Shown here: positions 1-64,000 of the stretch, piece after piece | How the letters are laid out: the number at the start of each line of letters is the position of its first letter | Position numbering within the stretch: position 1 is the stretch's first letter | NCBI RefSeq assembly: GCF_039525035.1 | Contig: NZ_BAAAHE010000001.1 | Span: 9,255-73,254 of the forward strand | Source of the DNA: Sporichthya brevicatena | GTDB lineage: Bacteria; Actinomycetota; Actinomycetes; Sporichthyales; Sporichthyaceae | Direction: 5' to 3' | DNA: 64,000 nucleotides | Translations under genes and position numbers: made by a program | The notes under the pieces: model-generated | Told to the model about the DNA's origin: nothing | The model's input: the letters and a program-made list of their open reading frames with translations, nothing else | Databases searched by the model: none

Positions 1-123
1 GGCGGCGGCGGCGACCTCGGCCTCCGGGTTGCGGTTTCCGCACCCGGTGAGCGAGGCGGTCAGCGCCAGAGCGAGCAACGCCACCGCGCTGCGCGTGACG
101 CGACCTGACCTACTGCGAGACAT
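1..123 (-). CDS. ABC transporter substrate-binding lipoprotein, N-terminal fragment
   Basis: The window edge cuts this gene. Only 41 codons are visible: a basic N-terminus (MSRSRSGRVTR), a hydrophobic stretch and the lipobox LTGC at about residues 26-29, followed by GNRNPEAEVAA. The start ATG lies 14 bp inside the 3' end of the fused permease gene, so the two are co-translated. The segment after the lipobox cysteine resembles that of the binding protein at 5959-7452 (CGNR, then a P and VAA), which suggests a paralogous branched-chain-amino-acid-type binding protein. The ligand is unknown. The lipoprotein call is from visible sequence; the ABC role is inferred from the adjacent permease. Confidence 0.75.
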   Translation of the reverse strand, partial: MSRSRSGRVTRSAVALLALALTASLTGCGNRNPEAEVAAAA

Positions 124-2092
124 CGACGAGCTCCTTCTGGTCGTGCTGGGGGTGAGGACGGTGGGCGTCGGCACGCCGGGCGGACCGCGGCGAACGCCAG
201 TTGCGGTCGAGCGTGCGCACCGTGCGCCGGTTGGACCCGGCGCGCCGAGCGGGCTCGGTCAAGCTGGCCTTGATCCGCTCGACGAGGTCGATCTGACTGG
301 CCGCCACCAACGCGGCGACGATGGCCAGCGCACCGAACGCCGCCGTCTGGTAGTTGCCCGAGTCGTCGGGCAGGTAGGACGGCATCACCGTCAGCAGTCC
401 GGCCGCGAGGACCGAGGACCGGATCAGCTGGTTGCCGGTGATGGCGAGGACTGCGACCCACAGCAACGACTGCAGAGAGCCGAGGCCACCCGCACCCGCC
501 GCCTGCGCACCGGTCGCGATGACCGCACCGGCGACACCGGCGAAGAACGCGGAGATCGCGAACAGCAGTACGAGGGTCGTCGTCGTCCCGGTGCCGTAGG
601 TGGACAGCGCCAGCGGCGAGTCCGCCAGGGCGCGCAGCAGGCGGCCGAGCCGGGACCGTTGCAGGACGACGATGCCCGCGATGCAGGCGAGCAGCACGCC
701 GACCGCGACGTAGAAGTACTGCCGGTCGTCGGCCACGCCCACGCCCGGCAGGTCCGGCCGCGGCGCGTCCCGCCGGGCGTTGACACCGAACATCCAGGAG
801 GACCGGTAGACGAGGTTCTCCAGCAGGACGCCGAAGCCGAACGTCGCGAGCGCGAGGTAGATCCCTGACAGGCGAATCGCCGGCAGGGCGAGGATCACCC
901 CGATCGGCAACGTGATCAGACCGGCGCCGAGCAACGCGAGAAACCAGGGCAGTCCGGCATCCACGCTGAGGCGGCTGAACGCGACCGCGCCGACCGCGAC
1001 GAACGCGGCGTGACACAGCGAGACCTGGCCGGCGACCTTCACCAGGAGACCGAGCGACAGGAACATGATCGTGAAGCCGACGGCGTTGATGTAGACCGGC
1101 AGCTTCGTCCCGACCAGGTCCGGCAGGACGATCACCACCGCGAGGGCGGCGGCCCCCGCCGTCACGCTGACGCCCTTCGGCGGGGCGGTGAACCGCTCCA
1201 ACTGCGGGCGACGGACCAGCGGAGCGGTCGGCAGCCCACGGCGTCCCACGATCAGCAGGACACCGAACAGCACGATGAACGGGACACTTGACGGGAGACC
1301 CTGGAACTGCGGGTGCGACGCGGCGTACTTCTGACCGAGCGCCGCGAGGACGCCGATGATCAGACCGCCGGCGAACGTCCAGGGCAAATTGCGGAACCGG
1401 CCGATCGCCGCGGCACCGAACGCCTGGACGACGAGGGCCGTGAGGCGGATCGGGTCGAGGCCGAAGGTCGGTGCGATGAGCACGCCGGACAGCACCGCGA
1501 CGCCGCCGCCGATCATCCAGGCCAGGCGCCGCACCTGGGCGGCGTCGAAGCCCGTCATCTCGATCAGTTCGGGGTCGTCGACGACACCGCGCATCGCGAT
1601 GCCGAGGCGGGTCCGCGTGAGCAGGACAGCGAGACCGGCGCTGACCGCCACACCGACACAGGTGATGATCAGCTGGTCGTAACCGATGTCCACCGCGAGG
1701 TGGAACGTGTTCGTCGGCAGGAAGTCCTCGGTCGTGAACGTCGCCGCGCCGTACCGAATCGTGGCGATCGCCTGGATGATCAGCAGCGGACCGATGGTCG
1801 CCACGACCACGACCGCGACGGGTGCACGCGTCAGCCGGCGGGCCAGCAACTCGAGGAGAACACCGAGTGCGGCGCCGAGTCCGACGACACAGATCACCAT
1901 GGCGATCGGCCACGGGATGTCGTTGCGGACCTGCAGCTCGTAGAACAGGTACGCACCCGCGGTCGCCATCGCCCCGTGGGCGAAGTTGAAGACGCCCGAC
2001 GTCCGGTAGGTCAGGACGAGGCCGACACCGGCCAGGCCGTAGACCGACCCGGACACGATGCCGATGACGATGAACGGCAGGTACTCGTTCAT
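110..2092 (-). CDS. Fused LivH-LivM-type ABC transporter permease
   Basis: A 660-residue polytopic inner-membrane protein. The first ~290 residues look like a LivH permease (start MNEYLPFIVIGIVSGSVYGL, then the typical YRTSGVFNFAHGAM stretch). The second half, from about residue 315, looks like LivM (KVAGQVSLCHAAFVAVGA, then LPAIRLSGIYLALATFGFGV). Two permeases that are normally separate subunits are therefore joined in one chain, with a basic, hydrophilic C-terminal tail of about 50 residues. The start overlaps the upstream small membrane protein by 4 bp (ATGA), and the 3' end overlaps the binding-protein gene. No ATPase genes lie on this side; they may lie beyond the window edge. The substrate is unknown, since LivHM-type permeases carry amino acids, urea, aromatic acids and other compounds. 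Confidence 0.85.
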   Translation of the reverse strand: MNEYLPFIVIGIVSGSVYGLAGVGLVLTYRTSGVFNFAHGAMATAGAYLFYELQVRNDIPWPIAMVICVVGLGAALGVLLELLARRLTRAPVAVVVVATIGPLLIIQAIATIRYGAATFTTEDFLPTNTFHLAVDIGYDQLIITCVGVAVSAGLAVLLTRTRLGIAMRGVVDDPELIEMTGFDAAQVRRLAWMIGGGVAVLSGVLIAPTFGLDPIRLTALVVQAFGAAAIGRFRNLPWTFAGGLIIGVLAALGQKYAASHPQFQGLPSSVPFIVLFGVLLIVGRRGLPTAPLVRRPQLERFTAPPKGVSVTAGAAALAVVIVLPDLVGTKLPVYINAVGFTIMFLSLGLLVKVAGQVSLCHAAFVAVGAVAFSRLSVDAGLPWFLALLGAGLITLPIGVILALPAIRLSGIYLALATFGFGVLLENLVYRSSWMFGVNARRDAPRPDLPGVGVADDRQYFYVAVGVLLACIAGIVVLQRSRLGRLLRALADSPLALSTYGTGTTTTLVLLFAISAFFAGVAGAVIATGAQAAGAGGLGSLQSLLWVAVLAITGNQLIRSSVLAAGLLTVMPSYLPDDSGNYQTAAFGALAIVAALVAASQIDLVERIKASLTEPARRAGSNRRTVRTLDRNWRSPRSARRADAHRPHPQHDQKELVDVSQ

Positions 2093-2346
2093 CCGAGCGC
2101 CTCGACGTCGGCGCCGTGCACCCGCTGGACGCGGTTCCGCACGGTGCGCCGGTAGAGCACGAGATAGACGGCGCAGGACGCGAGCACCACGATCTCACCG
2201 ACGATGCCGACGTTCAGCGCCGTCAGTTGGTTTTCGTACCGAAGCTCACCGCTCGCGTCGACCCACGACAGACCTATCAGCAGCAGGCCCACAACGATCA
2301 GCACGGCGAACAGCGCCGGGCGCGGCCGTCCGTCCCGAGAGGTCAC
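2089..2346 (-). CDS. Small two-TM membrane protein of unknown function
   Basis: An 85-residue protein with two predicted membrane helices (about residues 12-28 and 44-64) joined by a short loop containing SWVDASGELRYENQLTALN. It starts at GTG, overlapping the previous stop by 4 bp, and ends in an ATGA overlap with the permease gene. The loop motif (D/GASGE-x-x-x-x-NQL) recurs in the next gene upstream (GASGEVYIANQLPYL), so the two are probably divergent duplicates or paired subunits. I recognise no family. The position inside a translationally coupled operon points to a role with the AveC-like, surface and ABC proteins. Confidence 0.7.
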   Translation of the reverse strand: MTSRDGRPRPALFAVLIVVGLLLIGLSWVDASGELRYENQLTALNVGIVGEIVVLASCAVYLVLYRRTVRNRVQRVHGADVEALG

Positions 2347-2708
2347 GTACGCACCCGCTCGTGCTGGGCCGCGCCGTTCAGGAGGCCGGAAAGGTGGGAG
2401 ACGTGGAGCTCGAGCTCACGGACACGGTTCGCCAAGGCCGCGTCCGACTCCGTCGCGCGCGCGGAGTCGAGGCGGTCGAGCGTCCGCCACTCGTCGCTGA
2501 GGTCGGCGGAGAGCCAGAGCGTGGCGCCGACGCCGATCAGGGCGAGGCCACCCAGTCCGCCGGAGAGCAGGTACGGCAACTGGTTGGCGATGTAGACCTC
2601 GCCGCTGGCGCCGATCCATCCGGCGACCAGGACGACGGCGCCGAGGACCACGAGGACAGCTCCGACGATGCGGTCCCACTGCAGCTTGAACCAGGGGATC
2701 AGCTCCAT
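2343..2708 (-). CDS. Small membrane protein with C-terminal helix, unknown function
   Basis: A 121-residue protein beginning MELIPWFKLQWDRIVG. It has two hydrophobic helices (about residues 13-32 and 48-66), then a polar, possibly coiled-coil tail (WRTLDRLDSA through RVRELELHVSHLSGLL) that probably faces the cytoplasm. The start is inside the last codons of the upstream surface-protein gene (10-bp overlap). The inter-helix loop shares GASGE-x-x-x-x-NQL with the following 85-residue protein. No known family was recognised. Confidence 0.7.
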   Translation of the reverse strand: MELIPWFKLQWDRIVGAVLVVLGAVVLVAGWIGASGEVYIANQLPYLLSGGLGGLALIGVGATLWLSADLSDEWRTLDRLDSARATESDAALANRVRELELHVSHLSGLLNGAAQHERVRT

Positions 2709-3979
2709 GAGCGTCTCACTCCCACAACCCAACGCGTTCCGACGCTGACGAGGACAAAAAGAAGGGCGCCACCCGCGAGATACGGGTAGGCGCCCAGAGA
2801 CGGGAGCGACACTGCGCCCGGCTGCGTGTTGGCCAGGACGAAGGTCTGCGTACCCGGCGGGGTGACGGGCGCGACCCCCGTCGGCAGGACGCCGGTGCCG
2901 ACGCCCGGGATGACCGGCGCCGCGGCGACGGTGTCGACGCCGTCGACCGGGGACGCCGGCGCGGTGACACCGGAGGTGCCGTTGTCCGCGCTCCCCGCGG
3001 TGCCCTCGGCGACCGGAGCGGAGCTCCCGGTCGCCTGTGCGAAGGACCGACCGATCACGAAGTCGGTGACCACGGTGCGTCCGACCGGAGCCGGGACGTC
3101 CATGGGCGTGGTGATCTGCAGTCCCGGCGCCAGGACGGAGTCGTCGGTGCTGGTGGCCTCGACGTAACGGATCGTCGTGTTCCCGACCGTCAGCGACTTC
3201 TGCGCCGGGTGCACCGACCCGACGAGGCTGACGCCCTCCTCCGTCACGGCCACGCCGACGCCGTTGACGGACAGGCTCGAGACCTGAAAGTCGGAGTTGC
3301 GGACGACCTTGCCCGCGTTGTCGATGACGACCTCGGCGCGCGAGACCGCGCCGTGGATCGCAACCACGCCGATCTGCAGGTCGAGCCGGGACTCTGCCGC
3401 GGAGACGAAGTTGTCCGCGCTGCGCACGACCTCGGCGGTGGCGAAGGCACCGCCCTCGTCCGTGCTCGGCGCGAGCCGCGCACCGGCCTGCGCGACCGAG
3501 CGCGCCTCGCGCTCGTGCGCGACCGAGTCGAGGTGGTACCCGGGCTGGTCCAGGCTCACTTCCTGGGCGCTCGGGTACTGGCTGGTCACGACGAACGGAT
3601 AGGTGGGGACGGGCTTGCCCGACAGCGTGCCCGCCAGACCGGGCGCCGCGACGGCGAGGTCACCGGGGTACGGGAACGACGCGAAGCCGGTGCTGGACCC
3701 CAGCGAGTTCAGCGCGGCCTGGGCCGTCGGACCGCCGCCGTTCACGAGGTTCTCGATGATGAGGAAGCGCGGCAGGGCGGCCAGGAAGTAGGCGGCGTTG
3801 GCCGAGGCCTGGCCCTGGTACGCGCTCAGCGTCGTGGTGCTGCTCGGCTCCGCCGTCGCGGAACCGAGCGCACTGCTCGTCGGGAGCAGAGTGACCAGCG
3901 CGGCGGTGGACACCGCCGCCGCGCCGGTCATCGCTCGCCGCACTCGCCGCGGACGGCGCCGGTGGCTGCGGGTCGTCAC
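2699..3979 (-). CDS. Secreted surface protein with C-terminal membrane anchor
   Basis: A 426-residue protein. A very basic N-terminus (RSHRRRPRRVRR) precedes a hydrophobic signal segment ending near SSALGSATAEP. The mature part is rich in Ala/Val/Thr/Ser, with beta-type repeats such as SRLDLQIGVVAIHGAVSRAE. A Pro/Thr/Ala linker follows, then a C-terminal helix (YLAGGALLFVLVSVG) ahead of a short basic tail, so it is anchored by its C-terminus. The start is the GTG that overlaps the upstream AveC-like stop (GTGA); an earlier in-frame ATG would read through that gene. The layout resembles actinobacterial 'choice-of-anchor' surface proteins, but I cannot assign a function. A role in presenting or capturing a ligand for the downstream ABC importer is inference. 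Confidence 0.7.
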   Translation of the reverse strand: MTTRSHRRRPRRVRRAMTGAAAVSTAALVTLLPTSSALGSATAEPSSTTTLSAYQGQASANAAYFLAALPRFLIIENLVNGGGPTAQAALNSLGSSTGFASFPYPGDLAVAAPGLAGTLSGKPVPTYPFVVTSQYPSAQEVSLDQPGYHLDSVAHEREARSVAQAGARLAPSTDEGGAFATAEVVRSADNFVSAAESRLDLQIGVVAIHGAVSRAEVVIDNAGKVVRNSDFQVSSLSVNGVGVAVTEEGVSLVGSVHPAQKSLTVGNTTIRYVEATSTDDSVLAPGLQITTPMDVPAPVGRTVVTDFVIGRSFAQATGSSAPVAEGTAGSADNGTSGVTAPASPVDGVDTVAAAPVIPGVGTGVLPTGVAPVTPPGTQTFVLANTQPGAVSLPSLGAYPYLAGGALLFVLVSVGTRWVVGVRRSWS

Positions 3980-5124
3980 TGCGTCTTCACCGCCGGGGCG
4001 ACCGGGATGGTCGTGCCGTCGGGGACGACGAGCTTGCCGTCGGGGCCGACACGCAGGGACGACTCGCCCCGCGGGATCGGCAGGTCCGGGTTCGGGCAGG
4101 CGACGTCCGTGCCGGCCCCGCAGTAGCCGTTGATGAAGTAGGACCGTTCCTGCACGTCCTGCGGCCACGCGTCACCGCGCTGCGAGATCAGCGCGTTCGG
4201 CAGGTGGTAGAAGACGAAGAAGATCGCGGTGACCGCACCCGAGACCGCGAAGAACCGCATCGCACCCTTGACGCGCTTCGAGACGCTGAGCCGGTCGATG
4301 CCCGCCTCGGCGAACGAACGGCCCTGGTCGTCGCGGAAGAAGCGCAGCGCGCCCCAGCTCGTGTAGAGCAGGCTCGCGGTGATGCCCTGGTAGACCGGGA
4401 AGCCGTAGTAGTGGCCGTGGTTCAACGTCAGCCAGCTGATGCTCGCGCCGTACTCGTGCGAGCCCATGACCATGAAGGCCGCTTCCCACATCGTGCCGAC
4501 GACCATCATCGGAATGAACGCGACGGCGCAGAGGCCGATGGCGCTCATGCTCGGGTAGCGCTCGCGGGTCTTGCGCATGATCGTCGTGACGATCAGGACC
4601 ATCAGGAAGAACGCGCACGTGTAGACACCGGGCAGCCAGAGCAGCGGCTGCGGGATCTCCTCGGCGTTGGGCGACATCCAGCCGGGGGTGTGGCCGATCC
4701 ACGAGCCGGCGTTGATGAAGTACGTGTTGTAGTTGAAGCCCGGCGAGAAGTAGTTGTAGAGCGGGTCGGACCACCACATCAACGAGAACGAGATGACGAT
4801 CAGACCGTCGAGCGGGACCGACCCGGTCCGGCGCCAGGGAAGGATCGCCTTGAACAGGATCAGGGCGAGCATCCCCGCGAACAGGCCGTACTGCTGCACG
4901 CTCAGGCAGATCTTCATCCAGGTCGGGAGCGGGGTCTCGCCGGTCCCGACGCGGTGCGGTTCGCCGGCCACCAGCCAGGCGATGATCAGGTACGCCGCGA
5001 AGGCGAGGAAGCCGAAGCCGAGCGCCGCCCACCAAGAGATGGGGCGGACACGCTTCGGCGCCGCCGGCGCCACCGGACGCGAGGCGTCCAGTGAGCTGCG
5101 CGGCGGCAGATGTGTGGTGGCCAT
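3976..5124 (-). CDS. AveC-like (spirocyclase AveC family) polytopic membrane protein
   Basis: A 382-residue protein with about eight membrane helices and conserved aromatic/charged motifs between them (WWSDPLYNYFSPGFNYNTYF, WIGHTPGW, NHGHYYGFPVY). Length and layout fit the actinobacterial proteins annotated as the AveC family, whose founder acts in avermectin spiroketal formation and dehydration. Most chromosomal members have no known substrate, so a cyclase or hydratase activity here is only a family-level guess. The C-terminal ~60 residues are hydrophilic. A strong ribosome site (GAGGAGG) precedes ATG 5124. It is the first gene of a six-gene operon running to the left and is divergent from a TetR gene. 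Confidence 0.65.
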   Translation of the reverse strand: MATTHLPPRSSLDASRPVAPAAPKRVRPISWWAALGFGFLAFAAYLIIAWLVAGEPHRVGTGETPLPTWMKICLSVQQYGLFAGMLALILFKAILPWRRTGSVPLDGLIVISFSLMWWSDPLYNYFSPGFNYNTYFINAGSWIGHTPGWMSPNAEEIPQPLLWLPGVYTCAFFLMVLIVTTIMRKTRERYPSMSAIGLCAVAFIPMMVVGTMWEAAFMVMGSHEYGASISWLTLNHGHYYGFPVYQGITASLLYTSWGALRFFRDDQGRSFAEAGIDRLSVSKRVKGAMRFFAVSGAVTAIFFVFYHLPNALISQRGDAWPQDVQERSYFINGYCGAGTDVACPNPDLPIPRGESSLRVGPDGKLVVPDGTTIPVAPAVKTQ

Positions 5125-5185
5125 GCAGGGGCCTCCTCAGGAGTTACGGGAGTCGACGCGCGCCTTGCCGTGGTCCGCGGCACTT

Positions 5186-5208
5186 GATAGACAGACACTA
5201 TGTCTATC
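5186..5208. promoter_or_regulatory. Perfect inverted repeat, probable TetR operator
   Basis: GATAGACA at 5186-5193 and TGTCTATC at 5201-5208 form 8-bp perfect arms with a 7-bp spacer, in the 135-bp divergent gap between the AveC-like operon and the TetR gene. TetR-family regulators commonly bind such sites next to their own gene, so this is likely the shared operator for both transcription units. Confidence 0.65.
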
Positions 5209-5259
5209 TAAATGGGAGCGGTCAAGCCTGGGGGCTTCGACCCGATTTGTGGAGGTTCG

Positions 5260-5871
5260 ATGAGCTCGCCGGCGCGTGCGCGCACCGACCGACGTCGCAC
5301 GGGACCGGCGACACGCAGCGACCTGCTTGAGGCGACGAAGCGCCTGCTGGCCGGCGGCGCCCCGGTTGCCACGCTGCGCGTGGACCAGATCGTCGCGGAG
5401 GCCGGGATGGGCCGCGCGACGTTCTACCTGCACTTCAAGGACAAGTCCGAACTGATGGCCGCGCTCGCCGAGGATCAGGTCGCCTGGCGCGACCAGATCG
5501 GCGCCGAGGTGCTCGCGGACCCGGAGCTGACCCGTGAGTCCGTCCACCTGCTGATGCGGACGATCGTCGGGCAGTGGGCCGAGAACTGGGGCGTCCTCGC
5601 CGCGATCATCGAGGTCGCCGAGTACGACACCGCCATGGCGACCATCTGGAAGACCGCGATGGGTGAGGTCACCGAGAAGGCGGCCGAGCAGTTCCGCCTG
5701 CGCTGGGAGAACCAGCCGGGTGACTCCCCCGACCCGGACATGATCGCCGAGCTGTTCACCTGGATGTTCGAGCGATCGTGCCACCAGCTCCTGCGCGACC
5801 CGTCCCGCGCCGACTCCGTCGCCGCCGGGATGACCGACATCATCTGGCGCGTCCTCGACTACCGCGCCTGA
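5260..5871 (+). CDS. TetR-family transcriptional regulator
   Basis: A 203-residue TetR-like repressor. The N-terminal HTH spans about residues 16-62 (ATRSDLLEATKRLLAGGAP, IVAEAGMGRATFYLHFKDKS), followed by a helical ligand-binding domain ending in WRVLDYRA. ATG 5260 is chosen over ATG 5212 because GGAGG lies directly before it. The gene is divergent from the AveC-like/ABC operon, with a perfect palindrome between them, so it probably controls that operon and itself. The effector is unknown and may be the transported ligand or the AveC-like product. Confidence 0.88.
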   Translation: MSSPARARTDRRRTGPATRSDLLEATKRLLAGGAPVATLRVDQIVAEAGMGRATFYLHFKDKSELMAALAEDQVAWRDQIGAEVLADPELTRESVHLLMRTIVGQWAENWGVLAAIIEVAEYDTAMATIWKTAMGEVTEKAAEQFRLRWENQPGDSPDPDMIAELFTWMFERSCHQLLRDPSRADSVAAGMTDIIWRVLDYRA

Positions 5872-5890
5872 CCCGCACTCAGACCCCTGT

Positions 5891-5942
5891 CAATAAAGGG
5901 TGACACCCCTTACTCCGCAGTAAGGGGTGTCACCCTTTATTG
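5891..5942. terminator. Bidirectional terminator palindrome, copy 1
   Basis: Perfect 24-bp arms around a CCGC loop. The core left arm is AAAGGGTGACACCCCTTAC. A-rich and T-rich flanks allow intrinsic termination from both sides. It sits between the convergent TetR and binding-protein genes. Near-identical copies lie at 13633-13676 and 59987-60030. Confidence 0.85.
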
Positions 5943-5958
5943 GCATCGCGGCCTGACG

Positions 5959-7452
5959 TCAACCCTTGCCGAAGCACTCCACCTTGGAGCCGGCGGGGGC
6001 GGAGAAGCCCTTGGTGTCGAGCTTGATCGGGTAGTAGCACTCCAGAGCCTTGGCGGTGGTGCCCTTGGTGAAGGTGGCGCCAGGGCTGAGGCCGTCGAGC
6101 TTCTCGTTCTTCAGCTGCCACAGTCCGTCGAGGATGGTGGTGGTGCTGACGTCACCGGCGCGGGCCTGGTCGGCGACCTTGGACAGTGCGGCCTCGAAGA
6201 GCTTCCCGGCGGTCCAGCCGAGCAGGGCCTGCTGCTCCTCCTTCGTCGAGGGGGCGAAGCGCTTGAACGCGTCGTGGAACGCGCGGATGCCGGGGGTGTC
6301 GGTGGTCATGAACGGCACGACACCGTTGCCGAGATACATGCTGTTGCGCTGGACGCCGGGGTCGGCCGCCACGGCGGCGCTGACTCCGACGGCTCCGGTG
6401 GCGATCGTCGGGAAGTAGTTCAGCGACGCGCACGAGCGGACCGCGCGGATGATCGCCGACCCGTCGAGCCCGAGGAACAGCGTGTTCACCCCGGCCGACT
6501 TCATCGTCTGGCACTCGGAGGTGAAGTCCGGCTGGGTCAGCGACACCGCCTGGATCGGGCCGAGCGCCGCCTTCGCCAGTTCGGTGCTGCGTGGGAAGCC
6601 GTTCTTGATCGCCGAGCAGATCGAGGCCTCGACGCAGTAGAAGAGCCCGGTCTTGGGTGCCCCCTGGGCGTTGCGCGCGGCCTGAACCAGCGCGCCGTCG
6701 TTCGCCGTCAGGGGGGCCGCGCCGGGCGGGAAGAGGTAGGGGCTCTGGACCCAGTCGCCGGCGACGACGTCACCGCCGACGACCGGCACCTTGTCGCGCT
6801 CGGCCGCGGTGCGCAGGGCGGCGATCGCGATCGGGACGCCGGCACCGACGACGGCGACCGCGCCCCGATCCTTCACGAGCGTGTTCCAGTTCGAGGCGAC
6901 GCGCGCGGGGTCGGAGGCGTCGTCGAGCTGGATCAACTGGATCGGGTGGCACTGCACGCCACCGCGGGCGTTGACGTCCTTCGCCCAGACCGCCAGACCG
7001 GTCCGGAGGCCGGCGATCGAGGCCCCGACCAGACCGGAGGTCGCCAGCGTCTGCCCGATGACGATCGGCTTGAGCGGCGCGGTGCACGGCCGGCTCCCAC
7101 CGCCCGCCGCGGCGCCCGGCGGCGCCGGGTTCTGCCCACCGCCCGGCCGCGGCGCGGTGGTCGCACCCGGCTGGGTGGGCGCGCCGCCGGCGCCGGAGCT
7201 CGTCCCCGGAGCAGACGTCGCCTGCGCCCCGGGGACGGCGGCGCCCGGGTCCGCACGCGCGTCCGCACCCGGCACCGCACCGGGGGCGACCGGACCCCCG
7301 GCCGCGTTGTCGGACTGCGCGTCGACCGGGCCGTAGCCGTTTCCGACGGCCGCGACCTGCTCGTGCGGCACGCGGTTGCCGCAGCCGGCGGTGAGGGCGA
7401 GAGCGCCGAGAAGCGCGGCCGCTGCCACTCGGCGGGTTCGGCGGTTCAACAT
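5959..7452 (-). CDS. ABC-type substrate-binding lipoprotein (branched-chain amino acid type)
   Basis: A 497-residue lipoprotein with signal MLNRRTRRVAAAALLGALAL and lipobox LTAGC. A long Pro/Ala/Gly-rich linker of about 90 residues follows, then a type-1 periplasmic-binding fold (PIVIGQTLATSGLVGASIAG; GVQCHPIQLIQLDDASDP; VGAGVPIAIAALRTAAERD). ATG 7452 is chosen because AGGAGG sits 7 bp upstream; the longer open frame lacks such a site. It lies 49 bp downstream of the TetR gene that ends the cysD-cysNC-tetR string, so it may share that transcript. No permease is adjacent. It may work with the fused permease of the first operon, whose own binding protein begins similarly, but that is inference. 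Confidence 0.88.
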   Translation of the reverse strand: MLNRRTRRVAAAALLGALALTAGCGNRVPHEQVAAVGNGYGPVDAQSDNAAGGPVAPGAVPGADARADPGAAVPGAQATSAPGTSSGAGGAPTQPGATTAPRPGGGQNPAPPGAAAGGGSRPCTAPLKPIVIGQTLATSGLVGASIAGLRTGLAVWAKDVNARGGVQCHPIQLIQLDDASDPARVASNWNTLVKDRGAVAVVGAGVPIAIAALRTAAERDKVPVVGGDVVAGDWVQSPYLFPPGAAPLTANDGALVQAARNAQGAPKTGLFYCVEASICSAIKNGFPRSTELAKAALGPIQAVSLTQPDFTSECQTMKSAGVNTLFLGLDGSAIIRAVRSCASLNYFPTIATGAVGVSAAVAADPGVQRNSMYLGNGVVPFMTTDTPGIRAFHDAFKRFAPSTKEEQQALLGWTAGKLFEAALSKVADQARAGDVSTTTILDGLWQLKNEKLDGLSPGATFTKGTTAKALECYYPIKLDTKGFSAPAGSKVECFGKG

Positions 7453-7501
7453 GAAAGCGTCCTCCTGGGGCAGTGGTGCGGTGCGACGGCCTGAGGGGGC
7501 G

Positions 7502-8131
7502 TCAGGTGAGTCCGTCGAGCACCAGTCGCACGGTGTGGGCGGCAATCTGTTCCGGCGTGGTCAGCCGCTGGACGGCGGGGTAGGACCCCGAGAGCGACCG
7601 CAGGTTCGTCAGCCCGAAGAGCAGCGCGAACGTCGACGCCATGGCGAGCTCGGCGTCCAGGTCGGGGTCGATCTCGTCCACGATCTCGGAGAACAGCGCG
7701 AGGGGCTCGGCGAACAGCCCGCGGTCGAGCAACTGGGGCATGTCCGACCGCGGCGTGAGCACCTCGCGGTTCAGCAGTCCACGGAAGATCTCGTTGTCCA
7801 CCAGCGCCCGCAGGTACCAGGTCAGCAGGAGCTCCAGCCGCTCCCGGGCCGGCCGAGCCGGGTCCCGCGTCTCCGGCGGGATCACCGAACGGCCGCCGAA
7901 CGCGCGCTCGACGACCGCGGCGTAGATCGCGTCCTTGCTCGCGAAATGGTGGTACAGCGCACCGACGGCGACGCCCGCACCGGCCGCGATCTCCTTCGTG
8001 GTGACGGCATCCAGGCCGCGGCGGGCAAACATCTCCTCGGCGGTGTCGAGGATCCGCTTCTCCGTCGCGACGGCGTCGCGGACCCGCTTGACGCGCGGGG
8101 CGGGCGCCTCGGTCGTGGTGGGCTCGCTCAT
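7502..8131 (-). CDS. TetR-family transcriptional regulator
   Basis: A 209-residue regulator with a clear TetR HTH at about residues 24-70 ([40 protein letters not shown]) and a C-terminal helical sensor domain. Its ATG overlaps the cysNC stop by 4 bp (ATGA), so it is translated with the PAPS-forming enzymes. The palindrome in the cysD/DUF1214 divergent promoter (10982-10995) is the obvious candidate site, giving autoregulation of the sulfation module. The effector is unknown. Confidence 0.88.
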
Positions 8132-10056
8132 GCGCGGAGTCCCGTCCGGTTCAGGTACTCGACGACCTGCGTCGCCGCGGTCTCGGCGTCGACCTCGGTG
8201 GTCCGGACGTGGACCTCGGGGTCCGCGGGCGGTTCGTAGGCCGAGCCGGTCCCGGTCAGGTTCGGCAGCTCACCCTGCGCCGCCTTGCGGTACAGGCCCT
8301 TGCGGTCCCGGGCCGCGGCGACCTCGAACGGGGTGTCCACATAGACCTCGACGAACTCGCCCTCGGCCACCTTTGCGCGGACCTGATCGCGCTCCTCGGC
8401 GAAGGGGGAGATCAGCGAGACCAGGACGACGATCCCGGCGTCGGCCATCATCGCGGCGACCTCGCCGACGCGGCGGATGTTCTCGATGCGGTCGGCGTCG
8501 GTGAAGCCGAGGTCCTTGTTCAGACCGTGGCGGACGTTGTCGCCGTCGAGCAGGTAGGTGCGGACACCCTCGGCGTGCAGGCGCCGCTCGACCAGGTTGG
8601 CGAGCGTCGACTTGCCGGCGCCGGAGATACCGGTGAACCACACGACCCGGGGCCGGTGGCCGGCGAGCGCCGCGCGGGCCTCCCGGTCGACGTCGACTGC
8701 CTGCCAGTGCACGTTCGTCGAACGCCGCAGGGCGAAGTGCAGCAGTACCGCGCCGACGGTGTTGTTGGTCAGGCGGTCGATCAGGATCCCGCCACCGAGG
8801 TTGCGGTCCTGCGTGTACGGCTCGAACGGCACGGCCCGGTCGAGGGTCAGCGTCGCGACGCCGATCTCGTTGAGTTCCAACGTGTTCGCCGCGACGTGGG
8901 CGAGGGTGTTGACGTCGACGCGGTGCTTCGGCGGCGACACCGTGGCACCGACCGTCCGCGTGCCGATCTTGAGCAGGTAGTGCCGGCCCGGAACCAGTGC
9001 CTCCTCGGCCATCCAGACCACGTCGGCCTCGAACTGGTCGGCCACCTCGGGCGGGTTCCCGGCGGCGGCGAGGACGTCACCGCGACTGACGTCGATCTCG
9101 TCGGCCAGCGTGAGAGTCACCGACTGGCCGGCCTCGGCCGCGGGCAGCTCGCCGTCGAGGGTGTGGATGCCGGCGACGGTGGTGGTCTGCCCGCCCGGGA
9201 GGACGCGGATCTCGTCCCCAGGGCGGATCCGCCCGGCGGTGAGCTGGCCGGCGAAGCCGCGAAAGTCCAGGTCCGGGCGGATGACGGTCTGGACCGGCAT
9301 CCGGAAGGCCGCATCGGCGGTGAGGTCCGGGACCGGCACGTTCTCGAGGTGCCCGAGCAGGGTCGGACCGTCGTACCAGGGCGTGTTCTGAGACTGCGTC
9401 AAGATGTTGTCGCCGAGCAGCGCGGAGGTCGGGATCGTCGTCACGTCCTCCAGGCCGATGCTCGCCGCGAACTCGCGGTACTCGGCGTCGATCGCGGCCA
9501 CCCGGTCCTGGTCGTAGCCGATGGCGTCGACCTTGTTGATCGCGAGCACGACCTGGCGGATCCCGAGCAGGGAGACCAGGTAGGAGTGCCGTCGAGTCTG
9601 GGTCAGCACGCCCTTGCGGGCATCGATGAGGATCACCGCGAGGTCCGCGGTGGAGGCGCCGGTGACCATGTTCCGGGTGTACTGCTCGTGTCCCGGGGTG
9701 TCGGCGACGATGAACTTGCGCTTGTCGGTGCTGAAGAACCGGTACGCGACGTCGATCGTGATGCCCTGCTCCCGCTCGGCCGCGAGCCCGTCGACCAGCA
9801 GCGCGAGGTCGAGCTCGCCGCCCTGCGTGCCCATCGTGCGACTGTCGGCGGTGACGGCCTCGAGCTGGTCGGAGAAGATCTGCTGCGACTCGTAGAGCAG
9901 ACGTCCGATCAGCGTCGACTTGCCGTCGTCCACCGACCCGCAGGTGATGAACCGCAGCAACGTCTTGTGCTCGTGCCGGTGCAGATAGGCGTCGATGTCG
10001 GTGGCGGCGAGGTCCAGGTCGGCGTTCTGCGCCTGCTCCGTCAGGGGAGTGCCCAT
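8128..10056 (-). CDS. cysNC: Bifunctional sulfate adenylyltransferase subunit 1 / APS kinase
   Basis: A 642-residue fusion. The N-terminal CysN GTPase carries the P-loop GSVDDGKST (about residues 40-48), [12 protein letters not shown], and NKVD, with beta-barrel domains after it. The C-terminal APS kinase begins near residue 470 with a second P-loop, GISGAGKST. With CysD it makes APS and then PAPS from sulfate and ATP. The start ATG overlaps the cysD stop (TGATG). No CysH, CysI or other assimilatory reductase is nearby, whereas a sulfotransferase is divergent from it, so the PAPS made here is probably used as a sulfonate donor. The last codons overlap the downstream tetR by 4 bp. Confidence 0.95.
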
Positions 10057-10955
10057 CAGAAGTACCCCTCCTGCTTCTTCTTCTCCATGGACGCCTTCGA
10101 GTCGTGGTCGATCAGCCGCCCCTGCCGCTCGGAGGTGGTCGTCAGCAACATCTCCTGAATGATCCCCGTCAGGCTGTCCGCCTCGGAGGGGACGGCACCG
10201 GAGAGCGGGTAGCAGCCGAGGGTGCGGAAGCGCACCTTGCGCGTCATCGGTTTCTCGCCGGCGCGGAACCGGAACCGGTCGTCGTCGACCATGATCAGCG
10301 TGCCGTCCCGCTCGACCACCGGACGTTCGGCCGCGAAGTACAGCGGCACGATCTCGATGTTCTCCCGGCCGATGTACTGCCAGACGTCGAGCTCGGTCCA
10401 GTTCGAGAGCGGGAACACCCGCACGCTCTCCCCCGGATGCACGCGGGCGTTGTACAACCGCCACAGCTCCGGACGCTGCTGCTTGGGGTCCCAGCGGTGG
10501 TCCTTGGTCCGGACGCTGAACACGCGCTCCTTGGCCCGCGACTTCTCCTCATCCCGACGCGCGCCGCCGAAGGCGACGTCGAACCGGCCCGCCTCCAGCG
10601 CCTGCCTCAGACCCTCGGTCTTCCACATGTCGGTGTGCATCGCCGAGCCGTGGTCAAAGGGGTTGATCCCCAACCGCACGCACTCCGGGTTCGCGTGCAC
10701 GATCAGCTCCGCACCCGCCGCCGCAGCCGCCCGGTCCCGCAACGCGTACATGTCCCGGAACTTCCAGGTGGTGTCCACGTGCAGCAACGGGAACGGCAAC
10801 CGCCCCGGCGCGAACGCCTTCCGCGCCAGATGCAGCATCACCGCCGAGTCCTTGCCGATCGAGTAGAGCATCACCGGCCGCTGCGACTCCGCCACCGCCT
10901 CCCGCAGGATCGCGATGCTCTCCGCCTCCAGGCGTTGCAGGTGGGTCAGCGTCAC
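10056..10955 (-). CDS. cysD: Sulfate adenylyltransferase subunit 2
   Basis: A 299-residue protein of the usual CysD length. The PP-loop YSIGKDS is at about residues 31-37, with [15 protein letters not shown] and the C-terminal [28 protein letters not shown] signature. The GTG at 10955 is preceded by AGAGGGAG at good spacing; the frame extends further upstream but that part reads across the divergent promoter. It is the first gene of the cysD-cysNC-tetR string and catalyses sulfate adenylation with the CysN half of CysNC. Confidence 0.95.
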
Positions 10956-10981
10956 GAAAACTCCCTCTGGGGTCTTTACCG

Positions 10982-10995
10982 ACCGAGCGCTCGGT
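10982..10995. promoter_or_regulatory. 14-bp perfect palindrome in divergent cysD / DUF1214 promoter
   Basis: ACCGAGCGCTCGGT is self-complementary over 14 bp and lies in the 94-bp gap between cysD (minus) and the DUF1214 gene (plus). The shape is typical of TetR-family operators. The TetR encoded at the end of the cysDNC string is the likely ligand; this is inference. Confidence 0.6.
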
Positions 10996-11049
10996 TTGTA
11001 CCGTAGTGACCTGGCTCTCACTCCACAACCCCCGGCGAAAGGGCTGGTC

Positions 11050-12267
11050 GTGACTGATTTCTCGTCAGATGCCGCACTGAAGACCGCGTGGGAGCTCTGG
11101 CACTCCACGGCGGAGGACGTGCGGGCGGCGATCGAGAACACCGACCGCTTCCGCGACGACCCCGCCGAGCGGGGGGCGGCGTACCAGTCGCTGCTGGAAG
11201 CGCAGGCGATGGCCTACAACATCGCGGTCGCCCCGCGGCGGTACATGGAGCACCCGCGGGTGTTCAACCACTCGACCTGGCACGACAACCTGCTGGCGCT
11301 GGGTCAGCCGATCCAGGACTTCAAGTACACGGGGCTGTTCCTCGACGGCCGCCGGACCTACACCGCGCGCGTCCGCCGCGGCGAGAGCAAGCTCTGGCTG
11401 ACGCAGGTGCACAACAAGTGCCTCGGCGACCCGGAGTCGAAGGAGATCGGCAACTACGACTACGACGAGTTCAGCGCGGCACCGGACGGCACGATCGAGC
11501 TGGTCTTCAGCGCGCAGGAGCACCCGGGCAACTGGATCCGTCTCGACTCCGACTCGGCGTTCAACTGGCTCGTGATGCGCCGCATTCTGGGCAACTGGAC
11601 CGACGACCTCGGCGACTTCGAGTTCACCTCCGCGACGCCGGCTCCCGAGGTCACCGACCCGACGGCCGAGGCGGCGGAGTCGATCGCCGCCGCGGCGCAC
11701 CTCGTCCGCTACCTGGTCAACGCGTTCACGATCGGGCTGCACACGCTCTACAGCGCGCGCGCCGGCGGTGTGAACACCTGGGCGACCATGCCGGGCGCCG
11801 AGGTGAAGGACTCGCTGATCGGCAGCCGCTCGACGGTCTACGTCCCCGCTGCCTTCCGCATCGAGCCCGACGAGGCCCTGCTCATCGAGTGGGACGTCCC
11901 CGCCTCGGCGTACTGGAGCTTCCAGGTCGGCGACGTCTGGTCGCGGCCGCTGGACTACCTGAACCACCAGACCGACCTGAACATGAACCGCGCGCACGTC
12001 GACGCCGACGGCAAGGTCCGCATCGTCGTCGCCCCGACCGACCCCGGCGTGCCGAACTGGCTCGACACCTGCGGACGCCGCGAGGGCACCGTGGTGATGC
12101 GGAACTACCGCTCCCCGGCCGACACGACGGTCCCCGACCTCCGCGTCGTTCAGGCCGCGGACCTGCCGAACCTGCTGCCCGCCGACAGCCCGCGCTGCAC
12201 GCCCGCGCAGCGGGAGGCCGCGATCGAGCGGCGCCGCACCGAAGCGGCCCGTCTCGTCGCCCAATGA
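11050..12267 (+). CDS. DUF1214 domain-containing protein
   Basis: A 405-residue cytoplasmic protein with no signal peptide. Recognisable DUF1214-type segments include [20 protein letters not shown] in the first half and the C-terminal stretch [19 protein letters not shown] and [22 protein letters not shown] 11050 is chosen because GAAAGGG precedes it and because the longer frame would cover the divergent palindrome. DUF1214 proteins have no established reaction; in actinobacteria they often sit near lipid or steroid genes and sulfotransferases. Here a sulfotransferase follows 59 bp downstream and cysD is divergent, so a role in preparing or handling a sulfated lipid-like compound is plausible but unproven. 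Confidence 0.8.
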
Positions 12268-12326
12268 TCTGACGACCCTTCACCTCATCGTCGCGAATCG
12301 TCGTCCCGAACTCCTGGAGCCCCCTC

Positions 12327-13607
12327 ATGACCGACTACTCCTCCGATGCCGACCGCCGCTCGCGCTGGGTTCCGCGTGAGCGCCCCGAGTGGGTAACGAC
12401 GCTGAACACCGAGCTCGGCCACCTCGACATGGCCGGCTGCGTTCCGCTCGACGAGGCGTCGCTGCTGAACTCGGCGATGGCCCGGACCGGCCTGGACGAC
12501 TTCGACGACGACTTCAACGACGGCGCCTGGCGTGAGCCGTTCCGCGTGCTGATCAAGGCGCTGGAGGAGGAGGCGGAGCTCAACCCGCTCGGGCGACTGA
12601 TGGCCCGCAACGACATCCTCAACGCGCTGTGCGCCCGGCTTCAGGTCGCCCAGGTGTTCAAGGAGCACCCGGAGATCAACGACGAGGAGATCGTGTCGCC
12701 GCTGCTCATCATCGGCCAGGGTAGGTGCGGCTCGACCGCACTGCACCAACTGATGAGCGCGGACCCCGACAACCGCGTCCTGCGCACCTGGGAGAGCATC
12801 GCGCCCTGCCCGCCGCCGGAGACCGCGACCTACGAGACCGACCCGCGCATCGCCGCGCTCGATCCGATGGTGACGATGGTGAACCGCATCGTCCCGGAAG
12901 TCACGGGCATGCAGGTCTTCGCGAGCTGGGAGGCGCAGGAGAACATCCTGCTGCACTCGATCACGTTCCGCTCCCCCGCGTGGTTGTCGGCCGTGGTCGG
13001 CCAGGTCCCGAGCTACATGGCCTACATGTTCGGCCAGGACCCGACGATCAACTACCGCGAGGAGAAGCGCCTGCTGCAGCTGCTGCAGTGGCGCAAGCCC
13101 GGCAAGCGCTGGGTGTGGAAGTCGCCGTACGCGACGCTCGAACTGCCGGCGGTCCTGCAGGTCTACCCGGACACCAACCTCGTCTACATGCACCGCGACC
13201 CGGTGAAGGCGCTCGCCTCGCTCGTCGACCTCGTCGGCACGATGAACTGGGCCCGCAGCGACCACCCGCTCAAGGACGGCGCCTTCGAGCAGCACACCAA
13301 CGCCCAGATGGTGAACGGGATGCTCTGCATGCCGATCCAGTGGATCACCGGCGGCGTGGTCCCCAAGGACCAACTGATGAACGTTCAGTTCCCGGAGTTC
13401 CGTGACGACCCGCTCGGCGTCGTCGAGCGGATCTACGCCACGTTCGACATGGAGCTCACCGACGCCGGACGCGCCGCCATGGCCGAGTACCAGGCCAGCA
13501 CCCCGTTCCGCCGCCACAGTTACAAGCTCGGCTCCGACCAGGCCATCGCCTACGAACGCGCCGCGTTCGCCCCGTACCAGTCCTACTTCGGCGTCGAGAA
13601 CGAGTAG
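12327..13607 (+). CDS. PAPS-dependent sulfotransferase family protein
   Basis: A 426-residue member of the large bacterial sulfotransferase family. The 5'-phosphosulfate-binding loop is visible at about residues 128-139 (IIGQGRCGSTAL), and the 3'-phosphate-binding segment at about 287-298 (YMHRDPVKALAS). The WVWKSP motif (about 262-267) is typical of the bacterial type. It transfers a sulfonate group from PAPS to a hydroxyl or amine of an unknown acceptor. PAPS would come from CysD/CysNC encoded divergently 1.4 kb away. It is probably co-transcribed with the DUF1214 gene. The N-terminal 100 residues are acidic and carry acceptor-domain helices. Confidence 0.88.
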   Translation: MTDYSSDADRRSRWVPRERPEWVTTLNTELGHLDMAGCVPLDEASLLNSAMARTGLDDFDDDFNDGAWREPFRVLIKALEEEAELNPLGRLMARNDILNALCARLQVAQVFKEHPEINDEEIVSPLLIIGQGRCGSTALHQLMSADPDNRVLRTWESIAPCPPPETATYETDPRIAALDPMVTMVNRIVPEVTGMQVFASWEAQENILLHSITFRSPAWLSAVVGQVPSYMAYMFGQDPTINYREEKRLLQLLQWRKPGKRWVWKSPYATLELPAVLQVYPDTNLVYMHRDPVKALASLVDLVGTMNWARSDHPLKDGAFEQHTNAQMVNGMLCMPIQWITGGVVPKDQLMNVQFPEFRDDPLGVVERIYATFDMELTDAGRAAMAEYQASTPFRRHSYKLGSDQAIAYERAAFAPYQSYFGVENE

Positions 13608-13632
13608 CCCCGCCCACCGCCGCCGTGTGAAA

Positions 13633-13676
13633 AAAGGGTGACACCCCTTACTGCGCAGTAAGGGGTGTCACCCTTT
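13633..13676. terminator. Bidirectional terminator palindrome, copy 2
   Basis: A perfect 44-bp palindrome with 22-bp arms and no loop bases, same core as copy 1, flanked by five A on the left and CTTTCTT on the right. It lies between the convergent sulfotransferase and CoA-transferase genes. Confidence 0.85.
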
Positions 13677-13686
13677 CTTGACAGCG

Positions 13687-14328
13687 CTACGGGGTGAGCG
13701 CGACGGCGACGTCGGGTTCGGTCCTCGCCCGGACCTCGTCGACGCTGACGCCGGGGGCGGTCTCGCGGAGGACGAGGCCGCCCGGGGTGACGTCGAGGAC
13801 CGCGAGGTCGGTGATGATGCGGTGGACCGCGCGGCGCCCGGTGTACGGGAGCGAGCACTCGTTCACGATCTTGTACGAGCCGTCCTTCGCGACGTGCTCC
13901 ATCAGGACGATCACGCGCTTCGCGCCGTGGACGAGGTCCATCGCCCCGCCCATCCCCTTGACGAGCTTGCCGGGGACCATCCAGTTGGCGAGGTCACCGG
14001 CGGCCGAGACCTGCATGGCCCCGAGGATCGCGACGTCGATCTTGCCGCCGCGGATCATCCCGAACGACAGCGCGGAGTCGAAGAACGTCGCCCCCGGCCG
14101 GACGGTCACGGTCTCCTTGCCGGCGTTGATCAGGTCCGGGTCGAGCTGGTCCTCGCGCGGGTACGGGCCGACACCGAGGATGCCGTTCTCCGAGTGCAGC
14201 ACGAGCTCGACGTCGTCGGCGACGTAGTTCGGCACAAGCGTCGGCAACCCGATGCCCAGGTTGACGTACCAGCCGTCCTGGAGCTCCGCCGCCGCCCGGG
14301 CGGCCATCTGCTCCCGCGTCCACGCCAC
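13687..14328 (-). CDS. 3-oxoacid CoA-transferase subunit B-like protein
   Basis: A 213-residue protein of the ScoB/AtoA-type CoA-transferase beta subunit, with the catalytic glutamate in [11 protein letters not shown] (about residues 45-55), the oxyanion segment [11 protein letters not shown] and the C-terminal [17 protein letters not shown]. The family transfers CoA between succinyl-CoA and 3-oxoacids and normally needs an alpha subunit encoded directly upstream. Here nothing resembling subunit A precedes it: upstream lies an inverted repeat and a phosphatase remnant on the other strand. Its partner must be encoded elsewhere, or the gene is a relic. Start GTG 14328. Confidence 0.88.
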
Positions 14329-14359
14329 GGCTGGACCGTACCGCCTTCCTGAGCCCCCG

Positions 14360-14407
14360 TAACGTCAGCGGGATCGAGCGCTGTTGCGCGCGATTCCACT
14401 GACGTTA
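14360..14407. repeat. Imperfect inverted repeat upstream of CoA-transferase gene
   Basis: TAACGTCAGCGGGATCG (14360-14376) pairs with CGATTCCACTGACGTTA (14391-14407), 15 of 17 positions matching. It lies in the divergent gap between the CoA-transferase gene and the phosphatase remnant. It could be an operator or the edge of a small element. Confidence 0.5.
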
Positions 14408-14418
14408 GGGAGTTCGGA

Positions 14419-14667
14419 GTGCGACGGGGCAACATCCGGGACCTCGGGGGTCTGGCGACCGCGGACGGGCGGAGGGGGTCCACGTCCCGCTGGTCGACCA
14501 GCACCGCCGAGGCGGCGGTGGAGTACCTCCTGGCCCGCCCGGAGTACCTGGACGGCGCCCTGGACCGGCTGCTGGCCGAGCACGGCTCGATCGAGGCCTA
14601 CTGGGCGGCCGCAGGGGTCGGCCCCGAGGGGCTGGACCGGCTCCGCGACGTGCTGCTGCAGGGGTAA
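14419..14667 (+). pseudogene. Tyrosine phosphatase remnant with deleted catalytic core
   Basis: An 82-codon frame starting at GTG 14419. It begins RRGNIRDLGGLATADGR, the characteristic N-terminus of tyrosine/serine phosphatases of the Y_phosphatase3 type, and then jumps after about 25 residues into the family's C-terminal helix (PEYLDGALDRLLAEHGSIEA, then YWAAAGVGPEGLDRLRDVLL). The central ~150 residues, including the CX5R active-site loop, are missing. The frame stays open, so a small protein could still be made, but it cannot be a phosphatase. It is best read as an internally deleted gene. Confidence 0.7.
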
Positions 14668-14676
14668 AAGCCCTGG

Positions 14677-14753
14677 TGGAGCCGCCTGTCGGAATCGAAC
14701 CGACGACCTGCTCATTACGAGTGAGCTGCTCTGGCCGACTGAGCTAAGGCGGC
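14677..14753 (-). tRNA. tRNA-Thr (anticodon CGT)
   Basis: Cloverleaf on the minus strand: acceptor GCCGCCT/AGGCGGC, anticodon stem GCTCA/TGAGC with loop CTCGTAA giving anticodon CGT, T-arm GTCGG-TTCGATT-CCGAC, and an encoded CCA end. It reads ACG threonine codons. Confidence 0.95.
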
Positions 14754-14756
14754 GGA

Positions 14757-14774
14757 CGGGGAGCGAGCTCCCCG
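14757..14774 (-). terminator. Short GC hairpin after CAP-protein gene
   Basis: CGGGGAG and CTCCCCG flank a CGAG loop, between the CAP-domain gene stop and the tRNA on the same strand. No T-tract follows, so it may be a terminator or a processing signal. Confidence 0.45.
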
Positions 14775-14806
14775 ACGCCGGGAGTTTACGGCATGGCCGG
14801 AGCGGG

Positions 14807-15295
14807 TCAGTACCCGAAGTCCTGGACCCAGTAGTTGCCGGACTTCACGTACCCGATGCCGATGTTCCGGAACTGGCAGTTGACGATGTTCCGCCGGTGC
14901 CCGGGCGAGTGCATCCAGGCCGACATGACCGACGACGCGTTGGAGTACCCGCGGGCGATGTTCTCGCCGCCGGGCTGCCGCCAGCCGGTCCGGCGGATGC
15001 GGGTGACCCAGCTCGCGCCGTCCTTGGACGTGTGGCTGAAGTAGCGCTTGCGGGACATGTCCTTGGCGTGGCGCTGGGCGGCCTGGTTCAGCTTCGGCCG
15101 GACCTTGAGCGCCCGGCACCCGTGCGCCTTGCGGATCTTGTTGGTCTTCTTGACGATCGCGCGCCGCTGCTCCTTGATGCTCATGCTGCGCGCCTCGGCG
15201 GGCTCGGCGGTGACCACAGCCGCCCCGAGGGTCCCCCCGAACAGCGAGAACGTCAGAGCGAAGGCGGCCAACAGCCGCGGCGCGCGGGCACGCAT
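14807..15295 (-). CDS. Secreted CAP/SCP-domain protein
   Basis: A 162-residue protein. A signal peptide (RLLAAFALTFSLFGGTLGAA) ends near residue 35. The rest is a CAP (SCP/TAPS) domain with the conserved AAQRHAKDMSRKRYFSH, GENIARGY, WMHSPGHRRNI and NIGIGYV segments. Bacterial CAP proteins are extracellular and mostly of unknown function; some bind lipids or cell-wall polymers. It is monocistronic and divergent from nothing obvious; the 117 bp between it and the next gene hold no clear signal. Confidence 0.88.
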   Translation of the reverse strand: MRARAPRLLAAFALTFSLFGGTLGAAVVTAEPAEARSMSIKEQRRAIVKKTNKIRKAHGCRALKVRPKLNQAAQRHAKDMSRKRYFSHTSKDGASWVTRIRRTGWRQPGGENIARGYSNASSVMSAWMHSPGHRRNIVNCQFRNIGIGYVKSGNYWVQDFGY

Positions 15296-15412
15296 GGATC
15301 CCCCGGTGTCGTCGAGAATCGGCAGTTGCGACTCTCTTCGGACACCGGAGCGGCCGACCTGAGCGGGACCACCTGTGAGGCGCCTGACTGACGCCCGCTC
15401 AGATCGGACGAA

Positions 15413-16171
15413 TCACCCCGTAGGCACCGATTCGCGCTCCGCCGGACGCTCGGACGTCGCCGGCACGTACTCGGGGAGGCTGCGGTAGTAGGCGATCGAG
15501 ACGATGTCGATCGCGATGTTCCCGACCGCGATCAGGATGTAGATCGGGTGGGTGAAGTGGTCCGGGTCGGAGACCATCATCCAGGGCCAGAACCCGCACG
15601 AGAGCGTCAGATAACCCCACAGGATGAACTCGCTCATCCCACGCCGGTCGCCGCGCGCCCGCATCATCGAGATGTTGAACGCCGACGCCATGATCACCGT
15701 CGTCGTCAGGCCGTAGTACTCCAGCGGGTCGTCGGTGATCCCCTGGAACCACCAGAAGATCCCGAACACGCAAGCCTGCATCGCCGAGTAGATCGCGATC
15801 GCCCGCGGCACGCTGCAGCCGGCGCCCCAGAGGTCCTCGCGCGCGTACCGGATGATGTGCGAGATCACGACGAGTTCCATGAGCGAGAACACGATCAGCC
15901 CGACCCAGAAGAGCTTGAGGATCCAGAGCTCGTTCTCGTCGTCGTACCAGGACTCGAAACTGAGCACGAACGTCACGTCGTGCGCGAAGTTCCAGAGGTT
16001 CGTCACCAGCGGAATGCAGTACTGCCGGTCCCGCGCCCCACGCCGGATCGCGCCCACGTACTGCATGTAGCCGCCGATGCCGGCGACCGCCATGAGCACG
16101 AGGATGACGGCCATCGAGAGGCCACCGGTGCTGTTGTCGATGACGACCTGGGGGTCGTAGCCCTCGTTCAT
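15413..16171 (-). CDS. Seven-helix membrane protein of unknown function
   Basis: A 252-residue protein with about seven membrane helices. Between the helices are a conserved-looking acidic segment (SFESWYDDENELW) and NLWNFAHDVTFVLSF. Size, topology and acidic residues at helix ends recall the small membrane terpene cyclases of the PaxB/Pyr4 type and their uncharacterised bacterial relatives, but this is only a resemblance by eye. The gene is divergent from an AveC-like gene, with an operator-like palindrome between them, so the proteins probably work in one pathway. The start is uncertain: ATG 16171 (MNEGYDPQ), ATG 16180 or an upstream GTG. Confidence 0.6.
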   Translation of the reverse strand: MNEGYDPQVVIDNSTGGLSMAVILVLMAVAGIGGYMQYVGAIRRGARDRQYCIPLVTNLWNFAHDVTFVLSFESWYDDENELWILKLFWVGLIVFSLMELVVISHIIRYAREDLWGAGCSVPRAIAIYSAMQACVFGIFWWFQGITDDPLEYYGLTTTVIMASAFNISMMRARGDRRGMSEFILWGYLTLSCGFWPWMMVSDPDHFTHPIYILIAVGNIAIDIVSIAYYRSLPEYVPATSERPAERESVPTG

Positions 16172-16204
16172 GGCGCCCATTCTGCCGCCCGGCCCGCCCG
16201 TCCA

Positions 16205-16239
16205 CAATTACTGACATCTTGACAGATTCGTCAGAATTG
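16205..16239. promoter_or_regulatory. Operator-like inverted repeat between divergent membrane-protein genes
   Basis: CAATTACTGAC (16205-16215) and GTCAGAATTG (16230-16239) are near-perfect inverted copies, with a smaller nested pair TCT-TGAC-AGA between. It is the most AT-rich stretch locally and lies within the 83-bp divergent promoter. The regulator is unknown. Confidence 0.55.
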
Positions 16240-16254
16240 GAGGACGCTCGTCCC

Positions 16255-17235
16255 GTGGCCGTCCTCGCCGAAGAGGTACGCCCGGACGTCACCCGGCGCC
16301 CGGTCCCCAAACCGCGCCTGATTCTCGGGGCCGCCGCGGCCGGAGCGCTCGTCCTCACGATCCTGATGACGGCGAAGAAGGGCCCCGAGGGCCGGATCCT
16401 CGCCGACCGGCCGGCGGAGACGTGGCCGCAGCTGTGGGGCTACGACCACTGGATCTCCACTGTCCAGATCGCGACGCTGATCGCCACCACGTCGTTCCTC
16501 GCGTACTTCACCGTCTGGTCGCGCCGGAACGCCCGCCTGCACCCCGCGTTCCCGGTGCTCGCCGGCCTGTTCGTCATGGGCGCGTTCGCCGACACGTTCG
16601 CGAACTGGACCTCGTCCGCGGCGATGAACCCCGAGCTGCTGCACTACCCGACGGACTGGCCGATCCTCGACGTCTCCCCGACGACCGAACCGATCATCAA
16701 CAAGGTCGCCTACCCCTACCTGTTTCTCTTCCCGGCGCTCGCGGTCGTGACGCTGCTGCGCCGGCGCGCCCGCAGGACCGGACGCTCGCCGCGGCGCCCG
16801 CTGTGGACGGTCTTCGGCATCACGTTCGTCATCGCGGTCCTGATCAACTGGGTGCTGGTCAACCTCTTCATGTGCCGCATCGAGTACTGGACCTACACCC
16901 AGATCCCCGACTGGGCCGCGGTCCGCGGCGGAACGCCCTGGCAGTACTCGTGGCACGACCCGCTGTCGCTGTCGTTCATCACCGCGGCCGCCGGCGTCCT
17001 GCTCTGGATCAGCTACTCCCGCGACACCCGCGCCCTGAAGCAGTTCGGCGTCACCGTGCTCGTCACGGCGATCGCTTATCTCCCCTACAACGCCGTGTGG
17101 GCGTCGTTCCGCCTGACCGACAGCGGCGACACGCTCGCACCCTGGATCTACGAGAACACGAAGGTCTACGACCCCAAGGGTGACTACGCCGAGGCCGGGG
17201 TCCCCGGTCCCTACTTCAAAGGAATCTGGCCATGA
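16255..17235 (+). CDS. AveC-like polytopic membrane protein
   Basis: A 326-residue protein with about seven or eight helices. Features shared in position with the AveC-like protein at 3976-5124 include an acidic/aromatic segment after the third helix (FADTFANWTSSAAMNP), a central WTYTQIPDWAAV loop and an extended hydrophilic C-terminus (ENTKVYDPKGDYAEAG). The family is named for avermectin AveC, but no activity is known for most members. GTG 16255 is preferred because GGAGG precedes it; TTG 16219 lies inside the palindrome. Its stop overlaps the next gene's ATG (ATGA), so the two are co-translated. Confidence 0.6.
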   Translation: MAVLAEEVRPDVTRRPVPKPRLILGAAAAGALVLTILMTAKKGPEGRILADRPAETWPQLWGYDHWISTVQIATLIATTSFLAYFTVWSRRNARLHPAFPVLAGLFVMGAFADTFANWTSSAAMNPELLHYPTDWPILDVSPTTEPIINKVAYPYLFLFPALAVVTLLRRRARRTGRSPRRPLWTVFGITFVIAVLINWVLVNLFMCRIEYWTYTQIPDWAAVRGGTPWQYSWHDPLSLSFITAAAGVLLWISYSRDTRALKQFGVTVLVTAIAYLPYNAVWASFRLTDSGDTLAPWIYENTKVYDPKGDYAEAGVPGPYFKGIWP

Positions 17236-18065
17236 TCATGGCGGCATTGACAACTGAGCGGGACATCACCCAGATCCCGACGATCTCCTCCGAACGCGCC
17301 GACGCGTTCTTCACGCTCTCGGCGATCATGGCCGGAGCGTTCGTGATCTGGGCGCTGTTCGAGATGGTGTTCCGCCGCTCGCCGATCCTGGCGTTCTGCC
17401 TGCTCGGCAGCGTGCTCTGCAACCTGAACGAGCCGATCTGGGACGCGCTCGGCAAGCTCCGCTTCCACGAGGGCAACCACATCGCCTGGACGCAGTTCCC
17501 CGACTTCGCGCAGCCGGTCCACTACCCGTACTGGGCGATGTTCGTCTACACGGGCTTCGGCGGCGTCGCCTGCTTCGTGTTCTACAAGGCCTTCGCCTCG
17601 CGCAGCTGGAAGATCTTCGGCTACGCCGTCCTCGGCCAGGCCGTCATGAACATCGTGCTCGAGGGCTTCATCATCACCAGCGCCTACGACTACTACGGCG
17701 AGCAGCCGTGGCGGATCGGCACCGACTTCCCGCTGTGGTGGGTGCCGGTGAACTACGGCGAGATGCTGGCCGGCTTCCTGCTCTGCATCGCGATCGGCCA
17801 CTGGGGTCTGGTCAAGGGCGGCCTGACGTCGATCGCGCTCGTGCCCTGCTGCTTCTCCGCCTGGCAGCTGTGGGCCGGCTGGCCGACCTACGCCACGATC
17901 AACATGGACATCCACGGCGCGTGGCGCAGCCTCGCCGCCCTGTCCGGTGTGTGCATCGCCGGCGCGTCGGCCTACCTGATGGGCCGTTACCTGTTCGGCC
18001 CGCTGAGCGCGGCCACCAACACGGCACCGGTCGAGCAGCGCGAGCGGGAGGCCGTCCCCGCCTGA
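17232..18065 (+). CDS. Polytopic membrane protein, partner of AveC-like protein
   Basis: A 277-residue protein with about seven helices, rich in aromatic residues at helix ends (HYPYWAMFVYTGFGG, SAYDYYGEQPW, PLWWVPVNYGEM). It may be a distant AveC-family relative, but I cannot assign it firmly. It starts at an ATG overlapping the previous stop by 4 bp, implying coupled expression and perhaps a complex. The C-terminus is short and charged. A GC-rich terminator hairpin follows 20 bp downstream. Confidence 0.6.
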   Translation: MIMAALTTERDITQIPTISSERADAFFTLSAIMAGAFVIWALFEMVFRRSPILAFCLLGSVLCNLNEPIWDALGKLRFHEGNHIAWTQFPDFAQPVHYPYWAMFVYTGFGGVACFVFYKAFASRSWKIFGYAVLGQAVMNIVLEGFIITSAYDYYGEQPWRIGTDFPLWWVPVNYGEMLAGFLLCIAIGHWGLVKGGLTSIALVPCCFSAWQLWAGWPTYATINMDIHGAWRSLAALSGVCIAGASAYLMGRYLFGPLSAATNTAPVEQREREAVPA

Positions 18066-18085
18066 CAGGCAATCAGGTCACACAG

Positions 18086-18120
18086 AAGCGGCGGCGCCCC
18101 GGCGGGGGCGGCCGCCGCTT
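18086..18120. terminator. Terminator hairpin between convergent genes
   Basis: AAGCGGCGGC (18086-18095) pairs with GCCGCCGCTT (18111-18120), with an inner GCCCC/GGGGC stem. It is placed between the membrane-protein gene and the convergent secreted-protein gene. Confidence 0.7.
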
Positions 18121-18142
18121 CGTGTTCGGCAGCGAGCGATCG

Positions 18143-18652
18143 TCAGTGCTTGACGCGCGTGAGGCGGAAGTACAGCTTCGCGTTCTCGTCGTCGACCTGC
18201 GTGTTGCGGACGTAGCCGCCGGCGTCCTCGAACTTTCCGGTGCCGCTCCGGACGGGGAGCCGGGCCGTGAAGTCCGAGTCGACCAGGTCGTCCCAGTCGA
18301 CGCGGATCTTGCCGCGGGCCGTCACCGAACCGGTGTCGAAGAAGCGGTACTTCACCTTGCACTCGAGAACCGCGGCGCGCGGGTCGCGGCGGTTGCCGAG
18401 GAACCGGACGAACTCGCACTCGCCGCGGTCGGTGCCGACGCGCTTGCCGTTCTGCCGCAGGTTCGCCTTCCAGGCGAAGCGGTCGCCGCGCTCCGGCATC
18501 CCGGAGAAGTCGTCGTCGTAGGCGGTCTGGCGCTCGTCGACGCGGATGACGAACACGTGGTTCGCCTCCGCCGGGGAGGCGAGGACGACGAGGCCGGTGG
18601 CCACCAGGGCGGACGCGCCGCCGAGGGCGCCGATTCGAGTCAGTGTGCTCAT
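18143..18652 (-). CDS. Small secreted protein with allene-oxide-cyclase/dirigent-like barrel
   Basis: A 169-residue protein. A signal peptide (GALGGASALVATGLVVLASPAEA) is followed by a beta-rich domain with GDRFAWKANLRQNGKRVG, a Cys-containing strand (GECEFV), the mid-domain VLECKVKYRF and the closing SGTGKFEDAGGYVRN. The SGTG-x-x-x-x-A-G-G/R-G-x signature and overall size resemble AOC/dirigent-type barrels, which in bacteria include small secreted lipocalin-like proteins and some natural-product cyclases. ATG 18652 has GGAGG in front. No partner gene is adjacent on its strand. The fold is inferred; the substrate is unknown. Confidence 0.65.
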   Translation of the reverse strand: MSTLTRIGALGGASALVATGLVVLASPAEANHVFVIRVDERQTAYDDDFSGMPERGDRFAWKANLRQNGKRVGTDRGECEFVRFLGNRRDPRAAVLECKVKYRFFDTGSVTARGKIRVDWDDLVDSDFTARLPVRSGTGKFEDAGGYVRNTQVDDENAKLYFRLTRVKH

Positions 18653-18834
18653 GGGTCCTCCAGACCGTGCCGCTGCGCGGACGACCGCAGGCAAACGGCG
18701 TCCAATCGGGGCAAACCTATGCAGACGGTGACGAAAGGCACCAGACGGTAAAAGGTGAATCACTTGCAATGTTTCGGATGGGTCCTGGCCACGACCTGGT
18801 CGAACGGCCGCTACGCAGCGTCAGAAGCTGCAGG

Positions 18835-20394
18835 TCAGTCGCACTCCACGCCGTCGCGCGGCGCCTCGCCGTTCACGAGGTAGTCCTCGACCAGCCGGTT
18901 GATGCACCGGTTGTCGTCGCCGTAGACCGTGTGCCCGTCGCCGTCGTGCGAGACGAAGATGCCGCTCTCCAGCTGCTCCGCGAGCACCTTCGCCCACTCG
19001 TACGGCGTCGCGGGGTCGCGGGTGGTCCCGATGACCACGATCGGCGCCGCCCCCGCCCCGGTCACCGGTCCCGGCTCCTGCGCCGGCTGGACCGGCCAAT
19101 AGGTGCAGGGCAGCAGGCTCCAGGCGATGAACTCCCCGAACAGCGGCGACGCCTCCCGGAACCGCGGCACCTCGGCCTGGATCTGTTCCGGGGTGCCGGT
19201 GAACGGGCGGTCGAGGCAGTTGACCGCGTAGATCGCCTCGTTGGAGTTGTCCGGGAACCCGCCCCGGTCGTTGCGCTGCAGGTAGGCGTCGGCCAGGTAG
19301 AGCAGCCCGGTGCCGTCGCCGTTGTAGGCCGCGAGCAGCGCCGCCCGCAGGAACTCCCACCGCTGCGTGCTGTAGAGCGCGGAGACGACGCCGAGCGTCG
19401 CCATCGCCTCCGGCACCGGCCGGCCGGACCGCGACCGCAGCGGCTTGGAGTCGGCCGCCGCGAGCATGCCGCGCAGACGGGTCTCGATCTCCCCACGCTT
19501 GCTGCCGATCTGGCAGTCCTTCTTGTCCTTCAGGCAGTCGGCGACGAACGCCTCCCACGCGATCTGGAACCCCTTGGCTTGCGCCAGGGAGAGGTCCACC
19601 GCGGAGAGCGCCGGGTCGATCGCACCGTCGAGCACCATCCGCCCGACGTTGGCCGGGAACAGCTCGGCGTAGCGGGCACCGATGTAGGTGCCGTAGGAGT
19701 AGCCGAGGTAGTGCAGCTTCTCGTCGCCGAGCACCCCGCGCAGGACGTCGAGGTCGCGCGCGACGTTGTCGGTGTCGACCTTGCCGAGGAGCGGGCCGGT
19801 CCGCTGCTTGCAGCCGGCCGCGAAGCGCTTCGCGATCCGGTCCCATGCCGCGACGTCGTTCGCGTTGTCCATCGTGACGTCGGCGGAGAGGAACTCGTCG
19901 AGCTGACTGTCCGTCACGCAGTCGATCGGCTTGCTCTTGCCGACGCCGCGCGGGTCGAAGCTGACGAGGTCGTAGTTCGCCCGCACCGGCTCGGTGATGC
20001 CCCGGTACGCCGCCTGCAGGTAGCCCACTCCGGAGGCGCCGGGGCCGCCCGGGTTCAGCAGCAGCGAGCCGAGGCGCTTGCCGTTGGTCCGCAGCCGGGT
20101 GACGGAGAGGTTCAGCGTCGCACCGGCCGGCTTCTCGTAGTCGATCGGGACCTTCACCTTGGTGCACTGGAAACCGCCGCCGCAGGCGCTCCAGCTCAGC
20201 TTCTGGTCGTAGAACTTCGCGAGCGCCGCCGGGGCCGGTGTGGGGACGGGGGTGCCGTCCGCCGCCGCGGTCGGCGCCGGGGCGGGGCTCGCCGAGGGCA
20301 GTCGGTCCCCGCCGCCGCTGCAGCCGGCAGCGACCAGGCTCAGGACCGCGATTCCTGCTGCCGCGCGGACGCGGATCCCCCGCCGGTTCGTCAT
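18835..20394 (-). CDS. Secreted alpha/beta-hydrolase, tripeptidyl-aminopeptidase-like lipoprotein
   Basis: A 519-residue lipoprotein (lipobox VAAGC near residue 25) with a Pro/Ala/Thr linker. The alpha/beta-hydrolase core has the oxyanion segment NPGGPGASG, the nucleophile GYSYGT and a C-terminal TAP-like part with TTRDPATPYEWA and the catalytic histidine in HDGDGHTVYG. The family (Streptomyces SlpD/SlpE, mycobacterial CaeA type) are cell-surface peptidases or esterases. The position just before holB and tmk matches Streptomyces, where slpD is found at the same place. Confidence 0.88.
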   Translation of the reverse strand: MTNRRGIRVRAAAGIAVLSLVAAGCSGGGDRLPSASPAPAPTAAADGTPVPTPAPAALAKFYDQKLSWSACGGGFQCTKVKVPIDYEKPAGATLNLSVTRLRTNGKRLGSLLLNPGGPGASGVGYLQAAYRGITEPVRANYDLVSFDPRGVGKSKPIDCVTDSQLDEFLSADVTMDNANDVAAWDRIAKRFAAGCKQRTGPLLGKVDTDNVARDLDVLRGVLGDEKLHYLGYSYGTYIGARYAELFPANVGRMVLDGAIDPALSAVDLSLAQAKGFQIAWEAFVADCLKDKKDCQIGSKRGEIETRLRGMLAAADSKPLRSRSGRPVPEAMATLGVVSALYSTQRWEFLRAALLAAYNGDGTGLLYLADAYLQRNDRGGFPDNSNEAIYAVNCLDRPFTGTPEQIQAEVPRFREASPLFGEFIAWSLLPCTYWPVQPAQEPGPVTGAGAAPIVVIGTTRDPATPYEWAKVLAEQLESGIFVSHDGDGHTVYGDDNRCINRLVEDYLVNGEAPRDGVECD

Positions 20395-20440
20395 GGCGCG
20401 ACCTTATGCGAGCCGACTCCTCGGCCGGCGGAGGTCCCCG

Positions 20441-21580
20441 TCAGCGCAGCGCGAGCGTCATCGCCTCGACCGCGAGCAGCGGCGCGGCGTTGGTCTCCAG
20501 GGCGGTCCGGCAGGCCAGAACGGCCTCGATCCGCCGCAGGGTGGTCTCCGGGGTGCTGTCCGCCGCGATCTCACGCACGGCCGCGGCCTCGGCGGCGTTG
20601 ACCGGCTCCACGTCGGCGCCGAGCTGCACCGCGAGGACATCTCGGTAGAACGCGACCAGATCGACCAGCGCCCGGTCCAGCCCGTCCCGCTGGGCGCGGG
20701 TGGCGCGGGCCTTCTGCCGCTTCTCCAGCTCCTTGAGCGCGGTCGCGGCGCCCGGGGGCTGCTTGGCCCCGGTCCCGATGCCGAGCGCGGACTTCAGCGC
20801 CTCCCGCTCGGCGGCGTCGGAGATCTCGGACGCCGCGGCGACGTCCGCCTTCACCGCCTCGATCAGCCGCTCGGCGGCCCGCAGGCACGACCCGACGTCG
20901 GTGATGCCGCGCGGCAGCGCCAGCACGTCCGCCCGCCGCGAGCGCGCGTCGGGGTCGGTCGCGAGGCGCCGCGCCCGGCCGATGTGGCCCTGCGAGGCGA
21001 GCGCGGCGACGCGCGCGGTCTCCGGGTCGATCCCGTCCCGCCGGGCGAGCACCTCCGCCACCGCCGTCGTGCTGGGCGTGACGAGGTGCACCGAGCGGCA
21101 GCGGGAGCGGATAGTCGGCAGCACGTCGTCCGCCGACGGGGCGCACAGGATCCACACCGTCCGCGGCGGAGGCTCCTCGATCGCCTTCAGCAGCGCGTTG
21201 GCGGCCTGGTCGGTGAGGCGGTCGGAGTCCTCGGCGATGATCACCTGCCACCGCCCGTTCGACGGCGACAGCGCGGCCCGGCGCACCAGCTCCCGGGTCT
21301 CCTTGACGCCGATGCTGAGCAGCTCGGTGGTCAGCACCTCGACGTCGGCGTGCGTGCCGGTCAGCACCGTGTGGCACTCGGAGCACTCGCCGCACCCGCC
21401 CTGCGGGCACTGCAACGCCGCGGCGAACGCGCGCGCCGCGACCGAGCGGCCTGACCCCGGCGGGCCGGTCACCAGCCACGCGTGGGTCATCGCGCCCGGT
21501 TCCCCGGCGACCGCGGCCGCGAGCGCCGCCACCGCGGACTCCTGCCCGACGACGTCCGCCCAGACCCCGCCCAACGTCAC
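20441..21580 (-). CDS. holB: DNA polymerase III subunit delta'
   Basis: A 379-residue clamp-loader ATPase homologue. It has the P-loop GPPGSGRSVAARAF (about residues 38-51), the zinc-binding cysteine cluster CPQGGCGECSEC, a sensor segment SRCRSVHL and DRLTDQAANALLKAIEEPP. GTG 21580 follows GGAAGGGAG and overlaps the stop of the MFS-tmk gene by 4 bp (GTGA). The longer open frame upstream is the shadow of that gene. It loads the beta clamp with tau/gamma and delta. Confidence 0.93.
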   Translation of the reverse strand: MTLGGVWADVVGQESAVAALAAAVAGEPGAMTHAWLVTGPPGSGRSVAARAFAAALQCPQGGCGECSECHTVLTGTHADVEVLTTELLSIGVKETRELVRRAALSPSNGRWQVIIAEDSDRLTDQAANALLKAIEEPPPRTVWILCAPSADDVLPTIRSRCRSVHLVTPSTTAVAEVLARRDGIDPETARVAALASQGHIGRARRLATDPDARSRRADVLALPRGITDVGSCLRAAERLIEAVKADVAAASEISDAAEREALKSALGIGTGAKQPPGAATALKELEKRQKARATRAQRDGLDRALVDLVAFYRDVLAVQLGADVEPVNAAEAAAVREIAADSTPETTLRRIEAVLACRTALETNAAPLLAVEAMTLALR

Positions 21581-23622
21581 GGCGTGCTCCCTTCCGGCTG
21601 CTGCGACCCCGGCCGCTGCGCACCCGCCGACTCGTCCATCAGCTGCGCCACCCGCTGCAGGACGGCCGCGGTGATCTCCGTCGGCGTCTTCGTGGCGTCG
21701 ACGACGAAGTAGGCCCGCGGCCGCCGCGCGGCCCGGTCGAGGAAGCCCTGACGGACGCGGTGATGGAACTCCATCGACTCGGACTCGATCCGGTCCGGCG
21801 GGAGCAGGCGACGTTCGGCCGCGACCTCCGGCGGGACGTCGAGCACGATCGTCAGCGTCGGCATCAGGCCGCGCGTCGCGAAGCGGGAGAGCCGCTCGAT
21901 GTCCGACGCCGACAGCGCCCGACCCGCGGCCTGGTAGGCGATCGAGGAGTCGACGTACCGGTCGGTGATCACCACCGCGCCCCGTTCGAGCGCCGGGCGG
22001 ATCACCTCCTCGACGTGCTGGGCGCGGTCCGCGGCATAGAGCAACGCCTCGCTGCGCGGGGAGAGCCCGAGGTCCTGGGTGTCGAGCAGCATCTGGCGCA
22101 GCCGCCGGCCGATCGCGGTCGCACCGGGTTCGCGGGTCACGACGACCTCGTGCCCCCGCGCGGTCAACCACTCCGCGAGCCGGGCCACCTGCGTCGACTT
22201 GCCGGCGCCGTCGCCACCCTCGAAGGCGAGGAAAAAGCCGGAGGTGATCGGGTCCGCGAGCGGGGTCTCGCGCCGCAGCGCGGAGGTCACGTCCCGCACC
22301 AGGGAGATGCCCTTGCGGTCGTCCATGTGCCGGTAGGAGAAGAACCCGACGGCGGCCGCGACCGCGCCCGCACCGAGGAACACGACGGCGGCCCCGCTGT
22401 AGGCCACCGTGACGTCGTCGGTCGGGTGGAAGTCGACGCGGCCGACGGCGCCGGCCAGCGCCGGCGAGGCCGCGAGCACCGCGACGAGCGTCAGGCGGAC
22501 CATCGACTGCACGAACGCGAACGTCCGACCACGCAGCTCGTCCGCGACCTCGAGGCCGATCAGCGTGTACCCGGTGACCCAGGCGACCCCGGACGCGAGC
22601 CCGAGCGCGACGGTGAAGAGCACGACCACCGGCAACTCCGGGATCACCGCGATCACCATGAGCAGCAGGCCGGCCGCGACGATCGACATCGCGAACAGCC
22701 GGCGGCGGGAGAGGCCGGCGAGCAGGCGCGGCCCGAGCAGCATCCCGAGCGCGAGCCCGACGAAGACCGCGCCGAACAGCAGGCCGTAGCCCGGGTTGCC
22801 GGCGCCGAGGCCCCGCACGAACGTCGGGGCCAGGCCGACCACCGTGCCGCCGGCGGCGAACGCGCCGAGCATGCCGATCAGCAGGCCGCGCACCACCGGG
22901 GTCTGCGCGACGAACTTCCAGCCCTCGACGAGGTTCCGCCACGGATTCTCGGCCTTCGCCCGCTCGACGTTGTCCCGCGGGATCTCCAGCGTCGCGATCG
23001 TCGCCGCCGCGAACAGGAACGTCGCGGCGTTGAGCCAGAGCGCGAGCGAGGCGGGGTGCGTCACGAAGAACTCGAACCGTGCACCGAGCGCCGCGGTGAT
23101 CAGCGACAGGACGGTGAAGATGCCCGCTGCGACCGGCGCGGACCCGTACGCGGTGACCAGGCTGATCTGGTTCGCCGCCTCGAGCCGCTCGCGCGGGACG
23201 AGGTTCGGGACCGTGGCCTCCTTGGCCGGGATCCAGAACAGGCTCAACGCCTCGATCAGGAAGGTGGCGACCAGGAGCCACCACAGCGACCCGACGATCG
23301 GGATCGAGACGAACAGGCCCGCGCGCAGGACGTCGGTGACGACCATCGTCATCCGCCGGTCGAGCCGGTCGGCGACCACGCCGGCGATCGGGGCGAACAG
23401 CAGCGCCGGGATCAGCCGGAGGATGAAGACACCGGCGACGGCGTAGTTCTGGTCCGCCGAGCTGTCGGTGGTGAGCTCGGCCGCCATCGCGGTGATCGCG
23501 AGCAGGCCCAGCCAGTCCCCGAGGCTCGAGAACGACAGCGAGATCCACAGCCGCCGGAACGGGGCGATCTGCAGGACCCCCCGTACGTCGTGGTCCAGCG
23601 GCTGGTCCGGCACGTTCCCCAC
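21577..23622 (-). CDS. tmk: MFS transporter - thymidylate kinase fusion
   Basis: A 681-residue fusion. Residues ~1-435 form a 12-helix MFS permease (VVADRLDRRMTMVVTDVLR is the typical loop 2-3 motif). Residues ~465-665 are a complete dTMP kinase with the P-loop FEGGDGAGKST, the DRYVDSS motif and the LID region with basic residues. The kinase makes dTDP; what the transporter half carries is unknown. Streptomyces encodes a similar large membrane-kinase fusion next to topA, so the fusion is ancestral to this group. GTG 23622 is chosen for the GGAGG 10 bp upstream; a GTG at 23658 lies inside a hairpin. Confidence 0.9.
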   Translation of the reverse strand: MGNVPDQPLDHDVRGVLQIAPFRRLWISLSFSSLGDWLGLLAITAMAAELTTDSSADQNYAVAGVFILRLIPALLFAPIAGVVADRLDRRMTMVVTDVLRAGLFVSIPIVGSLWWLLVATFLIEALSLFWIPAKEATVPNLVPRERLEAANQISLVTAYGSAPVAAGIFTVLSLITAALGARFEFFVTHPASLALWLNAATFLFAAATIATLEIPRDNVERAKAENPWRNLVEGWKFVAQTPVVRGLLIGMLGAFAAGGTVVGLAPTFVRGLGAGNPGYGLLFGAVFVGLALGMLLGPRLLAGLSRRRLFAMSIVAAGLLLMVIAVIPELPVVVLFTVALGLASGVAWVTGYTLIGLEVADELRGRTFAFVQSMVRLTLVAVLAASPALAGAVGRVDFHPTDDVTVAYSGAAVVFLGAGAVAAAVGFFSYRHMDDRKGISLVRDVTSALRRETPLADPITSGFFLAFEGGDGAGKSTQVARLAEWLTARGHEVVVTREPGATAIGRRLRQMLLDTQDLGLSPRSEALLYAADRAQHVEEVIRPALERGAVVITDRYVDSSIAYQAAGRALSASDIERLSRFATRGLMPTLTIVLDVPPEVAAERRLLPPDRIESESMEFHHRVRQGFLDRAARRPRAYFVVDATKTPTEITAAVLQRVAQLMDESAGAQRPGSQQPEGSTP

Positions 23623-23645
23623 CCTAGTGAGCGCCTCCGACTCCC

Positions 23646-23706
23646 CCCGAAAGCGCACTACGGCACCTGCGAAAGCAAAATCCGCGTGCCGTACTGCGCT
23701 TTCGGG
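23646..23706. terminator. Long hairpin between topA and MFS-tmk
   Basis: A 21-bp left arm (23646-23666) and right arm (23686-23706) match at 20 positions; the shared part reads CCCGAAAGCGCA then TACGGCAC. The loop is 19 nt. It directly follows the topA stop on the same strand and precedes the MFS-tmk start. It could end topA transcription or act in the tmk leader. Confidence 0.65.
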
Positions 23707-23715
23707 AGTACGCGG

Positions 23716-26532
23716 CTACGACTTCGCGGCGGTCTTCTTCGCGGCAGTCTTCTTCGCCGCGGTCTTCTTCGCGGCCGTCTTCTTGGCGGCCGTGGTCGAG
23801 GCCGCCGTCTTCTTCGCCGCGGTCTTCTTGGCGGCCGCCTTCTTCGCCGGGGCCTTGCGGGCGGCCTTCTTCGCCAGGCCGCGGGCGCGGCGGTCGGCGA
23901 GGAGCTCGGCGGCGCGCTCGTCGGTCAGGGTCTCGACGTCGTCGCCCTTGCGGAGCGAGGCGTTGGTCTCACCGTCGGTGACGTACGGACCGAACCGACC
24001 GTCCTTGACCACCATCGGCTTCCCGGAGACCGGGTCGTTGCCGAGCTCCTTGAGCGGGGCGGCGGCCGAGGCCTGCCGGCCACGCTGCTTGGGCTGGGCG
24101 AGCAGGGCGAGCGCCTCGTCGAGGGTGACGGTGAGCAGCTGCTCCTCCGCACCGAGCGAGCGGGTCTCGCTGCCCTTCTTCACGTACGGGCCGTACCGGC
24201 CGTTGGACGCGACGACCGGTTCGCCCTCGACCTCGCCGAGCGTGCGGGGCAGGCTCAGCAGGTCGAGTGCCTGCTCGAGGGTCACCTCGTCGAGCGCCAT
24301 CGACTTGAACAGCGACGCGGTGCGCGGCTTGTCCTTCGAGCCCTCCGGCAGGACCTCGGTGACGTACGGGCCGAAGCGGCCGTTCTTCGCGACGACCTCG
24401 AGCCCCGTCTCCGGGTGGACGCCGAGGACGCGGTCGTCCGACGGCGCCGAGAACAGCTCCTCGGCCTTCTCCACCGTCAGCTCGTCCGGCGGCATCTCGT
24501 CGGGGACGTTGCCGCGCTGCAGCTCGCCGTCGCGCTCACGCTCGACGTAGGGCCCGTACCGGCCGACGCGGACGAAGATGCCGTTGCCGATCGGGATCGA
24601 GTTGACCTCGCGGGCGTCGATGTCACCGACGTGCTCGGAGACCAGCTGCTTCAGACCGACGATCGCGTCGGAGCCGGACGGACCTGACGAACCGTCACCG
24701 TTGGCGCTCGCCGCACCGTCCCCGGGCGGGCCGAAGTAGAAGCGGGACAGCCAGTCGACCATCTCCGCCTCGCCGTTGGCGATGTCGTCGAGGACGTCCT
24801 CCATCCGGGCGGTGAAGTCGTAGTCGACGAGGTGCGGGAAGTGCTTCTCCAGCAGCCCGACGACCGAGAACGCCAGCCACGCCGGCACCAGCGCGGTGCC
24901 CTTCTTGAACACGTACCCGCGGTCGAGGATCGTGCCGATGATCGACGCGTAGGTCGACGGGCGGCCGATGTCCCGCTGCTCGAGCTCCGCGACCAGCGAG
25001 GCCTCGGTGTACCGCGCCGGCGGGCGGGTCTCGTGGCCCTCCACGTCCATCTGAAGGACCGTCAGAGCATCGTCCTCGGTGAGCACAGGCAGCCGCTTCT
25101 CGCGGTCGTCGAGCTCGGCGTCGGGGTCGTCCGCGCCCTCGACGTAGGCCTTGAGGAAGCCCGGGAAGGTGATCGTCTTGCCGGAGGCGGCGAACTCGGC
25201 GTCCTCACCGGAGGAGGACCGACCGCCGATGCGCACCGACACCGACTGCCCCGTCGCGTCCTTCATCTGCGACGCGACCGTGCGCATCCAGATCAGCTCG
25301 TAGAGGCGGAACTCGTCGCCCGAGAGGCCGGTCTGCGCGGGGGTCTGGAACTCGTCGCCCGCGGGCCGGATGGCCTCGTGGGCCTCCTGCGCGGTCTTCG
25401 ACTTGGACTCGTAGCGCCGCGGGGTGTCGGGGATGTACTCGCGCCCGTACAGGGCCGTCGCCTGCGACCGGGCCGCCGCCACCGCCGTCTCCGACAGCGT
25501 CGTGGAGTCCGTACGCATGTAGGTGATGTAGCCGTTCTCGTACAGGCGCTGGGCGACCTGCATCGTGCGCTTCGCGCCGAAGCCGAGCTTGCGCGAGGCC
25601 TCCTGCTGCAGCGTCGTCGTCCGGAACGGGGCGTACGGCTTGCGGGTGTAGGGCTTGCGCTCGACCTTGCGCACGGTGAACGCCGAGGACGACAGGCGCC
25701 CGGCGAGCGCGCCGGCCGCGGCCTCGTCGAGGTGCAGGACGTCGGCACTCTTCAGCTCACCGAGGGAGGAGAAGTCACGGCCGGTGGCGACGCGCTTGCC
25801 GTCGACCTGCACCAGCCGGGCGGTCACGGTGGTCGGCTCGTCGGCGTTGCGGGCGCGGCCCGTGTCGAACTCGGCGTCGAGGTCCCAGTAGGCGGCGGCG
25901 CGGAACGCCATGCGCTCGCGCTCGCGCTCGACCACCAGGCGGGTCGCGACGGACTGCACGCGGCCGGCCGAGAGCCGCGGCATGATCTTCTTCCACAGAA
26001 CCGGCGAGACCTCGTAGCCGTAGAGCCGGTCGAGGATGCGGCGGGTCTCCTGCGCGTCGACCAGACCCTGGTCCAGGGTGCGGGGGTTCTCCACGGCCTC
26101 GCGGATCGCCCGCTCGGTGATCTCGTGGAACACCATCCGGTGCACCGGGACCTTGGGCTGCAGCAGTTCGTGGAGGTGCCAGGCGATGGCCTCGCCCTCG
26201 CGGTCCTCATCCGTGGCGAGGTAGAGCCGGTCGACGCCGTCCATGGCGTCCTTCAGCTTCTTGACCTGCGCCTTCTTCTCCGCCGCGACGACGTAGAGCG
26301 GCTCGAAGCCGTTGTCGACGTTGACGCCGAGCCGGGCCCACGCCTCGCCCTTGTACTTGGCCGGGACCTCCGCGGCGCCGTTCGGCAGGTCGCGAATGTG
26401 CCCGTAGGAGGACTCGACGACGTAGGAGCTGCCCAGGTACCCGGCGATCTTCTTCGCCTTGGTGGGCGACTCGACGATGACCAGGGCACGACCGGATCCG
26501 GCTCCAGAGCGAGCCTTCTGCTCAGCGGCCAC
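23716..26532 (-). CDS. topA: DNA topoisomerase I
   Basis: A 938-residue type IA topoisomerase. The Toprim domain starts at ALVIVESPTKAKKIAGYLG and includes the DEDREGEAIAWHL acidic triad. The catalytic tyrosine is in YITYMRTDS. The C-terminal part has four GR(Y/F)GPYV repeats, typical of actinobacterial enzymes that lack zinc fingers, and ends in a lysine-rich tail of repeated AAKKTAAKK units that binds DNA. GTG 26532 is preceded by GGGGAGTGCGG at good spacing; the ATG at 26601 would add an unrelated leader. It relaxes negative supercoils. The position matches M. tuberculosis Rv3646c and Streptomyces topA. Confidence 0.97.
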   Translation of the reverse strand: MAAEQKARSGAGSGRALVIVESPTKAKKIAGYLGSSYVVESSYGHIRDLPNGAAEVPAKYKGEAWARLGVNVDNGFEPLYVVAAEKKAQVKKLKDAMDGVDRLYLATDEDREGEAIAWHLHELLQPKVPVHRMVFHEITERAIREAVENPRTLDQGLVDAQETRRILDRLYGYEVSPVLWKKIMPRLSAGRVQSVATRLVVERERERMAFRAAAYWDLDAEFDTGRARNADEPTTVTARLVQVDGKRVATGRDFSSLGELKSADVLHLDEAAAGALAGRLSSSAFTVRKVERKPYTRKPYAPFRTTTLQQEASRKLGFGAKRTMQVAQRLYENGYITYMRTDSTTLSETAVAAARSQATALYGREYIPDTPRRYESKSKTAQEAHEAIRPAGDEFQTPAQTGLSGDEFRLYELIWMRTVASQMKDATGQSVSVRIGGRSSSGEDAEFAASGKTITFPGFLKAYVEGADDPDAELDDREKRLPVLTEDDALTVLQMDVEGHETRPPARYTEASLVAELEQRDIGRPSTYASIIGTILDRGYVFKKGTALVPAWLAFSVVGLLEKHFPHLVDYDFTARMEDVLDDIANGEAEMVDWLSRFYFGPPGDGAASANGDGSSGPSGSDAIVGLKQLVSEHVGDIDAREVNSIPIGNGIFVRVGRYGPYVERERDGELQRGNVPDEMPPDELTVEKAEELFSAPSDDRVLGVHPETGLEVVAKNGRFGPYVTEVLPEGSKDKPRTASLFKSMALDEVTLEQALDLLSLPRTLGEVEGEPVVASNGRYGPYVKKGSETRSLGAEEQLLTVTLDEALALLAQPKQRGRQASAAAPLKELGNDPVSGKPMVVKDGRFGPYVTDGETNASLRKGDDVETLTDERAAELLADRRARGLAKKAARKAPAKKAAAKKTAAKKTAASTTAAKKTAAKKTAAKKTAAKKTAAKS

Positions 26533-26651
26533 TTCCGCACTCCCCGGTTCTTCGTCCTCGGATCGTCCCACCCCGGCTCCGAGGCGACGCAGCGACACCA
26601 TAGCTCTCGATCAGCCGGAGAACGCCCCAGCGCCCGGTCCGGCGGATGCGA

Positions 26652-26686
26652 CGGACCCGCCGCCCCGAATCGGGACGGCGGGTCCG
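26652..26686 (-). terminator. Terminator hairpin after hppA
   Basis: CGGACCCGCCG (26652-26662) pairs with CGGCGGGTCCG (26676-26686), with an extended CCCCG/CGGG inner stem. It lies 20 bp past the hppA stop. Confidence 0.75.
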
Positions 26687-26705
26687 CGTTCTGCGTTTAC
26701 GCAGG

Positions 26706-29072
26706 TCAGCCAGCAACCCCGGCGGTGGACTTGCCGGAGGTGCTCTCGTCGCTGACGGCGATGCTCTTCCGCTTCGAGTTCACGACCGCGCCGATGATGA
26801 TCAGCGTGGCCAGACCCGCGATCGTGCCGCGGAGCATGTCGTTCTCGTCCTCGCCGACGGTCAGCTTGACCACGGCGGGGGCGATCAGCAGCGCGACCAG
26901 GTTCATGACCTTGATCAGCGGGTTGATGGCCGGGCCGGCGGTGTCCTTGAACGGGTCACCGACGGTGTCACCGATGACGGTGGCCGAGTGGGCCTCCGAA
27001 CCCTTGCCGCCGTGGTGGCCGTCCTCGACCAGCTTCTTGGCGTTGTCCCAGGCACCACCGGAGTTGGCCAGGAAGACCGCCATGAGGACACCGGCGCCGA
27101 TGGCACCGGCGAGGAAGCCGGCCAGCGGAGCCGTGCCGAGGCCGAAGCCGACGGCGATCGGCGCCATGACCGCGAGGATGCCCGGCGTGGCCAGCTCCCG
27201 CAGCGAGTCCCGCGTGCAGATGTCGACGACCTTGCCGTACTCCGGCTTGCCGGTGCCCTCCATGATCCCGGGGATCTCGCGGAACTGGCGCCGGACCTCG
27301 AACACGATGGCGCCGGCCGCACGGGCGACCGCGTTGATCGCCAGACCGGAGAAGAGGAACACCGCCGAGGCGCCGAGGATCAGGCCGACCAGGATGTTCG
27401 GGTTGATGATGTCGAACGTGGCCAGCGCCTGCTGCGTGCGCAGGCCCACCTCGGACGGGTCGACCCCGGTCTCGTCGACCGCCTTGACGACCTCGTTGTA
27501 GTACGACCCGAACAACGCGGTCGCGGCGAGGACGGCGGTCGCGATCGCGATGCCCTTGGTGATGGCCTTGGTCGTGTTGCCGACCGCGTCCAGGCTGGTG
27601 AGGACCTGAGCGCCCTCGCCGTGGACGTCGCCCGACATCTCGGCGACGCCCTGGGCGTTGTCCGAGACCGGACCGAAGGTGTCCATGGCGACGATGACGC
27701 CGACGGTGGTGAGCAGACCGGTACCGGCCAGCGCCACCGCGAACAGGGCCAGGATCAGGACACCCGAGCCGAGCATGTAGGCCGCGTAGACGGCGAGACC
27801 GATCAGGGCCGCGGAGTACACCGCGGACTCCAGACCGACCGAGATGCCGGCGAGGATGACGGTCGCCGGACCGGTCAGCGAGGTCTTGCCGATGTCCATG
27901 ACCGGACGGCGGTTGGTCTCGGTGAAGTAGCCCGTGAGCTGCTGGATCGCCGCCGCGAGCACGATGCCGATGAGGACCGCGACGACCGCGAACATCCGCG
28001 GGTCGCCGTCGACGATCGCCGCACCGGTGTCGTCGAGCAGCTGGCTCGACGCGGACAGGCCCTCGTACTCGTCGGGCAGGAAGACGAACGCGGCGATCGC
28101 GCACAGGATCGCCGAGGCGACGGCCGAGATGAAGAAGCCGCGGTTGATGGCGGCCATGCCGTTGCGGTCGTTCGGACGCGGGGACACCGCGAAGATGCCG
28201 ATGATCGCGGTGAGCACACCGATCATCGGGACGATCAGCGGGAAGACCAGACCGTCGTCACCGAAGGCGGCGACACCGAGGATCAGCGCCGCGACGAGCG
28301 TGACCGCGTAGGACTCGAAGAGGTCCGCCGCCATACCGGCGCAGTCACCGACGTTGTCACCGACGTTGTCGGCGATGGTGGCGGCGTTGCGCGGGTCGTC
28401 CTCGGGGATGCCCTGCTCGACCTTGCCGACGAGGTCGGCGCCGACGTCGGCAGCCTTGGTGAAGATGCCGCCACCGACACGCATGAACATCGCGAGCAGC
28501 GCCGCGCCGAAGCCGAAGCCCTCGAGGACCTTGGGGGCCTCGTCCTCGTAGATCAGCACGACCGTCGCGGCACCCAGCAGACCGAGGCCGACGGTGAACA
28601 TGCCGGCGACGCCACCGGTACGGAACGCGATCCGGGTCGCGGGGAGCTCACCGGACTTGCCGACCCGGGCGGCCGCGGCCACACGGACATTCGCACGGAC
28701 TGCGAGCCACATGCCCACGTAGCCGGTGATCGCGGAGAACACCGCGCCGACCACGAAGAAGATGGAACGCCCGATGCGTTCGTTCGTACTGTTCGCCGGC
28801 AGAGCGAACAGCACGAAGAACGCCAGGACGGCAAAGACGCCCAACGTCCGGAACTGACGGGTCAGATAAGCGGCGGCGCCTTCCTGCACGGCACCCGCGA
28901 TCTCCTGCATTCTCTCCGTGCCCTGATCGGCGCGCAGAACTTCCTTGACCAGGAAGCCCGCGACACCCAGAGCGAGCACGGCGACGAGCGCGACCACAAC
29001 GACGATGGTCAGGTTCCCGCCCGACAGGGAGACCGTCTCGCCGCTCTCGGCGGCGAGGTTGATCCCTGACAT
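26706..29072 (-). CDS. hppA: Membrane-bound proton-translocating pyrophosphatase
   Basis: A 788-residue, ~16-helix pyrophosphatase. Catalytic segments include GGGIFTKAADVGADLVGKVE, DNVGDNVGDCAGMAADLFE and the C-terminal VIGDTVGDPFKDTAGPA-type motif. The GNTTKA sequence carries lysine at the position that separates K+-independent (Lys) from K+-dependent (Ala) enzymes, so this is predicted K+-independent. It hydrolyses PPi and pumps protons outward across the membrane. ATG 29072 has GGAGG 8 bp upstream. It has a 235-bp leader region before the anti-sigma gene and its own terminator. Confidence 0.96.
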   Translation of the reverse strand: MSGINLAAESGETVSLSGGNLTIVVVVALVAVLALGVAGFLVKEVLRADQGTERMQEIAGAVQEGAAAYLTRQFRTLGVFAVLAFFVLFALPANSTNERIGRSIFFVVGAVFSAITGYVGMWLAVRANVRVAAAARVGKSGELPATRIAFRTGGVAGMFTVGLGLLGAATVVLIYEDEAPKVLEGFGFGAALLAMFMRVGGGIFTKAADVGADLVGKVEQGIPEDDPRNAATIADNVGDNVGDCAGMAADLFESYAVTLVAALILGVAAFGDDGLVFPLIVPMIGVLTAIIGIFAVSPRPNDRNGMAAINRGFFISAVASAILCAIAAFVFLPDEYEGLSASSQLLDDTGAAIVDGDPRMFAVVAVLIGIVLAAAIQQLTGYFTETNRRPVMDIGKTSLTGPATVILAGISVGLESAVYSAALIGLAVYAAYMLGSGVLILALFAVALAGTGLLTTVGVIVAMDTFGPVSDNAQGVAEMSGDVHGEGAQVLTSLDAVGNTTKAITKGIAIATAVLAATALFGSYYNEVVKAVDETGVDPSEVGLRTQQALATFDIINPNILVGLILGASAVFLFSGLAINAVARAAGAIVFEVRRQFREIPGIMEGTGKPEYGKVVDICTRDSLRELATPGILAVMAPIAVGFGLGTAPLAGFLAGAIGAGVLMAVFLANSGGAWDNAKKLVEDGHHGGKGSEAHSATVIGDTVGDPFKDTAGPAINPLIKVMNLVALLIAPAVVKLTVGEDENDMLRGTIAGLATLIIIGAVVNSKRKSIAVSDESTSGKSTAGVAG

Positions 29073-29307
29073 CAAGTCCTCCTAGATGTGGAGCAGCAAC
29101 GTTGCTGCCCCGGGACGGCGCCGGACCAGGCCGACACACACGAGGGGAGGCCGTCGGGACGCTCTACTAAACGGGGCGAGCGCGCCCGCGGCTATGGAGC
29201 GCTGCGGAGTCTACGCAAGCGGATCTGCGAAAAGTGACGCGGCCCACCGTCGTGGCCGGGGTTTGTGCAAAAGCGAAAACGCCCCGGCGCGGAAAAGGGC
29301 GGGCGAC

Positions 29308-29799
29308 TCAGAGCGAGGTCGCGGGCCAGGTCATCCGGACGACGGTGCCGTCCGAGCCGGGGACCACGGCGACGTCGTCGACGAGCCCGGCGATCAGCGC
29401 CAGACCGAGCGAGGTGTCCATGTCGGCCGGGTCGGCGTCGAGGAGGTCCGCCGGGGAGGTGATCTCCGGGAGCATCTCCGCCAGGGGAAGCCCGATCGGC
29501 ACGACGTCCGCGACCTCGACGCAGAAGCGCCCGTCCTCGGTGTGCAGCGTCATCGACACCGGCTCGTGCAGCCCGGAGCGGGCGTGCTGGCCGACGGCAC
29601 GGGAGCACGCCTCGCCCACGGCGAGGCGGACCTCGTCGAGCAGGTCGTCGTCGACCCCGGAGCGGCGCGCCACGGTCGCGGCGACCAGGCGCGCGGTACG
29701 CACGTGCGCCGGCAGCGCACTGAACCGCAGATGCACGGTGGGCACGGCGTTGCCCCCGGTCTCGGACGTCGGAAGTGGTGGGATCCCCGGCCCGGTCAC
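29308..29799 (-). CDS. RsbW-like ATP-binding anti-sigma factor
   Basis: A 163-residue GHKL-type kinase of the anti-sigma/serine-kinase family: [20 protein letters not shown], the N-box [15 protein letters not shown] (conserved E and C/N region) and G1-like [17 protein letters not shown]. It overlaps bldG by 4 bp (GTGA). In Streptomyces the gene after bldG encodes an anti-sigma factor of the same type that is titrated by BldG, so a sigma-B-like stress or developmental switch is expected. The start could instead be the internal GTG before PTVHLRFS, about 20 codons in. Confidence 0.9.
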
Positions 29800-30137
29800 C
29801 CGGTGGCGGTGAGTGCCTCGGACACCGTGTCGTGGATGGGGAAGACCTTAGTCAGTCCGGTGATCCGGAAGATCTTGAGGATCCGCTCCTGGGTGCAGAC
29901 CAGGCGCAGCGAGCCGTCGTGGGCCCGCACCCGCTTCAGACCGCCGACCAGGACGCCGAGCCCGGTGGAGTCGAGGAACTCGACGCCCTCCATGTCGACG
30001 ATCAGGTGGTAGCGACCGGCGTTGACCAGGTCGACGAGCTGCTCCCGCAGCTTCGGGGCGGTGTACACGTCGATCTCGCCGCCGACGGCGACGACAGTGC
30101 GGTCACCCTCGTCGCGGGTGGTGAGGGACAGGTCCAC
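29796..30137 (-). CDS. bldG: Anti-anti-sigma factor BldG
   Basis: A 113-residue STAS-domain protein, exactly the length of Streptomyces BldG, with the near-invariant [36 protein letters not shown] (phosphorylatable Ser in DSTGLG) and [23 protein letters not shown] 30137 has AGGAGG 4 bp upstream, so the longer frame from 30173 is rejected. BldG binds and neutralises partner anti-sigma factors and is needed for aerial growth and antibiotic production in Streptomyces. It is translationally coupled to such a partner here and divergent from the helicase. Confidence 0.95.
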
Positions 30138-30226
30138 GAGTCCTCCTGCAGCTGCCGGGGGCGACCCGGTCATTCAACCATTGCGGCCATCCCCTACCCG
30201 TCGGATCCGTTTGCGACACTGCCCCC

Positions 30227-32638
30227 GTGGCCCTCGACGTGACGGACTCCGCCGGCCGGGCGGACCAACTCCTCGCCGGGCTGCTCCTCGCCCCGGGGCG
30301 GCGGGAGCGGATCACGCACGTCCACCGCGCCCCGGCCCGGACGGCCCGGCCCGCGGACTGGCCCGCCTGGACGCCACCGGTCCTCGTCGAGCGGTGGGGC
30401 GCCTGCGGCATCGACCGGCCCTGGGCCCACCAGGTGGCGGCGGCCGAGCACGCCCACGCCGGGCGGTCGGTGGTCCTGGCCACCGGGACGGCCTCCGGGA
30501 AGTCGCTGGCCTATCTCCTCCCGGCGCTGACCGCGGTGCTCGACGCCGCCGACGGGCCGGCCACCGCCTGCCCCGGCGTCCTCTACCTCTCGCCGACCAA
30601 GGCGCTCGCCGCCGACCAGCTGGCGGGCCTGACCCGGCTGCAGCTCGGCCCGGAACTGCGTCCGGCCTGCTTCGACGGTGACACCCCGTACGCGGAGCGC
30701 GACTGGATCCGCAGCCACGCGAACTACCTGCTGACGAACCCCGACATGCTCCACCGGACCCTGCTGCCCGGGCACGCCCGCTGGGCGCGGTTCCTCAAGA
30801 ACCTGTCGGTCGTGGTCGTCGACGAGTGCCACACCTACCGCGGGGTGTTCGGCTCCCACGTCGCCCAGGTCCTGCGCCGACTGCGCCGGGTCTGCGCCCG
30901 TTACGGCTCCTCACCGGTGTTCGTCCTGACGTCGGCGACGGTGTCGGACCCGGCGGTGTCGGCCGAGCGGCTGACCGGGCTGCCCGTCGTCGAGGTCACC
31001 GACGACGCCTCCCCGCGCGGCGAGGCGGCCTTCGTGCTGTGGGAGCCCCCGCTGACCGACCACCAGGGCGAAGGCAGCGCGCCGGTGCGGCGGACCGCGA
31101 TCGCCGAGACCGCCGACCTGCTCACCGACCTCGTGCTGAACGACGCCCAGACGGTGGCGTTCGTGCGGTCCCGGCGCGGCGCCGAGGTGGTCGCACTCCT
31201 CACCCGCGACGCCCTGGCCGAGGTCGACCCGGCCCTGGCCGGGCAGGTCGCCTCCTACCGCGGCGGCTACCTGCCGGAGGAACGGCGGGCCCTGGAGCAC
31301 CGGCTGCGGGCCGGGCTCCTGCGCGGCCTCGCCGCGACCAACGCGCTCGAGCTCGGCATCGACGTCGCCGGTCTGGACGCGGTCGTGCTCGCGGGCTATC
31401 CCGGCACCCGGGCCTCGATGTGGCAGCAGGCCGGGCGCGCCGGCCGGGCCGGGCAGGGCGCCCTCGCCGTGCTCGTCGCCCGCGACGACCCGCTGGACAC
31501 CTACCTCGTCCACCACCCGGACGCGCTCTTCGGCCGTCCGGTCGAGGCGACCGTGCTCGACCCGGACAACCCTTACGTGCTCGCGCCGCACCTGTGCGCC
31601 GCCGCCTCGGAGTCGCCGTTGACCGAGCGCGACCTCGACCTGTTCGGCCCCACCGCCGAGCTCCTGCTGCCGACGCTCGAGCAGCGCGGCCTGCTGCGGC
31701 GGCGCCCGACCGGCTGGTTCTGGACCCGGCGCGACCCGGCGTCCGCGCTCGCCGACATCCGCGGCACCGGTGGCGCGCAGATCCGGGTGTGCGAGGTCGA
31801 CACCGGCCGCCTGCTCGGCACCGTCGACGGCGCCGCGTCCCACACCCAGGCGCACACCGGCGCGGTGTACCTGCACCAGGGCCGGCAGTACCTGGTGCGC
31901 TCCCTGGACCTGGCCGAGTGCGTCGCGCTCGTCGAGCCGGCCGAGCCCGACTACTCGACCTCCGCGCGCGAGGTCACCGACATCGCGATCGTCGACACCG
32001 TCCACCGCCGCCCGTGGGGCGAGCAGGTCGAGGTCTGTTTCGGCACGGTCGAGGTGACCAACCAGGTGGTCTCGTACCTGCGCAAACGCCTGGTCACCGG
32101 CGAGGTGCTCGACGAGACCCCGCTCGACCTGCCGCCACGGCACCTGCGGACCCGCGCGGTCTGGTGGACCGTGACCCCGGACGCCGTCGCCGAGGCCGAG
32201 GTCGAGATCGCCGACCTGCCCGGCGCCGCCCACGCCGCCGAGCACGCCTCGATCGGCCTGATGCCGCTGTTCGCCACCTGCGACCGCTGGGACATCGGCG
32301 GCGTCTCCACCGCGCTGCACCCGGACACGATGCTGCCGACGGTCTTCGTCTACGACGGCCACCCGGGCGGCGCCGGCTTCGCGGAGCGGGGCTTCGCCGC
32401 CGCGGAGCAGTGGCTGCGCGCGACCCGCGACGCCATCGCCTCCTGCGAGTGCGCCACGGGCTGCCCGTCGTGCGTGCAGTCGCCCAAGTGCGGCAACGGC
32501 AACAACCCCCTGGACAAGGCAGGTGCGGTCCGGCTCCTCGACCGGGTCCTCGCCGAGGCCGACGACATCGAGACCGACGACATCGAGACCGCCGGCACCG
32601 ACACCGCCGAGTCCGTCGAGTTCGCCGCCGCGGGCTGA
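30227..32638 (+). CDS. DEAD/DEAH-box helicase with DUF1998 cysteine cluster (MrfA-like)
   Basis: An 803-residue superfamily 2 helicase: Walker A ATGTASGKSLAYLLP, motif II VVVDECHTYRG, motif III LTSATVSDP, and motifs V/VI TNALELGIDVAGLDAVV and QQAGRAGRAG. The C-terminal region carries the four-cysteine set CECATGCPSCVQSPKCGNG. This is the organisation of MrfA, a 3'-5' DNA helicase for mitomycin-type damage repair in Bacillus, and of M. tuberculosis Rv3649. The C-terminus has a repeated acidic DDIETDDIETA stretch. Start GTG 30227. The gene is divergent from bldG and converges on the Tad operon with no gap. Confidence 0.93.
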   Translation: MALDVTDSAGRADQLLAGLLLAPGRRERITHVHRAPARTARPADWPAWTPPVLVERWGACGIDRPWAHQVAAAEHAHAGRSVVLATGTASGKSLAYLLPALTAVLDAADGPATACPGVLYLSPTKALAADQLAGLTRLQLGPELRPACFDGDTPYAERDWIRSHANYLLTNPDMLHRTLLPGHARWARFLKNLSVVVVDECHTYRGVFGSHVAQVLRRLRRVCARYGSSPVFVLTSATVSDPAVSAERLTGLPVVEVTDDASPRGEAAFVLWEPPLTDHQGEGSAPVRRTAIAETADLLTDLVLNDAQTVAFVRSRRGAEVVALLTRDALAEVDPALAGQVASYRGGYLPEERRALEHRLRAGLLRGLAATNALELGIDVAGLDAVVLAGYPGTRASMWQQAGRAGRAGQGALAVLVARDDPLDTYLVHHPDALFGRPVEATVLDPDNPYVLAPHLCAAASESPLTERDLDLFGPTAELLLPTLEQRGLLRRRPTGWFWTRRDPASALADIRGTGGAQIRVCEVDTGRLLGTVDGAASHTQAHTGAVYLHQGRQYLVRSLDLAECVALVEPAEPDYSTSAREVTDIAIVDTVHRRPWGEQVEVCFGTVEVTNQVVSYLRKRLVTGEVLDETPLDLPPRHLRTRAVWWTVTPDAVAEAEVEIADLPGAAHAAEHASIGLMPLFATCDRWDIGGVSTALHPDTMLPTVFVYDGHPGGAGFAERGFAAAEQWLRATRDAIASCECATGCPSCVQSPKCGNGNNPLDKAGAVRLLDRVLAEADDIETDDIETAGTDTAESVEFAAAG

Positions 32639-32950
32639 CGGGCCCGCCCGGGCGGCGGCGCGCACGACGGTCGCCCGCCCCCAGGCCACGACCCGGCGCA
32701 CCACCTCGACCCGGACCTCGCCGCCCGCGGGGACGCACGCCCGCAGATCCGCCCCGTTCGCCGCCGCGACCCGGGCGGCGGCCGGGCACCCGTCGGTGAC
32801 GGCCGCCAGCGCGGCCAGATCCGCAGCGGCGGCGACTTCGTGACGGACCGTCAGAGCTCGGGTCACGGTGACCCCGGCCAATCCGGCGAACGCCACCACG
32901 GCGACCGCCGCGAGGACGAGCAGCGAGCCCGCACCGCGGTCGGACCTCAT
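32639..32950 (-). CDS. TadE-like pseudopilin (Rv3654c type), 3' end uncertain
   Basis: A short Rv3654c-like protein starting MRSDRGAGSLLVLAAVAVVA, with one N-terminal membrane helix and the helicase/secretion-neighbourhood signature LTVRHEVAAAADLAALAAVT. In relatives the protein ends soon after a xARAGP motif, seen here at about residue 100. No stop codon occurs there: the frame continues through the antisense strand of the helicase gene as far as 30911. Coordinates given stop at the helicase boundary. Either the last codons are truly extended or an indel has removed the stop. ATG 32950 overlaps the preceding TadE-like gene (ATGA). It is the last gene of the pilus operon. Confidence 0.65.
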
Positions 32951-33312
32951 CGCTCGACCTGCGCCACCGCGGACCCCCGCACGGTCAGGGCCGGGAGCGG
33001 GACCGGCCCGGGCCCGGCGGCGCGAGCCCGCACCGTGACCGTGACCAGGTCCCCCGCCCGTTCGAGGCTCACCGCGGCGCCGTCCGGTCCGGTCCGCGCG
33101 ATCAGAGCGCGGACCGCCGCCTCGCTGTCGCCGCGGGCGGCGGCCCGCGCCCCCGCCCGGGCCGCGTCGGTGCAGTCCATCGCGAGCCCGGCCGCACCGA
33201 CGGCCCACAGCGCGAGCCCGAGCACGGCCGTCAGCGCGGGCACCGCGAGTGCGACCTCGGCGGTCACTGCGCCGCGGTCGCCGCTCCGATCGACCCCCGA
33301 CCGCCGGGCCAT
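32947..33312 (-). CDS. TadE-family pilus assembly protein (Rv3655c type)
   Basis: A 121-residue minor pseudopilin. GDRGAVTAEVALAVPALTAVL is the typical TadE N-terminal segment, with a glutamate in the helix. The rest is an extracellular domain with one cysteine. It overlaps the following gene by 4 bp. TadE-like proteins act in assembly of Flp pili. The last four genes of the operon have this role and match Rv3654c-Rv3656c in order. Confidence 0.87.
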   Translation of the reverse strand: MARRSGVDRSGDRGAVTAEVALAVPALTAVLGLALWAVGAAGLAMDCTDAARAGARAAARGDSEAAVRALIARTGPDGAAVSLERAGDLVTVTVRARAAGPGPVPLPALTVRGSAVAQVER

Positions 33313-33313
33313 C

Positions 33314-33496
33314 TCAGAACGACCCGGACAGCGCCTGCGTCACGAGCTCACTCATCCGCGACGCGACGGCGTCGGACGTCAGGACCTTCATCAGCACCAT
33401 CGCGAACGCGGCCGCGGCCAACGTCCCGATCGCGTACTCCACCGTGCTCATGCCGGCGTCGTCCTCCGGCACCCATCGCGGCCTGCGCAGCTTCAT
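33314..33496 (-). CDS. DUF4244 Flp-type pilin
   Basis: A 60-residue protein: basic leader (MKLRRPRWVPEDDAG), then MSTVEYAIGTLAAAAFAMVL, the hydrophobic core of a Flp pilin with the conserved Glu-Tyr pair, and a short tail. This is the DUF4244 group (Rv3656c type). GGGGAAGGGG precedes ATG 33496. It is the likely major pilin of the Tad system and is probably cleaved by a prepilin peptidase not encoded here. Confidence 0.88.
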   Translation of the reverse strand: MKLRRPRWVPEDDAGMSTVEYAIGTLAAAAFAMVLMKVLTSDAVASRMSELVTQALSGSF

Positions 33497-33534
33497 GGAA
33501 ACCCCTTCCCCTGGATCGGTTCTCTGACGATTCA

Positions 33535-34002
33535 TCAGTTCGAGAGCAGCCCGCCGCCGAGGTCGAGCACCACCGGGACGACCCCGAGGCACAGGAAGGC
33601 GGGCAGGAAGCACAGGCCGAGCGGCAGGGCGGCGAGCACGCCCACCCGTGCGAGGGCCGCCTCCGCGGCGAGCCGCCGCGCGACCCGGTGCCGCGCGGCC
33701 TCCGCGCTCACCGCCGCGGCGGCCGCGGTGCCGGACTCCGCCGTCCGGGCCAGGGCCCGCCCCAGCCCCGCCAGCTCGGGGCGAACCCCGAGCCCGCGCC
33801 AGGCCCGCGCCGGGTCGGCGCCCGCCTCGATCTGGTCGGCGGCCTCCCCCAGCGCGGCCGCGACCGGCCCCGGCCGGGCCCGGGCCGCCGCCCGGGCGGC
33901 CGCATCCGGTGAACACCCGGCCGCCAGGCACGCGGCGAGCAGGTCGGCCAGCGCCGCCGCCTCGGCGAGGTCCCGCGCGCCACGGCTCCCGCCCCGTGTC
34001 AC
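33535..34002 (-). CDS. TadC-like type II/IV secretion membrane protein
   Basis: A 155-residue GspF-like protein: ARDLAEAAALADLLAACLAAG, the central SGTAAAAAVSAEAARHRVARR, and two C-terminal helices (VGVLAALPLGLCFLPAFL). It is shorter than TadC of proteobacteria but close to the actinobacterial Rv3657c type. Start GTG 34002 overlaps the tadB-like stop (GTGA). With the TadB-like protein it forms the membrane platform on which the TadA ATPase acts. Confidence 0.85.
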   Translation of the reverse strand: MTRGGSRGARDLAEAAALADLLAACLAAGCSPDAAARAAARARPGPVAAALGEAADQIEAGADPARAWRGLGVRPELAGLGRALARTAESGTAAAAAVSAEAARHRVARRLAAEAALARVGVLAALPLGLCFLPAFLCLGVVPVVLDLGGGLLSN

Positions 34003-34757
34003 AGCGTCTCCTCGACCCGGCGGGCGAGCCGGTACAGCCACACCACTCCAGCGGCGTCGAGACCGACACCGAGCGTGAGCAGCGCGACCCCGGACGGCGT
34101 AGCCAGCAGAACCCGCCACGGGTGCGCTCCGGCGAGGGCGGCCAGCGCCATCCCCACCAGCGGCAACGCCGCGAGCAGCCAGCCCGTCGTGCGGACGCCG
34201 GCGAGCTGCGCCCGGACCCGCGCCTGGTGGACGACCCGTTCCCCGGCGGTTGCCGCGACCTGATCCAGCGCGCCACCGAGACCGGCACCGGTCCGCTCGG
34301 CCACCTCCCAGCACGCCGCGACGTCCCGGAGGCTGTCGGCGCCGGGCTGCTCGGCCGCGCGGATCAGGGCGGCTCCGACGTCGCCGTCGCCGCCGGCGGC
34401 GGCCCGCACCTCGGCCGCCCAGGTCCCCGTCCCGCCGTCCGCCTCGCCGGGCGGCAGCTCGGCCAGCGCGGCCACCACCGCCGCCCGCGGGGGCCGGCCG
34501 GCGCGGATCTCGGACCCGAGGGCCCCGGCGAACTCGACCACCGCGGTCCGGCGGAGCGCGAGAACACGCCGCGGCACAAGATCACTCGGACGGGCGAACC
34601 ACCCCCGCCCGGCCGACCTCGAGGCCCGACGCGCCGTGGACCCGCGGTTCGTCCCCCCGGCCGAACTCCCGACGCGCCCGAGGCGGCGCAGCCCCGGCCC
34701 GCCGGGCCAGGCCAGGCCGACGGCGCACGCCGCGGCGAGGGCGGCCAGGACCGTCAC
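33999..34757 (-). CDS. TadB-like pilus assembly membrane protein
   Basis: A 252-residue T2SF-family protein: N-terminal helix (VLAALAAACAVGLAW), the cytoplasmic domain with FAGALGSEIRAGRPPRAAV and WEVAERTGAGLGGALDQVA, and C-terminal helices (GWLLAALPLVGMALAALAGA). It corresponds to Rv3658c. GTG start overlaps the tadA stop by 4 bp. Confidence 0.87.
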   Translation of the reverse strand: MTVLAALAAACAVGLAWPGGPGLRRLGRVGSSAGGTNRGSTARRASRSAGRGWFARPSDLVPRRVLALRRTAVVEFAGALGSEIRAGRPPRAAVVAALAELPPGEADGGTGTWAAEVRAAAGGDGDVGAALIRAAEQPGADSLRDVAACWEVAERTGAGLGGALDQVAATAGERVVHQARVRAQLAGVRTTGWLLAALPLVGMALAALAGAHPWRVLLATPSGVALLTLGVGLDAAGVVWLYRLARRVEETL

Positions 34758-35782
34758 CGGGGTTCCGGTACCGCGATCGAGCGGGCCTCCAGCAGCGCGC
34801 CGAGCTGGGGATAAGCCGGGCCGACGACGACCTCGCCCCCACGCCGCCCGCGCCGGAACCCGACCGCCGGGACCAGGCGGACGAGCCCGTCCGGCGCCCG
34901 CCGCGGGACGGCGATGCCGGTGACCCGGCGGCCGGCGTCCTCCCGTTCGAGGTGCACGACCGCGTCGATGCCCGCGGCCAGTTGGGCGTGCAGGGCGTCC
35001 CGGCCCATCCCGGCCGCGGCGGCGAGCGCCTCGAGCCGGGCCGGCACGGCGGCGGCCTCGTTCGCGTGCACGGTGCCCCCACCGCCGCGGTGGCCCGTGT
35101 TCAGCGCGGCCAGCAGGTCGATGACCTCCCCACCGCGCACCTCCCCGACGACCAACCGGTCCGGCCGCATCCGCAGCGCCTGCCGGACGAGCTCACGCAG
35201 GCCGATCGCCCCCGCGCCCTCGACGTTCGGCGGGCGCGCCTCCAGCCGCACGACGTGGGCGTGGTCGGGGTCGAGTTCCCGGGTGTCCTCGACCAGGACG
35301 ATGCGCTCCTCCGGCGCGACGAGCCCGAGCAACGTCGCGAGCAGCGTGGTCTTCCCGGTCCCGGCGCCGCCCGAGACCAGGATCGCGAGCCGGGCCCCGA
35401 CCAGCGCCCGGAGCCAGGGCATCCCGTCGGCCGGGATCGTCCCCGCGGCCACCAGGTCCGCCGGCGTGAACCGGCTGCGCCGAGGCACCCGCAGCGACAG
35501 CGCGGTGCCCCGCACCGCGACCGGCGCGAGCACCGCGTGCAGCCGCGTCCCGTCGGGCAGGACGGCGTCCGCGAACGGGCAGCTGTCGTCGAGCCGGCGC
35601 CCGGCCGCCGCCACGAGGCGCTGGGCGAGGCGACGCAGCGCCGCCTCGTCCCCGAGATCGACGGCGACGCGCACCAGCCCGGCACCGCGGTCGACCCAGA
35701 CCTCCTGCGGTCCGTTGACGAGGACGTCGGTGACGCCGGGCTCGGCGAGCAACGGCTCCAGCGCCCCGGCCGGCGCGCTCAC
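34754..35782 (-). CDS. tadA: TadA/CpaF-type secretion ATPase
   Basis: A 342-residue hexameric ATPase for pilus assembly: Walker A SGGAGTGKTTLL at about residues 137-148, Asp box VLVEDTRELDP, Walker B region DRLVVGEVRGGEVIDLLAALNTGH and the His-box GTVHANEA. It lacks the long N-terminal domain of some TadAs, as in Rv3659c. The start GTG overlaps the tadZ-like stop. The operon order tadZ-tadA-tadB-tadC-flp-tadE-tadE-like matches M. tuberculosis. Confidence 0.93.
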   Translation of the reverse strand: MSAPAGALEPLLAEPGVTDVLVNGPQEVWVDRGAGLVRVAVDLGDEAALRRLAQRLVAAAGRRLDDSCPFADAVLPDGTRLHAVLAPVAVRGTALSLRVPRRSRFTPADLVAAGTIPADGMPWLRALVGARLAILVSGGAGTGKTTLLATLLGLVAPEERIVLVEDTRELDPDHAHVVRLEARPPNVEGAGAIGLRELVRQALRMRPDRLVVGEVRGGEVIDLLAALNTGHRGGGGTVHANEAAAVPARLEALAAAAGMGRDALHAQLAAGIDAVVHLEREDAGRRVTGIAVPRRAPDGLVRLVPAVGFRRGRRGGEVVVGPAYPQLGALLEARSIAVPEPR

Positions 35783-36879
35783 GCGGCCACCCCGAGCGCG
35801 AGCGAGTCGAGGAACCGGCCGCAGAGCCCGGCGAGGGGGCTGCGGCGTCCGATCCCCGGCGGTTCGCCCCAGTCCTGCCGCGCCGCGCGCCGCGGCTCCG
35901 GCCGGACGGCGCCGAGCAGCGGGATCCCGAGCGTGTTCGCGATGACCTCCGGCGCGAGGTCCGAGGGCGACGGGCCGCGGACGACGAGCCAGCGGTCGTT
36001 GGGCTGGTCGGCGAGCGTCGCGACCACGCGGCCCGCCGCGGCCACCGAGCGCACGTCGGCCGGCACCACGACCAGCACCGGACCGCCGGCCGCGAGCGCC
36101 GCCTCGACGGTGGGATCGGGATGACGCCGGGGCAGGTCGACGACGACCAGGTCATGGCCGCGCCGGGCCCCGGTAAGGGTCGCGGACAGGACCTCCGGCG
36201 GCACGTGCAGAACGCGCCCGCGGTCCCACGAGATCAGGCTCAGCGGCCCGAACCGCGGCACCGCCCGGGACAGCGCGGTGGCGGTGACGCGGCAGCGGGT
36301 GGCCGCGAGGTCGGGCCAGCGCAGCCCCTCGGCCTGCTCCTCCCCGAGCAGGAGGTCCAAGCCTCCGCCGAGCGGGTCGCCGTCGACGAGCGCGGTCCGG
36401 ACGTGCCGGCTCGCAGCGGTGACGGCGAGCGCGGCGGCGAGGGTGCTCGCGCCCGCACCGCCACGGCCGCCGAGGACGCAGACCACCCGGCCCGCCGCCT
36501 GCGGTCCGTCGATCGCGTCCGCCAACCGATCGGTCAGCCAACTCTCCCCGTCGGGCAGGAGCGCGACCTGCTCGGCCCGGAGCGCGAGCGCGGGCCGCCA
36601 CACCCCGGGATCGACCGGGTCGAAGCCGGCGACGACCACGCCCGGCCGCCGGGGCAGCTCCCGGCGCGCCGCCTCCGCCACCCGGTCGGCACCGACGAGG
36701 ACGAGCGGGGCGGAGCGCCACGACGCGACGGCCGCACCGACGTCGACGGCGACCTCGGGCTCACTGCCCGCCGCGGCGGCGAGGCGCAGCAGGTCCTCGA
36801 GGAGCAGCGGGTCCCCGGTGACGATCAGCGGCCGCGGGGCTGTCCCCGGCGGCGGTGGGACGGACGGGTCGAGCGACAT
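35779..36879 (-). CDS. TadZ/Ssd-like MinD-family ATPase (septum-site-determining)
   Basis: A 366-residue protein. A divergent receiver-like N-terminal domain (residues ~15-125, PLIVTGDPLLLEDLLRLAAA) is followed by a MinD/ParA domain with the deviant Walker A VLGGRGGAGAST at about residues 132-144 and VDGDPLGGGLDLLLG. The mycobacterial homologue (Ssd, Rv3660c) affects septation; CpaE/TadZ homologues localise the Tad machine at the pole. It is the first gene of the pilus operon. The gap to the HAD gene contains 6C RNA on this strand. Confidence 0.9.
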   Translation of the reverse strand: MSLDPSVPPPPGTAPRPLIVTGDPLLLEDLLRLAAAAGSEPEVAVDVGAAVASWRSAPLVLVGADRVAEAARRELPRRPGVVVAGFDPVDPGVWRPALALRAEQVALLPDGESWLTDRLADAIDGPQAAGRVVCVLGGRGGAGASTLAAALAVTAASRHVRTALVDGDPLGGGLDLLLGEEQAEGLRWPDLAATRCRVTATALSRAVPRFGPLSLISWDRGRVLHVPPEVLSATLTGARRGHDLVVVDLPRRHPDPTVEAALAAGGPVLVVVPADVRSVAAAGRVVATLADQPNDRWLVVRGPSPSDLAPEVIANTLGIPLLGAVRPEPRRAARQDWGEPPGIGRRSPLAGLCGRFLDSLALGVAA

Positions 36880-37015
36880 GCGGGCCTCCCCAGGTCGGTG
36901 CGTGGCACCACACCCTGGACCCCGGGACGGACCTCACCGGGGCGACCTGTGGAGAACTTCGGGGGTGTGCCGGCCTGTGGACAAGGGCCACCCCCGCGGC
37001 CGGAGAGACCGGGTT

Positions 37016-37095
37016 AAAAAGGACGGCCCCCGCCGGGGGGGAGAGCGGGGGCCGTCACCACAGTCCGACTCGGGGGGGAGGAGCCGAACCGGGAT
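37016..37095 (-). ncRNA. 6C small RNA
   Basis: On the minus strand two C-rich-loop hairpins follow each other. The first (37093-37067) has a CCCCCCC loop. The second (37057-37022) has the stem GACGGCCCCCG/CGGGGGCCGTC with another run of seven C, followed by CTTTTT. This is the signature of the actinobacterial 6C RNA. The locus is the same as in M. tuberculosis, where 6C (B11) lies between Rv3660c and Rv3661. The 5' end is approximate. 6C-type RNAs pair their C-rich loops with G-rich mRNA start regions. Confidence 0.88.
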
Positions 37096-37130
37096 AGGCA
37101 CGGTCATATCGACCGGCACCTCACATGGTG

Positions 37131-37143
37131 TACCCCCGGGGTA
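37131..37143. promoter_or_regulatory. Short palindrome in 6C / HAD divergent region
   Basis: TACCCC and GGGGTA flank a single C. It lies between the 6C RNA promoter side and the HAD-phosphatase gene. It could bind a regulator of either; no specific protein is assigned. Confidence 0.35.
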
Positions 37144-37209
37144 TGTCTCGTAAACAGTGGCCGGACGTGACTGCGTAAAAACTTCACCCGTCGACCTATC
37201 CTCGACGCC

Positions 37210-38037
37210 GTGTCCGAGCCCCTGTCCGATGTCTCGTCCCATCCGGTGCCCCGCGCCGCGGCCTTCTTCGATCTGGACAAGACCGTCATCGCGAAGTCGA
37301 GTGCGCTGGCGTTCTCGCGGCCCTTCTACCGAGGGGGTCTGATCAACCGTCGCGCGGTGCTACGCAGCGCCTACGCGCAGTTCGTGTACCTCGCCGGCGG
37401 CGCGGACGCCGACCAGATGGAGCGGATGCGCAAGTACCTCTCCTCGCTCTGCGTCGGGTGGGACGTCGCGCAGGTGCGGGAGATCATCGGCGAGACCTTG
37501 CACGACCTCATCGACCCACTGATCTACGACGAGGCGGCCGATCTCCTCGAGCAGCACCGGCTCGCCGGCCGGGACGTCGTCCTGGTGAGCACGTCCGGCT
37601 CGGAGGTCGTGGAGCCGATCGGGGAGCTGCTCGGGGCCGACCATGTGATCGCCACCCGAATGGCCGTCGGCGACGACGGTCGGTACACGGGCGAGATCGA
37701 GTTCTACGCCTACGGCGAGCACAAGGCGACGGCGATGCGCGAGTTCGCGCAGCGCCACAACATCGACCTCGACCGTTCCTACGCGTACTCCGACTCCGGC
37801 ACCGACGTCCCGATGCTCGAGGCGGTCGGGCACCCGCACGCCGTCAACGCGGACCGCGCGCTCCGCAAGGAGGCCGCCGCCCGCGGCTGGCCCGTCCTGG
37901 TGTTCAGCAAGCCGGTGTCGATGCGCAGCCGGATGCCCTCGATCCCCCGTCCGTCGCGGTCGGTCGTCGCCGCCACCGCCGTCGCCGCGGGTGCGGCGGC
38001 CGCGGCCGCCGTGCTCTGGGTCAGCCGTCGCGCCTGA
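37210..38037 (+). CDS. HAD-IB family phosphatase (SerB-like, Rv3661 type)
   Basis: A 275-residue HAD hydrolase: nucleophile motif AFFDLDKTVIAKSS (two Asp), motif II VSTSGSE, Lys of motif III in YGEHKATAMREFA and motif IV YSDSGTDVPMLEAVGHPHAVN. The HAD-IB subgroup includes phosphoserine phosphatase and similar enzymes; the natural substrate of this conserved actinobacterial orthologue is not known. The C-terminal 30 residues form a hydrophobic helix (TAVAAGAAAAAAVLWV), so it is probably tail-anchored. GTG start at 37210. A 17-bp hairpin (CGCGAAC-GAT-GTTCGCG, 38055-38071) lies just after the stop. Confidence 0.9.
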   Translation: MSEPLSDVSSHPVPRAAAFFDLDKTVIAKSSALAFSRPFYRGGLINRRAVLRSAYAQFVYLAGGADADQMERMRKYLSSLCVGWDVAQVREIIGETLHDLIDPLIYDEAADLLEQHRLAGRDVVLVSTSGSEVVEPIGELLGADHVIATRMAVGDDGRYTGEIEFYAYGEHKATAMREFAQRHNIDLDRSYAYSDSGTDVPMLEAVGHPHAVNADRALRKEAAARGWPVLVFSKPVSMRSRMPSIPRPSRSVVAATAVAAGAAAAAAVLWVSRRA

Positions 38038-38179
38038 GCCGGACCCAGCGATTCCGCGAACGATGTTCGCGACCGCCACGACAAATCGGACACCGCGGCA
38101 ACTTCACCCGCGCCACGCCGGGATCCTTTGCAAAGAAGGAAAGTTCACCCTTCCGTCCGGGCGCAGATAGGGGTAGACC

Positions 38180-38392
38180 TGAACTCGATGGAGTTGGACC
38201 GGGCACCGGTCGCGCGACGGGTCCGACCCGATTTCATCGAGCGCCACTCGGGTACCCACGCGGCGACCTGCCCATGTACGGGCCGCCGAGACAGGCTGGT
38301 CCTGGTCCGGCGATTTCGGAACTGCACGCTTGGTAGCCCGTTTCGACGCACCCTTCGCGACGGCGCCTCTGGAGACAGGGGCGCCGTTCGCA
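38180..38392 (+). ncRNA. Ms1 / 6S-like small RNA
   Basis: This 421-bp gap has no convincing gene. It occupies the position of the RNAP-core-binding RNA Ms1 (MTS2823) in mycobacteria, between Rv3661 and Rv3662c, and of the 6S-like RNA in Streptomyces. The sequence can form a long rod: CTCGATG (38184-38190) pairs with CATCGAG (38235-38241), with an inner GGACC/GGTCC pair. It ends in a strong hairpin, GACGGCGCC/GGCGCCGTT, at about 38357-38388. A TTCCGT/TAGACC promoter-like pair with 17-bp spacing sits at 38151-38179. Ends are approximate. Ms1 binds core RNA polymerase in stationary phase. Confidence 0.72.
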
Positions 38393-38458
38393 TGTTCGTT
38401 GCCACGTCTACCACCTGACGAACCATCAGTAAGTTACGGCCGGTCCACTGAAAAGCTC

Positions 38459-39217
38459 TCAGCCGTGCGCGAGACACACCTGGAGAGCGTCTCCGGCACC
38501 GATCTCGAGCGCACGGGCGCAGTGCACGACCCAGCTCGCCACACCCTCGGCCGTGCCGGACGAGTACCCCGCCGCCGCGATCTGATACTCCGTCAGACCA
38601 AGCTCGACGTGACCGACCTCGGGCGCCACGACACCGCCTGCGTCGAGGCCGCGCTGGATGAGCAGACAGCGGGCCGCGGCCCGCGCGACGAGACCCGACC
38701 ACGGGCCGAAGGCCTCGGTCGTGAGCACCTCGGCGTGGACGATCGCGGCGACCACGATCGCCGGCGCACGGGTGGGTGAGGTCAGCGCGTCGGCGAGGAC
38801 GTCCAGCCGCGCCGCGGCCTCCGCGGTGGCCGGTCGGCCGAGCGACTCGGGCGGGACGTCGACGTCCGCCGCGGCGACCGCGTGCAGCCGGGCGAGGGCC
38901 TGCAACGGCGCCTTCTCCCACACCGGCGCGACGAGACCGATCTCGGTCGACAGCCGGACGGCGCCACGCGCGACCGAGCCGGCCACCGGATCGCTCAACG
39001 CCGAGCCGGAGCGGAGGTCGTCCTCGCTCACGTCGACGCCGGCGAGCGCGGCCGAGGCCCGCGCTCCGCGCAGCGCGGTCACGGCCACGACCTCGGGGCC
39101 GCGCAGTTTGAGGGCGGGCAGGCCGGCGAGGCGGTCCACCGCGGCCCGGGCACGGAGGCCGGGCTCGGCGAGGCCGGGGAGGGCTGCGACTGCTGCGAAC
39201 GGGTCGGGCGTGGACAC
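38459..39217 (-). CDS. Conserved actinobacterial protein of unknown function (Rv3662c-like)
   Basis: A 252-residue soluble, alanine-rich helical protein with no signal. Segments like LRGPEVVAVTALRGARASAAL and VVAAIVHAEVLTTEAFGPWSGLVARAA suggest an all-alpha, possibly Fic-like helical core, but no Fic HPF motif is present. The position next to Ms1 and the HAD gene matches M. tuberculosis Rv3662c and the Streptomyces homologue, which has been loosely called an oxidoreductase with no supporting motif that I can see. Function unknown. Confidence 0.75.
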   Translation of the reverse strand: MSTPDPFAAVAALPGLAEPGLRARAAVDRLAGLPALKLRGPEVVAVTALRGARASAALAGVDVSEDDLRSGSALSDPVAGSVARGAVRLSTEIGLVAPVWEKAPLQALARLHAVAAADVDVPPESLGRPATAEAAARLDVLADALTSPTRAPAIVVAAIVHAEVLTTEAFGPWSGLVARAAARCLLIQRGLDAGGVVAPEVGHVELGLTEYQIAAAGYSSGTAEGVASWVVHCARALEIGAGDALQVCLAHG

Positions 39218-39326
39218 GAGCGGTCACGCTAGCGGGCGTGCGAGCACGCCTGACGTGCCCACCTTCGATGGGAGCCCGCGCGGCGCAAGCTGACGCGGGA
39301 GTGTCGGCCAAATTAGATTCAGCTCC

Positions 39327-40505
39327 GTGGGCGACCTGACGGGTGCTCTGACGCTCGCCATCGCCGCAGCGGCGGTCGCGGTGGCGGTGCTCGGCCTGCG
39401 CCGCTTCAACTGGTGGCGGCCCGACCTCGGCACGACGGCCGACCGCGCGTCCTACGAGACCCTGCACCTCGCGTCGCTCGCCGCCCCTGCGCTGCGCGGC
39501 GGTCTCACGCAGGCCGGCACCACCCGAGCGATCAAGCACCTGCGGGCCCTGCTCGGCTCGCGGGCGGTCGCGATCACCGACGGGCAGCGACTGCTCGCCT
39601 GGGACGGCGCCGCCCAGGACTCCCTCGGCAGCTTCGCCGTCGAGCACGCCCAGGCGGTCATGGACACCGGCCGCAGCCAGGTGCTGATGGCGTCGTGCCC
39701 GAACAGCGAGCCGATCCGTGAGGTCGTCGTCACGCCCCTGGTCTCGGGCACCACCGTCATCGGCACCCTCGCGGCCTACGTCGACTCCAGCTCGGCCAAC
39801 CTGATCCGCGCCGTCGACGAGGTCGGCAGCTGGGTGTCCGGGCAGCTCGAGCTCTCCGAGCTCGACGCGACCCGCACCCGCGTCGCCGAGGCAGAGGTCC
39901 GGGCGCTGCGCGCGCAGATCTCGCCGCACTTCATCTACAACTCGCTGAACGCGATCGCCTCGTTCGTGCGGACCGACCCGGACCGGGCCCGCGAACTGCT
40001 CCTGGAGTTCGCCGACTTCACCCGCTACACGTTCCGCCGGGCGGGCGACTTCACGACGCTCGCCGACGAACTGCGCGCGATCAACGGTTACCTGCTGCTG
40101 GAGCGGGCACGATTCGGCGAGCGGCTCAACGTCACCCTGCGGGTCGCGCCCGAGGTCCTCCCGGTCTCCATCCCGTTCCTGTGCCTGCAGCCGCTGGTGG
40201 AGAACGCCGTCCGCCACGGGCTGGAGACGAAGAACGGACAGGGAACGGTGACGATCCTCGCCGAGGACGCGGGCGCCCACTGTTTGATCAGCGTCGAGGA
40301 CGACGGGGTGGGCATGGCACCCGAGCGTGTTCGTGAGGCTCTGTCCGGCGAACCGGGGTCCGACCACGTCGGTCTCGGCAACGTCGACGAACGACTGCGT
40401 ACCATCTTCGGCGACGCCTACGGCCTGACGGTGGCGACTGCGCCCGGCGCGGGAACCAAGGTCAGTCTTCGGGTGCCCAAGTTCCAGCCGGGAGTGCATG
40501 CGTGA
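39327..40505 (+). CDS. LytS-like sensor histidine kinase
   Basis: A 392-residue kinase: one N-terminal helix (LTLAIAAAAVAVAVLGLRRF), a GAF-like domain (residues ~45-180) and a LytS/YehU-type His_kinase domain with the phosphorylated histidine in QISPHFIYNSLNAIASF. The GHKL ATPase N-box is CLQPLVENAVRHGL and the G boxes are DDGVGMAP and GLGNVDERL. It overlaps the LytTR regulator by 4 bp. Having few membrane helices, it probably senses through GAF or through a partner, such as the symporter encoded in the same operon. Confidence 0.9.
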   Translation: MGDLTGALTLAIAAAAVAVAVLGLRRFNWWRPDLGTTADRASYETLHLASLAAPALRGGLTQAGTTRAIKHLRALLGSRAVAITDGQRLLAWDGAAQDSLGSFAVEHAQAVMDTGRSQVLMASCPNSEPIREVVVTPLVSGTTVIGTLAAYVDSSSANLIRAVDEVGSWVSGQLELSELDATRTRVAEAEVRALRAQISPHFIYNSLNAIASFVRTDPDRARELLLEFADFTRYTFRRAGDFTTLADELRAINGYLLLERARFGERLNVTLRVAPEVLPVSIPFLCLQPLVENAVRHGLETKNGQGTVTILAEDAGAHCLISVEDDGVGMAPERVREALSGEPGSDHVGLGNVDERLRTIFGDAYGLTVATAPGAGTKVSLRVPKFQPGVHA

Positions 40506-41326
40506 CCACCGACGCCAGTGGCGACCGCAAGCTGACCGTGCTCGCCGTCGACGACGAGGCACCCGCCTTGTCCGAGCTCGTGTATCTGTTGCGGCAGGAC
40601 CCGCACATCGGCACGGTGCTCTCGGCCGACAGCGGGGCGGAAGCGCTGCGGCAGCTCGGCCTGCACACGATCGACGGCATCTTCATGGACATCCGGATGC
40701 CCGGGCTGTCCGGTGTCGAGCTGGCCACCGTGCTCGCCCAGTTCCGCAACCCGCCGCCGATCGTGTTCGTGACCGCGTTCGACTCGCACGCGGTCGACGC
40801 GTTCGAGCTCAAGGCCGTCGACTACGTCCTCAAGCCGGCGCGCCCCGAGCGGCTCGCCGAGGCCGTGCGACGGCTCGTCGCTCGGGTCGACTCCGCGAAC
40901 GCCCCGGCCGCCCCGGCACCGGCCGCGACCCCCGCCACGCCCGACGACGAGACGATCCCGGTCGAGCTCGGCGGCGTCACGCGGTTCATCTCGCGCAGCG
41001 ACGTCCGTTACGTGGAGTCGCACGGCGACTACGCGCGCCTGCACACCTCCGACGCGACCCACCTGGTCCGCGTCCCGATGGCGACGCTCGAGGAGCGCTG
41101 GCGCGACGCGGGCTTCATCCGCATCCACCGCAGCTACCTGGTCTCCCTCGCGCACGTCACCGAGGTCCGCCTCGCGACGGGCCGCTCCAGCGTCGTCCTC
41201 GGCAACGAGGAGCTGACGGTGAGTCGGCGTCACACCCGCGACCTGCGAGAGGTTCTCGTCCGTCGGTCCCGTCCGACGTCCTCGTCCAACAACACCCCCG
41301 CCGAACGTCCTGAGGCGCGCGAGTGA
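40502..41326 (+). CDS. LytTR-family response regulator
   Basis: A 274-residue regulator: receiver domain with acidic pocket AVDDEAPAL, phosphoacceptor Asp in GIFMDIRMPGLSG, TAFDSHAVDAFELKAVDYVLKP; a Pro/Ala linker; and a C-terminal LytTR DNA-binding domain (ISRSDVRYVESHGDYARLHT, FIRIHRSYLVSLAHV). It overlaps the next small membrane gene by 4 bp. It likely activates the symporter operon in answer to an extracellular carboxylate, by analogy with BtsSR/YpdAB systems that control pyruvate uptake. Confidence 0.93.
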   Translation: MTTDASGDRKLTVLAVDDEAPALSELVYLLRQDPHIGTVLSADSGAEALRQLGLHTIDGIFMDIRMPGLSGVELATVLAQFRNPPPIVFVTAFDSHAVDAFELKAVDYVLKPARPERLAEAVRRLVARVDSANAPAAPAPAATPATPDDETIPVELGGVTRFISRSDVRYVESHGDYARLHTSDATHLVRVPMATLEERWRDAGFIRIHRSYLVSLAHVTEVRLATGRSSVVLGNEELTVSRRHTRDLREVLVRRSRPTSSSNNTPAERPEARE

Positions 41327-41694
41327 ACGAGGTCGACAAGTCCGGGCGCGTCGTCGTCACCAGCCCGCGTGCCCGCGTCACCGGCCCGGTCCAGCGCGCC
41401 CTCGACCTCGACGAGCAGACGACCGTCGGTGAGGTGTACCTCCGGTCGTTGATGCGCACGCAGCTCGGTCTCGCCCTGACGGTGTGTCTCGGTGTGCTGG
41501 TCGTCGTCGCCGGACTCCCGCTGCTGTTCGAGCTCTGGCCGGCCACCCGTAGCGCGCGGGTGTTCGGACTCGGCGTGCCCTGGTTGGCTCTCGGCTTCCT
41601 CGCCTACCCGGCCCTGATCCTCGGCGGCTGGGCGTACGTGCGCGCGGCCGAACGCAACGAGCGTCAGTTCGCCGACCTGGTCGAGCGCCGTTGA
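41323..41694 (+). CDS. Small membrane protein of the symporter module (DUF485-like)
   Basis: A 123-residue protein with two helices (residues ~46-66 and ~88-107). The N-terminal half is basic and hydrophilic. Its position directly before a sodium:solute symporter matches that of DUF485 proteins beside acetate symporters, such as the one at 48321-48674. The start GTG overlaps the response regulator stop. Confidence 0.75.
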   Translation: MNEVDKSGRVVVTSPRARVTGPVQRALDLDEQTTVGEVYLRSLMRTQLGLALTVCLGVLVVVAGLPLLFELWPATRSARVFGLGVPWLALGFLAYPALILGGWAYVRAAERNERQFADLVERR

Positions 41695-41707
41695 AGGCTC
41701 GGCGTCC

Positions 41708-43435
41708 GTGAACGAGACGTACGGCATCGCAGCGATCTCGCTCGTCGCCGCGCTCACCGTCGTCATCGGTGCGTTCGGGCTCCGGATCTCCCGCACCACG
41801 TCGGACTTCTACGTCGCGTCCCGCACGGTCTCCCCGCTGTGGAACGCCTCCGCGATCGGCGGTGAGTACCTGTCCGCGGCGTCGTTCCTCGGCGTCGCCG
41901 GGTTGATCCTCGCCTACGGGGCCGACCTGCTCTGGTTGCCGGTCGGGTTCACCGGCGGGTACCTGATGATGCTGGTGCTCGTCGCGGCACCGCTGCGCCG
42001 CTCCGGGGCGTACACGCTCCCCGACTTCGCGGAGCTGCGGCTGAGCTCGACCCGCCTGCGGATGATCGCCAGCGTGCTCGTCGTCGGCATCTGCTGGCTC
42101 TACCTGATGCCGCAGTTCCAGGGCGCGGGCCTGACCCTGCGGACGGTCACCGGCGCACCGCGTTGGGTCGGCGAGGTCATCGTCGCGGTCGTCGTCGTCA
42201 CCGCGGTCGCCGCCGGCGGCATGCGCTCGATCACCTTCGTCCAGGCGTTCCAGTACTGGCTGAAGGTGACGGCGATCCTGCTGCCCGCCGCCTTCCTGTT
42301 CCTGTCCTGGCACTCCGACGGCTCCCCGCCGCTGACCCGCGACTCGCAGCCGCGCTTCGCCGAGGCCACCACGGTCACCGTGGCGGAGGACCTGCGCATC
42401 GTCGTCACCCAGCCGGTCGTCCCGCGGGTGACCGGGGTCGTCGACGGTCAGCGCTACATCGGCGGCGTCGCCGTCCTCGCCCCGGGCACGCACACCGTCA
42501 CGAAGGGCACGCGGCTGGACTTCGCGGCCGACGCCCCGGTGCCGGTGCAGGAGGACCTGCCCACCGCCACCGACAAGCGCTGGTCCGAACCGCTGACCGA
42601 GGGGCGGGAGCACTCGCTCTACGCGACCTACTCCCTGATCATCGCCACGATGCTCGGCACGATGGGGTTGCCGCACATCCTCGTGCGCTTCTACACGAAC
42701 CCCGACGGCGGCGCCGCGCGACGCACGACGCTCGCGGTCCTGGCGCTGCTCGGGCTGTTCTACCTGGGCCCGACGCTGTTCGGGGCGCTCGGCCGGATCT
42801 ACGCTCCCGACCTGCTGCTGACCGGACGGGTGGACTCCGTCGTCCTCGAGCTGCCCTCACGCATGATCGGCGGGGTCGCGGGCGACCTGTTGTTCGCGCT
42901 CGTCACCGCGGGCGCGTTCGCCGCGTTCCTGTCCACCGCCGCCGGCCTGACCCTGTCCGCGGCCGCCGTGCTGTCCCAGGACGTGTTCCGCAGCGGTTCC
43001 GTGCGCACCTTCCAGCTCTCCGCACTCCCCGCCACCCTGGTGCCGCTGGGCTTCGCCCTGCTCGCCGGCGGCATCCCGGTCGGCGACGCGGTCGGCCTGG
43101 CGTTCGCCGTCGCCGCCTCGACGTTCTGCCCGCTGCTCGTCCTCGGGGTGTGGTGGCGCCGGCTGTCCACCGTCGGCGCGGCCGCCGGGATGATCGTCGG
43201 CGGCGCCCTCGCCGGCGTCGCGGTGCTCGCGACCGTCATCGGCGGCCCGTACGACGGCTGGACCGGCGCCCTGCTCGCTCAGCCGGCCGCGCTCACGGTC
43301 CCGATCGCGTTCGTCGTGATGATCGTGGTCTCGCTCCTGACCCCGAGTCATGTCCCGTCGAACGTGCACCGCATCATGGTCCGCCTGCACGTGCCGGAGG
43401 GCCTGGGCCAGGAGCGCAGCGACTTCCGCCGCTGA
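41708..43435 (+). CDS. Sodium:solute (cation/acetate-type) symporter
   Basis: A 575-residue SSS-family transporter of ActP/MctC type with ~13 helices. The typical GGEYLSAASFLGVAG and GTMGLPHILVRFYTNPDG segments and sodium-site region AFAAFLSTAAGLTLSAAAVLSQD are present. Between helices near residues 205-295 it has an extra ~90-residue extracytoplasmic part (TRDSQPRFAEATT through PTATDKRW) that the second symporter in this window lacks. It ends a four-gene operon with a LytS/LytTR pair, so uptake of its substrate (acetate or another short carboxylate) is probably induced by that system. Confidence 0.9.
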   Translation: MNETYGIAAISLVAALTVVIGAFGLRISRTTSDFYVASRTVSPLWNASAIGGEYLSAASFLGVAGLILAYGADLLWLPVGFTGGYLMMLVLVAAPLRRSGAYTLPDFAELRLSSTRLRMIASVLVVGICWLYLMPQFQGAGLTLRTVTGAPRWVGEVIVAVVVVTAVAAGGMRSITFVQAFQYWLKVTAILLPAAFLFLSWHSDGSPPLTRDSQPRFAEATTVTVAEDLRIVVTQPVVPRVTGVVDGQRYIGGVAVLAPGTHTVTKGTRLDFAADAPVPVQEDLPTATDKRWSEPLTEGREHSLYATYSLIIATMLGTMGLPHILVRFYTNPDGGAARRTTLAVLALLGLFYLGPTLFGALGRIYAPDLLLTGRVDSVVLELPSRMIGGVAGDLLFALVTAGAFAAFLSTAAGLTLSAAAVLSQDVFRSGSVRTFQLSALPATLVPLGFALLAGGIPVGDAVGLAFAVAASTFCPLLVLGVWWRRLSTVGAAAGMIVGGALAGVAVLATVIGGPYDGWTGALLAQPAALTVPIAFVVMIVVSLLTPSHVPSNVHRIMVRLHVPEGLGQERSDFRR

Positions 43436-43469
43436 TCCCGCCCGTGACGACCCGGCGGTTGACGAACCG

Positions 43470-44126
43470 TCAGAGCTTGCGAGCCACCGTGAGGCCGTCG
43501 GCCACCGGGAGCAGCACGGCCTCGACCCGCTCGTCGGCGAGGACCGCGTCGTTGAACGCGCGCAGCGCCTCGGTGTCGCCGTCGGTGACCGCCGGGTCGA
43601 CGACCTTGCCCGACCACAACGTGTTGTCGACGAGGACGAGGCCGCCGGGCCGCAACCGCGGCACGATCTCGCCCCAGTAGCCCGCGTAGCCCTGCTTGTC
43701 GGCGTCGATGAAGGCGAGGTCGATCGACGCCTCGGCCGGCAGCGCGCGCAGCGTCTCGATGGCCGGCGCGATGCGCAGGTCGATCCGCTCCGTGACGCCC
43801 GCGCGGTCCCAGTACCTCCGCGCCGTCGCGGTGTACTCCTCGCTGACGTCGCAGCACAGCAGGCGACCGCCCGGTTCGAGGGCGCGGGCGAGACAGATCG
43901 ACGAGTAACCGGTGAACGTGCCGACCTCGACCGCGAACCGGACGCCGACGAGCCGCGCGAGCAGGCCGAGGAACGCACCCTGGTCGGGCGAGATCTGCAT
44001 GCTCGAGATTCCACCCATCGCCGCGGTCTCGGCCGCGAGGTCGCGCAGGACGTCGTCCGGTGCCGGGGCGTGCGCGGCGACGTAGTCGAAGACCTCGGGA
44101 GCGAGCAGCGGAGAGCGTGGTGACAT
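43470..44126 (-). CDS. Class I SAM-dependent O-methyltransferase
   Basis: A 218-residue protein of the O-methyltransferase family 3 (CCoAOMT/COMT-like): AEVGTF/VEVGTFTGYSSICLARAL (SAM-binding motif I), CCDVSEEYTATARRYW and FIDADKQGYAGYW (metal-binding Asp) with LVLVDNTLWSGKV. These enzymes need a divalent cation and methylate catechol-like or hydroxamate substrates. ATG 44126 is used; a TTG three codons upstream is possible. It has no clear operon partner and converges on the symporter gene. Confidence 0.92.
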   Translation of the reverse strand: MSPRSPLLAPEVFDYVAAHAPAPDDVLRDLAAETAAMGGISSMQISPDQGAFLGLLARLVGVRFAVEVGTFTGYSSICLARALEPGGRLLCCDVSEEYTATARRYWDRAGVTERIDLRIAPAIETLRALPAEASIDLAFIDADKQGYAGYWGEIVPRLRPGGLVLVDNTLWSGKVVDPAVTDGDTEALRAFNDAVLADERVEAVLLPVADGLTVARKL

Positions 44127-44136
44127 GCCCGCCAAA

Positions 44137-44565
44137 CTATCCGCGGTCGGCAGGTCCGGGTGGGGCCGGGGGCGGTGGCGACACGGGGGGTTGGTCGGCG
44201 TGCTCGAGGATGTGGAGCTGCAGCTCGGCGACGAGCCGGTCGGTCGGGTCCTTGAGGTCCAGACCGGTCAGTTCCTGCATCCTCCGCAGCCGGTAGCGGA
44301 GGGTGTTCGGATGCAGCAGCAACGCCTCGGCGGCCTTGGGCACGTCACCGGCGTGGTCGAAGAACGCACGCAGGGAGCGGATGTAGTCCGACCGCCCTGC
44401 CGAGTCCATCCGACGCAGTGTGGCGACCGGGCCACCCAGCAGCTCCGGACGTTCGGCCGCGATCGATCGGATCAGTCCGAGGATCGGGTGGCCGGCGTCG
44501 GAGGTGCCGGTACGGGCCGAGGCGTGCGGGGGCGTCTCCTCACGCCCCCGCACGGTGTCTTCCAT
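44137..44565 (-). CDS. PucR-type C-terminal HTH regulator
   Basis: A ~142-residue protein (148 if GTG 44583 is used) whose core is the PucR/CdaR C-terminal HTH: DVPKAAEALLLHPNTLRYRL-RRMQELTGLDL. No GGDEF-like or sensor domain precedes it, so it is a truncated-type family member. It begins just after acs and may be translated from the same message. It is likely to control acetate or purine-type catabolism genes, perhaps acs itself; this is inferred from position. Confidence 0.8.
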   Translation of the reverse strand: MEDTVRGREETPPHASARTGTSDAGHPILGLIRSIAAERPELLGGPVATLRRMDSAGRSDYIRSLRAFFDHAGDVPKAAEALLLHPNTLRYRLRRMQELTGLDLKDPTDRLVAELQLHILEHADQPPVSPPPPAPPGPADRG

Positions 44566-44572
44566 GGTCGGC

Positions 44573-46531
44573 TCAGTCCTCACTCGCCGCGCTGGGCAGC
44601 TTCTCGGAGATCAGATTCATGACGGACGAGTCGGCGAGGGTCGTCACGTCGCCGATGTCCCGGTTCTCGGCCACGTCGCGCAGCAGGCGGCGCATGATCT
44701 TTCCGGACCGCGTCTTCGGCAGCTCGGGAACGACCATGATCTGCCGCGGCTTCGCGATCGGCCCGATCTCCTTGGCCACGTGGGCCCGGAGCTCGGCGAC
44801 CACGTCCGCGCCGCCGTCACCGGCGCTGCTGCGCAGGATGACGAAGGCGACGATGCCCTGACCGGTGGTGGCGTCGGTGGCACCGACGACGGCGGCCTCC
44901 GCGACCTTCTCGTGGGAGACCAGGGCCGACTCGACCTCGGTGGTCGAGATGCGGTGGCCGGAGACGTTCATGACGTCGTCGACGCGGCCGAGGAGCCAGA
45001 CGTCACCGTCGTCGTCCTTCTTCGCGCCGTCACCGGCGAAGTACAGGCCCTCGAAGCGCGACCAGTACGTCTCCTTGAAGCGCTCCGGGTCACCCCAGAT
45101 GCCGCGCAGCATCGACGGCCACGGCTCGGTGAGAACCATGTAGCCGCCGTGCCCGTTGGGGACCGGCTTGGCGTTGTCGTCGACGACGTCGGCGCCGATG
45201 CCCGGCAGCGGCCGCATGGCCGAACCCGGCTTCGTCGCGGTGACGCCCGGGAGCGGGCTGATCATGATCGCCCCGGTCTCGGTCTGCCACCACGTGTCGA
45301 CGATCGGGGCCTTGTCGCCACCGATGACGCGGCGGTACCAGATCCAGGCCTCGGGGTTGATGTTCTCGCCGACCGAGCCGAGCAGGCGGATCTTCGACAG
45401 GTCGAACTTCGCGGGGATGTCGTCGCCCCACTTCATGAACGTCCGGATCGCGGTGGGCGCGGTGTAGAGGATCGTGACCCCGTACTTCTCGGCGACCTCC
45501 CACCACCGGCCCTGGTGCGGGGTGTCCGGGGTGCCCTCGTACATCACCGAGGTCGCCCGGTTCGCGAGCGGCCCGTAGACGATGTAGGAGTGTCCGGTCA
45601 CCCAGCCGACGTCGGCGGTGCACCAGTAGACGTCGCTCTCCGGCTTGATGTCGAAGACGTACTTGTGCGTGTACGCACACTGCGTCAGATAGCCGCCCGT
45701 CGTGTGGAGGATGCCCTTCGGCTTCCCCGTCGTGCCGGACGTGTAGAGCAGGTACAGCGGGTGCTCGGAGTCGAACGCCTCCGGCGTGTGCTGGTCCGAC
45801 GCGCTGTCGACGACGTCGTGCCACCACACGTCGCGACCCTCGGTCCAGGCGACGTCCTGGCCGGTCCGCCGGACCACGAGGACGTTGCGGACGTCGGGGC
45901 ACTTCGCGACCGCCTCGTCCACGGCCGGCTTCAGCACGGCCGGGGCCCCGCGCCGGTAGCCACCGTCCGCGGTGATGATCACCCGCGCGTCGGCGTCCTG
46001 GACGCGGGACGCGAGGGCGTCCGCGGAGAAGCCGCCGAAGACCACCGAGTGCGGGGCGCCGATGCGCGCGCAGGCGAGCATCGCGACGACCGTCTCCGGG
46101 ATCATCGGCATGTAGATGCAGACGCGGTCGCCGGTCTTCACACCCAGCGCGATCAGCGCGTTCGCAGCCTTGCTGACCTCACGTTGGAGGTCGGAGTAGG
46201 TGATGGTGCGGGTGTCGCCGGGCTCGCCCTCCCAGTGGAAGGCGACCTGCGAGCCGTGGCCGGCCTCGACGTGCCGGTCCACGCAGTTGTAGGCGACGTT
46301 GAGCTTGCCCCCGACGAACCACTTCGCGACCGGGGCGCCGGACCAGTCGAGGACCGTGTCCCACTTCTGCTCCCAGGACAGGGCGTCGGCCTGTTCGGCC
46401 CAGAACGCGAGCCGGTCCTTGGCCGCGTGGTCGTACAGGTCGGCCTGGGCGTTCGCCGCCGCCGCGAACTCGGCCGGCGGCTCGAAGCGCCGGTTCTCGG
46501 ACATCAGGTTGGACAGGGCGTCTGAGCTCAC
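44573..46531 (-). CDS. acs: Acetate-CoA ligase
   Basis: A 652-residue acetyl-CoA synthetase of normal length: [11 protein letters not shown] (ATP/AMP motif), [21 protein letters not shown] (substrate pocket with the conserved Trp), and the C-terminal regulatory lysine in [12 protein letters not shown], which is acetylated in homologues. It forms acetyl-CoA via acetyl-AMP. GTG 46531 has GGAGG 8 bp upstream, so the long unsupported upstream extension is rejected. It lies between a PucR-type regulator and an acetate-type symporter, corresponding to Rv3667. Confidence 0.96.
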
Positions 46532-46603
46532 GTCGGGGTCCTCCGGGTCGTACTTGGGGCACAACTGTGGGTCCGGCAGCGGGGCGCTGCCGGCGACCGC
46601 GAC

Positions 46604-46635
46604 CTCCCGGTGCCCCGCCGTTGGGGCACCGGGAG
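46604..46635 (-). terminator. Terminator hairpin between symporter and acs
   Basis: CTCCCGGTGCCCC (46604-46616) pairs with GGGGCACCGGGAG (46623-46635), 13 bp with a 6-nt loop. It lies after the symporter stop and before acs on the same strand, so it may separate or attenuate the two. Confidence 0.75.
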
Positions 46636-46674
46636 AGCCGCGATGGATGAAGCACGAGGGCCGCCGGGGCAGGC

Positions 46675-48324
46675 CTAGTGCTGAGCCGCCTTCTCGGCAC
46701 CGGCGCCGGTGAGGGCGCGGACCTCGAAGTTGCGGTACTTCGCGATGGACTCCGGCTCCTTCGAGGTGAGGGTGCCGAGAATGCCGAAGAGGAAGCCGGC
46801 GGGGATCGAGATGATGCCCGGGTTCTTCAGCGGGAAGTACGACCAGTCGTGCTCCTTGAACAGCGCCGTCGGGCCACCGGAGACGTTCGGCGAGAAGATG
46901 ATCAGGCCGACGCACACGATGAGACCGCCGTAGATCGCCCAGGTCGCGCCTCGGGTGTTGAAGCGGGGCCAGAACAGGTTCAGCAGGATCGACGGCAGGT
47001 TCGCCGACGCCGCGACCGCGAAGGCCAGGGCGACGAGGAACGCGATGTTCAGGTCTTGCGCGAACAGACTGAGCACGATCGCCACGCCACCGATGACGAA
47101 GGCCGAGATCCGGGCGACCTTGACCTCCTCCTGCTCGGAGCAGTTGCCACTCTTGATGACGTTGGCGTACAGGTCGTGCGAGAACGACGACGACGACGCC
47201 AGGGTCAGACCGGCCACGACCGCGAGGATCGTCGCGAAGGCGACCGCGGAGATCAGCGCCAGCAGGATCGCGCCACCGGCACTGCCTTCACCGCCACCGA
47301 CTTCTTCGGCGAGCAGTGGCGAGGCCAGGTTGCCGGAGGCGTCCTCCGCGATGATCGCGTTGCGGCCGAGCAGCGCCGCGGCACCGAACCCGAGGACCAG
47401 GGTCATCAGGTAGAACGAGCCGATGATCCCGATCGCCCACAGGACCGAGGTACGCGCGTCCTTGGCGGTCGGCACCGTGTAGAAGCGGATCAGGATGTGC
47501 GGCAGGCCGGCGGTGCCGAGCACCAGGGCCAGCGCGAGGGAGATGAAGTCGATCTTCGTCGTGCCGGTCAGGCCGTACTGCGCACCACCACCGAGGTAGA
47601 GGAACTCGCGCACCTCGGCGGCTGCCGCGTTGAAGCCGTCACCCAGCTTCTCCTGCGCGTCCCGCTCCGAGGCCTCGGCCAGCATGCGCGAGATGTTGAA
47701 GTCGAACTTCAGCAGCGTCAGGAAGACGACGATGACCGTGCCGGTCATGAGCAGGCAGGCCTTGACGATCTGCACGTACGTCGTGCCGCGCATGCCGCCA
47801 ACGGTGACGTAGACGATCATCAGCGCGCCGACCGCGACGATCGTCAGGTTCTTCGCCGCGTCCGAATCGGCGCCGATCAGCAGGGCGACGAGCTTGCCCG
47901 CGCCGGCCATCTGCGCGAGCAGGTAGAAGATCGACACGACGACCGTCGAGGTGGCCGCCGCCGTCCGGACCGGCTTCTGCCGCATCCGGTAGGAGAGGAC
48001 GTCGGCCATCGTGTAGCGGCCGGTGTTCCGCAGCAGCTCGGCGACGAGCAGCAGGGCGACCAGCCACGCGACGAGGAAGCCGATGGAGTAGAGGAAGCCG
48101 TCGTACCCGTTGAGGGCGATGGCGCCGGAGATGCCGAGGAAGCTCGCGGCCGACATGTAGTCGCCGGAGATCGCAAGGCCGTTCTGGAAGCCGCTGAACC
48201 CGCGGCCACCGTGGTAGAAGTCGCCGGCCGCGGTGTTCTGCCGCGAGGCGATCATCGTGATGTACAGCGTCAGGGCGACGACCGCGCCGAACAGGCTGAC
48301 GGTCAGCGTCTCGGTGCCGGTCAC
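46675..48324 (-). CDS. actP: Cation/acetate symporter
   Basis: A 549-residue SSS-family transporter with ~13 helices: [61 protein letters not shown]. This is the ActP/MctC group that takes up acetate, propionate or pyruvate with a cation. It overlaps the upstream DUF485 gene by 4 bp, the usual pair. Placed just before acs it supplies the acetate that Acs activates. Symbol by family resemblance; substrate range not proven. Confidence 0.92.
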
Positions 48325-48674
48325 TTGGCGCCTCCCCCGGTGTGGCGGGCCAGCAGACCGCGCGAGCGGCTGTCCAGCTCGACCTCCGCACGCTTCGCGT
48401 AGTAATACGCGATGCCGAACGTCGACGCGAACTGCAGCAGGCCGAAGAGCAGCCCGACGTTGATGTGGCCGAGCACCTCTTCCCGCATGAAGCCGTGCGC
48501 GTAGGTCGCGCAGATGACGTAGAGGAAGTACCAGGCCATGAAGCCCAGGACGAGGGGGAAGACCAGGCGCTTGAACCTGCGCCTCAGTTCGGCGAACTCG
48601 GGATCGTTGTAGATCGCTTCGTGTTCGGCGTCCATGCCGGTCGGCGACCGGCCCGGCTCATCGACTTGGGCCAC
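48321..48674 (-). CDS. DUF485 membrane protein, partner of acetate symporter
   Basis: A 117-residue protein with two helices (LVFPLVLGFMAWYFLYVICATY and GLLFGLLQFASTFGIAYYY) and the DUF485 signature around NDPEFAELRRRFKRLVFPL. GTG 48674 has AAAGGGAG upstream. It overlaps the symporter start. The longer frame beginning at 48788 has no ribosome site. Confidence 0.88.
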   Translation of the reverse strand: MAQVDEPGRSPTGMDAEHEAIYNDPEFAELRRRFKRLVFPLVLGFMAWYFLYVICATYAHGFMREEVLGHINVGLLFGLLQFASTFGIAYYYAKRAEVELDSRSRGLLARHTGGGAK

Positions 48675-49369
48675 GGGGTACTCCCTTTGTCGCGGTTGTT
48701 CGCACTCGTGCGGGGTCGCGCGACACCTTAGGTGCGCTGCATCACGCTGTGACCGTTGTCGCAACGGCCAAACGTTCGCGCGCCCCATACGTGCGCCAGA
48801 CGGCGCTCCGGACCCGTTGGGCGAGCCGTCTGTTACGACGAATGGTCACGTTCCTTGCGCCCAGCGGACGATCTTTCTCAGGAAGGATCGGAATATCTCT
48901 CGATGTCGAGATACCGCCCAACGGGCCGCAGTCGCGAGGTTGAGACCTGGGTCACGCCCGCAACTCCTCGTGATCCAGGCCACCGTGTTGGCAAATGCGA
49001 GGAAATCGCCCTCGGATACCAACGTTTTGGGGGGAAGATCGTCAATACTTGTTCGTCCGGACAAATGACGAACGCCACACCCCCCGTTCGGCGCAAAAAG
49101 CTACCGCTCGTCGATGCCAGGAATGTCCGACATTGCCGTCCGGACTTTCCTGAGAAACCGTCCTGGTTGGAGGCGTCCCGCCCCGGAAGTTCCATGTCCG
49201 TGTTCAGCCCCTGTTACATCGGACACATCCGGAGCGATACGTCACCAAGCCCTTCGCCCGGAGGGCTGCACGCTCCTATCCACCTCGTCGCCCGGCGGAG
49301 CGAACCTCCCCGTACACCGCGACGAGCCTGATGCCGGTCTCCCCCGAGCCGGCGTGAAGGGAACGGTTC
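48675..49369. promoter_or_regulatory. Long non-coding regulatory region with repeated palindromes
   Basis: A 695-bp gap with no convincing gene, less GC-rich than its surroundings. It contains TATCTC-N8-GAGATA (48894-48913) and four GTCCGGAC/TGTCCG-type sites: GTCCGGAC at 49055-49062, AATGTC-C-GACATT at 49122-49134, GTCCGGAC at 49138-49145, and TGTCCG (49195) facing CGGACA (49220-49225). They lie upstream of the molybdenum hydroxylase pair, which probably has a long leader or a multi-site operator array. Confidence 0.55.
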
Positions 49370-51760
49370 ATGTCACCAACACCCAGCCCCGACTCCGCGG
49401 CCATCGCTGAGTCACCCGTCGAGACGCCGAGGGGTACCACCCGTCGTCAGTTCGTCGGATACGTCCTGGCCGGCACCACGCTGGCCGTCACCGCTGATGT
49501 CGCCTGGGAGACCGCCGCCCCCAGCACCGCCCACGCAGCCGGTGCATCGCCCATTCCGAGCAACCCGACCCTCTCGGACAACTACGACTTCCTGGACGCG
49601 TACCGGGATTCGTGCCTTCCGACGAACCACCACCTGAAGATCGACGTCACGCCTGACGGCAAGGCGCACTTCGCGATTCCGCGCCAGGAAGCCGGCCAGG
49701 GCATCACCACCTCGTTCGCGCAGGTCATTGCCGACGAGATGGACATGCCGATCGAGAACGTCGTGTGCACCCTCGAGGACGCCCGTCCCGAGCTGGTCTT
49801 CAACATGCTGACCGGTGGTTCGACGTCGCACTTCTCGCTGTGGATGCCCATGAAGACCATGGCCGCCACCGCCCGTACCGCTCTCGCCACCGCCGCGGCC
49901 GAGAAGTGGGGCGTTCCGGTGTCCTCGGTCAAGACCCGTGACGGCGCCGTGTTCGGCCCCGACGGTCAGATGGCCACCTACGGCTCCCTCTCCGAGCTCG
50001 CCGCGTCGCGCGTCACCAAGCCGCTCGACGTCAAGCTCAAGAGCAAGCCCGGCAAGTACATGGGTCAGAGCATCGGCCGCGTCGACGCTCTCGACATCGT
50101 GCAGGGCAAGAAGCAGTTCGCGATGGACCTCAAGGTCCCGAACGCGATGCCGACGATGGTCTGCCGTCCGCCGACACTGAACGGCACCGTGCAGTCGATC
50201 GAGAACCTCGAGCAGGTCAAGGCGATGCCGGGTGTCACCGACGTCGGCGCGATCTCCCGCGGTGTGGCCGTCCGTGCGCGCACGTTCGGTCAGTGCATCG
50301 ACGCCATCCGCGCCCTGAAGGTCACGTGGGGCGCCGGCACCATCGACAACGAGAACAACGAGTCGCTCACCGCCAAGGTGGCCTCGGTCCTCCTTCCGAT
50401 CGCCCCGGCCCTCCCCTCGGACGAGGTCATCGAAGAGGACTACGTCTACCACTACCGCAGCGGTTCTCCCCTGGAGACGAACTGCGCCGTGGCCGACGTG
50501 CGTGGCGACACCGCTGAGGTGTGGGCCGCTCACAACATGCCGATCGTCACCCTCCAGCGCATCGCGCTGATGCTGAACATCCCCGAGGACAACGTGGTCG
50601 TGCACTGCACCACCGCGGGTGGCTCCTTCGGTCGGCACCTGTTCTCGGACGCCTCCTACGAGGCCGTCGAGGCCAGCAAGCTGTTCGGCAAGCCGGTCCG
50701 GCTCATGTACCACCGCTCGGACGACGCTCGCCACGGCCGCATGCACCCGATGATGGTCAACCGGGTTCGCATGACCAAGAACGGCAACAGCATCACCAGC
50801 TTCACCATGAGCAGCGCTTCCAGCGCCTGCGACTGGACCCACGGTCTCGGCGAGATCATCTCCGGTTCGGCGACCGCCCAGGACCCGCGTCTTGGCTTCT
50901 CCGGCAACAAGGAGATCGGCAACCTCTCGATAGCCGTGGCCTTCTACCAGCTCGTGACGAGCGTGCCGTACAACTTCGGCAGCACGGCCGTCTACCTGAA
51001 CGAGATCTTCGCGTACGACACGCTGCCGACCTCCGCGGTCCGCAACGTGTACTCGCCGGACACCGGCTGCGCCCGCGAGATCCACGTCTCGAAGGTGGCT
51101 GACGCCTTTGGCATGGACGACTACGAGTTCCGTCGTGCGTTCGCCAAGGACGACGGCTGGCGTGCGGTGCTCGACAAGGCCGCCGAGGCCGGTAACTGGG
51201 GCCGCACGATGCCGGAGGGCACTGCCCAGGCCATCGCGCTGCACAGTGAGTACCAGTGCAAGGTCGCCTGCTTCATGGAGATCGACGCTCGGCCGGCCAT
51301 GGTCAACCGGAAGATCCGGGAGGCCTACACCGGTCCGCGTATCACCAAGGCGATCATGGCCGTTGACGCGGGCCGCGTGATCAACCCGCGCAACTTCCAG
51401 GCCAACATGATGGGTGGCTGCATGGACGGCATCGCGCAGGCGCTGACCGCCAGCTGCCACATCGAGGACGGCCTGCCGCTCGAGGCGTCGTGGGACAACT
51501 ACCGGTACACCCGGCAGTGGAACGTTCCCTACGTCTTCGAGTGCCACCTGATGCCGGACAACCGTGAGATCGGTGGTGGCGCCGGCGAGACCGGTGTGGC
51601 CGCCGGCCAGGCGGCTGCCTCCATCGCGTGGGGCCGCGCCAAGGGCACGCTCCCGACCATCAACCCGGTCAACTTCAACGACCCCCTCGGGTTCGTGGTC
51701 AAGCCCAAGGTTCCGCCGATCCCGCAGTCGCCCGTCAATGGCCGTCGGTTCGCGCGCTGA
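49370..51760 (+). CDS. Tat-exported molybdopterin hydroxylase large subunit (IorB-like)
   Basis: A 796-residue protein of the xanthine oxidase/isoquinoline 1-oxidoreductase beta family. A Tat signal (TTRRQFVGYVLAGTTLAV) is at residues ~23-40. Family segments include GGSTSHFSLWMPMKTMAATAR, TTAGGSFGRH(LF), and GGGAGETGVAAGQAAASIAW near the C-terminus, which holds the conserved active-site Glu of the family (GETG). It binds Mo-pterin and pairs with the 2Fe-2S subunit encoded 26 bp downstream. AAGGGAACGG precedes the ATG. Codon choice (more GGT, CGT, GCT) differs from neighbours, suggesting very high expression or transfer. The substrate is unknown, and no cytochrome or FAD subunit is nearby. Confidence 0.88.
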   Translation: MSPTPSPDSAAIAESPVETPRGTTRRQFVGYVLAGTTLAVTADVAWETAAPSTAHAAGASPIPSNPTLSDNYDFLDAYRDSCLPTNHHLKIDVTPDGKAHFAIPRQEAGQGITTSFAQVIADEMDMPIENVVCTLEDARPELVFNMLTGGSTSHFSLWMPMKTMAATARTALATAAAEKWGVPVSSVKTRDGAVFGPDGQMATYGSLSELAASRVTKPLDVKLKSKPGKYMGQSIGRVDALDIVQGKKQFAMDLKVPNAMPTMVCRPPTLNGTVQSIENLEQVKAMPGVTDVGAISRGVAVRARTFGQCIDAIRALKVTWGAGTIDNENNESLTAKVASVLLPIAPALPSDEVIEEDYVYHYRSGSPLETNCAVADVRGDTAEVWAAHNMPIVTLQRIALMLNIPEDNVVVHCTTAGGSFGRHLFSDASYEAVEASKLFGKPVRLMYHRSDDARHGRMHPMMVNRVRMTKNGNSITSFTMSSASSACDWTHGLGEIISGSATAQDPRLGFSGNKEIGNLSIAVAFYQLVTSVPYNFGSTAVYLNEIFAYDTLPTSAVRNVYSPDTGCAREIHVSKVADAFGMDDYEFRRAFAKDDGWRAVLDKAAEAGNWGRTMPEGTAQAIALHSEYQCKVACFMEIDARPAMVNRKIREAYTGPRITKAIMAVDAGRVINPRNFQANMMGGCMDGIAQALTASCHIEDGLPLEASWDNYRYTRQWNVPYVFECHLMPDNREIGGGAGETGVAAGQAAASIAWGRAKGTLPTINPVNFNDPLGFVVKPKVPPIPQSPVNGRRFAR

Positions 51761-51786
51761 CCTGACTACGAAGAAAGGAGAGATCC

Positions 51787-52263
51787 GTGCCTAAGCACTC
51801 GTTCGTCCTGAACGGTAAGAAGGTCAGCGTTGACATCGAGAACAACGTCCGCATGCTGTGGGTTTTGCGTGACGTCCTTGGTGTGACCGGCCCGAAGTAC
51901 GGCTGTGGTATCCGTGTGTGCCAGGCCTGCACCTCCCACCTGAACGGCAAGCACTTCAACCCGTGCTCCGTTCCGGTCTCGGACATCAAGTCCTCCGACC
52001 GGATCACCACGATTGAGGGCCTCGCCAAGACGGCCAAGGGCAGCCTGCACCCGGTCCAGGAAGCCTGGATCAAGTACGACGTCGCCCAGTGCGGTTACTG
52101 CCAGCCCGGCCAGATCATGGCCGCGACTGCGCTGATCAACCGTGTGAAGAAGTCCGGCCGCAAGATCTCCGAGGCCGACCTCGACACGCTGCGCAACGTC
52201 TGCCGCTGCGGCACCTACCCCCGCATCCGCGAGGCTGTGAAGTACGCCGCGAGCAAGATGTAA
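51787..52263 (+). CDS. (2Fe-2S) subunit of molybdenum hydroxylase (IorA-like)
   Basis: A 158-residue ferredoxin-type subunit. The plant-type cluster ligands are in YGCGIRVCQACTSHL plus a later Cys; the second cluster is in QCGYCQPGQ and NVCRCGTYPRIR. It hands electrons from the Mo subunit to an unknown acceptor. The start is GTG 51787 with AAAGGAG 7 bp upstream. It has no signal peptide, so it must be exported with its Tat-tagged partner. It ends in a strong terminator. Confidence 0.92.
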   Translation: MPKHSFVLNGKKVSVDIENNVRMLWVLRDVLGVTGPKYGCGIRVCQACTSHLNGKHFNPCSVPVSDIKSSDRITTIEGLAKTAKGSLHPVQEAWIKYDVAQCGYCQPGQIMAATALINRVKKSGRKISEADLDTLRNVCRCGTYPRIREAVKYAASKM

Positions 52264-52298
52264 CGAGCTAGTCGCGCACCACTCGGGGGTGCACGCGC

Positions 52299-52331
52299 GG
52301 CCCCCCGTCCGGCTCAGCCGGGCGGGGGGCC
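52299..52331. terminator. Terminator hairpin after iorA-like gene
   Basis: GGCCCCCCGTCCGGCT pairs with AGCCGGGCGGGGGGCC (one G-T wobble). It lies between convergent genes. Confidence 0.75.
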
Positions 52332-52349
52332 GTGACCGTTAACGGCCCG

Positions 52350-53108
52350 TCAGGTCCCAGAGGGGCTGGCGGTCTCGCTGCCGCTGCCCGACGAACCGCC
52401 GTCCTCCTCGTAACCGCAGGCGATCAGCGTCTCGCCGATGTACTGGTCGGCGTCGTCGCGGCCGGCGATGAGGGTGTACATCGTCGTGCGGAAGTTCTGG
52501 TCGTCGAGGGACTGGAGCTTGGCGACGAAGCAGCTGCGGACGTCGGGGTCGTCGATCGGGCCGCCCTCGCCCTCCTGGTAGTTCGTCCCGAACCCGGTGG
52601 CGAGGACCGAACGCAGGTAGTCGATGCTCCACTCGGACAGACGCCAGCCGGTCGCGTCCTTGGTGAACCGCCACGCGCCCTCGGCGCCGTCGGTGCTGCC
52701 GCCCTTGATCGCCACGACGGCGGAGGCGGAGTCGCCGGTGACGACGACGTCGCTCAGCTCGGCGCCGGTCGGGTCGTTGTCGTCGTCGGAGTCGTCGTCC
52801 TCCTCCTGACAGCTCTCCTGGCCGCCGAAGACGGCGAGCACGAACCCGGAGGTGGCGAGCTCCTCGCACTTCCGCTTCAGGTCGTCGGTGGTGAGGATCT
52901 CGACGGTCAGGGTGGTCAGCGCCTCGACGTCGGCCTCCGACGCCGACGGCGTGGGCTCGGGAGTGGCGCTCGCGGAGGCGGTCGCGGCGGGCGTGCTGAC
53001 CGCCTCGTTGTCGTCGTCGTCGTTCGCGCAGGCGCTCAGGACGAGGACCGCGCACGACGCGGCCACGACCGCCCGGAAGGCGGCCGTGCGGCGGCGGGGT
53101 CGGGCCAT
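52350..53108 (-). CDS. Lipoprotein of unknown function, acidic mature domain
   Basis: A 252-residue lipoprotein: signal ending VLVLSAC at about residue 28, then ANDDDDNEA, a Ser/Thr/Pro linker and a small alpha/beta domain with conserved-looking pairs of cysteines (KRKCEEL, ESCQEE, RSCFVAK, IACGYEE). A run of DDDSDDDND suggests a metal-binding or acidic loop. AAGGAG precedes ATG 53108 by 7 bp. It is divergent from nhaA. Function unknown. Confidence 0.8.
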   Translation of the reverse strand: MARPRRRTAAFRAVVAASCAVLVLSACANDDDDNEAVSTPAATASASATPEPTPSASEADVEALTTLTVEILTTDDLKRKCEELATSGFVLAVFGGQESCQEEDDDSDDDNDPTGAELSDVVVTGDSASAVVAIKGGSTDGAEGAWRFTKDATGWRLSEWSIDYLRSVLATGFGTNYQEGEGGPIDDPDVRSCFVAKLQSLDDQNFRTTMYTLIAGRDDADQYIGETLIACGYEEDGGSSGSGSETASPSGT

Positions 53109-53245
53109 GGTGGTGCTCCTTGTTCCGGACCGGTGGACGAAGAACCGGTGCGCTGGTGGGGTGGGTGACGCGGGGCGGTACTCGGCCGTACCGATCGGGT
53201 CGTCGAGCACGATTGTGAGGCCACGCCTAGACTGATCGATCAGGA

Positions 53246-54586
53246 GTGCCGGGAAGTCTGGTCGGCGATCGTGTTCCCGACCCCGGAGTCTCCTTGTCTC
53301 TCACCCCGCCCGGGCCGCCGCCCGCGCCCCGCCCCGCTGCGTCCCGCGTCCTGTTCGGCCGCCTGCCGACCCGCGAGGCCCGCTACCTGGCGCACGTCCT
53401 GCGCGACGAGACCGTGGGTGGGTTCCTGCTCCTGGCCGGGGCCGTGGTCGCCCTGGTCTGGGCGAATTCGCCCTGGTCCGACGCCTACGCCGAGCTGCTC
53501 CACAGCCACGTCGGGCCCAGCTCGATCGGGCTGGACCTGACCGTGGCCCACTGGGCGTCGGACGGCCTGCTCGCGCTGTTCTTCTTCGTGGCCGGCCTGG
53601 AGCTCAAGCGCGAACTCGTGGTCGGCGAGCTGCGGACGCCGGCGACGGCCCTGCTGCCGGTGGTCGCCGCCGGGTGCGGGATGGCCGTACCCGCGCTGCT
53701 GTACGTGGTGGTCAGCCTCGGGGAGCCCGGGGCGGGCGAGGGCTGGGCGATCCCGACCGCGACGGACATCGCGTTCGCGCTGACGGTGCTCGCGGTGGCC
53801 GGGTCGTCGCTCCCGACCGCCCTGCGGGCGTTCTTGCTGACGCTCGCGGTCGTCGACGACCTCGGGGCGATCACGATCATCGCGATCTTCTACACCGAGC
53901 AGATCGAGCTCGGATCCCTCGCCGGCGCGATCGCGGCCCTGGCGGCCTACGCCGTCCTGCAGCGCCGTCGGGTCCGGGCCTGGTGGGTCTACGTCCCGCT
54001 GGCACTGGGCGTGTGGTGGCTGGTCCACGACAGCGGCGTGCACGCGACGGTGGCCGGCGTGGCCCTCGGGCTGCTCACGCGGGTCCGGCCGGACGAGGGC
54101 GAGGCCTCCTCGCCCGCGGAGCGGCTGGAGCACCGGCTGGGGCCGATCTCGGCCGGCCTGGTGCTGCCGGTCTTCGCCTTCGCCGCGGCGGGGGTCGCCG
54201 TCTCGGGCGGGGACCTGCGGGCGGCGGCCGAGGACCCGGTGGCGGCCGGCGTGGCCGTCGGGCTGGTCGTCGGCAAGTTTCTCGGCGTCCTGGGCGGGAC
54301 GTGGGCGGCGGCGCGCTGGACGCGGGCCCAGCTCAGCCCCGACCTGGCCTGGAGCGACGTGGCGGCCGTGGCGACGCTGGCGGGCATCGGGTTCACGGTC
54401 TCCCTGCTGATCGGGGACCTGGCCTACGGGGACGACCCGACCCGGTCGGCCGCGGTCAAGGTTGCGGTGCTGGCCGCCTCCCTGGTGGCCGCCGCGATCG
54501 CGGTCGTGCAGCTGCGGTTCCGGGAGCGGCACGTCCGGCGGCGGGGCGGGGAGCGTGCCGACGGACAAACCGGGCAGACTGTGTGA
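53246..54586 (+). CDS. nhaA: Na+/H+ antiporter NhaA
   Basis: A 446-residue NhaA with the family segments LFFFVAGLELKRELVVGEL, GWAIPTATDIAFALTVL (containing the ion-binding Asp) and LAVVDDLGAITIIAIFY (two Asp). It exchanges Na+ for H+ across the inner membrane. The start is uncertain: GTG 53246, or TTG at 53294 just after GGAG. The N-terminal extension (PPGPPPAPRPAA) is Pro-rich. It lies at the left end of the ephE-marP-nth-crp block. Confidence 0.93.
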   Translation: MPGSLVGDRVPDPGVSLSLTPPGPPPAPRPAASRVLFGRLPTREARYLAHVLRDETVGGFLLLAGAVVALVWANSPWSDAYAELLHSHVGPSSIGLDLTVAHWASDGLLALFFFVAGLELKRELVVGELRTPATALLPVVAAGCGMAVPALLYVVVSLGEPGAGEGWAIPTATDIAFALTVLAVAGSSLPTALRAFLLTLAVVDDLGAITIIAIFYTEQIELGSLAGAIAALAAYAVLQRRRVRAWWVYVPLALGVWWLVHDSGVHATVAGVALGLLTRVRPDEGEASSPAERLEHRLGPISAGLVLPVFAFAAAGVAVSGGDLRAAAEDPVAAGVAVGLVVGKFLGVLGGTWAAARWTRAQLSPDLAWSDVAAVATLAGIGFTVSLLIGDLAYGDDPTRSAAVKVAVLAASLVAAAIAVVQLRFRERHVRRRGGERADGQTGQTV

Positions 54587-54652
54587 CCACCGCGCTGCCC
54601 GGTAGCGCGACCGTGGCGCCTCGTAGGGCGAACCAGCATTCGGGAGGACCCC

Positions 54653-55102
54653 ATGGCCGAGATCCGGAACGGCTCCGCCGCGGCGACCACCGGCGACGGG
54701 TCGCTGCGGGAGCCGTCGCTCGGCGAGCTCGTCGCGGCGGCGAGCCAGAACGCGTCGATCCTGGTCCGCAGTGAGATCGAGCTGGCCAAGGCCGAGCTCG
54801 CGGCCGAGGCGAAGAAGGCCGCCCTCGGCGGCGGCATGTTCGGCGGGGCCGGCCTGTTCGGGTTCTTCGGGTTCATCTTCCTCTCGTTCGGCGCCGTCTA
54901 CGGCCTGGACCAGACCTCGCTCCCCCTGTGGGCCTGTTACCTGATCGTCGCCGGCGCGTACCTGCTCCTCGCGGGGATTCTGGCCGGGATCGGTCTGAAG
55001 TCGCTGAAGAAGATGGGCCCGCCCGAGCGGACGCAGCGGACGATCAAGGACACCGTCGCGACGCTGAAGAGCCGGGGCAAGAAACAGCCCGCGGACGCGT
55101 GA
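54653..55102 (+). CDS. Holin superfamily III membrane protein (Rv3669 type)
   Basis: A 149-residue protein with an amphipathic N-terminal half (SLGELVAAASQNASILVRSE, IELAKAELAAEAKKAA) and two helices (GGAGLFGFFGFIFLSFGAVYG; CYLIVAGAYLLLAGILAGIGL), the pattern of the actinobacteriophage-holin-like family. In chromosomes it is not a phage lysis gene; it corresponds to Rv3669. Its stop abuts the start of the EphE-like gene. Confidence 0.82.
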   Translation: MAEIRNGSAAATTGDGSLREPSLGELVAAASQNASILVRSEIELAKAELAAEAKKAALGGGMFGGAGLFGFFGFIFLSFGAVYGLDQTSLPLWACYLIVAGAYLLLAGILAGIGLKSLKKMGPPERTQRTIKDTVATLKSRGKKQPADA

Positions 55103-56023
55103 GTGCGCAGCGACGGCAGCAGTCCGGCCGACGTCGCCTGGGCCCTGGAGGGCCCGTGGACGCACCGTCAGATTGCTGCGAACGGCGCTCGGTTCCACGT
55201 CGCTGAGGTGGGCGAGGGGCCGCTGGTCCTCCTGCTCCACGGGTTCCCCACGTTCTGGTGGACCTGGCGGCACCAGCTCGTCGCGCTCGCCGATGCCGGG
55301 TACCGCGCCGTCGCGATGGATCTGCGCGGCTACGGCGGCAGCGACAAGACTCCGCGCGGGTACGACCCCATGACGCTGACCGGGGACGTCGCCGGTGTCG
55401 TGCAGTCCCTCGGGGAGGCCGAGGCGACGATCGTGGGTCACGGCTGGGGCGGGTTGCTCGCCTGGACGAGCGCGGTGTTCGAGCCCAAGGTCGTCAGGCG
55501 CCTCGCAGCCGTCTCGGCCCCGCACCCCCGCCGCATGCGCGCGGCTGCCCTCGACCGGCGGCAGGTGGCGGCGTCGTCCTACCTGCTCGGCTACCAGCGG
55601 CCCTGGATCCCGGAGCGGAAGCTCGTCGCCGACGACGGCGCCGCGGTCGGGGAGCTGCTGCACGCCTGGGGCGCCGCTCCGGCGTGGCCGGACGCCGAGA
55701 CCGAGCGGATCTACCGGCGGGCGATCCAGGTGCAGCCGGTCGCGCACTGCGCCTTGGAGTACCACCGGTGGGCGTTCCGCTCCCTCGCCCGCCCCGACGG
55801 GCTCCGCTACGCCCGGCGGATGCGCACCCCGATCCCCTGCCCGGTGCTGCACCTGCACGGGGCCCGGGACCCGGTGGTCCGGCCCGGCACCGCCGCCGGC
55901 TCCGGCCGCTACGTCGCCGGGCCGTACTCGTGGTCGGTCGTCCCCGAGGTCGGGCACTTCCCCCACGAGGAGGCCCCGGAGGCGGTCACCCGGCTCCTCC
56001 TGCGGTGGATGCAGGAGACCTAG
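55103..56023 (+). CDS. EphE-like alpha/beta-hydrolase lacking nucleophile
   Basis: A 306-residue alpha/beta-hydrolase of the epoxide hydrolase group (HGFPTFWWTWRHQLVALA, DLRGYGGSDK). At the nucleophile elbow the sequence is VGHGWGG, so residue 114 is Gly where Asp or Ser is required (DNA GGC). The acid (GARDPVVRP) and histidine (GHFPHEE) positions remain. It is therefore probably not a normal hydrolase, although position and overall sequence match EphE (Rv3670). GTG start directly after the previous stop. Its stop overlaps the marP stop in CTAG (56020-56023). Confidence 0.85.
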   Translation: MRSDGSSPADVAWALEGPWTHRQIAANGARFHVAEVGEGPLVLLLHGFPTFWWTWRHQLVALADAGYRAVAMDLRGYGGSDKTPRGYDPMTLTGDVAGVVQSLGEAEATIVGHGWGGLLAWTSAVFEPKVVRRLAAVSAPHPRRMRAAALDRRQVAASSYLLGYQRPWIPERKLVADDGAAVGELLHAWGAAPAWPDAETERIYRRAIQVQPVAHCALEYHRWAFRSLARPDGLRYARRMRTPIPCPVLHLHGARDPVVRPGTAAGSGRYVAGPYSWSVVPEVGHFPHEEAPEAVTRLLLRWMQET

Positions 56024-57201
56024 ACGCAGTCCCGGGTCGAGACCTTCGTGGTCGTCGCCGCGCCCTTGCGGGCGTCCTCCGCGACCTCGGCCGCGGTGAG
56101 GGCGTAGCCGGTCTGCGAGTCCTGGACGCTCTTGGCGAAGATCAGCCCGTAGACCTTGCCGTCCGGGGAGAGCAGGGGGCCGCCGGAGTTGCCGGGCTCG
56201 ATGCGGGCGAAGATCGAGAACACGTTCCGCTCGACGACGCCGGTGTTGTAGATGTCGGGCCCGCGGGCGTTGATCTCCTCGCGGATGCGGGCCTTCTCCA
56301 GGTGGTACGGGCCGTTGAGCGGGAAGCCGGCCACGACCGCCGAGTCGCGGCGCTTGCCGGTGGTGTCGAAGGTCAGCGCCGGGGCGTTGAGGCCGGGGAC
56401 GTAGATGATCGCGACGTCGCGGTCCTCGTCGAAGAGGACGACCCGGCCCTGCAGACGCGTCTCGGTGCCACCGACGGAGACGGTCGGGGCGTCGACGCCG
56501 GCCACCACGTGGGCGTTGGTCATGACGCGCTCGCGCGCGTAGACGAAGCCGGTGCCCTCCAGTGCCTTGCGGCAGGACTGCGCAGCGCCCTCGACCTTGA
56601 CGATGCTGCGCTTGACGGCGCGGATCGCGGGGGCGGCGAGCGGGCCGGAGTCCGGCTCCTCGACCGGGATGATCTTCTCGTTGTCGAACGGACCGAAGAC
56701 CTGCGTGATGCCGTTCTTGTCGAGCACCCGCGCCAGTGAGGCGTAGAGCCGGTCGGCGCTGTCGGGCATGTAGCTGTCGACGAACCGGAGGACCTCGGAC
56801 TCACGCACCTTCTGCGACAGGTCCGAGACCGGCGCGCTCGCGAGCGCGGACCCGACGAACCACGAGACGACGAGCAGCGAGACGACACCGAGCACTGCGC
56901 CGGCACCGGCGTCGATCGCATGCGCGGGATGCCAGGTCACCAGGCCGCGCAGATACGCTCCCGCGGCGGCGCCGATCAACTGACCCACCGTCGCCATCGT
57001 CAGCACGATGCCGACGGCGAAGATCGCCTGCCCGAGCTCGTCGTCGATCACCTGCACGATCTCGGGCGCCAGGAAGACGCCCAGGATGCCGCCGGCCAGG
57101 AACCCGACGAACGCCGTCAGGCCGATGATGAACCCCTGCCGATACCCCGCCGCCGCGAACGAGACACAGGCGACCAGCAGGACGACGTCGATCACGCTCA
57201 C
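56020..57201 (-). CDS. marP: Membrane serine protease MarP
   Basis: A 393-residue protein: four N-terminal helices (CvpA-like), then a trypsin-like periplasmic protease. The triad is His231 (MTNAHVVAG), Asp262 (DEDRDVAIIYV) and Ser339 (PGNSGGPL). Cys210 and Cys392 match the redox-sensitive disulfide of the mycobacterial enzyme. MarP is needed for acid resistance in M. tuberculosis (Rv3671c), cleaving peptidoglycan hydrolases. GTG 57201 overlaps the upstream Nudix gene (GTGA). Confidence 0.94.
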   Translation of the reverse strand: MSVIDVVLLVACVSFAAAGYRQGFIIGLTAFVGFLAGGILGVFLAPEIVQVIDDELGQAIFAVGIVLTMATVGQLIGAAAGAYLRGLVTWHPAHAIDAGAGAVLGVVSLLVVSWFVGSALASAPVSDLSQKVRESEVLRFVDSYMPDSADRLYASLARVLDKNGITQVFGPFDNEKIIPVEEPDSGPLAAPAIRAVKRSIVKVEGAAQSCRKALEGTGFVYARERVMTNAHVVAGVDAPTVSVGGTETRLQGRVVLFDEDRDVAIIYVPGLNAPALTFDTTGKRRDSAVVAGFPLNGPYHLEKARIREEINARGPDIYNTGVVERNVFSIFARIEPGNSGGPLLSPDGKVYGLIFAKSVQDSQTGYALTAAEVAEDARKGAATTTKVSTRDCV

Positions 57202-57848
57202 GACATCTCCTCGGCCCGGTCCCGATCCCACGGCCGCTCCCAGCCGGCCAGGTGCAGGATCCGGTCGAGGACGTAGGCGGTGAAGCCCCAGACCCGCAGG
57301 CCGTCGACGTCGAACGCCGGCGACATCCGGCCCGAGACGTGACGCACGGTGAGGCGGTTCGCGGGGTCGACGAGGTCGGCGACGCGGACCAGGTGGACCG
57401 AGGCCACCTCGGCGCGGTCCACCGGGCGCACGGGGCTCGGCTCGCGCCACCAGGCCAGCACCGGCGTCACCGCGAAGCCGCTGACCGCCAGCGAGAGCTC
57501 CGGCAGGGTCGCGAGCACCTCGACACCGCTCGGATCCAGGCCGGTCTCCTCCACGGCCTCCCGGAGCGCGGCTTCGACCGGGCCGTCGTCGGTGGGGTCG
57601 ACCGTCCCGCCCGGGAAGGCCGGTTGCCCCGCGTGGTTGCGCATGTCGGACGCGCGCCGGATCAGCAGGATGCGGATGTCCCCGGGAACGCCCTGGGAGG
57701 TGTCCTCCCAGAAGAGTAGGAGGACGGCCGAGGCGCGCTCGCCGGAGGACGGCTGCGCCGGCAGGAGGGGGCCGAAATCAGCAGGCTGGATCGTCCCGGC
57801 GAGGTCGACGAGGGGAGCCAACCACTGCGGCAGCTCGACCCTGTTCAC
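57198..57848 (-). CDS. Nudix hydrolase (CoA pyrophosphatase type)
   Basis: A 216-residue hydrolase with a complete Nudix box, FPGGTVDPTDDGPVEAALRE followed by AVEETGL, and the upstream LLIRRASDMRNHAGQPAFPGG segment typical of CoA diphosphatases. It corresponds to Rv3672c. It probably cleaves CoA derivatives. GTG 57848 follows GAGGGGAC; the longer frame is unsupported. It is coupled to marP. Confidence 0.88.
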   Translation of the reverse strand: MNRVELPQWLAPLVDLAGTIQPADFGPLLPAQPSSGERASAVLLLFWEDTSQGVPGDIRILLIRRASDMRNHAGQPAFPGGTVDPTDDGPVEAALREAVEETGLDPSGVEVLATLPELSLAVSGFAVTPVLAWWREPSPVRPVDRAEVASVHLVRVADLVDPANRLTVRHVSGRMSPAFDVDGLRVWGFTAYVLDRILHLAGWERPWDRDRAEEMS

Positions 57849-57873
57849 CCACGTCCCCTCGGACCCCGCTCCC

Positions 57874-58470
57874 TCAGGAGACCTGGAGGTGCTCCGCGAC
57901 CGCGTCCCGGACGGCGCGTGCGCTCGTGAACGCACCATAGTGGACCGCGGCAATTCTCCCCTCGGAGTTGACGAAGAGGGTGACCGGCGGGCCGGGAATC
58001 CGCAGCGGGCCGCGAACCGAACCTTTACGGTCGGCCAGTGACGGCCACGGCACTCCGTGGTACGAGAGCCACTCGCGGGACGGGGTGTCCGCGTCCTGCA
58101 CCGCGACCCCGAGGAACCGGACCCGTTCCGTCAGCTCGGCGTGGGCCTCGGTGAGGTACGGCAGCTCGGCCAGGCACGGCTTGCACCAGCTCGCCCACAC
58201 GTTGATCACCATCGGCCCGCGCAGGGACCGCAGCTTGACCGGCTCGCCGCCGCCGAGGCAGTCGAGGGTCAGATTCGGCAGCGCGGTCGGGCTCCCCGAC
58301 GGCGACGCGGCGGCCGCCGGGGCCCCCGGGACGGCCTTGTCGAGGCCCTCGCAGGTCAGGACGGGGGCGTCGGCCCCCCGGGGGCCGCTCGCACCCGTTC
58401 CGGCGTCCTCGTCGCCGCACGCGGCGAGCAGCAGCGGCGCCGTCAGGGCCGCCGCGAGCGCGCGCCTCAT
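57874..58470 (-). CDS. TlpA-like thioredoxin-fold lipoprotein
   Basis: A 198-residue lipoprotein (lipobox LLLAAC near residue 18) with a thioredoxin domain and redox motif [15 protein letters not shown]. TlpA/ResA-type proteins reduce disulfides outside the membrane, often for cytochrome c maturation. It corresponds to Rv3673c. ATG 58470 overlaps the nth stop (ATGA), so it is translated from the same message as nth. Confidence 0.9.
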
Positions 58471-59180
58471 CGGGGGCCCGAGGTCCGGACGAGCTTGGCC
58501 GCCTTCTCCGGATCGGTCTCGCCCTCGCCGAAGGCCGGGCACAGGGCCGCCGCCGGGCAGGCCCCGCAGGCCGGTTTCTTGGCGTGGCAGATCCGACGGC
58601 CGTGCCAGATCATCCGCTGGGAGAAGTCCGTCCAGTCCTTCTTCGGGATCAGCGCGCCGACCTCGTGCTCGACCTTGACCGGGTCGTCCTCGGTCGTGAA
58701 CCCGAAGCGGCGCGAGAGCCGGCCGAAGTGGGTGTCGACGGTGATGCCGGGGACCCCGAACGCGTTGCCGAGCACGACGTTGGCGGTCTTGCGGCCGACG
58801 CCGGGCAGGGTCACGAGGTCCTCGAGCCGGTTCGGCACCTCGCCACCGAAGCGGTCGCACAGGGCCTGTGCCATGCCCATCACCGAGTTCGTCTTCGCCC
58901 GGAAGAACCCGGTCGAGGCGACGATCGACTCCATCTCGGCGCGGTCGGCGGCGGCGTAGTCCGCAGCGGTCCGGTACTTGGCGAACAGCACCGGCGTCAC
59001 CAGGTTGACCCGGACGTCGGTGGTTTGAGCGGACAGGATCGTGGCCACGAGGAGTTCGAGCGGAGTGGTGAAGTCGAGCTCGCAGTGCGCGTCCGGGTAG
59101 GTCTCGGTGAGCACACGCGAGATCCGCCGGGCACGGCGGGTGAGGGCGAGCGGCGACTCGCCGGCGAACTTTCGTGGCAC
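58467..59180 (-). CDS. nth: Endonuclease III
   Basis: A 237-residue DNA glycosylase/AP lyase: HhH motif [20 protein letters not shown] with the catalytic Lys, the later catalytic Asp region ([13 protein letters not shown]), and the 4Fe-4S ligands C-x6-C-x2-C-x5-C in [18 protein letters not shown]. It removes oxidised pyrimidines. GTG 59180. It is divergent from crp by about 100 bp, as in M. tuberculosis (Rv3674c/Rv3676). Confidence 0.95.
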
Positions 59181-59283
59181 CTCGTCAGGGTAGTTCCGGA
59201 TACTGACACCGGATCACCGAGCCGCCCACCTGCGAGAACAACCCCGTTTGCCACTACGCTGCGGGAGGAAGAGGAGGCGTGCC

Positions 59284-59958
59284 GTGGACGACATGATTCG
59301 TAAGGCGCCGCTGTTCTCGGCCCTCGACGACGAGGCCGCCGGGGCACTGCGTCGTTCGATGGCGGAGATCAACCTCGGTCGCGGCCAGGTGCTGTTCCGC
59401 GAAGGGGACGCCGGCGACAAGCTCTACGTGGTCGCCGACGGCAAGGTGAAGCTGGGCCGCACGTCGAGTGACGGCCGCGAGAACCTGCTGGCGATCCTCG
59501 GCCCGGGTGAGATGTTCGGCGAGCTCTCGCTGTTCGACCCGGGCCCCCGGACGGCCACCGCCACCGCGGTCACCGACACCCAGATCTTCGCGCTGGGGCA
59601 CACCGAGCTCACGACGTGGGTCTCCGGCCGTCCCGAGGTGGCGCTGTCGCTGCTCAAGCAGATCTCGTCGCGGCTGCGCCGCACGAACGAGGTCATCGGC
59701 GACCTGGTCTTCTCCGACGTCCCCGGCCGCGTCGCCAAGGCGCTGCTCGACCTGTCGAGCCGCTTCGGCGTCCAGTCCGACGACGGCGTCCACGTCGGCC
59801 ACGACCTCACCCAGGAGGAGCTGGCCCAGCTCGTCGGCGCCTCCCGCGAGACCGTGAACAAGGCCCTGGCCGACTTCGCCGGCCGCGGCTGGATCCGCCT
59901 CGAGGCCCGCGCGGTCGTCCTGCTCGACCTCGAGCGCCTGAGCCGCCGCGCCCGCTGA
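59284..59958 (+). CDS. crp: cAMP receptor protein-type regulator
   Basis: A 224-residue Crp: cAMP pocket FGELSLFDPGPRTATA, hinge helix, and HTH TQEELAQLVGASRETVNKALA-DF. GTG 59284 has GAGGAGG 7 bp upstream. It is the orthologue of Rv3676 and Streptomyces Crp, global regulators of carbon use and development. It ends at the third copy of the repeated palindrome. Confidence 0.95.
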   Translation: MDDMIRKAPLFSALDDEAAGALRRSMAEINLGRGQVLFREGDAGDKLYVVADGKVKLGRTSSDGRENLLAILGPGEMFGELSLFDPGPRTATATAVTDTQIFALGHTELTTWVSGRPEVALSLLKQISSRLRRTNEVIGDLVFSDVPGRVAKALLDLSSRFGVQSDDGVHVGHDLTQEELAQLVGASRETVNKALADFAGRGWIRLEARAVVLLDLERLSRRAR

Positions 59959-59986
59959 CCCGCGGACCCGCGGCGCCCCTGTCAAA

Positions 59987-60030
59987 AAAGGGTGACACCC
60001 CTTACTGCGGAGTAAGGGGTGTCACCCTTT
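59987..60030. terminator. Bidirectional terminator palindrome, copy 3
   Basis: Perfect 20-bp arms (59987-60006 and 60011-60030) with GCGG loop, A-run before and TTTCTTTT after, between convergent crp and MBL-hydrolase genes. Same core as copies 1 and 2. Confidence 0.85.
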
Positions 60031-60048
60031 CTTTTCCACCGGCCGGGG

Positions 60049-60903
60049 TCAGCGGCCGTCCGCGTAGGGGTTCGGGGGGACGGCGTCGGGGTCCTCGACG
60101 GGGACGCCGAGGAAGATCAGCTGCGCCTTGACCGACCACTCGGCGGCGGGCCAGAGGCTCCGGTCGACGTCCGCGTACACGCGCTCGACCACCTGACGCG
60201 GGGTCACGTCCCCGGCGTCGACGGCGGCGCGGACCTGTTCGAGCCGTTGCCGACGGTGCGTCAGGTAGTAGTCGATCGCGGCGACGGCGTCGGGGAGGAC
60301 CGGGCCGTGGCCGGGGTAGACGGTGTCGACGGCATCCCCCGCGAGGGCGGCGAAACGCTCCAGCGAGGCGAAGTAGTCCCGGAGGACGCCGTCGGGCGGG
60401 ATGACGACCGTCGGGCCTCGGCCGAGGACCATGTCGCCGGTGAGGATGGCGCGGTCCGCCGGGAGCAGGAACGTCATGGAGTCCGAGGTGTGGCCGGGCG
60501 TGTGGAGCACCCGGATCTCGAGGCCGTCGACCTGAATCACGTCGCCCTCCGCGAGGGAGGTGACGCCGTCCCCGAACCGGACGTCGGGGTCGGCGGCGCG
60601 GACCGGCGCTTCGGCCATCCGGGCGAACATCACCGCCCCCTCGACGTGGTCGTGATGACGGTGCGTCGCGAGGACGGCGGCGACCGACCGGCCGCCCTCG
60701 GTCGCGGCTGCGAGCACCGCGGCGAGGTGCGCCTCGTCGGCCGGACCGGGGTCGACGACGACGCTGGCGCGGGAGCCGGGCTCGGCGAGCACCCAGGTGT
60801 TGGTGCCCTCCAGCGTCATCGGGCCCGGGTTCGGGGCGAGCACGCAGCGGGCGCGGGGCGAGAGGACACCGCCGGTCCAGGGGGTGGCGAACGGGTCGGT
60901 CAC
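60049..60903 (-). CDS. MBL-fold metallo-hydrolase (Rv3677c type)
   Basis: A 284-residue metallo-beta-lactamase fold hydrolase with ATHRHHDHVEGA, HTPGHTSDSMTF, LTGDMVLGRG and YPGHGPV, giving a two-metal site. It is similar to glyoxalase II or LACTB2-type nucleases; the role is unknown. GTG 60903 is chosen, just after the Nudix gene stop; the GTG at 60939 would overlap that gene by 32 bp. Confidence 0.88.
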   Translation of the reverse strand: MTDPFATPWTGGVLSPRARCVLAPNPGPMTLEGTNTWVLAEPGSRASVVVDPGPADEAHLAAVLAAATEGGRSVAAVLATHRHHDHVEGAVMFARMAEAPVRAADPDVRFGDGVTSLAEGDVIQVDGLEIRVLHTPGHTSDSMTFLLPADRAILTGDMVLGRGPTVVIPPDGVLRDYFASLERFAALAGDAVDTVYPGHGPVLPDAVAAIDYYLTHRRQRLEQVRAAVDAGDVTPRQVVERVYADVDRSLWPAAEWSVKAQLIFLGVPVEDPDAVPPNPYADGR

Positions 60904-60907
60904 GAGC

Positions 60908-61789
60908 TCAGTCCAGGGGAGAGACGTAGTCGGCGTCACCGGGCAGGACCATGAACAGCTCGTCGTCCCGGATCACGGCGTGGGGCACCAACGGCGCGAT
61001 CTCGCGGTCGGCCGCCGCGGCCATCGCGTCGGCGACGGTGGCGTAGCGGCCGATCTCGGCGAGGCTGATCAGCGTCGGCGGCATGATCGACATGTCGCCC
61101 TCCTTCCACCGCTCGATCGCGGCGTCGGGGCGGACCCACTCGACCTGGTCGGCCTCCTCGTTGAACTCGCGTGTCACCTGCCCGGCCGGCAGCGCGGCGA
61201 CGAAGAAGCGCGTGTCGAACCGGCGCGGCTCGAACACCGGCGTCACCCAGTGCGCCCACGGCACGACGAGGTCCGCGCGGACGACGAGACCGCGTCGGGA
61301 CAGGAAGTCCGAGAACGACAGCTCGCGGTTGATCAGCGCGACGCGGTCGGCCTCCCAGTCCGGGCCCGAGGTGTCGGCGACGACGGTTTCGGCGTCGGGC
61401 CCGGCGAGCAGGACACCGGACTCCTCGAACGTCTCCCGGATCGCGGCACAGACCAGGGCCCGCGCGAGCGGCTCCGGGGCGGCGAACAGCTTGCCCCAGT
61501 GGCTCGGGTCGGGGCCGATCCACTCGACGTCGATGGACTCGTCCCGTTCGTCCACCGAGCCGCCGGGGAACACGTACTGGCCCGACGCGAACGCCATCGT
61601 CGCCTGCCGACGCAGGACGTAGACCTCCACGCCGGCGGCCGTGTCCCGCAGCAGGAGAACGGTCGCGGCGTCGCGGGCCGGGGCCATCTCGGTGCGGCCC
61701 TCCCACAGGTCCTCGACCTGGGCGACCCGCTTGAGCGGCAACTTGCGGGTCCCGAGGAGAGCGCGGAACTCAGGCGGGACGACGGTCAT
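60908..61789 (-). CDS. Nudix hydrolase with split Nudix box (NUDT19-like)
   Basis: A 293-residue hydrolase. The Nudix box begins FPGGSVDERDES and resumes ~30 residues later with AAIRETFEESGVLL, an insertion typical of the NUDT19 (CoA diphosphatase) group. The upstream LLLRDTAAGVEVYVLRRQATM segment fits. It is separate from the Nudix gene near marP. It is probably co-transcribed with the MBL gene. The substrate is likely a CoA ester; this is family inference. Confidence 0.87.
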   Translation of the reverse strand: MTVVPPEFRALLGTRKLPLKRVAQVEDLWEGRTEMAPARDAATVLLLRDTAAGVEVYVLRRQATMAFASGQYVFPGGSVDERDESIDVEWIGPDPSHWGKLFAAPEPLARALVCAAIRETFEESGVLLAGPDAETVVADTSGPDWEADRVALINRELSFSDFLSRRGLVVRADLVVPWAHWVTPVFEPRRFDTRFFVAALPAGQVTREFNEEADQVEWVRPDAAIERWKEGDMSIMPPTLISLAEIGRYATVADAMAAAADREIAPLVPHAVIRDDELFMVLPGDADYVSPLD

Positions 61790-61812
61790 CCCGAGATGTT
61801 ACGCGGGGCCGA

Positions 61813-63096
61813 TCAGGCCGCCGGGCCGTGGCCGGTGATCGGGCAGACGCCCTGCTCGGCGGCGAGGCGCCGGGCCTCGGTCTGCCGGGCGACGGGGCAC
61901 CCCGCACCCCGCGGCACGAAGGCCGGTGTCCGCTCGGTCGTGTCGTAGTACCGGTGGAAGACCCCGGTCGCGGAGCCCGACATCGGCGGCACGAGCCAGG
62001 ACCAGTCACCGGGCACCGAGCGACCGGCCTTCTCCTCACGCTCGAGGTGCATGAGGAAGCGCTCGGACTCGGTGTGGTGGTCGGTGATCGTCACGTCGGC
62101 CATCGTGAAGCTGTGCAGCACCGCGACGTTGAGCTCGAGCAGCGCGCGGTCCTTCCACAGCGTCCGCTCGGTCGAGGTGTCGAGGCCGAGGCGGCGGGCG
62201 ATGCCCGGCAGCAGGTCGTACCGGTCGGTGTCGCCGAAGTTCCGTGACCCGATCTCGGTCCCGAGGTACCAGCCGTTGAACGGCGCGGCGGTGTAGGTGA
62301 TGCCACCGATCCGCAGGTCCATGTTCGAGATCGCCGGGACGGCGTGCCAGCGCAGCCCGAGCTCGGCGAACCACGCGTGCTGCGGGTGCTCGATCGGCAC
62401 CTCGAGGATCGCGTCGCGCGGGATCTCGAAGACGTGCGGCGGGCCGGTCGGGCCGTCGATCACCAGCGGCAGGATGTCGAACGCGCTGCCCTCACCGAGC
62501 CAGCCGAAGCGCTCGACGGCGCGCGTGAACTCGACCTGGGCCGGGTCACCGATGACCGAACCGTCGACGGCGCGGTAACCGGCGTACCGGATCATCTGGT
62601 CGTTGCGGATGCGGACGCCGCGCCGGCCCGGGGCGGGTGGGGCGAAGATCGTGATCGTCGGGCGGATCTTGCCGCCGTTGGTCGCGAGCTGCAGGTGCTC
62701 GATGCACTCGGAGAAGACCTCGTACGGGTCGGTGACGTCGCGCCGGTCCCGGACGACGAGGCTCTTCCAGTAGAGGCGGCCGATGCAGCGACTGCTGTTG
62801 CGCCAGGCCACCCGCGCACCGAAGGCGAGCTCGTCCTCGGTGTGGGCGTAGGTGCCGTAGCGGTTCAGCTCGTCGGCGACCTCGACCATCCGCCGGTGCA
62901 GCGAGCCCGGGGCGTCCGGGTTCTCCGCGTAGTACTGGCGGAAGAAGTCGTGCGCCTCATGGATGTCGACGCCCGGGAAGTCGTCCTCGACCCCGCGCGC
63001 GCCCGTCGGCGTCTCCTGCTCCGGGATCACCGGGTTGCGGAACAGCCGGGAGATCCGCGGCATCCCGCGACGGTCCTGATCCGCAGTCAGCGACAT
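61813..63096 (-). CDS. nos: Bacterial nitric oxide synthase oxygenase
   Basis: A 427-residue NOS oxygenase domain without reductase: heme-ligand Cys104 in RNSSRCIGRLYWKSL, arginine-binding Glu281 in FNGWYLGTEIG, and HVFEIPRDAILEVPIEHP and TDHHTESERFLMH. It makes NO from L-arginine using electrons from a separate reductase. It is longer than usual bacterial NOS; after the last conserved segment it has an extra ~30 residues with two Cys-Pro motifs (Cys400, Cys418). ATG 63096 is used; a TTG six codons upstream is possible. The ribosome site is weak. Confidence 0.95.
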   Translation of the reverse strand: MSLTADQDRRGMPRISRLFRNPVIPEQETPTGARGVEDDFPGVDIHEAHDFFRQYYAENPDAPGSLHRRMVEVADELNRYGTYAHTEDELAFGARVAWRNSSRCIGRLYWKSLVVRDRRDVTDPYEVFSECIEHLQLATNGGKIRPTITIFAPPAPGRRGVRIRNDQMIRYAGYRAVDGSVIGDPAQVEFTRAVERFGWLGEGSAFDILPLVIDGPTGPPHVFEIPRDAILEVPIEHPQHAWFAELGLRWHAVPAISNMDLRIGGITYTAAPFNGWYLGTEIGSRNFGDTDRYDLLPGIARRLGLDTSTERTLWKDRALLELNVAVLHSFTMADVTITDHHTESERFLMHLEREEKAGRSVPGDWSWLVPPMSGSATGVFHRYYDTTERTPAFVPRGAGCPVARQTEARRLAAEQGVCPITGHGPAA

Positions 63097-63261
63097 AGGG
63101 CGAAACCTGGCCAATCGGGCATGCAGCGACGCCGTTGCCGACGCCCTGGGTGTCTTCAGTGCCCAGGTATGACGCCACCCGTCGGGGGGTGGTTCCGCCC
63201 CTCGGAAGGGTCGCCCGACGCATCCACCGTTCGGCGGAGAGCTACCGGCCCAAGCCGGACA

Positions 63262-63723
63262 TCACCCGACTTCGGCGACGATCTCGATCTCGACCGGGGC
63301 ATCCAGGGGCAGCGAGGGCACCCCGACGGCCGCGCGTGCGTGGGCGCCCGCGTCGCCGAAGACCTGGCCGAACAGCTCACTGGCACCGTTGACCACCTGC
63401 GGGTGCGCGGAGAACTCCGGGCCGCAGGCGACGAAGCCGGTGACCTTGACGATGCGGGTGATCCGGTCGATCCCGTCGGCCTCGGCGGCCGCGGCCGCGA
63501 TCGCGTTCAGCGCGGCCCGCTGGGCGAGTCCGTGCGCCTGCTCGACCGAGACCTCCGCGCCGACCTTCCCGGTCATCAGCAGCTTGCCGTCGGCGATCGG
63601 GAGCTGGCCGGAGACGTAGACGAGGTTGCCGGTCCGCACGGCCGGGACGTACGCGGCGAGCGGCTTGGCGACCTCCGGCAGCGCGAGCCCGAGCTCGCGC
63701 AGCTTCTCCAGCCGCGCGCTCAC
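63262..63723 (-). CDS. RidA family protein (Rv3678c type)
   Basis: A 153-residue RidA/YjgF/L-PSP-like protein, with TGNLVYVSGQLPIADGKL and PSLPLDAPVEIEIVAEVG, in the subgroup with the longer N-terminus. RidA proteins hydrolyse reactive enamines or imines. The conserved Arg of true RidA deaminases is not evident at the usual place, so the activity may differ. GTG 63723 overlaps the DUF4177 gene (GTGA). Confidence 0.85.
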   Translation of the reverse strand: MSARLEKLRELGLALPEVAKPLAAYVPAVRTGNLVYVSGQLPIADGKLLMTGKVGAEVSVEQAHGLAQRAALNAIAAAAAEADGIDRITRIVKVTGFVACGPEFSAHPQVVNGASELFGQVFGDAGAHARAAVGVPSLPLDAPVEIEIVAEVG

Positions 63724-63887
63724 GACTTCCCCGCCGACAGGGGCCGCTTGAAGTAGGCGACGAGCTGCTCGGCGTTCGGGCCCGGGACGACCTGGACCAG
63801 TTCCCAGCCCTCGGCCCCGAAGTTGTCGAGAATCTGCTTCGTCGCGTGGATGAGCAGCGGCGCGGTCATGTACTCCCAGGTCTGCAT
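63720..63887 (-). CDS. DUF4177 small protein
   Basis: A 55-residue protein, MQTWEYMTAPLLIHATKQIL then NFGAEGWELVQV, matching the short DUF4177 family with its conserved WEY and GAEGWELV segments. It overlaps the RidA gene by 4 bp and is conserved there in actinobacteria. Function unknown. Confidence 0.85.
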   Translation of the reverse strand: MQTWEYMTAPLLIHATKQILDNFGAEGWELVQVVPGPNAEQLVAYFKRPLSAGKS

Positions 63888-63970
63888 GGCGGCAAGCCTA
63901 GGCCCGGGGTGTGATGGGGCCGACCCGCCTGGGGGCGGCGCAGGTCCCGGGCGTTGTCTACGCTTTTGGG

Positions 63971-64000
63971 GTGCCCCAGCCGTCCGCTGCACCCTCGCCG
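63971..64000 (+). CDS. Possible start of the next gene (10 codons)
   Basis: GTG 63971 preceded by TTTTGGG, reading VPQPSAAPSP to the window edge. It is divergent from the DUF4177 gene. Too short to identify. Confidence 0.3.
   Translation, partial: MPQPSAAPSP

Follow-up and report, generated by a model that had tools for sequence, protein, structure and literature searches.

The uptake of sterols, terpenes and similar insoluble compounds by actinobacteria is known mainly through Mce systems. Among these, Mce4 is cited as an actinobacterial sterol uptake system (PMC8399759). ABC importers of the Liv/HAAT (branched-chain amino acid) type combine a permease with ATPases and a binding protein. 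Some are known from catabolic clusters: the plasmid examples in Rhodococcus jostii RHA1 (pRHL2) and in Streptomyces sp. NBC_00564 are adjoined by beta-oxidation genes and TetR regulators.

Here we analyse an operon in a 64,000-nucleotide stretch of Sporichthya brevicatena DNA (contig NZ_BAAAHE010000001.1, positions 9,255 to 73,254), hereafter called the window. It shares the permease family, the ATPases, the binding protein and the kind of neighbouring genes with the RHA1 and NBC_00564 loci; there, however, the permease is additionally fused to LivG (LivHMG), and none of the three extra components described below (a surface protein, MP1 and MP2) is annotated. Mce is alike in its proposed role, bringing hydrophobic compounds across the actinobacterial envelope with extra surface components, but its permease is of a different type. 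All six MlaD matches of the host genome lie in one other cluster, on contig C19, and none in the window operon; Mce was therefore rejected as the system at work here. The first gene of the operon belongs to the same Pfam family (PF17198) as AveC, a spirocyclase/dehydratase of avermectin biosynthesis (PMC13303154), yet sits with an importer and an oxidoreductase instead. Our search of the open literature found no description of the trio of surface protein, MP1 and MP2.

Organisation of the operon and its operators

Six minus-strand genes are chained, from the AveC-like gene through surface protein, MP1, MP2 and LivHM to the lipoprotein, by overlaps of 7, 10, 4, 4 and 14 bp. This is the coupling that the original prediction had described, and the strong ribosome site at the head of the operon and the TetR gene facing it across a perfect palindrome were likewise confirmed:

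1..123, minus strand: start portion of the substrate-binding lipoprotein, with a lipobox LTGC (MSRSR...LTGC) read in the sequence
110..2092, minus strand: LivHM, a fused Liv-type permease of 660 aa; PF02653 (BPD_transp_2) in two stretches, E 2.6e-48
2089..2346, minus strand: MP2, a two-TM protein whose C-terminal HxxxC...CxxC domain is lost here (alignments, LivHM tree)
2343..2708, minus strand: MP1, a two-TM protein with conserved QWDR and SADLRDEW motifs (alignments)
2699..3982, minus strand: surface protein (AlphaFold2 model); an alternative start at 3931 is possible
3976..5124, minus strand: AveC-like polytopic membrane protein of 382 aa, first gene of the operon; PF17198, E 1.3e-50
5132..5137, minus strand: AGGAGG ribosome-binding site, 7 bp ahead of the AveC ATG (sequence)
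5186..5208, no strand: operator palindrome GATAGACAGACACTATGTCTATC, one of the two sites of its motif in the genome
5260..5871, plus strand: TetR-family regulator, divergent to the operon; TetR_N, E 1.1e-08

The AveC-like protein (172.5 bits for PF17198, cut-off 26.6) and LivHM are clear members of their Pfam families, and LivHM also matches the LivH, LivM, UrtB and UrtC models weakly. For the surface protein, MP1 and MP2 the Pfam search gave no match above cut-off. The binding lipoprotein runs past the left window edge to C1:7823 (locus L009), with a masked stretch of N breaking it in the contig; it is intact, at 484 aa, in a one-contig genome of the same genus, G396. The part at C1:7823-9055 is related to the window protein at 5959-7545 (iterated profile, E 1.7e-140), which in turn matches Peripla_BP_6 (E 4.3e-38).

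The contig extends 9,254 bases to the left of the window. After the binding protein, on the same strand, come a 181-aa secreted protein, a VWA-like protein and a MoxR-type AAA ATPase; further left, on the opposite strand, lie an amine-oxidase-type flavoprotein, a second AveC-like protein (AveC2) and a second TetR (TetR2). The LivG and LivF ATPases, which the original prediction had suggested looking for beyond this edge, were found at the contig end, on the minus strand, about 9 kb away and behind an operator of the same type. LivG (C1:140-961) carries ABC_tran and BCA_ABC_TP_C domains; LivF is truncated by the contig end and complete in G396. Genes outside the window were called with a simple purpose-written caller, so their individual start sites may be wrong. 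The entire block is syntenic in G396 at 87-98% protein identity, with a 97% identical copy of the window AveC-like protein. A BPD_transp_2 permease, LivG/LivF with the branched-chain C-terminal signature and a lipoprotein of the periplasmic-binding fold place this gene set in the Liv/HAAT type of importers.

In the MoxR protein, AAA_5 and CbbQ_C are clear; its VWA-like neighbour has a weak VWA_2 match (E 0.082, below cut-off). Their arrangement resembles NorQ/NorD and CbbQ/CbbO, which are MoxR-VWA pairs (PMC9976466), and a similar pair lies beside two other cassette loci (L097, and L082, which is the same as L124).

The operator has perfect 8-bp arms, GATAGACA-N7-TGTCTATC, and is identical in G396. 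The same half-sites recur as GTGTCTATTATAGACACGATGTCTAT in the divergent promoter between LivG and the flavoprotein. Genome-wide (5.2 Mb), the paired motif ATAGACA-N1-9-TGTCTAT occurs in exactly two places, both in this cluster, and the reversed control pattern in none, so the palindrome is not there by chance; in G396 the motif is found at the two corresponding places. The operator motif shared by both promoters links the distant LivG/LivF ATPases, as well as the AveC2 operon, to the operon of the window. The window TetR is 44% identical to TetR2 (C1:3661-4296), and one or both of them may bind the two operators. The related pair would thereby act on the ATAGACA/TGTCTAT sites to control two divergent promoters: the first would drive the genes from AveC through surface protein, MP1, MP2 and LivHM to the binding protein, and the region of the second would serve LivG-LivF as well as oxidoreductase-AveC2-TetR2.

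The surface protein and its membrane companions

The surface protein is predicted to consist of a signal peptide, a beta-rich ectodomain, a disordered linker rich in Pro, Gly, Ala and Thr, and a C-terminal TM helix. In the AlphaFold2 model, residues 50-325 mostly exceed a pLDDT of 90, the linker (326-395) scores low and the helix spans 399-421. Structure comparison was weak and ambiguous: the best hit reached Z 6.0 over 103-124 residues at 5.9 A, with Foldseek TM-scores of about 0.1-0.2. These low-scoring Foldseek and VIA-align matches were to outer-membrane barrels, and we did not use them as evidence for a barrel. No meaningful Pfam match was obtained in 22 paralogues, nor any match in a PDB sequence search with the family profile.

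Four of 58 surface-family members match the choice-of-anchor P model (NF040603) weakly, at E <= 0.1 (best 8.7e-5); the window protein and most members do not, and the name choice-of-anchor P was not found in the papers searched. This faint kinship, together with the anchored-ectodomain layout seen in the model, could point to a sensory or adhesive system, in which the surface protein attaches to particles or surfaces while the transporter does no more than import the released product. The tight gene overlap and the co-variation with the permease are unusual for an adhesin, and we regard such a role as very unlikely.

MP1 and MP2 have two TM segments each. The MP2 model adds to a long second helix a separate folded C-terminal domain, which holds an HxxxC...CxxC motif nearly invariant across 59 MP2 sequences; this domain would bind a metal and lie in the cytoplasm. 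The motif is reminiscent of the zinc site of Ada-type domains, a likeness that the searches did not bear out and that we do not claim. A PDB sequence search with the MP2 profile gave three chance-level matches, and Foldseek with the MP2 model helical chance matches. The window MP2, that of its sister copy on C5 and that of G396 lack the domain, which amounts to one loss on the LivHM tree; the MP2 of locus L127 lost it separately. A natural MP1-MP2 fusion occurs at locus L054.

Recurrence of the cassette and its catabolic neighbours

A search of the host genome with the LivHM protein separated 32 close permeases (>320 bits) from 12 distinctly more remote Liv-type permeases (<170 bits). Within 6 kb of the close ones, a surface protein was found in 32 of 32 cases and MP1 in 31 of 32; among the other Liv-type permeases only one of 12, a split LivH/LivM system, has a surface protein and MP1, in divergent versions. 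Profile searches of the same genome yielded 31 MP1 proteins plus one divergent, and 32 surface proteins plus two divergent or weak. The LivHM on C17 has neither MP1 nor MP2, so the two may not be essential.

The gene order is kept at about 32 loci of the host genome and at most of 43 named loci of other actinobacteria: usually surface-MP1-MP2-LivHM-LivG-LivF, with the binding protein either before or after, and in one clade MP1-MP2-LivHM-LivG-LivF-surface. The named loci come from Sporichthya, Frankiales, Acidimicrobiia, Streptomyces, Actinophytocola, Haloechinothrix, Nocardioides and one metagenome bin labelled Acidobacteria. In a phylum sample, MP1-like matches occur in 32 of 396 genomes; within the family, each genome holds 14-34 surface or MP1 matches. 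Behind three Streptomyces cassettes lies a related gene, and one of its copies has a match to a lytic-transglycosylase domain.

At 54 of 68 loci the MP2 and LivHM genes share exactly 4 bp. For the surface protein and LivHM, pairwise protein distances show a correlation of r = 0.86, which holds among the host paralogues alone and is comparable to that of LivHM and the binding protein (r = 0.84 and 0.80). LivHM, the binding lipoprotein and LivG/LivF make up the gene set of a Liv-type transporter, and the genes for surface protein, MP1 and MP2 constantly accompany it. Co-occurrence, order, 4-bp overlap and distance correlation speak strongly for the trio being part of the transporter, although co-duplication contributes to them and could yield the distance correlation without physical contact.

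Since co-duplication alone suffices to hold genes together, and the permease scores to LivH, LivM, UrtB and UrtC models, the locus might be an ordinary amino-acid or urea importer whose three extra genes encode envelope proteins, co-transcribed by chance and duplicated along. The trio is nevertheless tied to one permease clade (32/32 or 31/32) and missing at 11 of the 12 other Liv-type permeases; moreover, 32 amino-acid copies would be odd and the neighbours are catabolic. We hold this explanation to be improbable.

Among 145 proteins neighbouring the cassettes of the host genome there are 36 catabolic-family hits, against 13 in 145 from 12 other regions, picked by hand (pooled p = 0.0002). 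The families counted were luciferase-like oxygenases, P450s, CoA ligases, SDRs and acyl-CoA dehydrogenases; taken one at a time, most did not reach significance. Near the cassettes there are, in addition, members of the enoyl-CoA hydratase, thiolase, ChsH2-type and linalool dehydratase/isomerase families. These enzymes fit the catabolism of hydrophobic or CoA-activated compounds and do not name the substrate of the window copy. That the system imports and processes a molecule of lipid or polyketide kind, as proposed, is possible, since the neighbouring enzymes suit hydrophobic substrates.

AveC follows a different pattern. The host genome has five AveC-like genes for its 32 cassettes: three in the region of the window operon and two at a distance of some 9 kb from LivHM genes in other cassettes, and most cassettes have none within the fetched flanks. 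The tight coupling of the six genes, which face a TetR gene, had been taken to argue for one machine or pathway. A single coupled machine under TetR-type control is supported, with surface-MP1-MP2-LivHM conserved phylum-wide and LivG/LivF behind an operator of the same type; AveC, missing near most cassettes, is not supported as a defining member. In a third Sporichthya genome (G397, which includes contig NZ_JACDFE010000072 of Sporichthya sp. MGR_bin378; locus L082/L124), an AveC gene sits immediately ahead of the surface gene in a cassette that does not group as sister to the window's, and MoxR and VWA genes are close by; AveC is therefore a recurrent, non-constant accessory rather than an accident.

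This arrangement, the place of AveC at the head of the window operon and AveC2 behind the second operator could also be read as an AveC-centred pathway, in which a single machine dedicated to processing a polyketide or lipid is made up of AveC, the surface protein and the importer. With five AveC genes for 32 cassettes and most cassettes lacking one in the fetched flanks, we find it unlikely. From the gene content, the conserved machine would rather comprise the surface protein, MP1, MP2, LivHM, LivG, LivF and the binding protein, with AveC an accessory of the window copy.

A proposed surface-assisted importer

On balance, we favour the view that the window operon is one specialised copy of an amplified Liv-type importer, assisted at the surface, that has three extra components and takes hydrophobic catabolic substrates. 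Held at the cytoplasmic membrane through its C-terminal helix, the surface protein would extend by means of its flexible linker into the cell wall or across it, capture a poorly soluble organic compound and pass it to the binding lipoprotein and on to LivHM. MP1 and MP2 would act as two-TM companions of the permease, and the cytoplasmic metal-site domain of most MP2s would couple to the ATPases or regulate them. Once imported, the molecule would be modified by AveC and the oxidoreductase, and each cassette copy would serve its neighbouring catabolic gene set.

More tentatively, this may be a new ABC importer architecture for single-membrane bacteria, in which dedicated extra subunits feed hydrophobic substrates to a Liv-type permease: a tethered beta-domain protein that spans the wall, and a pair of two-TM proteins with a metal-binding domain in the cytoplasm. 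If so, Mce would have a counterpart that has been multiplied some thirtyfold in each genome.

Three nameless protein families (surface protein, MP1 and MP2) thereby gain a functional context. Because the copies adjoin different catabolic genes, their substrates could be guessed copy by copy. The importer probably assists the cell in feeding on organic compounds that dissolve poorly. A second importer class, still without a name, present in 14-34 copies per genome in the family and scattered in many other actinobacteria, would account for much of the uptake capacity of these bacteria.

Binding proteins per permease

One cassette of the genome, on contig C16, is followed by a series of genes of one kind:
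L051 (G000:C16) 12209-18999, five tandem binding-protein genes, the fifth extending past the end of the stretch examined
Given this array, several binding proteins may share one permease. A further gene of this kind adjoins the TetR gene of the window operon:
window 5959-7545, lone Liv-type binding lipoprotein
Its start is overlapped by a TetR gene at window 7502-8131, and its product is possibly a second receptor for the window importer. The binding-protein gene of the operon itself is broken by a masked N run directly left of the window edge (about 9056-9254 of L009, the adjoining stretch of C1).

Fused and split components

Two loci of the same genome differ in how their components are joined:
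L054 (G000:C19) 9614-10495, natural fusion of the two-TM proteins MP1 and MP2, a single protein of 293 aa
L133 (G000:C5) 2206-8640, unfused Liv system in the order binding protein-LivH-LivM-LivG-LivF-divergent surface protein-MP1-like protein
The split system may resemble the state prior to LivH-LivM fusion.

Accompanying genes

Other genes were also recorded in the window and beside cassettes:
window 16534-17022 (C1:25788-26276), third AveC-like gene
L009:7249-7794, sec181, a small secreted protein family
L062:15846-16970, L065:16069-17151 and L091:16132-16977, related gene downstream of Streptomyces cassettes
The AveC-like gene has a counterpart at an unchanged relative position in the second Sporichthya genome (G396), and sec181 recurs next to several cassettes (also L045, L054, L060, L067, L090 and L096). 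The L062 copy of the Streptomyces gene matches a lytic-transglycosylase domain (SLT_2), and such a domain could give the surface protein an opening in the wall.
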